From Stichopus chloronotus (taxonomy: Eukaryota; Echinodermata; Holothuroidea; Aspidochirotida; Stichopodidae): a DNA stretch of 64,000 nucleotides. How positions within the stretch are numbered: position 1 is the stretch's first letter; every line of letters starts with the position of its first letter. Both the position numbers and the translations under genes were made by a program. Where the stretch lies: assembly GCA_021234535.1 (NCBI GenBank), contig CM037840.1, positions 14,587,415 through 14,651,414 on the forward strand. The letters run 5' to 3'. A model generated the notes under the pieces. That model was given only the letters and a program-made list of their open reading frames with translations. It ran no database searches and was not told where the DNA came from. Shown here piece after piece: positions 1 to 64,000 of the stretch.

Positions 1-3000
1 GTACATGTTTCAGCTGTAGAGCACAATTCAGTAGTTCCAGTTTCTGTATGAGGTGTAAAGGTTATAGTGCTAGTTGGGGTAGATGTTGGTGTACTTGTAG
101 GAGTTGATGTTGGTGTACTTGTTGGAGTTGATGTTGGTGTACTAGTTGTAATAGATGTTGATATACTGGTGGGAGTAGAAGTTGGTGTACTTGGAGTTGA
201 TGTTGGTGTACTAGTTGGAGTAGATGTTGCTGTACTGGTGGGAGTAGAAGTTGCTGTACTTGTAGGAGTTGATGTTGGTGTACTAGTTGGAGTAGATGTT
301 GATGTACTGGTGGGAGTAGAAGTTGGTGTACTTGTAGGAGTTGATGTTGGTGTACTAGTTAGAGTAGATGTTGGTGTACTGGTGGGAGTAGAAGTTGGTG
401 TACTAGTTGGAGTAGATGTTGGTGTACTAGTTGGAGTAGATGTTTGCGTAGTTGCTGGTGTACTGGATGAAGTACATGTTGAAGTTGATGATGGTGTACT
501 AGTTGCAGTGGAAGTATGAGTACATGTTTCAGCTGTAGAGCACAATTCAGTAGTTCCAGTTTCTGTATGAGGTGTAAAGGTTATAGTGCTAGTTGGGGTA
601 GATGTTGGTGTACTTGTAGGAGTTGATGTTGGTGTACTTGTTGGAGTTGATGTTGGTGTACTAGTTGGAGTAGATGTTGATGTACTGGTGGGAGTAGAAG
701 TTGGTGTACTTGTTGGAGTTGATGTTGGTGTACTAGTTGGAGTAGATGTTTGCGTAGTTTCTGGTGTACTGGTTGAAGTAGATGTTGAAGTTGATGATGG
801 TGTACTAGTTGCAGTGGAAGTATGAGTACATGTTTCAGCTGTAGAGCACAATTCAGTAGTTCCAGTTTCTGTATGAGGTGTAAAGGTTATAGTGCTAGTT
901 GGGGTAGATGTTGGTGTACTTGTAGGAGTTGATGTTGGTGTACTTGTTGGAGTTGATGTTGGTGTACTAGTTGGAATAGATGTTGATGTACTGGTGGGAG
1001 TAGAAGTTGGTGTACTTGTTGGAGTTGATGTTGGAGTACTAGTTGGAGTAGATGTTGCTGTACTGGTGGGAGTAGAAATTGCTGTACTTGTAGGAGTTGA
1101 TGTTGGTGTACTAGTTGGAGTAGATGTTGATGTACTGGTGGGAGTAGATGTTTGTGTAGTTTTTTGTGTACTGGTTGAAGTAGGTGTTGAAGTTGATGAT
1201 GGTGTACTTGTTGCAGTGGAAGTATGAGAACATGTTTCAGCTGTAGAGCACAATTCAGTAGTTCCAGTTTCTGTATGAGGTGTAAAGGTTATAGTGCTGG
1301 TTGGGGTAGATGTTGGTGTACTTGTAGGAGTTGATGTTGGTGTACTTGTTGGAGTTGATGTTGGTGTACTAGTTGGAGTAGATGTTGGAGGTGATGATGG
1401 TGTACTAGTTGCAGTGGTAATATGAGTACATGTTTCAGTTGTAGAGCACAACTCAGTAGTTCCAGTTTCTGTATGAGGAGTGAATGTTGGTGTACTGGTG
1501 GGAGTAGAAGTTGGTGTACTTGTAGGAGTTGATGTTGGTGTACTAGTTAGAGTAGATTTTGGTGTACTGGTGGGAGTAGGAGTTGGTGTACTTGTTGGAG
1601 TTGATGTTGGTGTACTCCTTGCAGTGGAAGTATGAGTACATGTTTCAGCTGTAGTTGGGGTAGAAGTTGGTGTACTTGTAGGAGTTGATGGTGGTGTACT
1701 TGTAGGAGTTGATGTTGGTGTACTAGTTGGAGTAGATGTTGGTGTACTGGTGGGAGTAGAAGTTGGTGTACTTGTAGGAGTTGATGTTGGTGTACTAGTT
1801 GGAGTAGATGTTGGTGTACTGGTGGGAGTAGAAGTTGGTGTACTAGTTGGAGTAGATGTTGGTGTACTAGTTGGAGCAGATGTTTGTATACTTGTTAATG
1901 TACTGGTTGAAGTAGATGTTGAAGTTGATGATGGTGTACTAGTTGCAGTAGAAGTATGAGTACATGTTTCAGCTGTAGAGCACAATTCAGTAGTTCCAGT
2001 TTCTGTATGAGGTGTAAAGGTTATAGTGCTAGTTGGGGTAGATGTTGGTGTACTTGTAGGAGTTGATGTTGGTGTACTTGTTGGAGTTGATGTTGGTGTA
2101 CTAGTTGGAGTAGATGTTGATGTACTGGTGGGAGTAGAAGTTGGTGTACTTGTTGGAGTTGATGTTGGTGTACTAGTTGGAGTAGATGTTTGTGTAGTTG
2201 CTGGTGTACTGGTTGAAGTAGATGTTGAAGTTGATGATGGTGTACTAGTTGCAGTGGAAGTATGAATACATGTTTCAGCTGTAGAGCACAATTCAGTAGT
2301 TCCAGTTTCTGTATGAGGTGTAAAGGTTATAGTGCTAGTTGGGGTAGATGTTGGTATACTTGTAGGAGTTGATGTTGGTGTAGTTGTTGGAGTTGATGTT
2401 GGTGTACTAGTTGGAGTAGATGTTGGTGTACTGGTGGGAGTAGAAGTTGGTGTACTTGTTGGAGTTGATGTTGGTGTACTAGTCGGGGTAGGTGTTGGTG
2501 TACTTGTAGGGGTTGATGTTGGCGTACTAGTTGGAGTTGATGTTGGTGTACTAGTTGGAGTAGATGTTGGTGTACTGGTGGGAGTAGAAGTTGGTGTACT
2601 TGTTGGGGTTGATGTTGGTGTACTAGTTGGAGTAGATGTTTGTGTACTTGTTGGTGTACTGGTTGGAGTAGATGTCGGAGTTGATGATGGTGTACTAGTT
2701 GCAGTGGAAGTATGAGTACATGTTTCAGTTGTAGAGCACAATTCAGTAGTTCCAGTTTCTGTATGAGGTGTAAATGTTGGTGTATTGGTGGGAGTAGAAG
2801 TAGGTGTACTTGTTGGAGTTGATGTTGGTGTACTAGTTGGAGGAGATGTTTGTGTAGTCACTGGTGTTGATGTAAGTGTACTAGTTGCAGTGTGAGTGCA
2901 TGTTTCAGTTGTAGAGCACAACTCAGTAGTTCCGGTTCCTGTATGAGGTGTAAATTTTGGAGTACTAATTGGGGTAGATGTTGCTGTACTAGTTGGAGTA

Positions 3001-3205
3001 GACGTGGGAGTACTTGTCGGTGTAGAAGGTGGGGTGAAGGTTAATGTACTTGTTGGAGTGCTAATTGGGGTAGATGTTGGTGTCCTTGTTGAAGTGGAAG
3101 TATGACTGCATATCTCAGTTGTTGAACAGATATGAGTACTTGTCGGTGAAATTGTCGTCGTCGTTGAAGGTGTCGGCGTCACAGTTTTTGGTGTCTCTTT
3201 GCACT
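1..3205 (-). CDS. TSTP-repeat exon with spaced Cys pairs, 3' end beyond the window
   Basis: From acceptor TTTTACTCCGAAGCAG at 3206 the minus strand is open in one frame to base 1, about 1,067 codons, so the exon or gene continues off the left edge. It starts (E)CKETPKTVTPTPSTTTTI and then becomes a dense [TS]TP array (TSTPTSTPTSTP with ATSTP and LTSTP variants). It is interrupted about ten times by TGTTELCSTAETCTHTSTAT-like elements, that is a CSTxExC Cys pair, and once by a half element near 1640. Larger units of about 306 bp recur (for example 586 to 892). It has few in-frame ATG or GTG codons, so start-codon-based gene finding misses it. Likely O-glycosylated, with Cys pairs for cross-linking or folding; that role is inference. 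Confidence 0.85.
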
Positions 3206-4875
3206 CTGCTTCGGAGTAAAAGTGATGAAAAAGGTGGTAGGATAAAATTTATTTCATTTCATGCATTACACTACCTACCTTTGTCACGTTATTAGTAGAA
3301 CTTTGACAGTAGTATTCTCAACAATTACCGGACATGCGGTGTAACATATTATACAAAACTTATGATCAAATATAGAAACGTTTCACAGAGCTGTGTAAGA
3401 ATGCTCTGGCAAACACTGTCAGTTCAAAGAAGACAGGCACACAATGATAGCAAAGATGTATTTATGCTGCTGATGATTAAAAAAGGAATCTTCAATGAAA
3501 AAGAAAAGATGTCCATGCAGATTTACAAAATGGAAGGACTGAATAAGAAAAATTTCAAGGAAACAAACAGCAAAAAAAGACATCACAAAGATGCGTGACA
3601 CACTTATCCCTGTTATTATTAATGTTACTATGCCTGTTACTATGCCTGATAATAAATGTACCTTTCATAATCAGGCATAATACAGTGCACAACAATTTCC
3701 ATTCTTATACTAACCCTCACATCAAGCACTTTAGCAGTATATTTTTCAGCTCTCATTTTGTTTTCTTCCAATCAGTTCTGAGAATCAAAGCTTAGAATCA
3801 AAGCTTGACACCAGTCTCTCATCGATAAACTTGTCAACCAAAGCCAGTAAGATGGGTAAACCTGGACGAATGTACGACGTGCATCAATGTTAAGTGCTGT
3901 CACTCTTCCATCATTTCACTGATGTGAAAACTTCCTCATTTCCTCATTGATGAACAGAAATATTAAGAGGATGATGTGGTTGAACTCTGAGATGATCTAC
4001 CTTCTAACATGCCTTTACTCGTACGTTAAAATGGGATTCACTTCAACCTCACTCTTCTTTTGTTCTACTGAAGTTCAACTTCTTGCAAATTTTCATTGCC
4101 TTAGGTCAGTTTTATCACCTCATGCTGTGATAATCCACATGGTCAATTAAACATCGTTCTCCTAAAGTAATTCAGGTGTGTCAATCCAATGTCCAGCCTT
4201 TCTTGAGCTGCCTGGCAAGGGGTATTAGGTGTCATGCCCATGGGTAATACATGTGTAATCGGGCATGGAAGAGGGTCTGTTGAACACTTTAGCACGGTTA
4301 TAATGTCATGAAATACCAACTGCTTTAGTCTACAACACAAGCTGACTTTATGGCATGCATGCGGGATTTGTCCAACTGCTGCATAATTATTCAAAGTGTA
4401 TCAATACTGTGGTATCCACAATGGGTAGCGACATACTCAGAAGGGACCACCACAAATAAAATGCTGGGATGGTTAGTTGTTTCTTTCAACTTTTCTCATA
4501 CTCCAGATACCCATCCATTCACCACTCCACTTCAGGACAAAGCAGGTTTGACGGGGAAGAGCAGAGAATTACTCACCCAAAATAGCTACTGTACATACGA
4601 AGCAGAGAAAAAGAGGTTGCGTCTTTAGCACAACCTTCCGAAATAAACACCAGACAGCAACACCAAAGTTGAGAACAATTACATATACTGAGAAAGCCAT
4701 TTAACACTGTGCACCCATAGCTACCACAAAGCACAAATTTCAACTACAATGACAATAAACTGTATCAAAATGAACAGGTACCACATATTCCTTTGTCAGG
4801 TGAAAAATCATGTGAACTATTTGAACAAGTGCAATGTTAGATCTATAAAGAATGAAAAAACAGAAAAGTCCATAC
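3206..4875 (-). other. Intron of about 1.7 kb
   Basis: Non-coding. A 12-nt phase-1 microexon candidate (4577-4588) is discussed under rejected items. Nothing else was recognised. Confidence 0.55.
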
Positions 4876-7098
4876 CTGGGGGAGTTGGAGTAGCACTTGT
4901 AGTAGCAGTTGAAGTAGCTTGTTCTGTACTTGTGAGGAACATCGTTGTTGCAACTGTGTTCCCAGAGGGAGTGGGTGTTATGAAAGTGACATTTACCGTT
5001 GGACTTATAGTTGTTTCTAGGGGAGTTGTTTCAGGGGAAGTAGTTGAAACATGGATTGTTGTTTCTGGTGGCAGCGTTGTTTCTTCTGGTGTGGTGGTTT
5101 CCACTGGAGTAGTTGGTGTTTCCTGTGTTGTTGCTATAGATGTTGTTATAATAGGTTGTGTTGTGGTCTGTAATGGAGTTGTTGTTTCTGCTGGTGGTGT
5201 TGTTTCATGTGATGTGGTAGTTTCTGTTGGCCTAATTTCAGTTGGTGCTGTTGATTGTGGTGTGGTTGTTTCTACTGGAGAAGTTGGTGTTACCTGTGTA
5301 GTTACTGTAGGTGATGTTATTGGTTGTGTTGTGGTCTGTACTGAAGTTGTTGTCTCAGGAGGCGGTGCTGTTACCTCTGGTGTTTTGGTTTCTACTCGAG
5401 TAGTTTCAGTTGGTGTTGTTTCTTGTGGTGTGGTTGATTGCTGTTGTGTGGTGGTTGCTACAGAAGTTGTTGTTAGCTGTGTTGTTGGCTGAGATGGTGT
5501 TACTCTTTGTGTTGTAGTCAGTACTGAGGTTGTTGTTTCTGGTGGCTGTGTGGTGGTTTCCTGTGTTGCTACTGTAGATGATAATATTTGTTGTGTTGTG
5601 GTCTGTACTGGAGTTGTTGTCTCAGGAGGTGGTGTTGTTACCTCTGGTGTTTTGGTTTCTACTCGAGTAGTTTCAATTGGTGTTGTTTCTTGTAGTGTGG
5701 TTGATTGCTGTTGTGTGGTGGTTGCTACAGAAGTTGTTGTTAGCGGTGTTGTTGGCTTAGATGGTGTTACTCTTTGTGTTGTAGTCAGTACTGAGGTTGT
5801 TGTTTCTGGTGGTTGTGTGGTGGTTTCCTGTGTTGCTTCTGTAGATGATGTTATTTGTTGTGTTGTGGTTTGTCCTGGTGTTGTTGTCTCAGGAGGTGGT
5901 GTTGTTACCTCTGGTGTTTTGGTTTCTACTCGAGTAGTTTCAGTTGGTGTTGTTTCTTGTGGTGTGGTTGATTGCTGTTGTGTGGTGGTTGCTATAGGAG
6001 TTGTTGTTTGCTGTGTTGTTGGCTTAGATGGTGTTACTTTTTGTGTTGTAGTCAGCACTGAGGTTGTTGTTTCTGGTGGTTGTGTGGTGGTTTCCTGTGT
6101 TGCTACTGTAGATGATATTATTTGTTGTGTTGTGGTCTGTACTGGAGTTGTTGTCTCAGGAGGTGGTGTTGTTACCTCTGGTGTTTTGGTTTCTACTTGA
6201 GTAGCTTCAGTTGGTGTTGTTTCTTGTGGTGTGGTTGATTGTTGTGATGTGGTGGTTGCTACAGAAGTTAGTGTCTGTTGTGTTGTTACTTTAGATGGTG
6301 TTGTTATTTGTTTTGTTGTTGTCAGTATTTGAGTTGTTTCTGGTGGTGGTGTTGTTACTTTTGGTGTGGCAGTTTTTATTGCAGTAGTTTCAGTTGGTGT
6401 TGTTTCTGGTGGTGTGGTTGATTGCTGTAGTGTGGTGGTTGCTATAGGAGTTGTTTGCTGTGTTGTTTGCTTAGATGGTGTTACTCTTTGTGTTGTAGTC
6501 TGTACTGAGGTTGTTGTTTCTGGTGGTTGTGTGGTGGTTTCTACTGGAGTGGTTGGAGTTTCTGCTGATGTTACTTGAGATGTTATTACTTGCTTTGTTG
6601 TGGTCTGTACTGGAGTTGTTGTCTCTGGTGGTGGTGTTGTTTCTTGTGGTGTGGTAGTTTCTACTGGAGTAGTTTGTGTAGTTGATGGTCTTGATATATT
6701 GGTTACTACAAAGGTTGGTGTCTGTTGTGTTGTTGTTGTTGTTATTTGTTTTGTTGACGTCTCTACTGAAGGTGTTGTCTCCAGTGTTGTGGTTTCAGGT
6801 GTTGAAACATGAGTTGTTACTTCCACAGGAACTGTTGTTACCTGTGGTGTGGTGGTAGCTACTGAAGATGCTATTTGTGTCATTGTTGCTTTAGATGGTG
6901 TTATTTGTCGGGTGGTGGTTTCTATCGGAGTTGTTATTCCTGGTGGTGGTGGTGTTGTCACTACTGATGTGATTTTTTCAGCTGTAGTTGTTTCTAAGGT
7001 TGAATAAAAGGGGGATGTTATCTTTACAGTGGTGCTGGCTTGGACAGTTGTGGTTGACATTTCCTCCGTGGATTCACCTTGAGTAGCGGTTCCAAATC
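4876..7098 (-). CDS. Large Thr-rich mucin exon, 741 codons
   Basis: Acceptor GTGACCCCTTGCAG and donor GTATGG frame an open 2,223-nt exon, phase 1-1. It starts GFGTATQGESTEEMSTTT and is Thr-dominated without Cys. The middle holds about four copies of an 89-residue (267-bp) repeat: VTPSKPTTQQTTTPIATTTQ, QQSTTPQETTPTETTRVE, TKTPEVTTPPPETTTPV, QTTTQQITSSTVATQ, ETTTQPPETTTSVLTTTQ. The flanks hold shorter degenerate ETTTP units. The end reads FITPTPSGNTVATTM to SATPTPPG. Expected to be a heavily O-glycosylated rod. Confidence 0.9.
5270..6500 (-). repeat. 267-bp coding tandem repeat, about four copies
   Basis: The segment encoding TTTQQQSTTPQETT recurs near 5433, 5701 and 5968, that is every 267-268 bp, with a more diverged copy near 6235 and a partial copy near 6420. 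Confidence 0.88.
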
Positions 7099-10000
7099 CT
7101 GCAAGGGGTCACAGTTCAAATAATGTTGAAAAATATTAGTTGACTGTTACTGACCGACACCACGGCTATGCTGATGCCCAAGAGTTCACGCCACCTGATT
7201 TAGATTGTACAAAGACTCCACCGAGAAATATGAGCCCAGGCAGAAATGCACTGTTTCTTGTTGAGGCAAGACGTACGAAAAACCAGTCATGATATGAAAT
7301 GCTGAAATCATCACATCAAAACCAAGACAAAGCAAGGAAAACTCAAAAAGAAATACCCAACTGAAAATACCAAAGTCAAATGTAAACACTCAAACAAAGG
7401 CAATTCAATGCACACAACCTTGAACCACGTTATTACACTAAAATGTAGCGAATGAGAACTTCAAGAGGACAGCCACTTGAATGGTCCAAATAATAGCTCC
7501 AACATAGAAATATGTCATGTCAGAAATTATCTCTCCTTCCTAAAGATATGGCTTCAAAACTGTTCTCCAGTGACCATCTGGCTTCAGCAGTACATGCAAA
7601 GGACGAAGAAATCGTTGGAAGAACTACCAAATACAGACGCCTTGCACGCAGTGAGTAGTTGTTAACCATGAGTGACTTCACTCTGCTCTTTTGCGTAGAA
7701 AGTAATATTACCTACAGTCTCTTTTGCAGGTGCAAAAAATTGTGTGGTTAGTTACATTCCAAATGTATGGATTTAGCATGTGTCACCTGTTGCCATGGGA
7801 AACAATGGTGACATTTCAATGTCGTTGTGACCCTTTTAGAGCAGAACAGTCAAGCTCAAAGGGCTGAGAGGAAGTCTCATGTTCAGCATCCAATGTCATC
7901 AAGTACAAGTATAAGCTTTTACATGGGAAACAAGTTTTACTAACAGAAACAACTGCATAGCAAATAAGTGCTCAAGTAGCTTTCACACATCAATGTGACT
8001 CATTCCGAGTGAGCGACCGATAATGGATACATACTTAACTTTTTGTGGTACTGATTGGATTCTAACCTGAAAAAAAAAAAAATTGGCCTAGCTCCCTGAT
8101 GATTTTGCTTTTCATGTGTAGGTATAGACCATGCTCAATGGAAACAATATTTAAGTGAGCTGGTTCACAATCACAGCTGACCCACTCCACCAATCCACGT
8201 ACCCATAATTGTCCCATCCAACTTACGTAACCCAGGGAGGGAATTACCCAATGCGGATACTTTTGGTATCTACGTATCGGGGGAATTAGTGATCACTGAT
8301 CCTTGCCATTATCTTTTTTAATCACTACAGTTCTTTGAAATTACTACAGTGTCCAACAGTCTGACCTGTGGTGACCCTTTCGAATTGTACGGTACGGCAG
8401 GAGCGTGTACCAACTCCGTTTAAACGTACTCAAATATGCATATTCGATCGTGGGAAGTACCTGCTAAACTGGTATTGAGCACTGTACTGTGGTCAACATC
8501 TCAAGTCTGGAGCATGGAGTGACCAGGAAAAACAAAAACAAATGGCAAAAAGGAAAAAAGGGAAAAAAAATCGCTGAAAGTTGCGATAGAATGGAGATGA
8601 ACATGAAGGAAAAGTATCGCAAATGAATACGGGTTGTAAAGTTAACTTCCACACCAACATAAAATAGTTTTAGTTGCTCGAAGTGACAAATAAGACTGAT
8701 AAAAAATACTGCTCTTATATACGGCTAAAAAATGACCCCAAAACATAATCTCATATTGTGACAAGTTGATAATACATTACATGTTACATCGCAAAGGTAA
8801 ATATTGTGCACAGTAAAACCTCATCAGTAAGAAATTATAAGGTGCCAATTTAAGTTCCCTGCTAAGGGGAGGTGGGGGGGGGGGAATTTTACCATGGCAA
8901 AGACTTGGAATTTACCGAAGCATGTCACTTTTACGATGGAATTGGGAAATATTGTAAGTAGTGACTGGAGCTTATAAGAAAATAAATGCAGAATCTGAAT
9001 TGCAGCCAGCTTTGTTCGAGACCCTTGCGCAAACCTTCCTGATCATGTGGAATTTTACTGTGCAACCGATTATGAAAAATCAAATGAGGAAAGAGCAGTC
9101 ATGCATAGAATGTACATAGTTGTAACAGCAATGCAGTATTTGAATTTTGACAGTAATTATGAGACACACTTTTCAAAATCAAGTGAAAACTTTTGACGTG
9201 AATGAACGTTGAAGTGAGAAGATGAACGATAATGGTCAAAACAGGACCTTTTTACTCTTACACTTTTGCTTTTTTCGATAGCATGTTTAAAATTCTAATC
9301 TCTAATCTTTTTACGAACAAGTACACGTGATTTAATACGTGATCAAAACAATGTGTGGGCAGGGGATGGGTGTGGATGTAATTCGTCGACAAATTACGAC
9401 AGGAGGGAATGAAATGGGACAAATATTTATAAAGTCTATAGTGCTTGGAAGAGTAAATAGCATGCCATATTACAACACTATGTGTTACGTTAAATTCATT
9501 TGCCCACGTGGCAGTTCTACCTTTATTACAAGTTTTTCGTGGGGAAATGGTGTGCATGGAACTGTTCAGATGAGGATGCTGCTAACATGGTCCCATGGCA
9601 GATCACAATCCATCAAGGCATCTTGGACATCAGCTGCCCCACTTTGGACGACACAAGAAGGAAAAGCCTGGGAACACACTTTTCATCACGATTTGTTTTT
9701 TCTTGCTCCCAACCCTGCAGCAGTGTTTTAGGTCTAACGGCATATGATCCTGTTATCATCTCACAGAGACATACGGTTAAGTGTGCGAAGAAGCCACCTT
9801 ATGGCTTCTAAACATGTTTCAACTGCCCATCTTCAGTTGTAAGTTAAGCTATCACTTTAACACCACAAAGAAAATAAAACACAATTTTTTGAACCAAATG
9901 ACATGATAATTACCATATCGAGGGTCACAAGTTACCACACAGATTTCATTACGTGACCCTCACATAAAGTCCCGTATAGATACCAGCTACCTCAAAGGAG

Positions 10001-10396
10001 GTCAAGTGTATTCTAATACCATTTGATGGGATAATTGTCCCTACATCAGGCATGGCATGTACCTTAGGGATTTTAGCATATTCCCTCAGCATGTCACAGG
10101 TAACCCCATCTCCTAATAAGATAACCATCTCTTACACAGCTGAACCACCTCAAAAAGACCTAAGTACATTGAGGTGTTCCACCCCATCCAATTTGAAGGT
10201 GAAGAGACAGAAACCCTATAGTTACAAAGATCTCATTTTGATGGAGGTGCACCTCTAATTAGGTGTGACTCTGAATGGCCACAGGGTGCGGCCCTGGCAC
10301 CTCGATTGATGGAGCATGCAGTTGGCAAAACTTTCCGATATGATCCAAACAAGATGGAATGGGATGTAAGTAAAATCAGAATCATGAATGACTTAC
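7099..10396 (-). other. Intron of about 3.3 kb
   Basis: Non-coding. Plus-strand frames around 9339-9811 have no recognisable domain, and no phase-matched exon was found. It contains poly-A and poly-G runs (near 8071 and 8876). Confidence 0.55.
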
Positions 10397-10630
10397 CGGT
10401 GGTGACCTCTGTAGAGGCTGATGTGAGAGCTGTAAAAGAAGTAGATATCGGTATAGTGGGTACTGTGGTCGAAACTTCGGGGGTGGTTTCCATGGTACAG
10501 TTTTTGGTGGTTTCCATAGTTACGACACCAGTGGCCGTCCCAGCAGTTTTTATGCGTTCGGTAGTAACTAACGGCTGAGTCGAGGCAGTTTGGGAAGAGG
10601 GGCTTGAAATTTTAGTGGCTACCTGTGTTG
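10397..10630 (-). CDS. Thr-rich linker exon, 78 codons
   Basis: Acceptor GGCTTGACTTGCAG and donor GTAAGTC frame an open phase 1-1 exon of 234 nt. It reads TQVATKISSPSSQTASTQPL, then TTERIKTAGTATGVV, METTKNCTMETTPEVSTT, and ends TSASTEVTT. Mucin-like Thr/Ser content with one Cys in the sequon NCT. There is no repeat structure. It lies between the duplicated microexons and the large Thr-rich exon. Confidence 0.82.
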
Positions 10631-10839
10631 CTGCAAGTCAAGCCAGGTTACAAAACAAACACAAAACAAGCAAACACACACACAAAAAAAAAACCAAAAT
10701 CAAAATTAGTTGTATGGATGAGCTAATAATTTTGAACACCACCACCAAAAATGAATGTATCAAAAAAAAAAAAAGGAACGTAAGATACAGTATCTGAGGT
10801 CAGAAGGAAGTACACAAATGCCAATTGACCATTGACCTG

Positions 10840-11545
10840 CTTATTTCTCTTGTAACAAAGGACCACCACCAAAGAAACCAAAAAGGGGTATAAGAAATAA
10901 GGAACTAATCCGACAGCAGACATGTACAAGCAAAAACACCCAGAATTTATGGTCAAAATTTTGCATCAGTAACAACCATCGAAAAACCAAGACAGAATCT
11001 GGAAATTATCACCAAACAAGCTTCAGAAATGATTTGGATTTTACAAATGTTCCAGTTGGGAAATGGGAATAATTTCAACCCCTTGTGCCATAGGTTATCA
11101 ATTTCTCAGGTAGAAGGGGATGATTACTGTGGAATTTCACCATTTACACTAATTATATAGGCAAGCTACTGAAGCAAAAGCTGACAAGTCTTGCAAAAAG
11201 TTACAAAGAACACTCACATGTTGTGGGTGACTCCGCTGCGAGGAGAGACAAGAAAGAAACGTGCAATCAGTACGACAAATCAAAGATGATGAAAACTTAC
11301 TGGCAGAAAAATAATTGGCCAAAACTGCACAGACACAATAAGACTGAATTTAACATGACAATGTTTTAAGCCAATTGTTTTACATCATACTTCAACTGAA
11401 CTATATCACATGATTTTTCTAGGTGTCACACAATGTCTTGAAGATAAGATTTACAAATGAGAGCACTGGATGTGTTAACGACAAAACGAAGCCAACTCTG
11501 TAGAAGTTTCAGAGCTGACAAAACCCCCTCCTTCACCTTAAAAAA
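10840..11545 (-). repeat. 0.7-kb intronic duplication with microexon, 3' copy
   Basis: This is the partner of 11595-12297, containing the 18-nt exon 11218-11235. Splice sites of the tiny exon are kept although the surrounding intron has drifted. Confidence 0.85.
11218..11235 (-). CDS. 18-nt microexon (E-S-P-T-T)
   Basis: It is bounded by acceptor CTTGTCTCTCCTCGCAG and donor GTGAGTGTTC. It is 18 nt long, phase 1-1, encoding ESPTT plus split codons. It differs from the 15-nt exon by substitutions and one inserted codon, with no frame change. It ends in T, so joining it directly to the exon starting GA at 7098 would create TGA. Confidence 0.58.
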
Positions 11546-11594
11546 GATAAGTAACAAAAAGTTTAGGAAAAGAAAAGTTACCGTATTTTGGTAA

Positions 11595-12297
11595 CAAATG
11601 GTGGCAGTCCTATAACTAACAAAAGTACCGCCACCAAAGCAGCAAAAAGTGGTCTAAGAAATAAGGAGTTTATCTGACAGCAGACATGTACGAGCAAAGA
11701 TACCAGGATATATGGTCAAAAGTTTTGCATCAGTATTAAACAACCACCGAACAAAAACCAAAGGAGAATCTGGATACTACCACCAAACAAGCTTCAAAAA
11801 AGATCTGAATTGTACAAATGTTCCAGCTGGGAAATGGGTGCCACAGGCCATCAATTTCTTGGGTAGAAGGGGATAAGTACTCTGAGATTAAACCATTACA
11901 TCACTAGACAAGCTACCTGTGCTGAAGCAAACTAGGCCTACAAGTGTAGCTAAAAGATACGAAGAAAACTTACATGTTGTCGACTTCGCTGCGAGGAGGG
12001 AGAAGAAGGCAATGTGTCGTCAGTATATGACAAATCAAAGATGATGAGAGAAAGTAAGTGCCAGAAAGATAATTGGCCAAAATTGTATCCACATAATAGG
12101 ACTGAGTTATCATGGCAGTTTAAGCCAAGTGCTTCAGAATCATATTTCAAGAATTGCAGACATATCACAGGATATGTTTCTTCTAACACTAAGTCTTGAT
12201 GATAAGATTTACAAATGAAAGCACTATAGATATGTAAACATCAAAATGAAGCCAACTCTGTAGCAGTTTTAGTACTGACAAACCCCATCCTACCCCT
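11595..12297 (-). repeat. 0.7-kb intronic duplication with microexon, 5' copy
   Basis: Aligns by eye along its whole length with 10840-11545 at about 750-765 bp offset: shared stretches include gacagcagacatgtac, gacaaatcaaagatgatga, ataattggccaaaa, gataagatttacaaatga and gaagccaactctgtag. Divergence is moderate with many small indels. The copy contains the 15-nt exon 11974-11988. Confidence 0.85.
11974..11988 (-). CDS. 15-nt microexon (K-S-T-T)
   Basis: It is bounded by acceptor CTTCTCCCTCCTCGCAG and donor GTAAGTTTTC, both close to consensus. It is 15 nt long and phase 1-1, adding KSTT plus split codons, so inclusion or skipping keeps the frame. Its duplicate at 11218-11235 has the same layout, which supports function. 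Only transcript data can prove it is used. Confidence 0.58.
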
Positions 12298-12499
12298 ATG
12301 GGAGATAAATAAAAAAAAATATATGGTAGCTCAGACTTTTATTTGAAGCTGGAACCAGAAAATAAATCAATAAAATGCTCATATCTTTACTGCGACAAAA
12401 TAGCATTTCAATCACATTTTTCTTTCTTACCTCATGGCAACAACTGGCCATATCACAGCCGTATATTATGAAAGCCCTAAATGGAATACAGGTCACAAA

Positions 12500-13085
12500 A
12501 AGAGTCAGCAGACACTTCTCGTACTCACCACATTGACCAGGGTGAGGACTGAGTGTTCACCTCAATCAGACAGTACTTGATATACTCACCTCACTGACCA
12601 AGATACTCACTGATGTATGGGAGTGTACAAGCTCCTACTCCCAACCAATAATTACTAGTGATACCTCACTGACCAAACAGCATGTACCTCTGATATGCAG
12701 TTTATGGTATGCATAATTATGGTATGCATAATTATGGTATGCATCCTTCCTCCTCCAGAGACACTCATACTCACCATGTTGATTAGAATTAAGGGACATG
12801 TATCACAGTAGAGCACACATCCCCCACTAAAGAAAATACTCATACTCACCACATTGACCAGAATGGACATAAAGGACAGATGATTTTACATCGTTCTTTC
12901 TCCAGAAACGGTCATACTCAACACATATTAACTAAGGGGCATATATCACAGTGGGACATGCATCCCCCACTACAGGAACTACTCATACTGAACACATTGA
13001 TTAGAATTAAGGGACGTGTACCACAGTGGAGCACACATGAGACTACTACAGAAAATATTCATACTATACTCACCACATCGGCCAG
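12500..13085 (-). repeat. Degenerate array repeating an exon-end/donor sequence
   Basis: On the minus strand, variants of CTGGTCAATGTGGTGAGTATGAG occur near 12521, 12583, 12608, 12768, 12841, 12915, 12985 and 13065. The last is the 3' end and donor of the 99-nt exon. From 12767 on, units are about 72 bp. Most copies keep GTGAGTAT, but I find no acceptor that makes an open in-phase exon for them. Confidence 0.65.
12702..12746. repeat. 15-bp unit, three copies
   Basis: ttatggtatgcataa occurs twice exactly and a third time with cc at the end, at 12702, 12717 and 12732. Confidence 0.95.
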
Positions 13086-13172
13086 TATAAGTTGTGATTT
13101 TATACACATCTAGATACATCTCACAATGTTTAAATAGAGCACAGCACATGTCATTATCCCCCTCAGATTCAA
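13074..13172 (-). CDS. 99-nt Cys-containing exon of unknown type
   Basis: The segment has a good acceptor (TTGCTGTGTGGTTTACAG) and a consensus donor (GTGAGTATAG), is 99 nt long and is phase 1-1 like every other exon of the gene. It reads (x)ESEGDNDMCCALFKHC, then EMYLDVYKITTYTGRC: four Cys, acidic start, no Thr/Pro run. I do not recognise the fold; it could be a half-domain completed by a neighbouring exon that I could not find, or a divergent Cys linker. Several partial copies of its 3' boundary lie just downstream. The splice sites and phase support it; the unfamiliar content keeps confidence moderate. Confidence 0.5.
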
Positions 13173-15520
13173 CTGTAAACCACACAGCAAATATTTTTCA
13201 ATCAAAATGTACAAAATGTGACGACTGAGTACAAACTGCTCATCCGAAGTGTTTTACTTGTAGTTTGAAGAAAAGTCACTAGACCAAAGAATATGGCTGC
13301 AGCTTCCCAACCAGAGAGTATAATCAATGATTGATCATCTCTCAGTTATTGTTTGGACAATTTTACTCCTCTGCCAGCAAAACAAATGAAGGTCTTGGAC
13401 CCACATCTCCTTTCAAAATATCACGAACAAAAATATCTATCTGGAGGCCAAAGCAAGCGTGAGGGGTTTCAATCTGGCCTGCAAAACACAGTCCCTAATC
13501 AATGTCCACATAATCTTCCACTTTCCTGCATAAAAAGTTACAGAACACTAAATAATGGCTTAAATTTACTTCCAAACAACAAAAAAAGACATTGCCTCAA
13601 AAATGTGGAACACTCAAACAAACTTTCCCCTTAAATCAAAGGCATCATCTCTCCTGCCTTCTTTCACTGATAATTTTCAAGTTTAACATATCCCTTCAGC
13701 TACTTTTCTTCAATATTCTTTGCTTGTTTAAAAAAAAAAAAATACTCTCTAGTTCTCAGTAACATGAATTCCACAGCAGGCAGAAACTCCTTCTGAATTG
13801 TTTTGAGATATCGCCCTCTGTTGGGGGTCATTCACTGTCCCAATGCAACCCTTCTGGGAATGAAAAAAATCTCAGCTTTTGACTATATTGTTTAGTTGTT
13901 TGCGATCAGCTGGTGAAGTTGGGTCTCTTACGCCAACGGGGGCATTTCAAGCTTTATGTACTCTTTCTATTAAACAAGAAATTCAGTAGCTACAGTGCTT
14001 AGTATAAAACTGTAAGCTGGCTCCTGAAACTTCACTTTGGAAGAGATAAAAATTATATGGTTGACAATATTTTGCACATTTTTGTTTGGGGAAAACTGGA
14101 GTTTATCACAACTGCATTGCTACAAAATACCTGTGCCAATATTTAATTTTCTTCCCGACCACATAGTAATATTCATGAACAGCAAAATGTAAATGCAGGA
14201 AAACAAAAAAAATGTGTAGGGTCACAAAATAAAAAGAGGAAAAGTAGGGGAACATTTATTATTTGGGAAAAAGGCTTGATAACTTGAAGATAGTCAGTAT
14301 CCAGTGCATATAGTCCAAACTGAATGGAGAGACCTCCTGTATTTGGTCACTAAAGAGAGGAAGGTTTTTTCAATTACTTGAAGATAGGTCATCTGTCAGC
14401 ACTGAGTGTAAATTGTTTATGATGCAAGGAGCAGCATCTACTTGGTCGCTAGGAAGAGACGGCCTTAACTTGAAGGTAGGTCTGTCTGAGTGTTAAGTGT
14501 AAAATGTTATTTCCCTACGGAACAAATCGCATGTATGTGGTCAGGTGAGGTCGATAGGACACGCAAGCAGGAAAAAGGAGGAGTCATGCATAGGGAAAAG
14601 AACCATTATGTAGTGAGGGCAGGCATCACTCCCGCTGGTAACTCAAAACGAATGCTTGCAAAACCTTTCTCTCGTCGGATGTGATTGTTATGTTTCTTTG
14701 AAATGGCAGGCTACTTACAATGTGTGGATGTATGTAAGTAACTTACATTGATCAAAACTTCCTTAATAAGTTTGGAAGGTCAGTATGGAACAGTGTATGG
14801 AAACTGGAGTGATTACATTAGACTGGCCATGGGGTTTTCAAAGTTGTCCAATTTGTGTTCTGTTTGTTTGGTGAGCTGTAGACAATTGGTTTTGACCACA
14901 TTGAAGTGTCTAAAGGGAAGGATATACGGGGTCCTTTCCAGCGTCAGGAGACAAAAATGGCCTGAACAGCACAAACTGTCAAAAGTACCATACAACTGAG
15001 GTGATTCCATGTAGAGAATTTGACAGAACACCAACTTAGCACATCCCACAGTGAGGTGTCATGACAAATCAAAGATACGTACTCTAGACAAGTGATGGAA
15101 TAGCGCCATTCTTTAAAGAAAAGCAACAAGGAACAATCTGGAGAAGAGCTGGTTAAACTGGGTAGAGGTTGATGAGTAAAGGAGAAAGAGTTTGGATATT
15201 GATCCAAGTGAAAAGGGAGGGAGAAAAACGACTGAGCACCAACACGACAGCACTTCACATGGAGAAAAGATGACAACAGAGAACTTTAAGACACTCTTGC
15301 TGCACAAGTAAATGCACAAGCATCATTTTTTAAACGAAAGGGAAAGAAACAAAGGTGTTGTTACCATCTGGAAAGAAGCTGGGGAAACTACAGGGAGAGT
15401 GAAGAGAAAGGGAAAAAATGGTCAGGCCTTGATCAAGTGAAAAAGACTTGGGGGGGCAGAGCATAACAAGAGTTGGGGAGGGGTGTAACAATGGGGAAAG
15501 TTTGTAAATACTTTACTCAC
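13173..15520 (-). other. Intron of about 2.35 kb
   Basis: Non-coding. It carries a three-unit repeat of about 93 bp (14279-14505) and two diverged copies of a purine-rich segment of about 130 bp (near 15115 and 15340). No other exon was recognised. Confidence 0.5.
14279..14505. repeat. Diverged tandem repeat, about 93-bp unit, 2.5-3 copies
   Basis: Aacttgaagatag, acttgaagataggtc and aacttgaaggtaggtc recur near 14281, 14377 and 14468, each followed by a cagt-(g/c)-a-g-t-g-t-a-like stretch and a tggtc(a/g)cta segment. Confidence 0.7.
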
Positions 15521-15835
15521 TGATATCTGAGTGAGGTGGTGCTACTTCAACTGAAGACCTGCAACAGAGGAATCTCACAATATAATCTGAGCATGAGCCA
15601 AATTCCTGCGCCATGCAACGGAGGCCGATGTTGGGGAGGCAGGTGGCGTTCTCCCCGGTTTCATCAAAGCTGACATTGGTGAATTTGACAACACACTGGA
15701 TGTCTAGGGGCTGGCTGCAAAGCTCAGAGTGGATCCGCCTCAAATCGTCGAGAAGTTCCCGTTCTAAGCTACTGGCCGATGAGACGTTTAGATCCGCCTC
15801 GTCGTCATACCATGGCGTCCAATCACAGATGGAAG
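15521..15835 (-). CDS. CysD domain exon 10, divergent, eight Cys, no PTS tail
   Basis: An exon of 105 codons, acceptor AATTTCTCCTCGTCAG, donor GTGAGTAA, phase 1-1. The domain begins SICDWTPWYDDE with canonical WxxW. It continues ELCSQPLDIQC, NATCLPNIGLRC, GSCSDYIVRFLCC and then RSSVEVAPPHSDIS. Compared with the other nine it lacks both the first Cys (four residues before CEW) and the last Cys (RYEPC position), leaving eight. Sequons occur at NVS (twice) and NAT. It has no Thr/Pro tail. The paired loss suggests that the outermost two Cys form one disulfide in the family. It is the 3'-most recognised CysD. Confidence 0.9.
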
Positions 15836-16479
15836 CTGACGAGGAGAAATTGTCATTGGACTGTTTCAAGATACAAATGAGAACAGACAATTCTGGAGAC
15901 AGCGATAGTCCATCAAAACCCTCTGTATACACATCAAGTGAAAAGGATCAGCTGCTGATCGGCTTTGAGGTAAGTGCTAAACAGTTAAAGCACTGCTGCA
16001 ACTAACTCCATAAACAGCCTTCTATATTTTGATTTGCAAGTGACCGAAACAAGTGATGTTGGAAGTACTTGTGCTGAAAATGCTATTGCTAAGAAATAAA
16101 ATTTAAATTTCAATGTGCCATTTTGACCGAATATCTGTTTTAAATGTGTACCATTTTGCAGTTTCATTGGGGTAGCTTGGGTGTTAGTTACAATGAACTG
16201 GCAAAACAATTTTTATTCAGTTCAGCATTAAACTGAAGCAGGCATTCTAGTCCCACAAAAAAATTACAGGTTTACATTTCCTAGATTTAACAATGTTGCC
16301 AGAAGCATGTGATAAATCAATACCTTTCTGGCGTGAGAAATTGCAGCAAATCTTTGTGCCATGCTTTGTGAGACATCAGTGAGTGCATTTCATGCGTAGC
16401 GAGGAGGGAGGACCGTCTCGCATGGCCGGCAAATGTGAAGGATTCTGGGAGTTTGGGATTGTGGTTGCAAAAAGTCACA

Positions 16480-17480
16480 TAGGAATCATGCAGGCACATG
16501 TGATCAGGGACTTCAGGACTTTCATTGTTAGGATGACATCACAGGGATCAAAGGTCAGGAGTGAATGATCAATTACTGTACTGTATCTTGCAGGATATCA
16601 CAAATGATGAAAAGACTTGTGGTCAGGACGGCACACATGGGTACAATTGACACGAAGGACTATTAAGCATGGATCATATGCGAAGGTACGAATGGTCGTA
16701 GACTTGGTTCTCCGGATCACAGGAGAACGATATGACAAGGATCAATTGGTCAGGTACGAGGATCAAAGGAATACAGCTGAGGGGTCATAGCGTAAATGAT
16801 GCAGAATTATCCCACGTAGTGACATGAGAAGGTTTGTAAGAGATCAATGACTACATGTCACAGAGATCATATCTACAGGAGGGTGAGATCAGTGGAAGAA
16901 TATATGTTGCAGAGATAATATCAGCAGGTGTCATTGATTAAGAACTATGTTGCAGGGGTCAAAGGTAGGTCCAAATCATCAAAGCCTATGCTACAGAGAT
17001 CATATGAGTTGTAAAATATGTCCAAAATGCTGAGATCATGTGGACAGGTACAAATCAAGGAGTAATTGCTTCAGGGATGAGGGGTGTAAATGATGAAAAA
17101 ATATGTCGCAGGAATCAGAGGTATTGTAGAAATGAAGAAAGACTCCATTGTAGGGATATAATATGGGCAGGTTCAAACAAGCTAAGGAGATCAGAATCAC
17201 AGAAAACGTTGCAACTGGCAGGTACATGTAAAAAGCAACAAGTGGAGTACCACCACGCAGCAAACAAACAGGCAGGTATGCAAGTCACAGGTTTGAGTCG
17301 AAGTTCAGGCTAACATTACAAAGAATCGTGCACTGGCAGGTACAAACCACGAGGAAATAAGTTTGAGACCATGTTTCAAGGATCAAGCAGGCAGGATCAA
17401 GTGACTAGAGACTTAGTCAAGGACCATGCATATTGCAAGGATCAAAACGGTCAGGTGAATATCTCAAGGGACAATGACCA
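16480..17480. repeat. Degenerate tandem repeat, units of roughly 60-70 bp
   Basis: Variants of tgttgcagggatca, ggcaggtacaa and gagatcatatg recur through about 1 kb at irregular spacing, with many substitutions. It looks like an old minisatellite in an intron. Unit length and borders are approximate. Confidence 0.55.
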
Positions 17481-18729
17481 TGATGTTGTAAGAATCACAC
17501 GGGCATGTACAGACAGACCACGAGGGAAATAAACTCCAGGACCAAAGAAAGTGAGAAGACATGCTATTCAGCAGAGCCAAGCTAGGAATTAGAATTTTAG
17601 CAAAATGCTCAGAAGAACAAAGAAAAGGCTCAACAATGAAGGGTAAGGTATATGGATGAAGTTTGGGGAATCTTGTATATGACATCAATGTTTGAGGTAC
17701 AGAAACCAAGGACTGAACAGCTGAGGCTTCCAAAAGCATGAATGTTTGTGACTTGTAAAACCTTTGGCACTGACGGACTTTCTACATGAAAACTGTACCT
17801 CGACATCTGCGAAACTTTAATACACTGTGGAAGCTAAAATGTAAGGAGAGGTTTAAAAGACACATATGGTGATGGTTATTGTACACTGTTATAAAGAATA
17901 GAAAAATGTTTTGGAGCACTTAAGGATGAAAATCTCACAGTTTTTGTGCCTGAAAGGGCTACTGTGGATTGGAAGGGTAACTATATAAAACTATATAAAA
18001 AAAAACAAAAAACGATAAACTCTAGATGGGACGCAAATGGATGAGAAGAGGTCATAAGGAGAGGGAACTCTGGGAGTACGATACATATAAGAAACTAAAA
18101 GTGTTGGTTCAATGAGAGGAAAGATTACAGGGTGACAGGTAAGCTGTGGGACACATTGATTTGCATCTTCTTCAAAGGATGTGAATTTATGTATTACAGA
18201 AGGGGGAGGCAAAGGGGGAAGATAAACTAAACTAAACACAGGATGGTTTGAGTACACAAGCAGATAAAAGAGTGTCAAAGAAGTAAAATAGTTCATAGCA
18301 GGCCTTCACCTCCACCGACAACTCTCAGTTAGGGGGGGTTGACAGCTAAAACTTGCAGCTGCTGAGTCGGGTTGTCATCAAGGCCATATACATGGCATGG
18401 CCATGTACATCAAGAGAAGATGATCATTGGCTAGTTACCACAGCTGTGAATATTACAACGTAAATTAATGCAACAGACAATACACACAAAAGACAACAAA
18501 CAAAAGCCGTCTCAATACACGGTAACACGTACATGATGCATACAATACATTTTACAGTACAGTGTATGCCTACCACACAATACTGGAACAATAGAATCAC
18601 TTCAAAAACACATGTATACATGTTTGTAAATGATCACTAGAGTAGCCAACAAAGATTCTTCTTACTTACCTTTCATGAAATACATTCTAAAGCCTATATA
18701 GCTGTATCCTTGACTGTGCAGCGGATACA

Positions 18730-19012
18730 AGTGGGCATACATTATTCTGATACATCTAAAGTAGTATGCTTACTTCGTTCTGATGTACTTCAAGTGGTGT
18801 GCTTATATTCTTCTGATATAGTTAAAATGGTATGCTTATGTCTATCATGACACACTTTCAAGTGTAACACTCATATCTGTCTGGTATAATTGAAGGGGTA
18901 TGCATAATACTTCCTTCTGATATATTCTAAGTTACATGCTACTTCCTTCTAATACAGTTGAAGTGGTATGCTTACTTCCTTCTGATATACTTGATACAGC
19001 ATATGCTTACAG
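18730..19012. repeat. Degenerate tandem repeat of about 40-bp units
   Basis: About seven units resemble tatgcttacttccttctgat followed by atagttgaagtgg. On the minus strand each unit contains GTAAGCATA, a donor-like sequence. Confidence 0.7.
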
Positions 19013-19170
19013 TATTTTTTGCATGTATAGTTTGCAAAAAAGGAGTAGTGTGCATGTCACTGCTAAAGTGTTCCTGTCAGAGAAACAGGGAGAAAAGTTA
19101 CCATTCTATTTCATAGGTTACGAAATGGTAAATACCTGAATACCTGATTTGTTGGTGTCAATTACAATCT

Positions 19171-19194
19171 ATGATGATGATGATGATGATGATG
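19171..19194. repeat. ATG trinucleotide microsatellite
   Basis: Eight uninterrupted atg units lie in the intron, about 80 bp 3' of the CysD 9 exon. Confidence 0.95.
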
Positions 19195-19271
19195 ACACCC
19201 AGGGCAACTTGAATGTAGCAGTTTAATACATCTCGCAAATGGTAGCATATGAATCAGTTTCGTCTACTCAC

Positions 19272-19676
19272 TTTGGGTGGGTGTGGTAACCACCGGTGTG
19301 GTGACAGACGGCGTGGTAACCACCGGTGTGGTTACAGACGGCGTCGTGACCGGCGGCGTGGTAGCACAGGGCTCGTAGCGACAGCAGCGCAAACGTATTT
19401 CATAATCGAAGCAAAAGGAAAACTGGCTGGGAACATTTTGACACTCCAAGCCATTTTCTAGGTCGCACGTAGCATGTTGGCCTGGGATGTCCTCAAAGGT
19501 TAAGTCAGGCTCAGAGGCTATCCGGCAACTGATGTCCACGGGACGTCCACATTTCTCTGGGTTGTCTTTGATAACGTCGTTGATATCCTCCCTCTCGTGT
19601 GATTTTGTTGGGTCCAGCTTGCCTTCCTCTTCGTCATTATACCAATCGGTCCACTCACAGACTCTTTGAACACAAG
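19272..19676 (-). CDS. CysD domain exon 9 with VTTP-repeat tail
   Basis: An exon of 135 codons, acceptor TTCCCCTTAATAG, donor GTGAGTAG, phase 1-1. The CysD fills residues 1-103: CVQRVCEWTDWYNDEEE, KCGRPVDISC, HATCDLENGLEC, SFCFDYEIRLRCCRYEPC, ten Cys and canonical WxxW. The 32-residue tail is a short perfect-looking VTTP array (TPPVTTPSVTTPVVTTPS). This is the cleanest example of the family here and a good reference for the others. Confidence 0.94.
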
Positions 19677-22271
19677 CTATTAAGGGGAACAAGCATTGCA
19701 ATTTACCAGAGGAAGGGGTCCTTGAAGTTGATGCTTTCAGAGGTAACACAAAGGTACCACACAGGTACCACAGGTTGGTGCTTTAAGAGGTACGAGGTGC
19801 TTTCAGAGGTGCCCAAAACGTACCACGAAAGATGTTCCAGTAGCCAAGGGTGTGGTTAGGAAAGGATTGCAAGGAGTGGAGTTATCCAAAAGGAAATAAC
19901 TCTCAATTATCATCTATGGGCATGTGGTCCCAAATTCAAACAAAGGTTTTTGATTAACTTAATTCCTTTCCTTATCAATTATTAATACTTGATTGTGGGA
20001 AGTAGAAAGCATGTCTCTCATGCTTTTTAAACAACTTCAAGTAGCTATCAGGTATTCCATGCAACTCATTATCAAAACAGGCCCCTCTCTTGTTTTATCA
20101 CTGATAACAGCTGCTTCTTTCAGGTTCAGGTCACATACAATTTAAAGAGGATTGGTATAGTTGTGGCATACATTTTACATGATTTTTTTACACTTTCTTC
20201 CTCCTAGGAAAAGGTATAAAATGCATGCTCATGAATGTTATTTGTGAGCCGTCAAGATAGGAAAACTTTAAAGGGTAACAGGTTTCCCCCCACTACTGGG
20301 GCACTTGGCTGATCATTTTGCAAGACAAGTCTGTTCAGAAGATATGCCTACACCCGGATTATGATACATGATGTCATCACTACAAATCCTCCTTTAAGCT
20401 TGTGACATATCAGAACCCCTAACTTCGACACCTAGGTTCAGAGCTTTCATTTTGACGAAATTTTACTTTTGACATGCAAAACGAAGGAAGAAATTAAACC
20501 AATGTTTCTCTTTCATTAAACAAAGTTTGTCACTTACTGGCAGAATAATTCAAATCAATTCAAAGTTGCAGTTTCATGTGCCTAACTTTGAGCATGAAAA
20601 TGTGGCTATGTTTGAATGCAATTTCGTGAATGATTGAAAACTACGATGGAGCGTCAAAAAGAAGGGGCACATCAATGGATTGGATTGATATGCTTTGGAA
20701 GATCATACCTAGTTAAGGGTAGGTTATAGATGACAGCAATGCACATCAAGACGGCCAAGGAGCTACCAGGAGAGTTCAATGACGAATGTGCATGATACGC
20801 ATGTATGGTCGTATATGGCGGGGGCGAAGGAGAAGGTGGAAAGTTGCCGGTACGGAGGATCATTTAAATGATCCTGACCAAACCTGTGAGTCACCATCGC
20901 TGGTACTACGTGATGCCATTATTGGGTATGAAATGAGCCAAAGGTTGCATAGGGAGGATGATCAGGAACATCTTGGAGTGAAATATTATCCAAACGTCTT
21001 CTCCATCCTTCTGTGTTGTCCTCTCGCTTTCAGACAACCGATAAATTTGAGACAGCACAACCTGGGATTACAATGCCAGGCTCGCAGATGTATTGAAGTC
21101 AAAAGCGATTTGATTAGGCTTTAGCGGAGGAGCGTACATACAAGGCGGATGTTGGTTGAAACCCTCTTCCCCCCTCAAAAAATAAAAACCAAAGGAAAGC
21201 AGTGATACTGTGCATGGTGCAGTTGCCATGGAATCAAGTATTAAGGATGGAAGCAAGTAGGTGACACCGCCATATGACAGCAAGGACCTCAAAACCGCAG
21301 TTGGGTATGATGGCTGCTCCTTTAATGCATGCTGTAGCCCCTTTGCTGTTCCAGCCACCATAACTTTGGAGAACTATGATACGCCATAACAGGAAAGGTT
21401 GACAACCTTTCAAAGACCTGTTGGATCATGGGCTTCCCTAAGTGAACGAAGACTTCAGGTAAAATTTGTAATAAGACAGAGGGTATCCAGAATGGGCCTA
21501 CAAACTTTGATCATCCTGTAGCAAATTTTTGACTATTTCCAATAAAAATGCCGACCAAAACGAAATTTCTGCCCTAAGTTGATGATTCACGGATTCACGA
21601 ATGAATATGGCCTTAACACTCTTGATGCACATAATCCTTTCTTGGTATCCACCCATCATCTCAAGGGTCTTTTGTAACCTGCTGGTAAGGCTGTGCTTGA
21701 TCAGAATTTTCACCACACTGGTTCGACAGCTGCAATTGACCATGAAAACTGAATGGAATGTATGACTGTGTCAAAAGATCATCTATAACAGCATTTTAAT
21801 AATGACAAAAGACAAAACAAGTGCAGATCTTTTATTACTACTGTGAGCATGAATGGTGGTAATGTATTTTTTTACAAAAAACAAAAGAAAAAACAACAAA
21901 TGAATACTGGATGCATTGCACTGTCCACAGGTGAAGAAGATGGAGCCGATCAAGTCATCCGGAGCTTTGGAATGGTGTCATCCAAAGGCACCATGTGGAT
22001 ATTTCCTCATTGACTGATTGATTAGATTGATTGATCGATCTATTAATTGATGGACTTATTAGTTGATTAGTTTATGGACTAATGAGTGGATTAATATGAT
22101 ACTGACCTCTGCGATGACGTGAAAAGCATGGATAGACGACAGAGGAGCTTTTCCTCAGTGCCAAGGTTATCACATTGGAGCAGCGTTATTTATAAACTAC
22201 TCCATGAAGCTTGCTCCTTGGTACAATGATAGGCAGCTGATGGTTCCACCAGAGGCAAACATTCTACTTAC
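19677..22271 (-). other. Intron of about 2.6 kb
   Basis: Non-coding. Short frames on both strands show no known domain. A run of tgattgattga-type sequence lies near 22010-22090. No exon candidate was seen. Confidence 0.55.
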
Positions 22272-22814
22272 GGGTGGTTCCGTGGGGTGTCTTCAGTGTC
22301 GTTGTGGTCAGCTCAGTGGTAGTTGAGGTCTTGGGAACAGTGCTCTGTGATGGGGTTGTGGTAGTTTCAGTTATAACAGTGGTGCTTGGTTTAGTGGTGG
22401 TTTCAGTTATAACAGTGGTGGTTGGTTTAGTGGTAGTTTCAGTTATGACAGTGGTGGTTGGTTTAGTGGTGGTTGCAACTGCAGTTGGTACTGTTGTGGT
22501 AGCACACGGTTCCATTCTACAGCATAGGATCCTTGCCTCATAGTTGTGGCAGAAGGAGAACTCCTGCAGGTTGTTGTGGCAAACCAAGCCGTCTTCGGTG
22601 TCACAGGTAACTTCTTGACCTACAATGTCCTCAATCGGAAAGTCTGGCATGGATTGGACCCTGCACTCAACGTCCTCCACCTCCCCACAAATATCGTGAT
22701 ACTTAGCTTTGATGTCATCAACACTCTCTTCTTCAGTTGGTTTGGTGTAATCAACTTTGCCGTCATTTTCGTCATCTTCCCATTTTGTCCAGTTGCAAAC
22801 TTTCACCACACACT
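22272..22814 (-). CDS. CysD domain exon 8 with Thr-rich tail
   Basis: An exon of 181 codons, acceptor ACTGCTTTCAG, donor GTAAGTAG, phase 1-1. CysD: CVVKVCNWTKWEDDE, then DICGEVEDVEC, EVTCDTEDGLVC, SFCHNYEARILCCRMEPC, ten Cys, canonical WxxW. The tail of about 78 residues has a 12-residue unit TKPTTTVITETT repeated three times, then TVPKTSTTTELTTTTL. The unit has regularly spaced Glu, similar in design to the acidic elements of the long tails. Confidence 0.92.
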
Positions 22815-23025
22815 CTGAAAGCAGTAATAAAATATCACAAGTGCACTGACATTTACAAGCTAATAGGAGAGAAATGAAGAAAATACAAAACCAGAACAGA
22901 TGAGGTTAGGGAATGCAAGTAGCGAATGTTTAAATCATTCTGTTCACTTTCAATTAAAGGAAACTGTTTGCTAAATCAGTTGACTGTTACTAGCACAGCA
23001 ACATTTCATGCTGCTATGAACTCAC
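22815..23025 (-). other. Short intron, 211 bp
   Basis: The shortest intron in the window, linking CysD 7 and CysD 8 exons: donor GTGAGT (23025-23020) and acceptor ending TTTCAG (22815 side). Confidence 0.8.
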
Positions 23026-24477
23026 CAGTTGCACTAGACACTGAGGTTGATTTTTCTTGCCCAAGATCAGTTGGAGTTGGACCAGTCAAAATTTCTGGAG
23101 TCGGTAAGCTTGAGGTTGTTGGGAGTGAAGTTGTAGTAGGAACAGCTGTTGAGGCTGTTGTAGTAGGAGCAGCTGTTGAGGCTGTTGTAGTAGGAGCGGC
23201 TGTTGAGGCTGTTGTAGTAGGAGCAGCTGTTGAGGCTGTTGTAGTAGGAGCAGCTGTTGAGGCTGTTGTAGTAGGAGCAGCTGTTGAGGCTGTTGTTGTA
23301 GTCGGTGCAGCTGTTGAGGCTGTTGTAGTAGGAGCAGCTGTTGAGGCTGTTGTTGTAGTAGGTACAGCTGTTGAGGCTGTTGCAGTAGATTCTGCTGTTA
23401 TTTCCTTTGTAAATTCCTCGGTGGTTTCTTCTGAAGTGGTTTCTTCGATTTCTGGAGTTGATGGTGTTGTTGTAGTGGGAGCAGCTGTTGAGGGTGTTGT
23501 TGTGGAAGGAGCAGCTGTTGAGGGTGCTGTTGTAGTAGGAGATGTTGAGGGAGTTGCAGTAGGTGCAGCTGTTGAGGGTGTTATAGTAGTAGGAGCAGCT
23601 GTTGGGGGTGTTGTAGGAGCAGTTGTTGAGGCTGTTGTTGTAGTAGGTGCAGCTGTTGAGGGTGTGACAGTAGATTCTGCTGTTATTTCCCAGGTAAATT
23701 CTTCAGTGGTTTCTTCTATAGTGGTTTCTTCAATTTCTGGAGTTGCTGTAGTAGGAGCAGCTGTTAAGGGTGTTGTAGTAGTAGGAGCAGCAGTTGAGGA
23801 TGTTGTAGTAGGAGCAGCTGTTGAGGAAGTTGCAGTAGATACAGCTGTTGAGGGTGTCATTGTCGAAGGCACAGCTGTTGAGGGAGTTGTAGTAGGTACA
23901 GCTGTTGAGGGTGTAAGTGTGGAAGGCACAGCTGTTGAGGGAGTTGTAGTAGGTGCAGCTGTTGATGGTGTTGTAGTAGTAGGTGCAGCTGTTGAGGGTG
24001 TTTTTGTAGTAGGTTCTTCTGTTATTTCCACAGTAAATTCCTCTTGAGTTGTCTCTTCAATTTCAGGAGTTGGCTCTGTAGTTGAAACTGCAGTGGTGGA
24101 CGAAAGGGTTGTAGATTCTATTGTGGAGACAGTAGTGGTTAGTGTAGTTGTGCTGTACTCATCACAGGGTAGGTACCTACAGCACCTCAGACGGATCTCA
24201 TAGTTACTGCAGGGTGCGTCAGGTCTATTCTGACACACTAACCCATCTTCTAGGTCACAGCAGACTTCTTGGCCTGAAATGTCTTCAAATGGAATGCCTG
24301 GAGTGTTAACAATTCTGCACTCTATATCAACAGTGTAGCTAGGATAACCACAAGCGTCAGGATAATCCTTGATGACATCCTCAACCAACTCTTCCTCTTT
24401 GGGGAGACTGGTGTTCACAGGGCCACCCCTCTCATCATCTTTCCAGTCCGTCCACTCACAGACCTTGACCAAGCATG
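23026..24477 (-). CDS. CysD domain exon 7 with long Thr/Ala/Pro tail
   Basis: An exon of 484 codons, acceptor TTTTTTTTGTCCTCAG, donor GTGAGTTC, phase 1-1. CysD: CLVKVCEWTDWKDDE, sequon NTS, DACGYPSYTVDIEC, EVCCDLEDGLVC, APCSNYEIRLRCCRYLPC; WxxW is canonical and EVCCD has the extra Cys. The tail of about 380 residues uses STAAPTTTTP-like units of 8-12 residues, interrupted three times by a conserved acidic element (EIEETTQEEFTVEITEE, EIEETTIEETTEEFTWEITA, EIEETTSEETTEEFTKEITA). Ala is far more frequent here than in other tails. Expected: O-glycosylated rod with periodic negative patches. Confidence 0.93.
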
Positions 24478-25569
24478 CTGAGGACAAAAAAAAAAAAAAA
24501 AAATCCAGACCATAGCAGGCACCTCACGTCCTAAAGGGATTCCACAACATCTTAACAAATTTATACCAACCATGCTGCTTTTCAAAAGCAAAAAAAAAAA
24601 AAAAAAACACATTCCAGAAAAGCTGAACAATCATAACTCTGACAGTTTGTTTTTTAAGCTGCAATACTTCCACAGTGCTGCCCTAGTCCGGAACGATGTT
24701 GTAAAACTTAAAAAAAAATTGCTGTGATAACTTCCATAAAATGTTGAGATACAACTAACTACACTGCAACTAATCACGGCAATCCCATCACACGCCGAAA
24801 CCATTCTAGACAAAATGTGACAGAAAAGACAACATCTGCAACACATCCTATCAAATAAAAATTTCCTGCAGGTGTGGACAATTGTATGTATTGTGGTAAG
24901 GTGGACTGACACAGGCTAAAATGGGCTAACAACAGCTGAGAGGGTCATGAGTCTTACATAGCCATGAGTTTTGCTGATCAAAACCAGATGACTCACCCTG
25001 TGGGATGAAAGCTATTTCAATTTTTTTTCTTTTATTTTATATTATTTCCTGTATAATGAGGGAAAAGTTGTTTCTAATGTGTCTGAAGAATGAGACCTCT
25101 GCAACAACTTTGCTATCATCAAGAAATCTGGGCAATTTAAAGTTTCTGAACATGTTCAGAAGCAGGCACTGAATAGAGCTTTGTTTATCACCCTTATCAA
25201 TTCTCCTTCTGATGTTACATTTCATATACAAAATTTGTAGTAGGAGCATGAAAGAAAGCTATCTTCAAGTTAAACTGATATTCTGGCAAATTATATTTTC
25301 TTACCATGGGAATCCCAGGAAAAGTGTTCCCAAGGACATTGCTTTCATAAAGTCAAAGAGATACTGATAAAAACAAAACGAGCACATTAAGTAGCCAGTA
25401 CTCTTTACAGAGTATCCTATTTCAGAAATTAAGGGATAATTTTGTAATTATCTGAAAGAGGTAATTCAAACAAACAAAAACCAAAAATGTTAATCTCTCT
25501 GCATACACAATGTTAACTACTCATTGGACTCTCTCGGATCCCCAATGGCAGCCAGCAGAATAAACTTAC
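24478..25569 (-). other. Intron of about 1.1 kb
   Basis: Non-coding, with poly-A/poly-T runs near 24487 and 24592. A possible 15-nt phase-1 exon near 24998-25012 was rejected because its acceptor lacks a pyrimidine tract. Confidence 0.55.
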
Positions 25570-26172
25570 GAGTGGTTGCAATGGTCGTCGGTGACAGCGT
25601 TGTCGGTGCCGGCGTCGTCGGAGAAGACGTCGTTGGTGCCGTTTTTGTTGTGGTTGGAGCCGGAGTCATGGTTTCTGCTGTGGTTTTCTCTGCTTCCATA
25701 GTCGTCTCCGATGGGGTGATGGTAGTTGAGACCTTTGTCGTCGTACTCGCTGCGGTAGTCTCCGTCGCGGTGGAAGATATCGTCGTGGCGACCGGACTAG
25801 CGGTCGTCACAGGTGTCGTGGTGGTATCCACGACAGTCGTCGGGCTCTCTGTGCAAGGGACCATCCTGCAGCATTTGACGCGAAGCTCGTAATTGTAACA
25901 GAGGAGAGCTAAGTAGAGGACATTGTGACAGACAAGACCATTAGTTTTGTCGCAGGTGACCTGCTGTCCTTGTATGTCATCAAAGGGATAATCTGGCATC
26001 GCTGTGATCCTGCACTCCGCACCGACCACGTCATCCACACTGCTGCACACACCGGGGTTATTAGCTACCACATCTTCGATTTTTTCCGTTTCTTGAGGAC
26101 TCAACCAGTCCACCTTGCCGCCCTTTTCATCGTCCCACCAGTCGGTGAACTCGCAGACTTCGACCTCACAGG
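25570..26172 (-). CDS. CysD domain exon 6 (FxxW variant) with Thr-rich tail
   Basis: An exon of 201 codons, acceptor CATTCCTTGCACAG, donor GTAAGTTT, phase 1-1. CysD: CEVEVCEFTDWWDDE, so the first Trp of WxxW is Phe, which removes the C-mannosylation target. It continues GVCSSVDDVVGAEC, QVTCDKTNGLVC, LLCYNYELRVKCCRMVPC, ten Cys. The tail of about 97 residues is ESPTTVVDTTTTPV, then Thr/Ala/Pro clusters ending TTIATT. The tail is more GC-rich than neighbouring tails and not built of long repeats. Confidence 0.92.
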
Positions 26173-26782
26173 CTGTGCAAGGAATGACAGAGAGCCATTG
26201 AAAAGAACTTGGGTAAGAGAAAGAACCTGACAGGAGGGCTCAAAATAAGCTTCAAGAAGGTATGAAACAAGCGATTCTGAGTACGAGCACTGGCGTTTTT
26301 CTTCACAAGCAACGTCATTTCCCTATGGGTGTAGACACTCCACACATAATTTTATGGAAACCAAGAAACCATAATTTTATGGAAGCCAAGAAGGGCAATT
26401 TACTCAAACATTTAAGATGAATTTGCTTCTTTTGAAGCAGAAAAATAATAGCTCAACGTAACTCATGTAAAACCCAACTCAACTGGTCGCTGAAGGGAGA
26501 GACACTGACCAAAAATAAAACAGAAAGGACCAATTATCGCTACCAGTTTCGGGGGGAGGTGGGCATCATGGGAAACAGTCAGTATTTTGTACATCAGTGC
26601 CCGCGGTTATTTTCAGTCCTGCTAAATAATTAATTCGGTGAGGGTTGTCACCTCCTTCATATAGAAAGGATCTCAAAACCATAAGAAAAAAAAGGAAGAT
26701 ACTACCTTGCAAGGGGGACAATTTTACATAAGATAGTCTGAAGGTTACTGATTGCATGATACCGTGAAAATATAGTACTCAC
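26173..26782 (-). other. Intron of about 0.6 kb
   Basis: Non-coding. It contains a local direct repeat (ataattttatggaa, near 26346 and 26371). No exon was seen. Confidence 0.55.
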
Positions 26783-28639
26783 GTGTTGTGACTGGAAATG
26801 TCCTTGTTGTTGCTTTTGTGGTGGTTGTGGGCAGGGTTGTGGAAGGCACCGCAGTTGATGAGGTGGTTGTTGCTTCTGTGGTTGGAACTTTCTTTGTAGT
26901 GGGCAAAGTGGTTGTAGATATAGTTGTCTCTTCTGGAGTCACTTCCTCTGATGTTGTATCTATAGGTGGCTCTGTCGGAACAGTGGTTGTGGAGAGAGTG
27001 GTAGTTGCCACTGTTGTCGGGAGAGTGGTTGTTACTTCTACTTTGGTGGTTGGTTCTGTTGTAGTTGGCTTCGTGGTGGTCTGTTCTGTGGTAGTTTGTT
27101 TTGTGGTAGTTGGTTCTGTGGTTGTTGGCTGTGTGGTTGTCATTTGGGCGGTTGTTGCCTTTGTGGTGGTAGGTGGTGATGTCACCTCCTCTGTGGTTTC
27201 TCCTCCTGTAGTCTCAGGTGGTGGAGTTGGCTCTGTTGTTGTTGACTGTGTAGTGGTAGGATGGGTAGTGGTTGGTTCTGTGGTAGTTTGTTTTGTGGTG
27301 GTTGGCTCTGTGGTTGTTGGTTGTGTGCTTGTTGGTTGTATGGTAGTTGCCTTTGTGGTGGTAGGTGGTGATGTTTCCACCTCCTCTGTAGTTTCTCCTC
27401 CTGTAGTTTCAGGTGGTGGAGTTGGCTCTGTTGTTGTTGAATGTGCAGTGGTAGGATGGGTGGTGGTTGGTTCTGGGGTCGTTTGTTTTGTAGTGGTTGG
27501 ATGTGTGGTTGTACCTTGGGTGGTTGCTTTTGTGGTGGTAGGTGGTGATGTCACCTCCTTTGTAGTTTCTCCTCCTGTAGTCTCAGGTGGTGGAGTTGGC
27601 TCTGTTGTTGTTGACTGTGTGGTGATGGGATGGGTGATGGTTGGTTCTGTGGTAGTTTGTTTTGTGGTGGTTGGTTCTGTGGTTGTTGGCTGTGTGGTTG
27701 TCGTTTGGGCGGTTGTTGCCTTTGTGGTGGTAGGTGGTGATGTTTCCACCTCCTCTGTAGTTTCTCCTCCTGTAGTCTCAGGTGGTGGAGTTGGCTCTGT
27801 TGTTGTTGACTGTGTGGTGATGGGATGGGTGGTGGTTGGTTCTGTGGTAGTTTGTTTTGTGGTGGTTGGTTCTGTGGTTGTTGGGTGTGTGGTTGTCGTT
27901 TGGGCTGTTGTTGCCTTTGTGGTGGTAGGTGGTGATGTTTCGACCTCCTTTGTGGTTTTTCCTCCTGTGGTCTCGGGTGGTAGAGTTGGCTTTGTTGTTG
28001 TTGACTGTGTGGTGGTAAGATGGGTGGTAGTTGGTTCAATGGTAGTTTGTTTTGTGGTGGTTGGTTCTGTGGTTGTTGTTTGAGTAGTTGTTGCCTTTGT
28101 GGTGGTAAGTGATGTTGTCACCTCCTCTGTAAATTCTCCTCCTGTGGTCTCTGGTGGAGGCGTTGGTGCTGTTGTTGACTGTGTAGTGGTAGGATGGGTG
28201 GTCCTCGGTTCTGTGGTAGGATGGGTGTTGGTTGGTTCTGTGGTAGTTTGTATTGTGGTGGTTGTTTCTGTGGTAGTTTGTCTTGTTGTGGTTGGTGCCA
28301 TTGTGGTCGGCTGTGTTGTGGTTGATTCACAAGGTACTGTCCAGCAGCATTTAATTCTCACTTCATAATTGAAACAGAATTTTCCTTTTAACGGATTCTG
28401 TTTACAGAGCAAACCATTCTCCAGGTCACAGGAAACATCTTGACCTTCAATATCTTCAAACGGATAATCAGGCAATGAAGAGATACGGCATTCAATATCA
28501 ACCACTTCACCGCAGATGCCTGGATAGAGTTCAGCAATATCTTTTATATGTTCCTCCTCTGTGGGCTTATGGTAGTCAACTTTACCTCCATTCTCATCAT
28601 CTTCAAAGCCTGTCCATTCACAGACTGTTTGATAGCATT
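26783..28639 (-). CDS. CysD domain exon 5 (WxxF variant) with long PTS tail
   Basis: An exon of 619 codons, acceptor TTGATTTGCAG, donor GTGAGTAC, phase 1-1. CysD: CYQTVCEWTGFEDDE, so the second Trp of WxxW is Phe. It continues GICGEVVDIEC, DVSCDLENGLLC, KFCFNYEVRIKCCWTVPC, ten Cys. The tail of about 510 residues is a Thr array with a 65-residue (195-bp) period in most units: TEPTPPPETTGGETTEEVET, SPPTTTKATTAQTTTTQP, TTTEPTTTKQTTTEP. The end (KVEVTTTLPTT to TTRTFPVTTR) is non-repetitive. Expected to be heavily O-glycosylated. Confidence 0.93.
27180..28170 (-). repeat. Coding tandem repeat, mainly 195-bp period
   Basis: The segment encoding PPPETTGGE recurs near 27201, 27396, 27569, 27764, 27959 and 28137, giving spacings of about 195, 173, 195, 195 and 178 bp. 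All are in frame. The short units lack one or more Thr/Pro sub-blocks. Confidence 0.88.
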
Positions 28640-30877
28640 CTGCAAATCAAAATGTAGATTTACGTATGGTTAGCTGTTTACATTTGGTGATTCTGGAGTG
28701 GCTGGTTGATGCATTACTATGGCCTTTGCTTCAATTTCTCAAGGTTTCAATTAAATTGCCACACCACTGTTATCTTTGCTTGCTGGTTCTTTGATGCGAT
28801 TTTTTCAAAACTTTACCAAATGGGATGAACAAGTTTGTTTGACATATCTAAGTGGACTGTTTACAGACTGCATCCTGAGCATAATTAGATTTCCTGATTA
28901 TACGTAACCATCATGATCAAATCACTCCAAGAGTATAAGGTGATTGTAAGATGACAAACTTTTACTTGCAATACTTCACCCATCTGAAGCTTCTCACACT
29001 GAAAGAAATTGATTCACTTAACTAACAATTAATCCACGACACATGGTCTATCAAAATTGCACAATTTATGAGCCCCCAAATCCCCCCAAAAATCATTATA
29101 GAAAATGGTCCGTTTGACATTGTTTACAACCACATATTTTCATTAGCTCTTTGAAACAATTGTAACATTCTGAAACATCACCACTTTATTCACAATCTTC
29201 CCATTCAAATGATTCTTTTTCTTGGTGCAAGGGCCACTGATCCAAAACATTCACATGTGATCAAATCAAAGTTCCAAAGGAAAAGAGTCATTCTTGTGAA
29301 TGCAGCAACCAATCCAATTCGTAGTAATTACTTGTCACTTTCACTACACCAAACTTTACTTACAAACTGAAGTAGCATGCATTTGTCTCTGTTGCAGAAA
29401 TATCAAGAGGTTCATTTACAAAGCCACCAAATACATCGTTTTGTTCTCCAAGGTTTCACAAATATATCTGAAGACATGTACATCATACCTACTGAGGTTC
29501 CATTATGGTCAGAGATATTAGGAACTGTTCAGGGATACAAGTCTTAAGACTTGTCAAAATGCATGACAACATGTCCATGAACTAAGTTCACAACCTGGGA
29601 TATCCCTCTGAAATTTTGCTACATTTTTTTCACAGATTGAAGATTAAGTCATCTGCATGGTACTACTTTTAAGACCTTGCACACTGCTTAAAGCGAATTC
29701 GACTGTTTGTGGAAAACATTTTGAGAGATGTGACTTCTTTTTTTAAAAATTTTTTACATGATCAAACTAATTCCACCGACCAAGATGTTGTGGACAATTC
29801 CAGGTCTGCTTCTCACTTTCAAGAGGCAGTTTGCTTTATTCAATGATTAACATGATTCTCATTGAGTGTCTCACTCTACAATATTAATTTATTATGTTGA
29901 GCTGATCATGTGCACAGGAACAAGATTTATTGGTAAATTGTTGTTGGGATATGGCTTAATAACTCAATAACCCAACATTTAATTTGGCAGTACAAGTCTT
30001 TGCTTGTTTTATTAAGAAATGCACATGAGTGGGTGAAACTCATGACGGTACACATGCAAGCATGATAATTGGCTACTTCCATGTCTCGTACCTCTGCGCA
30101 CCATCGCTGCTCTGCAGAGAGACGAAGGACACCCTGCACACATTACACAACTCTGTAAAACCATGTCACAGTCGGAAAGACCACTACCAATGAAGCTGTA
30201 GACCTGTAATTGAGCCGTTAACCAGAGAAATACTGGAATACTATGGAACTGCTACATGCTAGAAAATTCCAAAATAACCTGGCACAAGACCAATGGACAG
30301 TGAGTGATTGCAATTTTCATAACCACATTTTCTATTTAAAATAAGGAAGCCTTATTCAAACACCATAAATCTGATTTAAATAACACTGCTTGTTGGTGGG
30401 AACTCAAGAATTTGGTTAATGCTCAGCCCAGAAATGGCTCCTTGGAGATGACAATGTTTGTGACACACAGCCAAACTTATTCATGAAGGGCGATTGCATA
30501 AAATTTAAATAAAAAAATACTGAGCTATTCTCTATGCCATATGGGCAAACCATTGCTGGAGGCTGTTAAGATTTACAACAGATCCAGATGTGTGTCCTAC
30601 AAGAAAACTGACATTAGATGATGAGAAATGAGTTAAACCCACACCAAAAGATGCATGAAATAGAAATGTTATTTACACTCTGCAAAATTTCACCTTACAA
30701 TCACACCATTAAAGACAGAAAAGTTAACAAAAAGGCCTCGCAGATGACATTTCAGAAAATTGAGGACACACACTTACACAAGTGCCACTGTCATCTCCAG
30801 TTTTTCACAATTATGAAAAGTTTCAATTATAAAATCATGAACTTGATATAACAATGGAGAACACAACAATTTTTTAC
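28640..30877 (-). other. Intron of about 2.2 kb
   Basis: AT-rich non-coding sequence. I see no exon candidate with matching phase and no mobile-element end. Confidence 0.55.
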
Positions 30878-32821
30878 CTGTTGTGCTGCTAACTTGAGTT
30901 GATGAGAATACAGTCGTTGACTTGAGGGTTGTTGGATGGGTAGTGGGACTAGCCGTTATATGTGTAGTAGTTGGTTGAATTGTTCCCTTTGTTGTAGTGG
31001 GTTCTGTTTCCACAACTTCACTTGTTGTTTCCTCTCCTGTCGTTGCAGGTGGTGGTGTTGGCTGTGAAGTTGTTGGATGGGTAGTGGGACTAGCCGTTAT
31101 ATGTGTAGTAGTTGGTTGAATTGTTCCCTTTGTTGTAGTGGGTTCTGTTTCCACAACTTCACTTGTTGTTTCCTCTGCTGTCGTTACAGGTGGCGGTGTT
31201 GGCTGTGAAGTTGTTGGATGGGTAGTTGGACTAGTCGTTATTTGTGTAGTAGTTGGTCCAGTTGTTCCCTTTGTTGTAGTGGGTTCTGTTTCCACAACTT
31301 CACTTGTTGTTTCCTCTCCTGTCGTTGCAGGTGGCGGTGTTGGCTGTGAAGTTGTTGGATGGGTAGTTGGACTAGTCCTTGTTTGTGTAGTAGTTGGTTG
31401 AGTGGTTCTCTTTGTTGTAGTGGGTTCTGTTTCCACAACTTCACTTGTTGTTTCCTCTCCCGTCGTGGCAGGAGGTGGTGTTGGCACTGAAGTTGTTGGA
31501 CGGGTAGTGGGACTAGTCGTAATTTGTGTAGTAGTTGGTCCAGTTGTTCCCTTTGTTGTAGTGGGTTCTGTTTCCACAACTTCACTTGTTGTTTCCTCTC
31601 CTGTCGTTGCAGGTGGCGGTGTTGGCTGTGAAGTTGTTGGATGGGTAGTTGGACTAGTCGTTATTTGTGTAGTAGTTGGTACAGTTGTTCCCTCTGTTGT
31701 AGTGGGTTCTGTTTCCACAACTTCACTTGTTGTTTCCTCTCCCGTCATTGCAGGTGGGGGTGTTGGCTGTGAAGTTGTTGGATGGGTAGTTGGACTAGTC
31801 GTTATTTGTGTAGTAGTTGGTACAGTTGTTCCCTTTGTTGTAGTGGGTTCTGTTTCCACAACTTCACTTGTTGTTTCCTCTCCCGTCGTTGCAGGTGGTG
31901 GTGTTGGCTGTGAAGTTGTTGGATGGGTAGTTGGACTAGTCGTTATTTGTGTAGTAGTTGGTACAGTTGTTCCCTTTGTTGTAGTGGGTTCTGTTTCCAC
32001 AACTTCACTTGTTGTTTCCTCTCCTGTCGTTGCAGGTGGTGGTGTTGGCTGTGAAGTTGTTGGATGGGTAGTTGGACTAGTCGTTATTTGTGTAGTAGTT
32101 GGTACAGTTGTTCCCTTTGTTGTAGTGGGTTCTGTTTCCACAACTTCACTTGTTGTTTCCTCTCCTGTCGTTGCAGGTGGTGGTGTTGGCTGTGAAGTTG
32201 TTGGATGGGTAGCTGGACTAGTCTTTATTTGTGTAGTAGTTGGTCGAGTTGTTCCCTTTGTTGTAGTGGGTTCTGTTTCCACAAATTCACTTGTTGTTTC
32301 CTCTCCTGTCGTTGCAGGTGGGGGTGTAGACTGTGTAGTTGTTGGATGGGTAGTTGGACTAGTTGAAGGTAGTTTTGCTTCCTCTGTGGTTGGAGATGGT
32401 GCTTCTGTAATTTCTAATGTAGGTTCTTCTTCTGATGTCATCTCTGATGGTAATGTTGTCGTTGCCAATGTGAGAGTTGTTGATACAGTCCCTTGTGAGC
32501 TTGGTCCACATGGAACGTATTCACAACACAACAACCTGATCTCATAATCGTAACAGAGAATTCCACGACGCCAATGATTCTGGCATACCAGTCCGTGAGT
32601 GAGATTGCAACAAACATCCTGGTCCTCAATATCCTCAAAAGGAAAGTCGGGGTATTCCTTGATTCTACACATGATGTCTTCAGGCTCCCCACAAATGTCT
32701 GGATTCAAAGCGATCACCTTGTGGATGTCCTCGATTTCTTGGGAACCGGTATAGTTCATATGGTCGCTGTCGCCTTCGTCGCTGTACCAGCCCGTCCATT
32801 CACAGACTTTTTCGTAACACT
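30878..32821 (-). CDS. CysD domain exon 4 with long 47-residue-repeat PTS tail
   Basis: An exon of 648 codons, acceptor ATGTTTCAG, donor GTAAAA, phase 1-1. CysD: CYEKVCEWTGWYSDEG, sequon NYT, DICGEPEDIMC, DVCCNLTHGLVC (sequon NLT), ILCYDYEIRLLCCEYVPC. A short acidic bridge (EEEPTLEITEAPSP) leads into ten tandem copies of a 47-residue repeat: ATTGEETTSEVVETEPTTTK, GTTVPTTTQITTSPTTHP, TTSQPTPPP. The repeats alternate a Glu-rich strip with Thr/Pro clusters, so charge recurs every 47 residues. It is a mucin-type O-glycosylated region. The strong DNA identity between copies points to recent homogenisation. Confidence 0.93.
30905..32330 (-). repeat. Ten-copy 141-bp coding tandem repeat
   Basis: Copies are spaced 141 bp apart; the segment encoding TSEVVETEP recurs near 31010, 31150, 31290, 31430, 31570 and onward. 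Inner copies differ by a few bases; the first copy (SEFVETEP) and the last two (GTIQPTTTHITASP) are the most divergent, as expected from homogenisation at the centre of an array. Confidence 0.92.
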
Positions 32822-33562
32822 CTGAAACATATAACAAACAAATTATCGAAATGGAGAAAGTTGAATACAAAATGAAAGAGAGATGATCGAGTGGGCACGC
32901 TGGGAGCGATGCAACTTAAAGATCTTCCTGTCCCATGTCAGTTTAATACTCTGAGACAATAATAAGGTTGTGTGAAGAAGTCAAAAAGCATTTCACTTTC
33001 ATAGATGATTTAAGGAACCACCTGAATGTACGCTGGCAGCCTCTGACTGGCAGCAAGTTTGGCTGCCTGGGATCAAATGCTGCATATTTCCAGCAGAGGC
33101 CCCAGTCTTCCCAATCAGTGTAAGTACACAATTAATATAGAACAATGGCTCACCTGGACTGAAGTAGTATCTAGAAGCAGTGGAGCCATTTGCCCTACCA
33201 GTAATGGTTGTGCATTCAAATCAATTGTTAAATATGGGAGATGAAGTTTTTCAATCATCAAATGTGTAATGAGTAAATAAACGCCGATGTTATCGGTGAG
33301 CTGCTTGTATGTACTGTTTAATAATTAATAAAACCAATCTTAGAATTTATGAGAACCAATATTCCTTGATCATTCTGTCATTTCAAGGAAAGAAATTAGA
33401 TCAAAAGATACACAAAAACTATAGCAGAATACTGTGCTACTGAAAATCACACATACCTTAGTTACATACAGTAAGCCAAAGAATCAATCATCGAGTGAAT
33501 ACATACATCCCATCTATTCTCCCCTCCTATCTACCTACCCATCAATGTATCAGGTCACATAC
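32822..33562 (-). other. Intron of about 0.74 kb
   Basis: Non-coding. A donor-like site at about 33150 lacks an acceptor that would give an in-phase exon. Nothing else was recognised. Confidence 0.55.
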
Positions 33563-33973
33563 CTGTTGTTGCGGGAGACGATGGCATCAACCTCGTTGTT
33601 GTTTCTTCAAATACCGGTGGGGTAGCCACAGTAGGGGTAGTGGGCACCTTAACCTCATCACACGGTACGAAATAGCAGCAGTTCACTCGGATTTCGTAGT
33701 TGTAACAGCGCTTTTCCTGAGGTCCATAGTTCTCACATACCAAGCCACTGGTGCCATCACAGGTGACGTCCTGGTTGAGGATTTGGTCAAATGGCTTAGA
33801 CGGATCATCAACCAACCTGCACTGGATGTCAGAGGCTCCATGGAGGCAGACGTCGGGGTGAGCATTCGTCACGGCATGGACGTCCTCCGTCTCAAACGGA
33901 AGCAGAACGTCGACACTGCCTCCCATCTCGTCGTCATACCAGTCGGTCCATGTGCACTTCTGGACGAGACAAG
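33563..33973 (-). CDS. CysD domain exon 3 with short tail
   Basis: An exon of 137 codons, acceptor CGCTCTTAACAG, donor GTATGTG, phase 1-1. CysD: CLVQKCTWTDWYDDE, then HPDVCLHGASDIQC, DVTCDGTSGLVC, KRCYNYEIRVNCCYFVPC, ten Cys. WxxW is canonical (WTDW). Tail about 35 residues: VPTTPTVATPP, then ETTTRLMPSSPATT. The base composition of the domain is more GC-rich than that of neighbouring exons. Expected to act as a disulfide-bonded spacer as in other CysD modules. Confidence 0.92.
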
Positions 33974-35123
33974 CTGTTAAGAGCGAAATCCAAACTTAGG
34001 TAAATGTAAAGGGAATCATTCATATCGTCACAGGAATTTCAACCGAGGAAGAATGTCCCTTTTCGATGAAAGCACTTATCTAGACATCACACTTGCATTT
34101 TTGTTCATGAATCAACATACTGCAGTTTAAGAGACTATCTAAATTATCCACCACTGTACACAGTTCATGATTTTTTCACCTAAACACTTGTTCATGTAAA
34201 AATCACCTTTTGCCCAACCCCAGCCCTCCCCCCTCCCCTGGCAGGTACTTTCCATAATTGCTGGATATATGAACAGTAGCTATGATACAGTCGCTAGGAT
34301 CTGTCGCAGAAAATGGTTCAAACCACAAAAACACCATGACCTATTCCTGTCACTGTGATGATGCAATGGTGTTGGTTTTTGGGTTAATCACAGAGTAAAT
34401 TAAGCACTAGCTATAGCATCATTGTCACAGGGACAGGTCATGCAAATCACATCTATGGCAGACAAAGCATCTTAAGCAAGAGAATGAAGTTGCCTGACTG
34501 TTCTGCAATGGACTCCACATATGATAGCCTTTGGGTAAATGTACGTATTATCTATTGACTGAAAGGCTTATTTACAGATGTTTAAGCCATCACTAGGAAA
34601 ATTAGGTTCCTCGTGGCATAAAAACTTTCCATAACATTCAACTCAAAGACACACAAAAACCACAAGCACCTGAGGTCTATGACATAGGGAAGCTTACTTT
34701 GTAGATATAGGCATGTTATTGTCTGCCTGTGGTCACTACAACAAATGGAGATGAGTGATCACCAAACAGCTCTCCAGCATTACCCAACAATATCTGCATA
34801 TAGGTTGGGTATGTAACATGCGGTACGACAGTCCAGAGCAGTAGCTCCTTAGGGGAGCCTAACAAATCTGACCCAAGATCATCTAAGATGGCATTGCTGC
34901 TACCCATTGCAATAAGGATAGCAACCAGACATGTTCCAGTGCTTATTTCTCTCAGATACACAGAGTCCATAAGTGTCCACTCCAGCGTGTGGGATATGTA
35001 GTCTGCATAACGACAAGCAGTGTGAAGCTTGCGAGCCTAAGATGATCTTAAGTTGGATTTTTGAGGCTTCCCTTATGGGGATAATCACAAAGATATTTCA
35101 AGACATTTCAAGATGAAGCTAAC
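33974..35123 (-). other. Intron of about 1.15 kb
   Basis: Non-coding. It contains an imperfect inverted repeat at 34331-34446 (separate entry). No exon candidate was seen. Confidence 0.55.
34331..34446. repeat. Imperfect inverted repeat, possible fold-back element
   Basis: The left arm holds atgacctattcctgtcactg then tgatgatgc. The right arm, read in reverse complement, holds atgacctgtccctgtgacaa then tgatgc. The spacer is about 50 bp. It could be a decayed MITE-like hairpin or chance; no target-site duplication was established. Confidence 0.45.
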
Positions 35124-35522
35124 CTGTTGTAGGCTTGACAGAAGAAGAAACTGCTGTGGGAACAGTAGTTTGGGTAACTGATGTGGGAGGCAGGGTGGTT
35201 GATGCCTTGGAACACAGCTCATATCTACAGCAGTACAATCTCACTTTGTAATTGGAACAAGGATGACCTTCATAGTAGAGATTCTCACAGACTAGGCCAT
35301 CATCAAGGTCACAACACACCTCCTGACCCTGGATGTCTTTAAAGAGCACATCTGGGTTTTCCACATCACGGCACTCAATGTCTTCCACATATTCACATAT
35401 CTCCATATTATCTTCCAAAATTTCGTGGATGTCTTCAATCTCGTGGGTGGCGTTTCTACTGATTGGTTGGCCTTTTTCATCATCATACCAATCCGTCCAC
35501 TCGCAAATCTTCTCACGACAAA
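35124..35522 (-). CDS. CysD domain exon 2 with short Thr/Pro tail
   Basis: An exon of 133 codons, acceptor TTATTTCTCAG, donor GTTAGC (weaker than the rest), phase 1-1. CysD spans about residues 1-103: CREKICEWTDWYDDE, the sequon NAT, MEICEYVEDIEC, VCCDLDDGLVC, HPCSNYKVRLYCCRYELC. The first half of the conserved pair EVCCD has CC, giving eleven Cys, one more than the usual ten; CysD 4 and CysD 7 share this. The tail (about 30 residues) is STTLPPTSVTQTT-like. Canonical WxxW is intact and could be C-mannosylated. Confidence 0.92.
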
Positions 35523-38500
35523 CTGAGAAATAATGAAAAAGATGTTTTAATAATGCATATCATCATCAACAGCTTGGTAAATGCCTTTATTTTTTTTTTT
35601 GCAACATTTATACAACACATCTGAAAATAATTGACTCACAAATTGGTCGCTAATCTTTTATCAAATCATATTAATCGATGCAGGTTGATGCTCAAAATTT
35701 TCCTCCTGATATAAAACTTTAAAGGACAAGTGGTCAAAATTGAAAGTTCAAATGTTTAGTGGCTCCACCTCCTTTTTTTTTTAATTACTGACACTTAAAG
35801 CGGGAATATGATATGTAATTCTTATCACCTGGTCATCTATGTTTGTTCTTAATCAGTGTTTCAGGGAAGAGAGAGGAAAGGGAAAGATTACCTGTCACAA
35901 AATATGAAAGAGAGCTATGCACTCATCTTCAAGGTATTTGAATATGAAAATTGTCTACACACTTTTGTTGGCTCCACCAAATTCAAACTCTTCAAGAAAG
36001 CAGATTAGTGCAATCACCGTTACTTGAAATCAAGCAGACCAATGGGAATGGATATGAATATTCATGCCAAAATGCGGCTTAAACAATTTTTTGTAGTGGA
36101 TATGACATATTCTGTGGAATTTGACTTTCACTGACAAATTTTTAACTCATATTCCAGCTTTATTATAGCAGCAGGAATTCCATCAGCAAGAATGATATCT
36201 GACACAACTGTCTCTTGTTAAATTGACAAATTTCAAGAAGGAGTATCTTTCTGGAGCATTTCACAGGTGACAGCATTCCTTAAGATTCAGACCACGTATC
36301 CTTAAACCCTGCGTCATATAGCACTATTTGATATCTGACAAGTTCTGCGTCCTGCCATAAAATCACCTTAGACCATTTAACTCTGAAACTCCTGAAGAAA
36401 GTTTTGGCCTCAGTCTACTGTAACTTTCCCCACATGTAAAGTAATTAGCAAAATACTCTAGTTCCATCTTTGATCAAGACATAACATAGGTACAGGAAAC
36501 TTGATCGCTTCTCTCCTTTTAATCCTTTTTTCTCTCCTTTTAATCTGCCAAGTGAATTGTTCATCTAAAGTCTTTCATAATAGTAGTTTCAATTTGGCAT
36601 TTTTCTGTCTCCTTGTCATATTATGATTATCAGTATGATCCGTATTTACAAAGCAAAAAAAAGACAATGGCTCACCTCGTGACAGCGAATTGTTTAGCTT
36701 ATGAGCGTGGCTTGCTCTGGCGACAGAATGATGGCAATAAATAGGAGGCTCTGGCTCTACGTCCTTCCCGGGATGAGAGTTAGTTGATGTGGTGAGGTGT
36801 GACTGAAGCAATGATTCGTATTCGTTTGAGCATGGTGGAATGAATTAGAGGTCTAGCAATGACCGACTGGATTGCAAAGGATCCAGAGACGACAAGTACT
36901 GTTCTTTGTCGACCTCCTCCTGGATATGTAGGCCTAATTCAGTTATTATGGCTTGGTTGTTTCTACTACTGTATGCTATCAGATATTACTTTACTAATGC
37001 TCTATCTTGCCCAAGGCACATGAAATGATTTGTAGACTATTAATACTAACGTACATCAGTATGAATACTACAGTATGCTTCTATGATGACGACCAATTTG
37101 AAGTGACACAATTAAATGAATAAGTAATCGCTCTCATCATAATTCATCTGCAGATAGGGACAGCTAGTGCCTTGGAGACGTTTACATTAGAAAATTATGG
37201 AAAAGTGGATGAAGGAGGGGAGTGGAAACTAAATTCTAAATTAAAGAGAGAAAAAAAAAAATGTGCCTTTCACGTGGAACCAGGGAGTTAGATACAGATG
37301 AATGCTAGATAAAGAACCTAGACCTCTTCATCGTACTCACCTTGATCAGTTAGTAACGTTACCATGCACACACACAAATAAACGTTCACCTATATAAACA
37401 AACACTTATAAACACACACTAGACGAATCATCCTTTCAACAAACGACAAAAAAAAAAGAAAAAGAATAAGGAAATTAGGTTTCTACTAAATAACGGCTTG
37501 AACCTAGGTATTGGGTGGCTAGCTTGTACAATTAGGTTTCTACTAGATAACGGCTTGAACCTAGGTATTGGGTGGCTAGCTTGTACAATTTTGCCACATA
37601 ACTGAAGCCAAACTTGTTGTGTTCAGTGTGTGTATGCTTGTAAATGTCAAAAATCAATTCAGAATGTCAAAACTTGTGGCAAGTTTGGTGTGTAAACTGT
37701 TGCCATGAAGTTGTCATGTCTACGATTATTCCACAAAACAGACCTAAAACATACATGTCATTTACTGTCAGTTACATATGGCAAAACTGCACTAGATAGC
37801 CTGCCTCGACTAGAGCCAAACCATAGTTTAATAGAAACCTCATTTGCATTTGTTTTGCTAAACCATGTCCGGTCCATCGAACACAAGAAATGTTAAGTCA
37901 CTGCTATGGTGTAGCAACCACACTGTTAAATTTGATGGCTGTCACCCCGAGAACTACAATAAATGTACTGGAAATACCCCAGTATTTTTTTTTCCTTCTG
38001 CATAATATAAAATCTGTTGTAACTTTGTTACTGACTTTCAATGAAGAGGCTGTATACAGCATACACAGTGATTCTCAAAAGCTTGCAAGATGGAAGGCAG
38101 ATATGAAGGCTGGAGGAAAAAGATCATGATACATTGTGTCTTCTAGTGCAGTCTTCTACAAATGAACCTATAGCTATGTATTCCACAAGACAAAACAAGA
38201 CAAAACAACAAAAAAAGACGTTTCACTGCTAACTCAAATAGCAGAAATTCTGAGAGAAAAACACATTTTGCATTTTTCTCCTGAAGAATGGAACATGTAC
38301 ATCAACGCAATCACTAAACTTAAATGCTGCAATGTGCTACCTGAGAAATCAGTTTTTCCAAACTACTCTTGCTTTTCAATCAGTTTTTCACTCACATATT
38401 TTTATTTTCACAGGAGTGCCTCTTGTTTTTTGCATTTTGAAAAGGACAGCTCAACAAGAACTATAAGAACTGTTTAATACGTTTAAACTAATGACCTTGC

Positions 38501-39485
38501 AATACAGATTGCCTCTGTACAGTGGTGTCTCCTTCAACATTTGATGGGTAAGTTGCACATTTGGGCATATGTCAATGAGTGTAATGAGAAAATATCTGCA
38601 AATGCCACAAGTATTGTTTCATGCTAAATAATTGCTAACTGCTACCTGAGGAGAAATTACAGTTCAATGCTCTGTTCAACAGACCAATGGAAATGCAACA
38701 GAAAAAAATATTGCAATGTACAAATTTAAGCAATAGCAAAATTTAGCTCTGTTACGTCAAACCAGCGCATACCCTATTTTACCAGCTACAGTTTTGTAAC
38801 CCTCTCAGACCAAAATGATCTGCCAATCAGAATCATAAATGCAATATGCAGGCGCAGAAAGCAGGTGGTGTGGGGAAGGGGTTGGTTAGGGTTGTGAAAT
38901 GTTACCTACATGCAAGTCAAACAGTCATACTGAATGTACATCAACTGTTGCTATAATTGGGATAATATAGAAGAAGCAAAGAAAACTCTCTCAAGGCTGT
39001 CTATATGCCGTATAATTGACATGGGGTTGTAGCAGGGTTTAGTAATGAAAGCTTGGGTAGTAAAATGGGGAAAGGGCAGTACGGGGTGGGAGGGGGAGAG
39101 TGGTGGTAGGGAGAATAAAGTGCATGATAGGTTGGAATATGATTGAAAGGTAATGCAGGATATGAAAGGGGAGTGAGACGGGGATGAAAAATATGAAATC
39201 ATGACAAAAGTAGAAGCAGGATATTGTAGGGATATATTTGCATGATTTGATTTGTTGCATACTACATGCTACAAGACAAAAGATTGATACTTTAGCATAA
39301 GTATTTTCTTCATCTGATACGCTGATTAAATGATATGGACATGTATGAGGTGTTTGGCGGGTAAATTGCTGACACAAATTGTGCTTTTTACAATGAATCA
39401 CAATGAGATCACGTGACGATCAAAGCAATTACTGCATCTGCACATCCTGGTACCCTGGCATGACATGGTTCTGACGTTGACTTAC
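35523..39485 (-). other. Intron of about 4.0 kb
   Basis: The longest intron visible. It holds a 57-bp tandem pair at 37474-37591. Short reading frames on both strands lack any recognisable domain. No further exon with matching phase was found; a donor-like site near 36676 gives an early stop. Confidence 0.55.
37474..37591. repeat. 57-bp direct tandem duplication
   Basis: Two copies beginning attaggtttctacta start at 37474 and 37531. They differ at about one base (aaataacgg against gataacgg). This is a recent local duplication in an intron. Confidence 0.9.
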
Positions 39486-40115
39486 TATTGGTGGTTGTAC
39501 CAGGTGTTACCTCAGTGGTGACTGAGGTCCGTTGGGTATGTAGGGTGGTGGTTTGTTCCTGGGTTGGTGTTACCTCCGGTGTAGGAGGAGTTGAACCAGA
39601 GGTAGTCGTTTCCTCCTCGGACGTTGTTTCTCCTGGGCCCTGTGTGGGGGTGACCATGGTAGTTGGGGAAGAGACGGTGACCGTAGTTGTAGGCACAGCT
39701 GTCGTTGAGACGGTTGAAGGTGGCTGAGATTCAGACATGGTTGTCTCTGGGGATGCTGTAGTTTCTGGTGCGGTGGTCTCTTCTGGTGGTTCGGAGGGCA
39801 CGGTGGTCCCCTTAGGTGGTTTTGTGGATGCAGTTGTCTCTTCTGGTGGTTGAGTTGGTGTGCTGGCTGAAGAGGACATGGCTGCAGAAGTTGTCGGTGG
39901 CAAGGTGGTTAGGGTTGTTGAAACACCCACTGAGACCGACGGAGTTTGCTCAGACCCGGTGGTCACTGATTCTGATGTAGTTTCCTCTATTGGTGGTGAT
40001 GGTGTACTTGTGGATCCCTGTCTGGTGGGAGTCACACTTGTGGTGGTAGTGGTGGTTGTTGGTTCTTTAACTGCAGTGGTTGGTGATTCACTTGTAACTT
40101 CAGGGACTGCTGTAG
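39486..40115 (-). CDS. Thr/Pro/Ser-rich linker exon without CysD
   Basis: An exon of 210 codons between acceptor TTTTTCTCTTATTAG and donor GTAAGT, phase 1-1. After TAVPEVTSESP it runs through Thr clusters with acidic spacing: repeated PPEETT, PPKGTT and GPGETTSEEETT motifs, and TVTVSSPTTMVTPT. No Cys is seen within the exon. It is a mucin-type, O-glycosylated linker between CysD 1 and CysD 2. It is one of the few long-tail exons that does not start with its own CysD, so it may be the remnant of a CysD-plus-tail exon that lost the domain, or an independent linker. Confidence 0.87.
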
Positions 40116-43100
40116 CTAATAAGAGAAAAAAATGGTTTATATATGATAACAGCTTCCCAGCCTTCATTTATTACCTTTACATCAGAGAAGTAATTGGCAC
40201 CTATGGTGAACAAACGACCTCTATTAGCCTATATGCTTAAATCTAACAAAAAGTGGCCACAGGCAGGTGGGATCTTAAACCACATCTTATTTGTATAAAC
40301 TTAAGTCAGGAGAGCTGTCTATTATAAAGATGGTAGGATCTAGCACCAATTCTCGTGGGGGCCATCTGCTACACGTACATGGATATTGTCTGTATGCCTA
40401 TATATCCTAATCAGAATGGTAAATGAATGCACATAAGCCAACAGAGAATAAGCACATTAAAACAACTAGTAAATGCTAAAGAAACAGCAAAATTGCCTAT
40501 GAAATGCAACTGAAAATACAAAACAAATTAATAGGCACCAAATCACACATGGAAAGCATTTGCAAGCTCTATGCAAAAACAAAAAGGAGAAAAGACAATG
40601 TCACTGACTCTTGATCGATAGACATGTGAAGGAGAATGCTAAGTTCAGTCACTACAGGCTCACTAGGGTCACAGGGTCGGCTAGTGCTTTACTGCACACT
40701 GAAACTGATGGAACAATAGTCACAGTTGTCAAGGTACGAATTAAGCATTGTAGGCAGAATCAAAGGATGTAACATGACAGTCTTTTCATGCTCCGTTCCC
40801 ACGGTAACATATTATTTAAGTCCTCTTCCTATTCTGCGTGCCTTCTGCCGTGTTTTCAAAACAGCAGTCATGCCATTTGGGGTCTACAGGTCCACGAGGC
40901 CTCAATTCAGCTAACACAAAGACCAATGTGGTCCATGCACATGGAATGCCAATTGGGCAAGTACATGATTTAAAGTCCAAGGTTTAAGTATGCTGAACGG
41001 CTGAAGTGACTCTGGTTGACTTGCATCATGTCTAAAAATTACAAGGATCTATCTTCATTACGTTACTGTCAGATCAGATAAACAAATGGAATAATTGTAC
41101 TCCCGGTCTATACCAAACACGTATATTTAAAATAAACCAGACAGCCATAATGATCTTGCAAGTCATGCTGCAACTGAACAAGTTTGGAAAAGCAACATAT
41201 TATGTGTAAGGGGCAGAGAAATAATGCTTTGGGACTGGCATGTTTTTGATTCTCATTTTCTGATTCACTAATAAACTCACAGAAACAGAAATTTTTGCTT
41301 TCATTATGTCCTTGACATGTTCCCCAAAAACACTGCACAAAAAGAAATATTATTGAGATATTTCTGTCGAGGTTTTTCTCATAAAGCTGAAATTACACAG
41401 ATTCCTATGTTCATGCAGTTGCTGTGACAAAGCCAGAGAGGGATCTACTGCAAGTTGCAATTTGTAGCAGATTTAAGTTCAGAACACTAAGTAGAAAGTG
41501 AAAAACAGAATTACAAAACAAAAACATACACCCCAAAAAATACACACCCCAAATAAATACACACAAAGACATATAGCACTAGACAGGCAGTTTTACCTTT
41601 TACTTGGCAACAGGTGCAACTCAAAGCTTTTGTTACCAAATTTTAGTATCACATGATGACATCAACTGGAAGCTCAAGTTGAAACTGAACTCTGTCACTG
41701 TAGGTGTGACACAAGTCACAGGATATTTTTTAGGATGACTCATCAGGAACTTGACATTTACCATGGTCGTAGTTCTCAATCTTTGTCGAGCTCATGGACT
41801 ATTTCGCGATGACACGAGGGGGTGCTTTTCTGTGCACTGAGATTCCTGCGTGGATCCTAAGATAGATATTTTTTGGAGCAACCATTTCAGTAGCAATTGG
41901 TTACTATGCGGACCATCATCTGAAATCCTCACGTACTGCAGCACTTCCACAGGCCTGGAGCAAAGTGAAATTGCTTCTGTGCAGAAACAAGGCATCGGCC
42001 CACGGCCATGCATTTGCAGGCCAATTGACCCACGGTACGTATCAGAACGGCAAGCTCGCAGGACTGCGTTGGCACTTACTCGAGAGCAATCGGTTACGGT
42101 GTCTGACGTTTGATATAATCACCAGCTTGAGTTGGATGCACTTATTCTCTCACTTTCCAAGGCATCACCTACAACACCTGAACATGTATTCAGGTTATTT
42201 GGAGGACATGATACTACTCCTCTCTTTTAACCGGGACATAAATGTATGTACATGTACATCCAAACACACACAGCTCAAACTACAGACACTATCTTAAATC
42301 AATGTCAACAGGTACAGTTCTCTGCCCAAAAACACCATGGAAGAGTAAACATCGCTTACTGATTTAAACACACAAATTCTGGAAACTAAGTTGATTTTTC
42401 TGTCATTTAAAATGCACCTATCCCATTTCTGTAGAGCAACCTTCACTGTTAGGATTGACTATAGAACTCATTTTCTTTGTGGGAACAAAACTTCCAACTT
42501 AGAATAAGGAAACCAGCTGTGTGAACAGGCAGGGAGAACAATGGAGTTTACTGCTTCCTTTTAAAGTCCTTGAGACGTGCCTTTCACACAAGGCTTTAGT
42601 TACATTGGTCGTATCTAAAAGTGATAAATTTTTCTACTGTCACAACTTTGCCACTGTCAGACATGGTACAATATTAGACATCTATTGTTTCCTTTTGAAA
42701 CTTACCTGCATGCCCACAAAATGGAGACACATACAAAAGAATAGGAAACATAATTTCGAGGAACAACAAGTGAAACACAGAAAATCTTACATGCCATATA
42801 CTGGTAGTGAAAGATAGAATCATTTATTTACAAGTTTCGCTTTCATAATGCAATAATCCCCCACACATGAGTTGATGCTCCTGAACCGAGCAACAACGTA
42901 TCTTCAGAGAGGAATGTGTGCGGCTTCCATTAGAAGATACCATCCCTTGGGTCATGTAGCCAGATATCACACATAATAATGGCATGCAAGCAGCTTGATG
43001 TAGCCGTAATGATTATCTACTCCAGTGATACAACTTACCTGTGTGTCTTTGAACACAAATCACAGCAATCTGATGACGTCAAAGACAAACGACTAAAGCC

Positions 43101-43426
43101 TAAAACTTTCGACCACGATTAATTCACAATGCTGACTTAGGATGTAGTTCCTTACAGCGGTTCTACGTATTCTGTGGATCTTGAGGCAAGATGAGTTTTC
43201 GGATGCTGAGATGAGCAGTCAGATGCTGAATATGCATGGTGCTGATACCTGATCAAACGATTCACTCATTACTTGAGAGTAACACGCAGAATTTATCTGC
43301 AAATTTAATAAGTTACAGCGAACACAATCGACCAGCAATCACAGCCATAATTAATCCACCACAAGGGATTAATGAAGACAGCGATGTTCTGCTGGGGCGG
43401 AAAGGAAGACACGAGAGGAGACTTAC
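40116..43426 (-). other. Intron of about 3.3 kb
   Basis: Non-coding sequence with no convincing reading frame, RNA gene or mobile-element end. Donor-like sites near 43033 and 41596 have no matching acceptor that gives an in-frame exon. Confidence 0.55.
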
Positions 43427-43768
43427 ATGAGATTGGGGGTGTCGTGCAAGGGACAGCCACCTTCTTACAGCATTCTACTCTGATCTCGTAGTCAGAACAG
43501 TGAGTTGTGGTATTTGCATTGTTGATACACGTCAGACCCGTCTTTGTGTCACAATGTACCTCTTCTCCGGTTGAGGAATAATTCTCTTCACCTTCCACGG
43601 TTCGGCACTCTATGGCCCGTGGGTTTGTGCATACGTCGTCGTATAACTCCTCCAAGTCCTCCAACAGCTCAGTCTCGGTGAACGTTTTATCAGTTATTTC
43701 GGTGCCAGACTCTTCTTCATCACTGTGCCATTCTGAATACTCACAGACTTCTTTGTAGCAGAGAGGAC
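43427..43768 (-). CDS. CysD domain exon 1 (YxxW variant)
   Basis: An exon of 114 codons between acceptor CCTACCTCCAG and donor GTAAGT. It holds one whole CysD (Mucin2_WxxW) domain: a first Cys in LCYKEVC, the entry motif CEYSEW followed by acidic HSDEEE, a central Cys pair around DVCTNPRAIEC, then VHCDTKTGLTC, THCSDYEIRVECC, and a last Cys in AVPC, ten Cys in all. The first Trp of WxxW is Tyr here, so the usual C-mannosylation site is absent. N-glycosylation sequons occur at NYS and NTT. There is almost no Thr/Pro tail, unlike most other CysD exons here. CysD domains in mucins are compact, non-glycosylated spacers that interact non-covalently and tune gel pore size; this role is carried over from the family. 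Confidence 0.9.
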
Positions 43769-44583
43769 CTGGAGGTAGGAGAAACATCACATGACAGATG
43801 ACAATGTTCCCCCTGTACATCTCAAGTTGACCTTCATTGTCGCTCTCAGGAAGTGAGACCTTCAGCTCTCTACGGAGACTCAAAAGTCATGCATGCAGTC
43901 TTTGTGCTGGTGTGAGGGGTCGTAGAAAACCCAAAATTCAATGAACACCTGACGCTGCTTCTCCGACAAAACAACTCTCAAGTCAAATAGCACTCACACA
44001 GCCAACATGACAATTTGATCTGTGAGCTTGACAATTTGGTTGGTGGGACCTAACAATTTGGATCTGAAGATCTTTTTCCACTGACTTTAAGTGCTGATTG
44101 ATCTTTACTGTTTGAGTCCATGTCACTAGAGGACCTTCTAGCTATATGTTGCACCTCTATAATTCTCCCTGCCTTCTAATTTAGGATTTGTTACCTATCA
44201 TTGAACCTTTTCTGCAAACAAGCATCAAAGCCATTGTTGGCCACAACTTCCTTATCTACAAGCTGCCAGATAGAACTACTCGATGACAATCACAAGTTGG
44301 GTCTACTGCTTGCGATTAGAGAGGCACCACTGCACAGCCTTGGCCTGTACTGCGAGCAGCCAGTTTCTGCATCCAGTCTGAGTCAATTGAATCAGAGCAG
44401 AGAAGACGTGCAAGATAATGGCTCATTGTTCTGATCAACTAAGCACTGAAAAATATTTCATAAAAATTCATGGAAACGGCTGCATGAATTCACTGTACGT
44501 CTTGGTGGACACCGACTTACAGTGTGCAACACGATATTAAATCTTACTATTAACTACTATTAAAAGCAGAATGTCATACTTAC
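43769..44583 (-). other. Intron of about 0.8 kb
   Basis: Non-coding sequence between the 24-nt exon and the first CysD exon. Nothing else was recognised in it. Confidence 0.6.
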
Positions 44584-44607
44584 CCGTAGTAGCAACGGTA
44601 GTAATCA
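44584..44607 (-). CDS. 24-nt microexon (Thr-rich)
   Basis: The segment is bounded by acceptor TTTTTCCCTTCAG and a near-consensus donor GTAAGTATG (44583-44575). It is 24 nt, starts and ends in phase 1, and with the preceding G reads VITTVATT, the mucin-type composition of its neighbours. Too small for routine gene finders. The site strength, symmetric phase and composition agree, but only a spliced read would prove use. Confidence 0.62.
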
Positions 44608-46446
44608 CTGAAGGGAAAAAGAAAAAGTATATAATGTCATACTTTTGTTTTTTTCTGCTTGTCTTTGTTGCTATCCCTTTTTCGAGACAGCACGGGACAC
44701 GAGACAGCACTTCACAAAATTCTCAATGGCTGAATGAACGGATCACAAATTTACGTTTAATGTCTCAGTGTTCACTGATCATGACCAATTCGTTGTCCAC
44801 CTACGTCAAAACCTTGATCAAATTTGAAATCAAAATTGATGATGTCATTTCAGCGCTGCCTCAGAAGGCTTCTATATGCCAATGGCATCACCACGTACGT
44901 ATCTTCGAACATTGAGGCACACTTTGTGAACTGCTACACATACGTGAAAGACTGAGCAACACCAAATTAGTCGAGGCGAGTACTTCATTCTTTGCAAATC
45001 TAAATCTGCAACCTATATGTGAGGAATTTGGGCATTCAGGACAGTTTCTTTCCCCTTCCTCAAAAAGCGCAGGTCTTTCCAGTTAGATTGAAGACTCTCC
45101 CTGCCTGTCTGGCAATAATACAAACCCATCACGTAGCCAGTATTCATATCATCAGCAGAATATGACTCTGAAAGAGCACGCTGCAAGCAAATACTGCTTC
45201 TGTTTCACTCCAAATATCTTTGCTAGAGAAACAAAGTTTCACGAAATGGCTGACCAACATGGCTTAAACAAGCATGCTGATGGTCTATCACAAACAGAAC
45301 ATATTCTCATAATAAGGTGGTGGGTTATGTACACATGGAATGAACCATACATGAAAACTAATGAAGAAGAAAAAAAAAAGGGACCATCAACTACAGTGGA
45401 AGCTAAATGTACTTTGATATTTGATTGTGTATGAAGGGGGGAAAATGACGAATGCAAGAAAGCCAAATATACCTCTCACTGTATACCAACTACAGCGGAA
45501 ACCACAAAGAACTTAGAGAAGAATAGTCTTATGCATGAATGTGACGTAAGAAATACATACCCCTCCAGTTAGACCAAACACTAACAAAATCTAGCAAAAT
45601 TACATCGTCAATAAGTAAAAAATATCACAAGTAATGAGATCATACCTTTCTTAGTTACACCATCAAAGTTTTACATCCAAAGAGGTATCATGGTTTTCAT
45701 GTTTTTTTGTTTTTTTTTCATATTGCAGTTATTGGTAATGGATAACGTTACAGTCAGGTCAATGGTCTTAGCTATCACGTCAAATGGGTCTTTTCTTTTT
45801 CTCTGCAGGACGGTGCCAAAAGTCTCAACCACTCAAACAGCTGGATACCTCACCCAACAACTCATCTGCAACTCCAGGGTTTTAGCCACTTGAATAACAA
45901 CAGTATTGTATGCCTAACTTCTGGATCTGCAACAGTTTTCAGGTTGAAACACAAAGCAAAATTTCTCTGCGATTCTACTGGTATTTCCACTTGTGTACAG
46001 AGAGGCCACAGCGCTCCAGATTCAACTATTGACGTTCTTGCCCACATACAGCAACTAATTTCCTAGTAGAGCAATGTTTAAAGTGGTTGTTGTATTCTGA
46101 ATTGAAGACCCTTCCGGGATCATTCAAGATTTACACAATGTCGACAAATGCTAACCCCCACAACTAAGGCTCTTCCAGTAAATGTTGCATCCTACTATCG
46201 AACAGAGTACTAGAAAACTGCATTACAAGCAAATATTGCATACTCCTCAAGGGCAATATCAACTTGGTTCGATAACAGGCTCCATCTGAGCTATGGCAAT
46301 GGCTGCGGCTTGGTTAGACGGTCGTTATCAATATCGGCAAACATTCCATGCACAGTTCTTGCAGCATCTTCGAAGGATTAGTAAGTGAGAATCAATGGTG
46401 GTTACTCATATTGGTGCAGGATGAAACTGATATTAAGTTAGCATAC
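44608..46446 (-). other. Intron of about 1.8 kb
   Basis: It lies between the giant exon and the 24-nt exon. It is AT-rich non-coding sequence. I saw no coding block, transposon ends or RNA gene in it. Confidence 0.6.
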
Positions 46447-49400
46447 CTGAGCTGCTAGTAGGAGATGACGATGATGACGATGACGCGGAGAATGATGATA
46501 TTGTCGAGGGGGAAAAGGAGGTAGAAAATTCAGTAGATACATCAGACTGCCCTGCTGTCACAGTCATACTCTTACTCCTTGTCCTAGTAGAAAAGTCGGT
46601 CATACTTGATACAGAGGAAGGGGACCAAGCTGTCAGAGTGGTGCTGTCAATGCTTGGTGAAGGGTGGAAGGGGGTTGAACTGGACAAAGAGGTCAAAGGG
46701 GAAGACCCTGGGGACTGTGAGGAGGTATGCTTGCTAGAGGTAGCTGGTGATTCAGAAATACCATGTGAAAAATCTGATGTTGTCAAGGTACCATCACTTG
46801 AGAAAGAATGAGTGATAACTGTTTTTGAGGTATCTTGTGAAGTTGACATTGAGAAAGACTCTGATTCCAATGAGGAATGAGATGAGAGAATCGACTTGGA
46901 GGTAGTACTAGAGTCCTCATGTGATGACACTGTGGTAGGGCCAGACATGGACGAAGAATGGCCGAGTGATGATGATATACTTGTATGGCTAGCAAATGTT
47001 GTACCTGGTGATGGGGAAGAAGGCCCGAAAGTGGATGTCACAAGGGTGTGAGATACTGGAGAGGTTTCTCTGTCTGTGGAGTGTGTCATGGCACTGTGAC
47101 TTGGTGACAGAGAAGTCATTGATGAGGACAATTCTGAACCTGTGTGAGACACTGGAGTAGCATCCCCATGTGATGTGTGCAAAGGACTTGTACCCATAGC
47201 AGATGTCAGACTTGAGGAAGATTGCGAGACCAGTGAAGATGCTGTGAAAGTGGAAGATAATGAGCTTGACTCCTCAGACAAAGGAGAACTTGATACTGAT
47301 GGTGAGGAAGCAGTGGAGGGCAATACACTTGGTTCAGACAGTGGAGAAGATTTAAATTCTTGAGAAGTGATCATTCCACTAGTATAACTGGGCTCATGGG
47401 AAACTGAAGTGTGGGACTTGGATGCTAGAGATGAACTGAAAGATTGAGAAGTGTGTTTTGACTTTTCAGGTTGAGAAGATGACAAACTTCCTTTCGGTGA
47501 TGTGTGCTGTGTGTCACTATCAGACGTTTCACTTGATTCAAGTGACGGAGAAGTACTACTGACTGACGTTTCTGACATTGATGACAGTCCGGGAGTGGAC
47601 TCTGGACTAGATACACTCACTGAAGATGTCATCTGTGACATAGCTGTGGCACTAACACTTGTAGAGGATGTCTCAGAAATGAAGATCGATTCTGCACTTG
47701 TAGTTGATTCAGAGGGTGATTCTACTGATGTTGTTGTTTTGCTGGTAGCTGATTTTGCTGGAGGTTCTGTTGTCGAAGGACCTGAGGTTTTAATTGCAGT
47801 TGGAGCAGATGTAACAGTCAGAACTGTGGGAGATGATGGTGGAGGTGAACTTCTAACAGGGCCAGTGAATGTTTCAGTTGCTATTCTAGGTTTTGTTGTA
47901 GAACCAGTGCCTTCCTCACTTGTTAATGTTACTGGAGCGAGTGTAACACCAGTAGATCCAGGTGTGGTATCAACACTTCCTGTCACTGTGGTGGCAGATG
48001 TGAGGCATTCGGTATCTGTTGGTGTTGTTATTTCTGTCGTTTCTGCACAAGATGGTGTGGTTGTTATAGTTGGAGATGTAACATCTGTACCAGATGGTGT
48101 TGCAGTGGAATGTTTTGTACTTATTGTTTCAACAGATGTCCCCTTAGTGGTAACTACTGGTGCAGATGTTTCTTTACCAGATGTAGGTGTTGCTGTTCCT
48201 GTAGTAGCATATTGATTTGTACTTACAACTGAACCTGTGTGTGAAGTTGTGCTCTCTTCTGAAGTCATCGTTTTGAGATTCTTTGTCGGAGTAGTTGAGG
48301 GACCATATGTGACTGGAGTCCCAGTATCAGAAACTTCTGTTACTTCTGGTGTACTGGTAGGAGAGGTTGTTTCTGTTATCAATGGACCTGTGGTTTTAAT
48401 TGCAGTTCCAGCAGATGTGACAGTGGATTCAAAATGTGCAGTTGTTTTCAATACATTTGGAGTAGCACTACCAGTAGGGATACTTAATTCTACAGGTTTG
48501 GTAACAACACTTCCTGTCACTGCAGGGGCAGATGTGGGGCATTCAGTATCTGACGGTGTAGTTTCTTCTATCATAGAGGGTGTGGTTTGTATATGTTCAG
48601 ATGTTAAGTCTGTACCAGATGGTGTTGTAGCTAAATTATTGGTAGGTTTTGTTTCAATGGATATCATGTCAGTCGTAACTACTGGTGCAGATGTTTCTTT
48701 ACCAGATGAAGGTGTTGCTGTTCCTGTAGTAGAATATTCAGCTGTACTTATGACTGGACCTGTTGTTCTTGAAATTTCAGTCGGAGTTGTTTTGACACTT
48801 ACTGAAGGAGATGATGTAACTGGAACTGTTGCGGTACTGATCGATGCTCTAGGTGTGGTTGTGATCTGTAAGGAAGAGGTAAGTTCAACGGTGGGAGGGG
48901 GTGAGTGAGAAATTGTACTTCCTTCTGAAGGCATTGTTTTGAGATTCTCTGTTGTAGTAGTTGATGGACCATATGTGACTGGAGACCCAGTAACAGGCAC
49001 TACTGTTACTTCTGGTGTACTGGTAGGAGATGTTGCACTTGTTTTACTAGACACAGAGGTCTCTGACAATGATGTTCCAGATACTGATGTTGCAGACATT
49101 GATGTGTGAGACACAGATGTTCCAGGTACTGATGCTTTGGACTTTGATGCTCCAGATACTGATGTCTCAGGCAGTGATGAATCTAATATTGATGTTACTG
49201 ACTCTGATGTCACAGTCATTGATGTTGCAGACATTGATGAAAGAGGTGATGAGGGTACTTCAGAGACTGATGTTTGTGGCACCAGTGTTTCAGGCATCGA
49301 TGCTTCAGTTACACCTGTTTCGGAAAGTGAAGTTTTCGATGATGATGTTCCAGGCAAAGATGTTAAAGGAGTTGAAGGACCAGATATCAATGTACTCGAT

Positions 49401-52400
49401 TTTGATGGTTTCGATAATGATGTCTCGGACAATGTCGTTCCAGGTTCAGATATTTCAGAAACTGATGGACCAGATATTGGTTTCATAGGTGCGGATGTAC
49501 CTGATCCTAATGTTTCATGTGATGTTCCAGGCAATGAAGATTCAGGACCAGATGGAGCAGATATTGACGGACTTGACAATAAAGATTTTGACAATGCGGT
49601 TTCAGGCAATGTTGTACCAGACATAGAAGTCAATGATATGGAGCTTTCAGGACCTGAGGTACCAGACAACCTTGTACTTGGCACTGATGGTTTGGACACT
49701 GTTCCTTCAGATGATGTTGTCTGCGACACAGCAGTTACAGAAGGAGATGTTTCAACACTTGATGGACCAGACACTGATGGTTTGGACACTGCTGCTTCAG
49801 GCAATGTTGTACCAGACATAGAAGTCAATGAAATGGAGCTTTCAGGACCTGAGGTACCAGACAACCTTGTACTTGGCACTGATGGTTTGGACACTGTTGC
49901 CTCAGAGGATGTTGTCTGTGACGCAGCAGTTACAGAAGGAGATGTTACAACACTTGATGGACCAGACACTGCTGGTTTGGACTCTGCTGCTTCAGGCAAT
50001 GTTGTACCAGACATAGAAGTCAATGATATGGAGCTTTCAGGACCTGAGGTACCAGACAACCTTGTACTTGGCACTGATGGTTTGGACACTGTTCCTTCAG
50101 ATGATGTTGTCTGCGACACAGCAGTTACAGAAGGAGATGTTTCAACACTTGATGGACCAGACACTGATGGTTTGGACACTGCTGCTTCAGGCAATGTTGT
50201 ACCAGACATAGAAGTCAATGAAATGGAGCTTTCAGGACCTGAGGTACCAGACAACCTTGTACTTGGCACTGATGGTTTGGACACTGTTGCCTCAGAGGAT
50301 GTTGTCTGTGATGCAGCAGTTACAGAAGGAGATGTTCCAACACTTGATGGACCAGACACTGATGGTTTGGACACTGCTGCTTCAGGCAATGTTGTACCAG
50401 ACATAGAAGTCAATGAAATGGAGCTTTCAGGACCTGAGGAACCAGACAACCTTGTACTTGGTACTGATGGTTTGGACACCGTTTCTTCAGAGGATGTTGT
50501 CTGCAACACAGCAGTTACAGGAGATGTTCCAACACTTGATGGACCAGAAACTGATGGTTTGGACACTGCTGCTTCAGGCAATGTTGTACCAGACATAGAA
50601 GTCAATGAAATGGAGCTTTCAGGACCTGAGGAACCAGACAAGCTCGTACTTGGTACTGATGGTTTGGACACCGTTTCTTCAGAGGATGTTGTCTGCAACA
50701 CAGCAGTTACAGGAGATGTTCCAACACTTGATGGACCAGACACTGATGGTTTGGACATTGCTGTTTCCGGCAATGTTGTACCAGATATAGAAGTCAATGA
50801 AATGGAGCTTTCAAGACCTGAGGTACCAGACAACCTTGTACTTGGCACTGATGGTTTGGACACCGTTGCTTCAGAGGATGTTATCTCTGACACAGAAGTT
50901 ACAGAAGATGTTTCAACACTTGATGGACCAGACACTGCTGGTTTGGATACAGCTGTTTCCGGCAAAGATGTTAAAGGAGTTGAAGGACCAGATATCAATG
51001 TACTCGATTTTGATGGTTTCGATAATGATGTCTCGGACAAAGTCGTTCCAGGTTCAGATATTTCAGAAACTGATGGACCAGATATTGGTTTCATAGGTGC
51101 GGATGTACCTGATCCTAATGTTTCATGTGATGTTCCAGGCAATGAAGATTCAGGACCAGATGCAGCAGATATTGACGGACTTGACAATAAAGATTTTGAC
51201 AATGCGGTTTCAGGCAATGTTGTACCAGACATAGAAGTCAATGATATGGAGCTTTCAGGACCTGAGGAACCAGACAACCTTGTACTTGGCACTGATGGTT
51301 TGGACACTGTTGCTTCAGAGGATGTTGTCTGCGACACAGCAGTTACAGAAGGAGATGTTTCAACACTTGATGGACCAGACACTGCTGGTTTGGACATTGT
51401 TGTTTCCGGCAATGTTGAACCAGACATAGAAGTCAATGAAATGGAGCTTTCAAGACCTGAGGTACCAGACAACCTTGTACTTGGTACTGATGGTTTGGAG
51501 ACCGTTGCTTCAGCGGATGTTGTCTGTGACACAGCTGTTACAGGTGATGTTCCAACACTTGATGGACCAGCCACTGCTGGTTTGGACACGGCTGTTTCCG
51601 GCAATGTTGTACCAGACATAGAAGTCAATGAAATGGAGGTTTCAGGACCTGAGGTACCAGACAAACTTGTACTTGGTACTGATGGTTTGGACACTGTTGC
51701 TTCAGAGGATGTTGTCTGAGACACAGCAGTTACAGAAGGAGATGTTTCAACACTTGATGGACCAGACACTGATGGTTTGGACATTGCTGTTTTCGGCAAT
51801 GTTGTACCAGATATAGAAGTCAATGAAATGGAGCTTTCAAGACCTGAGGTACCAGACAACCTTGTACTTGGCACTGATGGTTTGGACACCGTTGCTTCAG
51901 AGGATGTTATCTCTGACACAGAAGTTACAGAAGATGTTTCAACACTTGATGGACCAGACACTGCTGGTTTGGATACAGCTGTTTCCGGCAATGTTGTACC
52001 AGACACAGAAGTCGATGAAATGGAGCTTTCAGGACCTGAGGTACCAGACAAAGTTGTACTTGGTACTGATGGTTTGGACACCGTTGCTTCAGAGGATGTT
52101 ATCTCTGACACAGAAGTTACAGAAGGAGATGTTTCAACACTTGATGGACCAGACACTGCTGGTTTGGATACAGCTGTTTCTGACAATGTTGTGCCAGACA
52201 TAGAAGTCAATGAAATGGAGCTTTCAAGACCTGAGGTACCAGACAAACTTGTACTTGGTACTGATGGTTTGGACACCGTTGCTTCAGAGGATGTTATCTC
52301 TGACACAGAAGTTACAGAAGGAGATGTTTCAACACTTGATGGACCAGACACTGATGGTTTGGATACAGCTGTTTCTGGCAATGTTGTGCCAGACATAGAA

Positions 52401-55400
52401 ATCAATGAAATGGAGCTTTCAAGACCTGAGGTACCAGACAACCTTGTACTTGGCACTGACGGTTTGGACACTGTTGCTTCAGAGGATGTTATCTGTGACA
52501 CAGAAGTTACAGAAGGAGATGTTCCAACACTTGATGGACCAGACACTACTGGTTTGGACACTGCTGTTTCCGGCAATGTTGTACCAGACATAGAAGTCAA
52601 TGAAATGGAGCTTTCAAGACCTGAGGTACCAGACAACCTTGTACTTGGTACTGATGGTCTCGACACTGTTGCTTCAGAGGATGTTGTCTGTGACACAGCA
52701 GTTACAGGTGATTTTCCAACACTTGATGGACCAGACACTGCTGGTTTGGACACTGCTGTTTCCGACAATATTGTACCAGAGATAGAAGTCAACGAAATGG
52801 AGCTTTCAGGACCTGAGGTACCAGAGAACCTTGTACTTGGCACTGATGGTTTGGACACTGCTGCCTCAGAGGATGTTGTCTGTGACACAGCAGTTACAGG
52901 AGGAGATGCAACACTTGATGGACCAGATTCTGATGGTTTGGACACTGTGGGTTCAGGAAATGTTGCTTCAGGCACTAAAGTTAATGACTCAGATTTTTCA
53001 GGAACTGATGTACTAGCCATTGAGGTACTGGGTGCAGATACTTCAGATGTGAATGTTTCAGGCAAACGTGATCCAGACAATGAAGTTACAGAGACAGATG
53101 TTTCAGAACCAGATATCATAGATGTTGATGTGCTCGGCACTGATGATTTGGACACTGATGATTTTGGCATTGTTCTTTCAGATGACAGAGTTAAAGAACC
53201 AGATGCTTCAGGACTTGATGTCATAGTTATTGATGGACTGGGAACTGATGGTTTTGAAATTGACGGTGCCGGGGCAGCAGTTAAAGACTCAGATGATGTG
53301 GGACCAGATGTACCAGATACTGATGTACCAAAATCTGATGATTTGGAAACCGATGTTTCAGGGAATACTGTTCCAGACACAGCGGTTAAAGAGATAGATG
53401 TTCCAGGTACTGATGCTCCAGACAACAGTGCACTGATTCCTGATGTTTCTGATACTGAAGTTTTAGGTGACGAGGGTCCAGATTCAAATGATTTCGGCTC
53501 TGATGTACCAATCTTTGTCATTTCTGATTTTGATATTTTTGACACTGAAGTTTCAGAAATTGACGTACCAGATATTGATGATTTCATGACTGGCGTTAAA
53601 GACTCAGATATTATGGGACCATATGTACCAGGTACTGATGGTTTGGAACCTGAAACTCCAGTAAATGTGGATTTGGACACAGAGGCTGAAGAGGTAGATG
53701 TTTCCGGCTCTGATATTCCAGATGTGAATGTCTTGGATATTGTTTCAGCTGATGAAAGTCCAGGGACAGATGATGGAGATAGCACGGAGGAATGTGATAT
53801 TAAAGTCTGAGTTGCTGATGTCTTTGAAACTGATGACTTCAAAACTGATGTTTCAGGTAACGAAGTTCCAGGAACTAAGGTTTCAGACACAACTGTCTCA
53901 GGGACTAAACTACTAGATTTTGATGTCTGAGACATTGATATTTTGGACAATTCTACTTCAGATACTGATGATTCAGAAACTGTTGGTTTGGCCACTGATA
54001 TCTCAGAAGCCAATGGTTTGGATACTAACATTTCAGGTGATGATGACTCAGGTACTAATGCTCCATATGATGAAGTTAAGGAGACAGCTGTTTGAGATAA
54101 TGATGTACCAGACACTGATGTCTCTTGTTCTGATGAAGATTCAGACACTGATGTTCTAGTGACTGATGTTTCAGATACAGATGTTCCAGATGTGTAGGAT
54201 GGCCCAGGAATGGATACTTTACCAGTGGCAGATTCTGAGGGAGTATAATCTTCTGTCATCTCTGAAGGGCTTGGCATACTCACAGATGTTGAACTTTGCT
54301 CTTCTGGTGCAGATGTACCTGATTTTGATGGTCCTAATTTAGAAGATGACTCAGATGAAACAGTACCACTCTGTCCACCCTCTGATGTTGTGAGATCCTC
54401 ATGTGTCTCTGAAGAACTTGAGACACTCAGAGATATACTTGTCTCTTGAGATCCAGGAGTACTTGTCACTGATGTTTTCAGTGTAGATGGTTCTTCTGAG
54501 GATAATGGACTAGTTGTACTCACTGAAGCTGATGTTCTTGTTGAACTAATAGGTGAAAGAGATGTATCTGAAATTTCGACACTTGTAGTTGTTTCAGAGG
54601 GTAATTCCACTGATGTTGTTGTTTTGCTGGTAGCTGATTTTGCTGGGAATTCTGTTGTCAATGGACCTGAGGTTTTAATTGCAGTTGGAGCAGATGTGAC
54701 AGTCGGAACTGTGGGGAATGATGGTGGAAGTGAACTTCTAACAGGGCCAGTGAAAGTTTCAGTTACTATTCTAGGTGTTGTTGTAGAACCTGTGCCTTCC
54801 TCACTTGGTAAAGTTACTGGGGTGAGTGTAACACCAGTGGATCCAGGTGTTGTTGTTGCTACTTCTGTCGTTTCTGCACAAGATGATGTCGTCAGTATAG
54901 TTTCAGATGTTACATCTGCACCAGATGGTGTTGTAGTTAAATCTTTTGTACTTGTTTCAACAGATGTCCCCTGAGAGGTAACTACTGGTCCAGATGTTTC
55001 TTTACCAGATGTAGGTGTTGCTGTTCCTGTTGGAGTAGTTGAGGGACCATATGTAACTGTAGTCTCAGTACTAGAAACTACTGTTACTTCTAGTGTACTG
55101 GTAGGAGAGGTTGTTTCTGTTGTCAATGGACCTGAGGTTTTAACTGCAGTTGGAGCAGATGTAACAGTCAGAACTGTGGGAGATGATGGTGGAGGTGAAC
55201 TTCTAACGGGGCCAGTGGAAGTTTCAGTTGCTATTCTAGGTTTTGTTGTAGAACCAGTGCCTTCCTCACTTGTTAATGTTACTGGAGTGAGTGTAACACC
55301 AGTAGATCCAGGTGTGGTATCAACACTTCCTGCCACTGTGGTGGCAGATGTGAGGCATTCGGTATCTGTTGGTGTTGTTATTTCTGTCGTTTCTGCACAA

Positions 55401-58400
55401 GATGGTGTGGTTGTTATAGTTGGAGATGTAACATCTGTACCAGATGGTGTTGCAGTGGAATGTTTTGTACTTATTGTTTCAACAGATGTCCCCTTAGTGG
55501 TAACTCCTGGTGTAGATGTTTCTTTACCAGATGAAGGTGTTGCTGTTCCTGTAGTAGAATATTCAGCTGTACTTATGACTGGACCTGTTGTTCTTGAAAT
55601 TTCAGTCGGAGTTGTTTTGACACTTACTGAAGGAGATGATGTAACTGGAACTGTTGCGGTACTGATCGATGCTCTAGGTGTGGTTGTGATCTGTAAGGAA
55701 GAGGTAAGTTCAACGGTGGAAGGGGGTGAGTGAGAAATTGTACTTCCTTCTGAAGGCATTGTTTTGAGATTCTCTGTTGTAGTAGTTGATGGACCATATG
55801 TGACTGGAGACCCAGTAACAGGCACTACTGTTACTTCTGGTGTACTGGTAGGAGATGTTGCACTTATTTTACTAGACACAGAGGTCTCTGACAATGATGT
55901 TCCAGATACTGATGTTGCAGACATTGATGTGTGAGACACAGATGTTCCAGGTACTGATGCTTTGGACTTTGATGCTCCAGATACTGATGTCTCAGGCAGT
56001 GATGAATCTAATATTGATGTTACTGACTCTGATGTCACAGTCATTGATGTTGCAGACATTGATGAAAGAGGTGATGAGGGTACTTCAGAGACTGATGTTT
56101 GTGGCACCAGTGTTTCAGGCATCGATGCTTCAGTTACACCTGTTTCGGAAAGTGAAGTTTTCGATGATGATGTTCCAGGCAAAGATGTTAAAGGAGTTGA
56201 AGGACCAGATATCAATGTACTCGATTTTGATGGTTTCGATAATGATGTCTCGGACAATGTCGTTCCAGGTTCAGATATTTCAGAAACTGATGGACCAGAT
56301 ATTGGTTTCATAGGTGCGGATGTACCTGATCCTAATGTTTCATGTGATGTTCCAGGCAATGAAGATTCAGGACCAGATGCAGCAGATATTGACGGACTTG
56401 ACAATAAAGATTTTGACAATGCGGTTTCAGGCAATGTTGTACCAGACATAGAAGTCAATGATATGGAGCTTTCAGGACCTGAGGTACCAGACAACCTTGT
56501 ACTTGGCACTGATGGTTTGGACACTGTTCCTTCAGATGATGTTGTCTGCGACACAGCAGTTACAGAAGGAGATGTTTCAACACTTGATGGACCAGACACT
56601 GATGGTTTGGACACTGCTGCTTCAGGCAATGTTGTACCAGACATAGAAGTCAATGAAATGGAGCTTTCAGGACCTGAGGTACCAGACAACCTTGTACTTG
56701 GCACTGATGGTTTGGACACTGTTGCCTCAGAGGATGTTGTCTGTGACGCAGCAGTTACAGAAGGAGATGTTACAACACTTGATGGACCAGACACTGCTGG
56801 TTTGGACTCTGCTGCTTCAGGCAATGTTGTACCAGACATAGAAGTCAATGATATGGAGCTTTCAGGACCTGAGGTACCAGACAACCTTGTACTTGGCACT
56901 GATGGTTTGGACACTGTTCCTTCAGATGATGTTGTCTGCGACACAGCAGTTACAGAAGGAGATGTTTCAACACTTGATGGACCAGACACTGATGGTTTGG
57001 ACACTGCTGCTTCAGGCAATGTTGTACCAGACATAGAAGTCAATGAAATGGAGCTTTCAGGACCTGAGGTACCAGACAACCTTGTACTTGGCACTGATGG
57101 TTTGGACACTGTTGCCTCAGAGGACGTTGTCTGTGACGCAGCAGTTACAGAAGGAGATGTTCCAACACTTGATGGACCAGACACTGATGGTTTGGACACT
57201 GCTGCTTCAGGCAATGTTGTACCAGACATAGAAGTCAATGAAATGGAGCTTTCAGGACCTGAGGAACCAGACAACCTTGTACTTGGTACTGATGGTTTGG
57301 ACACCGTTTCTTCAGAGGATGTTGTCTGCAACACAGCAGTTACAGGAGATGTTCCAACACTTGATGGACCAGACACTGATGGTTTGGACACTGCTGCTTC
57401 AGGCAATGTTGTACCAGACATAGAAGTCAATGGAATGGAGCTTTCAGGACCTGAGGAACCAGACAAGCTCGTACTTGGTACTGATGGTTTGGACACCGTT
57501 TCTTCAGAGGATGTTGTCTGCAACACAGCAGTTACAGGAGACGTTCCAACACTTGATGGACCAGACACTGATGTTTTGGACACTGCTGCTTCAGGCAATG
57601 TTGTACCAGACATAGAAGTCAATGAAATTGAGCTTTCAGGACCTGAGGTACCAGACAAAGTTGTACTTGGTACTAATGGTTTGGACACTGTTGCTTCAGA
57701 GGATGTTGTCTGTGACACAGCAGCTACAGGAGATGTTCCAACACTTGATGGACCAGATGCTGCTGGTTGGGACACTGATGATTCAGGCAATGTTGTACCA
57801 GACATAGAAGTCAATGATATGGAGCTTTCAGGACCTGAGGTACCAGACAACCTTGTACTAGGTACTGATGGTTTGGACACTGTTGCTTCAGAGGATGTTG
57901 TCTGCGACGCAGCAGTTACAGGAGATGTTCCAACACTTGATGGACCAGATGCTGCTGGTTGGGACACTGATGATTCAGGCAATGTTGTACCAGACATAGA
58001 AGTCAATGAAATGGAGCTTTCAGGACCTGAGGTACCAGACAACCTTGTACTTGGTACTGATGGTTTGGACACTGTTGCTTCAGAGGATGTTGTCTGTGAC
58101 ACAGCAGTTACAGAAGAAAATGTTCCAACACTTGATGGACCAGACACTGCTGGTTTGGACACTGCAGTTTCAGGCAATGTTGTACCAGATATAGAAGTCA
58201 ATGAAATAGAGCTTTCAGGACCTGAGGTACCAGACAACCTTGTACTTGGTACTGATGGTTTGGACACTGTTGCTTCAGAGGATGTTGTCTGTGACACAGC
58301 AGTTACAGAAGGAGATGTTCCAACACTTGATGGACCAGACACTGATGGTTTGGACACTGCAGTTCCAGGCAATGTTGTACCAGACATAGAAGTCAATGAA

Positions 58401-61400
58401 ATGGAGCTTTCAAGACCTGAGGTACCAGACAAACTTGTACTTGGTACTGATGGTTCAGACACTATTGCTTCAGAGGATGTTGTCTGTGACACAGCAGTTA
58501 CAGAAGGAGATGTTCCAACACTTGATGGACCTGACACTGACGGTTTGGACACTGCTGTATCAGAAAATATACCAGACATAGAAGTCAATGAAATGGAGCT
58601 TTTAGGACCTGAGGTACCAGACAACCTTGTACTTGGCACTGATGGTTCAGACACTATTGCTTGAGAGGATGTTGTCTGTGACACAGCAGTTACAGAAGGA
58701 GATGTTTCAACACTTGATGGACCAGACACTGATGGTTTGGACACTGCTGTTTCCAGCAATGTTGTACCAGACATAGAAGTCAATGAAATGGAGCTTTCAG
58801 GACCTGAGGTACCAGACAACCTTGTACTTGGCACTGATGGTTTGGACACTGTTGCCTCAGAGGATGTTGTCTGTGACGCAGCAGTTACAGAAGGAGATGT
58901 TACAACACTTGATGGACCAGACACTGCTGGTTTGGACACTGCTGCTTCAGGCAATGTTGTACCAGACATAGAAGTCAATGAAATGGAGCTTTCACGACCT
59001 GAGGAATCAGACAACCTTGTACTTGGTACTGATGGTTTGGACACCGTTTCTTCAGAGGATGTTGTCTGCAACACAGCAGTTACAGGAGATGTTCCCACAC
59101 TTGATGGACCAGACACTGCTGGTTTGGACACTGCAGTTTCCGGCAATGTTGTACCAGACATAGAAGTCAATGAAATGGAGCTTTCAGGACCTGAGGTACC
59201 AGACAACCTTGTACTTGGTACTGATGGTTTGGACACTGTTGCTTCAGAGGATGTTGTCTGTGACACAGCAGTTACAGAAGGAGATGTTCCAACACTTGAT
59301 GGACCAGACACTGATGGTTTGGACACTGCTGCTTCAGGCAATGTTGTACCAGACATAGAAGTCAATGAAATGGAGCTTTCAGGACCTGAGGTACCAGACA
59401 ACCTTGTACTTGGTACTGATGGTTTGGACACTGTTGCTTCAGAGGATGTTGTCTGTGACACAGCAGTTACAGAAGGAGATGTTCCAACACTTGATGGACC
59501 AGACACTGATGGTTTGGACACTGCTGCTTCAGGCAATGTTGTACCAGACATAGAAGTGAATGAAATGGAGCTTTCAGGACCTGAGGTACCAGACAAACTT
59601 ATACTTGGTACTGATGGTTTGGACACCATTGCTTCAGAGGATGTTGTCTGTGATACAGCAGTTACAGGAGATGTTCCAACACTTGATGGACCAGACACTG
59701 ATGGTTTGGACACTGATGATTCAGGCAATGTTGTACCAGACATTGAAGTCAATGATATGGAGCTTTCAAGACCTGAGGTACCAGACAACCTTGTACTTGG
59801 TACTGATGGTTTGGACACTGTTGCTTCAGAGGATGTTGTCTGTGACACAGCAGTTACAGGAGATGTTCCCACACTTGATGGACCAGGCACTGATGGTTTG
59901 GACACTGATGATTCAGGCAATGTTGTACCAGACATAGAAGTCAATGAAATGGAGCTTTCAGGACCTGTGCTACCAGACCTAGTTCTTGGTACTGATGGTT
60001 TGGACACTGTTGCTTCAGAGGATGTTGTCTGCGACACAGCAGTTACAGGAGATGTTCCAACACTTGATGGACCAGACACTGCTGGTTTGGACACTGCAGT
60101 TTCCGGCAATGTTGTACCAGAGATAGAAGTCAATGAAATGGAGCTTTCAGGACCTGAGGTACCAGACAAGCTCGTACTTGGTATTGATGGTTTGGACACT
60201 GTTGCTTCAGAGGATGTTGTCTGTGACACAGCACTTACAGGAGATGTTCCAACACTTGATGGACCTGACACTGATGGTTTGGACACTGTTGTATCAGAAA
60301 ATATACCAGACATAGAAGTCAATGAAATGGAGCTTTTAGGGCCTGAGGTACCAGACAACCTTGTACTTGGCACTGATGGTTCAGACACTATTTCTTCAGA
60401 GGATGTTGTCTGTGACACAGCAGTTACAGAAGGAGATGTTCCAACACTTGATGGACCAGATACTGACGGTTTGGAAACTTCTGTTTCAGGAAATGTTGCT
60501 CCAGGCACTGAAGTTAATGACTGAGATTTTTCAGGAACTGATGTACTAGCCATTGAGGTAATAGGTGTCGATACTTCTGATGTGAATGTTTCAGGCAAAT
60601 GTGATCCAGACGATGAAGTCACAGACACAGATGTTTTAGGACCAGATATCATAGATGTTGATGTGCTTAGCACTGATGATCTGGACTCTGAAGACTTTGG
60701 CATTGTTCTTTCAGATGACAGAGTTAAAGAATCAAATGCTTCAGGACTTGACTCAATAGTTATTGATGAACTGGGAACTGATGGTTTGGAAATTGACGTT
60801 GCCGGGGCCGGAGTTAATGTCGTTCCAGATCCAGATACTTCAGAAACTGATGGACCAGATATTGGTTTCATAGCTGCTGACGTACCTGATCCTAAAGTTT
60901 CATGTGATGTTCCAGGCAATGAAGATTCAGGAACAGATGCACCAGATATTGATGTTCCAGATATTGATGTTTCAGGCAGTGATGAATCTAATATTGATGT
61001 TACTGACTCTGATGTCCCAGTACTTGATGATACAGACACTGATGAAAGAAGTGATGAGGGTACGTCGGAGACTGAAGTTTGTGGCACTGTCGTTTTAGGC
61101 AGTGATCCTTCAGTTACACCTGTTTCAGAAACTGAAGGTTTTGACAATGATTTTCTGGGCAAAGATGTTACGGGACTTGGTGTACTAGACAATGACGTAC
61201 TTAAGATTGCTGACTTCGATACCGAAGAATGAGACATTGATGTTCCAGATATTGATGTTACGGACTCTGTTACAGTCAGTGATGAAGGTGTTGACACTTG
61301 AAGAGCCGAAGTTTCAGATGATTCAGGCACAACTGTTTTGGAGAATGATGTCACATGACCTGACGTGCCAGACACTGATGTATGGGAGACTGATTGTTTG

Positions 61401-64000
61401 GTCAAAGTTGACTCAGTCAACATTGTAGCAGACCCTGCTGTAAAAGACGATGATGATCTTTCACCTAATTTAGCAGATGTTGATTTACTAGACACTGATG
61501 TCTCAGACAATTTTGTTCCAGAGATGGAAGTCCAAGACTCTGATATGTCACTTACTGATGTCCCAGATATAACTGCTGATGTGGCAGATGTTGATGCTAA
61601 TGGCTGCGATGGAGATACTGAGACTTTAGGCACAGATGTGTCACTAACAGATGCACCAGCACTTGATATTCCAGACAATGTTGTCTCAGGCAAAGCCGTT
61701 CCAACTTCAGATGTTCTGGAAGCAGAGGTGTCACGGTTTGGAGGTACTGCTGTTTCCGGAGCAACTGAGGTTGAAGGTACTGACTTCTCAGGTTTTGACG
61801 ATAATGACCCCACTACATCAGACTTTGATGTACCAGATATTGATGTAATGGATTTTGACAATTTGGGCACTGATATTTCAGACACAGAAGTTAATGACTC
61901 AGATATTTCAGAACCTGATGTACCAGATTTTGATGTACTTGACACTAATGGTTTGGACAGTGAAGTTTGAGGAACTGTTGTTGCAGGTGTTGATATCACA
62001 GGTTTTGATGGTAACGACTCTGTTTCAGATGCTGATGGACCAGATATTGATGCAATGGATTCTGACAGTTTGGGCACAGATGTTACAGACAGAGAAGTTA
62101 CTGACTCAGATTTTTCAGAATATGTAGCTGAAATACTTGTATCGCTACCATCACTGTAGGGTGATGATTCAGTTGTTGAACCAATTCTTGTCAATGAAGT
62201 CTCATCACTTACTGAAGATCTTGTAACAAATTTGGAAGTGCTTGTTGCTGTCAGAGAAGTAGGTGTAGCTGAAAGCGAAGTGTGAGAAGTAGTTGAGTTC
62301 TCTGTGAATTTACTATCAGCTGGAGCACTGGTTGAGGTGTCTTCAGTCCCTGATGTACTTGTGCTAGTGACTTGCTGACTGGGCGTCTTTTGTGGCACAA
62401 AGTCAGTTGTTATTTGGTAACCCTCTGTAGTGTAAGAAATGGGGGGTGCAGATGTCTGATACAAATGCGGTGATTCTGAGGGTTGGGATTCTGTGTGGAG
62501 TACTCTCTCTGGTGTTGGAGTAATCTCCAAAGTTGAAAAGGGTAATGAAGAAGTGCCTACAGTGGGAGCAGGGGAAGTGGTGATACTTACTGCTGGCAAG
62601 GTTTTATCCATAAATCCTTTGGTAGGTCCTGTGGATAGAGGAGCTGATGTCAATGTAGAACCAACTTTTGTTGAAGATGTCCTTGTGGGATAGATACTAG
62701 CAGTTGCTGTTACTGTTGGTTCATTGGAGGAAGTCAATAATGTTGGATGTAATTCTTCTGTTGTAGACGTAGTAGGTCTACCTGTAGATGCAGAACTTAA
62801 TGATGTGATATGAGAAGATACAGTTGACTTACCAGGTGTGGCTGTGGAAAAACTCCCCACTGTTGTTGTACTTTCACTTGGCAATGTAGTTGGTACATGT
62901 GTGGTTGGCTGATGTGTCACTGGAGTGGAAATTGGTGTTGAAGTTGAAGGTGTGCTGGTAGGTATTGAGGCTATAGGTAAAGAGGTTGGTGCTGCTGACG
63001 ATGATGTGACACTGCTGAATCCAGTAGGAGATAATGTAGTGGAAACAGTTTCTGAGATACTAGGACCATACTTACTAGTGGCAGGCTCAGATGGTAATGT
63101 CACCGGGGTAGATGGGACAAAAGTGGTAGCTGTGCTTACTTTCAACGATGAAGTTGTTTGTGAGGATACAGATGCTTCCATAACTGTTGTCACAGATGGC
63201 CAAGTGGATCCAGTAACAGAGACTGGACTTGTGCTTGAAATCAATGTTGTATGTTTCTGTGAAGTGTATGGTGTACTTGAATATGTACTTTGTTCATGTG
63301 AAACAGGAGTAACTGGCACTGAAACTGAAGTTTCAGGCTTGGTGATGACGGACACCGACGTTTCGGGAACTGATGTACCTGTTGGAGAAGTTTCAGACAC
63401 TAATGGTCCAGATGAAGGTGTCACAAAGACAGAGGTTTCAGTCTCGGGTATTCTGGATAATGTCGTTTTGGGACCAGAGGTTTCAGAAATTGTTACTTCC
63501 GTCTTTGATGTTGCAATTGATGAAGATTCCGACACTGATGTTTCAGATACAGATGTCCTAGATGATGTTGTTTCGGATCGTAAAGTTTCAGATACTGATG
63601 TTCCAGATACAGATGTTCCAGATACAGATGACACAGGCTCTGACGTTTCCACTACAGATGTCACAGTCACTAATATTTCAGGGGAAAATGTCTCAGGTGC
63701 TGATGTTTCAGGTTGAGATGTGCTACCTAGTGACGTTTCAAATACAGATGTTCCAGGCACTGATGTTGATGGTGCAGATGTACCAGGTAATGCTGTTTCA
63801 GATACGGTTGTTCCAAGCACTGATGACAAAGGTGCAGATGTACCAGAGAATGAAGTTTCAGAGACTGATGTTCCAGATACAGATGACTCAGGCTCTGACG
63901 TTCCAACTACAGATGTCACAGATACTGATGTACCACTCCTTGATATTTCAGAAACTGATGTCACAGACACGGATGATTCAGGTCCACCTGTGCCAGACGG
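46447..64000 (-). CDS. Giant Ser/Thr/Pro-rich mucin exon, 5' end beyond the window
   Basis: This is an uninterrupted reading frame of 5,851 codons that is still open at base 64000, so the true exon is longer than 17.55 kb. It ends at donor GTATGC (46446-46441) after TCA G, phase 1. In order from the 5' side: degenerate SGTSVSETSV-like decapeptides (about 64.0-63.3 kb); non-repetitive Ser/Thr/Pro sequence (63.3-62.1); more decapeptides (62.1-60.5); about 21 copies of a 64/65-residue repeat (60.5-56.4); a linker module and a Thr-rich module (56.4-54.5); decapeptides (54.5-53.0); about 16 more repeats (53.0-49.6); the same two modules again (49.6-47.7); and a Ser-rich end (47.7-46.4). I see only six Cys, all in the Thr-rich modules. 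Expected role: densely O-glycosylated mucin rod. No globular domain was recognised. It matches mucin PTS exons by composition, not by homology to a named family. Confidence 0.93.
47720..49030 (-). repeat. Thr-rich module with Cys, downstream copies
   Basis: These are sub-units homologous to 54550-55860. One carries SDTECPTSAPAV with a single Cys (its SCAETTE partner segment reads SMIEETT), and the other carries SCAETTEI with DTECLTSATT. The block precedes the Ser-rich end of the giant exon. Confidence 0.8.
48700..50770 (-). repeat. Internal segmental duplication, downstream copy
   Basis: This is the partner of 55525-57595. Similarity falls off near 50770, where the array B units become different, and near 48700, where the Thr-rich modules diverge to a looser similarity. 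The few differences I saw are single bases, which points to a recent duplication or ongoing gene conversion. Confidence 0.88.
49600..52960 (-). repeat. Array B: about 16 copies of the same 64/65-residue repeat
   Basis: The unit family is that of array A; I counted 16 GPSSV cores. Several units here carry the private variant SVTSVSEITSSE, which array A lacks, so part of this array expanded locally. The last six units match the last six of array A in order and variant type, because they fall in the 6,825-bp-offset duplication. A linker-module fragment interrupts the array at about 50961-51240. Confidence 0.92.
50961..51240 (-). repeat. Third, truncated copy of the linker module inside array B
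   Basis: About 280 bp matches 49353-49630 and 56178-56455. It encodes SLLSSPSISAASGPESSLPG, a stretch with SHETLGSGTSAPMKPISGP, and SKPSSTL-like sequence ending TSLP. Here TSLP runs straight into PETAVSKPAVSG of the 65-residue repeat instead of GTSSSKTSLSE as in the two full copies. This is a recombination junction at the shared TSLP/TTLP sequence. Confidence 0.85.
54550..55860 (-). repeat. Thr-rich module with Cys, upstream copies
   Basis: Non-65-mer Thr/Ser/Pro sequence is built of sub-units of about 0.5 kb, including STPEVTVVPVTGSPVTYGPS, TTGTATPSSGKETS and a Cys-bearing segment with SCAETTEI and DTECLTSATT. A second sub-unit carries one Cys only (SSCAETTEVATT). It is related to 47720-49030. 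These are among the few Cys sites in the giant exon and could cross-link or cap chains. Confidence 0.8.
55525..57595 (-). repeat. Internal segmental duplication, upstream copy
   Basis: About 2.07 kb is nearly identical to 48700-50770 at a constant offset of 6,825 bp, for example 55546 against 48721, 56178 against 49353, and 57238 against 50413. The offset is a multiple of three, so the frame is kept. The copy carries the last array A repeats, the linker module and the start of the Thr-rich module. Boundaries are estimated by eye. Confidence 0.88.
56430..60500 (-). repeat. Array A: about 21 copies of a 64/65-residue Ser-rich repeat
   Basis: The 195-bp unit (192 bp when one residue is missing) reads roughly TTLPETAVSKPSVSGPSSVG followed by TSPSVTAVSQTTSSEATVSK and PSVPSTRLSGTSGPESSIS plus LTSMSG. 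I counted 21 GPSSV cores. Units vary by single residues such as PETAV/PEAAV/PESSV and VGT/VET/VVT. Two units carry IFSDT in place of TTLPET. Length polymorphism by unequal exchange is expected for such arrays. Confidence 0.92.

Follow-up and report, generated by a model that had tools for sequence, protein, structure and literature searches.

A minus-strand reading frame at this locus of the sea cucumber Stichopus chloronotus stays open up to the edge of the available DNA, raising the question of whether so long a frame is a single coding exon and to which kind of protein it belongs. The window analysed here is the whole 64,000-nucleotide stretch, taken from contig CM037840.1. Its minus-strand frame 0 contains no internal stop from position 64000 down to a TAA at 46433–46435, which corresponds to 5,855 sense codons. 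The proposed exon occupies 46447–64000 on the minus strand (17,554 bp, or 5,851 complete codons and a single further base), and its 5′ end lies beyond the window edge. At its other end, splice-site inspection identified a donor-like CAG|GTATGC (junction 46447/46446), a putative phase-1 splice donor at 46445–46446. The in-frame TAA is located just inside the putative intron and would act as the stop codon if the donor were unused. A preliminary description of at least 5,851 open codons reaching the window edge agrees with the number counted up to the donor.

To evaluate chance, we ran 60 simulations for each of Markov orders 1 and 2 on the composition of the whole exon, counting any of the six frames. 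The longest open run was 240 codons at order 1 and 334 codons at order 2, and a chance open frame is therefore rejected, as the preliminary description had held. The remaining two minus frames contain 13–38 stops in every one of 12 segments (segment size at most 1,500 bp). The parts of the frame outside its repeat arrays, of 745, 820 and 1,133 codons, are also free of stops, at lengths for which simulations reach at most 249 codons. Meanwhile, we notice that the plus strand shows open runs of 869, 696, 909 and 619 codons over the arrays (49110–60524), in register with the repeats. These runs look like a shadow of the repeats, and this plus-strand frame has 2–10 stops per segment over the non-array parts. 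A second gene on the plus strand was rejected, because its open runs follow the repeat register.

In the translated giant frame, Ser makes up 28.6% of the residues, Thr 17.7% and Pro 9.6%. Within the window it holds 2,709 Ser and Thr codons together, six Cys, three Trp and 1 N-glycosylation sequon. Across 290 sampled windows of 60 aa, the Ser plus Thr fraction never falls below 0.32, compared with 0.15 in one frame of the flanking DNA (40300–44900, stops removed, a stretch holding the first of the CysD exons described below). A Pfam scan of both halves of the giant frame returned 0 families. Based on the Ser/Thr/Pro make-up throughout and the lack of a Pfam match, the giant frame is a mucin PTS domain. 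On the other hand, four other PTS frames measured in the window are dominated by Thr (30–45% Thr and 4–22% Ser, CysD parts included), and the giant exon is dominated by Ser (29% Ser, 18% Thr).

Since Ser and Thr remain high in every sampled window, the frame has no intron-like gap, and this even composition argues against hidden introns. The strong donor motif MAG|GTRAGT is absent from the giant frame, which was searched for it. Weaker splice-like sites do occur, including CAG|GTACGT after 60886, GTAAGT after 63076 and 62833, and several pyrimidine-rich AGs; two stricter acceptor-like sites lie at 55704 and 48879. Because of these contexts, small in-frame introns may exist within the giant frame. 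The span had been described as a single exon; its coding nature is borne out, and we infer its one-exon status from the composition together with the splice sites.

Two other types of giant protein were considered. Titin is built of Ig and FN3 domains, and MUC16 contains SEA domains. A titin-like identity was rejected, as neither Ig nor FN3 was found and both halves of the giant frame matched 0 Pfam families. A tethered mucin of the MUC16 type was rejected on the same scan, which found no SEA domain in the sequence up to 64000. In a homologue search with positions 46436–47440, none of the 7,979 scored candidates reached E 0.001. An Rfam scan gave 0 matches, and among open-licence papers none on this gene was found by title.

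The neighbouring DNA connects the giant frame with a known class of proteins. At coordinates lower than the giant exon and on the same strand, the Pfam family PF13330 (CysD) was found in 10 of 10 CysD ORFs. With predicted splice sites, these correspond to CysD exon 1 (43427–43768), exon 2 with a short PTS (35124–35522), exon 3 with a short PTS (33563–33973), exon 4 with a PTS array of 141-bp units (30878–32821), exon 5 with a Thr-rich PTS (26783–28639), exons 6, 7 and 8, each with a PTS (25570–26172, 23026–24477 and 22272–22814), exon 9 with a short PTS (19272–19676) and exon 10 (15521–15835). Between them, a candidate PTS exon with phase 1 on both sides is located at 39486–40109, as judged from its splice sites, and its ORF has no Pfam domain. 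A 24-bp micro-exon (phase-1/phase-1, encoding VITTVATT) is predicted at 44584–44607. All of these features lie on the minus strand, as do two further PTS open frames, a Thr/Pro-rich one at 4820–7108 and one built of PTST repeats with recurring Cys that extends to the left edge (3–3248). Neither has a Pfam domain, and both probably continue the mucin gene.

The alignment of the 10 CysD domains revealed 16 invariant columns, 8 of which are Cys. When the CysD of exon 3 was compared with solved structures, it matched 9 distinct sequences, all named Mucin-5B, Mucin-5AC or Mucin-2, and Mucin-5B is the PDB match assigned to this exon. Public sequences P0001–P0007 are the best matches to CysD exons 1, 2, 3 and 10, at 50–92% identity; for part of exon 2, public sequences match at 86% and 92%, and a third at 68%. 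Two named relatives appear among 10 proteins, one from the hemichordate Ptychodera flava (annotated ‘mucin-2-like’, P0008) and the other from the tunicate Styela clava.

The splice phases suggest how these parts are joined. An AG in phase 1 directly precedes the domain in 10 of 10 CysD exons, the donor of the giant exon is also phase 1, and the frame is preserved when the giant exon is joined directly with CysD exon 1. The donor phase of the CysD exons is assumed, the GT listing having covered phase 1 only. Two features of gel-forming mucins are found in the window, namely a Ser/Thr/Pro-rich PTS of tandem repeats and PF13330 CysD in 10 ORFs. Because of the PTS composition, the CysD exons on the same strand and the matching phase 1, the span is very probably one very long PTS exon of a secreted, CysD-bearing animal mucin of the gel-forming type.

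In this gene, transcription would proceed from right to left; the giant exon, by its phase-1 splice, would lead into a series of CysD exons (at least 10) whose PTS stretches are shorter and rich in Thr, and we infer that all of these exons belong to one transcript. Mucins carry dense O-glycans on a Ser/Thr rod that binds water, and their CysD domains mediate weak cross-links. The Ser and Thr codons here would be largely O-glycosylated, giving a stiff, water-binding rod, and the CysD domains would provide weak cross-links within the mucus gel. Extra CysD domains are described as making mucus stiffer (PMC6861317). VWD, VWC and cystine-knot domains were sought with Pfam in 17 scanned proteins (the two halves of the giant frame, one piece of it a second time, and 14 ORFs located elsewhere), and none was detected. 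VWD and C-terminal domains may lie outside the window, with the N-terminal VWD to the right of 64000 and the gene possibly running off the left edge.

The giant exon itself is built of repeats. Tandem Repeats Finder detected a 195-bp unit in three minus-strand arrays, at 56411–60546 (array A, 21.4 copies, 92% matches), 51194–52965 (array B, 9.1 copies) and 49586–50965 (array C, 7.1 copies). We aligned 35 of 37 anchored units, leaving out two array ends (spacings of 1,223 and 149 codons) and setting the last aligned unit to 65 codons by construction. These 35 units of 63–65 residues comprise 31 distinct proteins and 32 distinct DNA sequences. A larger block has been copied about 6.8 kb away, with 48493–53425 and 55309–60169 showing 89% identity over a 4,957-bp alignment. 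At its core, on the minus strand, 48675–50943 and 55500–57768 are 6,825 bp (2,275 codons) apart and differ at 30 of 2,269 positions; 21 of the mismatches fall in the last 243 bp of the core and 9 in 48675–50700. These arrays and copied blocks support the earlier proposal that the exon was built through internal duplication.

The repeats keep the reading frame. In strong repeat alignments (at least 85% identity and at least 300 bp; overlapping, hence not independent), 70 of 70 begin and finish in frame, and 85 of 111,080 aligned columns are out of frame. Multiples of three account for 376 of the 406 gaps, and the other 30 regain the frame within about 15 bases. The exon grew through tandem duplication of the 195-bp unit together with duplication of larger blocks spaced about 6.8 kb from one another, the added lengths being multiples of three bases.

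The residues behave differently from the frame. Among the 35 units, pN/pS is 0.67 over all columns and 0.66 over ungapped columns, and no unit contains a stop. Over ungapped columns, four control frames give 0.91–1.13, and the plus-strand frame in register gives 0.65 with 2 stops, so pN/pS gives no indication of which strand is coding. The minimum changes, 70 nonsynonymous and 40 synonymous, are indistinguishable from neutral (P=0.22), and the neutral probability of zero stops in 35 units is 0.03. Between the near-identical blocks, 20 codons change the residue and 9 are silent. From the unit pN/pS, the minimum-change counts and the block differences, residue constraint is judged to be weak; the reading frame, by contrast, has been preserved. 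It had been stated that the frame must have been kept by selection; the 70 in-frame alignments uphold this for the frame only, and the weak residue constraint does not extend it to the sequence encoded. For the arrays, that wording is too strong, because copying alone keeps the frame open when the unit lacks stops and its length is divisible by three. Better evidence of selection comes from the frame-keeping indels and the stop-free non-array parts.

The same property of the arrays raises the idea that the open frame is no coding exon and arose only because satellite repeats here happen to lack stops. The plus-strand shadow, open for 619–909 codons in the arrays with a pN/pS so close to that of the sense frame, would fit this idea, as would the neutral minimum changes. 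However, the non-array parts stay open for up to 1,133 codons against the simulated maximum of 249, the shadow frame is interrupted there by stops, mucin composition holds throughout, and CysD exons in a fitting phase follow downstream. We consider a satellite origin extremely unlikely. Another concern applies to length alone and is compatible with a genuine mucin exon: the 2.3-kb blocks might represent one locus assembled twice, or the arrays might have been expanded by the assembly. The scarcity of differences between the blocks, particularly the 9 in 48675–50700, is consistent with such inflation, and repeats of this kind assemble poorly, as the gaps and missing exons described for chicken MUC2 illustrate (PMC3549977). 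The copies do differ, however, and identity drops beyond the core, to 89% in the 4,957-bp alignment. The frame is also kept throughout, and the exon would exceed 10 kb even with 6.8 kb removed. An inflated length is accordingly rather unlikely.

A further explanation posits two neighbouring mucin genes: a Ser-rich one, with the giant frame as its last exon and the TAA at 46433 as its end, and a CysD mucin gene beside it. The in-frame TAA only 11 bases past the exon end fits such a gene, and the Ser-dominated giant exon next to four Thr-dominated PTS frames could mean that two genes are present. A possible ATTAAA signal is located at 44761. Against this, the donor is good and its phase is acceptable to all 10 CysD exons, and between 46432 and 43780, ahead of the first CysD exon, the minus strand carries no AATAAA, though it has the one ATTAAA. 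No obvious first exon for a second gene appears among ATG frames of 20 codons or more in the same interval, which were inspected without a signal-peptide predictor. We regard separate genes as quite unlikely, and one CysD-bearing mucin gene remains the preferred explanation.

With the giant exon assigned to such a mucin, its size and layout can be compared with known cases. Human MUC12, MUC4 and MUC16 likewise have large coding exons built of repeats. As described in a 2026 preprint (PMC13345508), the repeats of all canonical mucins sit in one large exon, a MUC4 allele measures 27,843 bp, predicted MUC12 proteins reach up to 23,080 aa, and in some humans no coding exon known to its authors is larger than the central exon of MUC12. 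The preliminary description had placed the present exon as a rival of the largest known, which holds loosely; the exon is large but no record, because some human mucin exons, such as the central exon of MUC12, are larger (PMC13345508). The same preprint counts MUC12, MUC4 and MUC16 as tethered mucins, whereas the halves of the giant frame have no Pfam match.

Vertebrate MUC5AC, MUC5B and MUC2 resemble the present gene in having PTS tandem repeats with CysD (PF13330) between PTS stretches. Human MUC5AC and MUC5B are reported to possess large central repeat exons, and the variable Cys-domain copies of MUC5AC lie inside its central exon (PMC10983947), whereas CysD domains occupy separate exons here. 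In chicken MUC2, PTS repeats of 69 residues form blocks with CysD between them and are described as spread across exons 32–45 (PMC3549977), in contrast to one giant exon here. The dominance of Ser in the giant exon is also unlike the vertebrate gel-forming mucins as compared.

Among invertebrate CysD proteins, the present gene resembles the Ptychodera mucin-2-like protein and, by published description only, Oikosin 1 of the tunicate Oikopleura, which carries 13 CysD domains (PMC6861317). Ci-GFM1 is described as a tunicate gel-forming mucin (PMC6109156). The Ptychodera protein P0008 (191 aa) matches 9 of the 10 CysD domains in the window at 28–38% identity. No vertebrate gel-forming mucin is known to place a giant PTS exon ahead of separate CysD exons. 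It is possible, though less likely than not, that this Ser-rich PTS exon before at least 10 separate CysDs, perhaps well over 20 kb long, ranks among the largest invertebrate coding exons.

Genome assemblies often contain only part of the repeat exons of mucins, as described for chicken MUC2 (PMC3549977) and for human MUC2 and MUC6 (PMC6269512). In the present exon, the structure of units, blocks and flanks is legible. It illustrates growth in length by in-frame duplication of units and blocks, with weak constraint on residues and the frame kept. The locus adds one case to the knowledge of mucins and does not change the picture.

Finally, we notice two variations in Cys content. In the frame at 3–3248, the motif TELCSTxETC recurs with a 306-bp period and there are 23 Cys in 1,082 codons; Cys residues of this kind could serve as cross-linking sites in a mucin rod. 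CysD exon 10 lacks the first Cys that is present in the nine other CysD exons, as seen in the alignment; its best public matches, P0006 and P0007 (69% and 51% identity), also have SASxC at that position.
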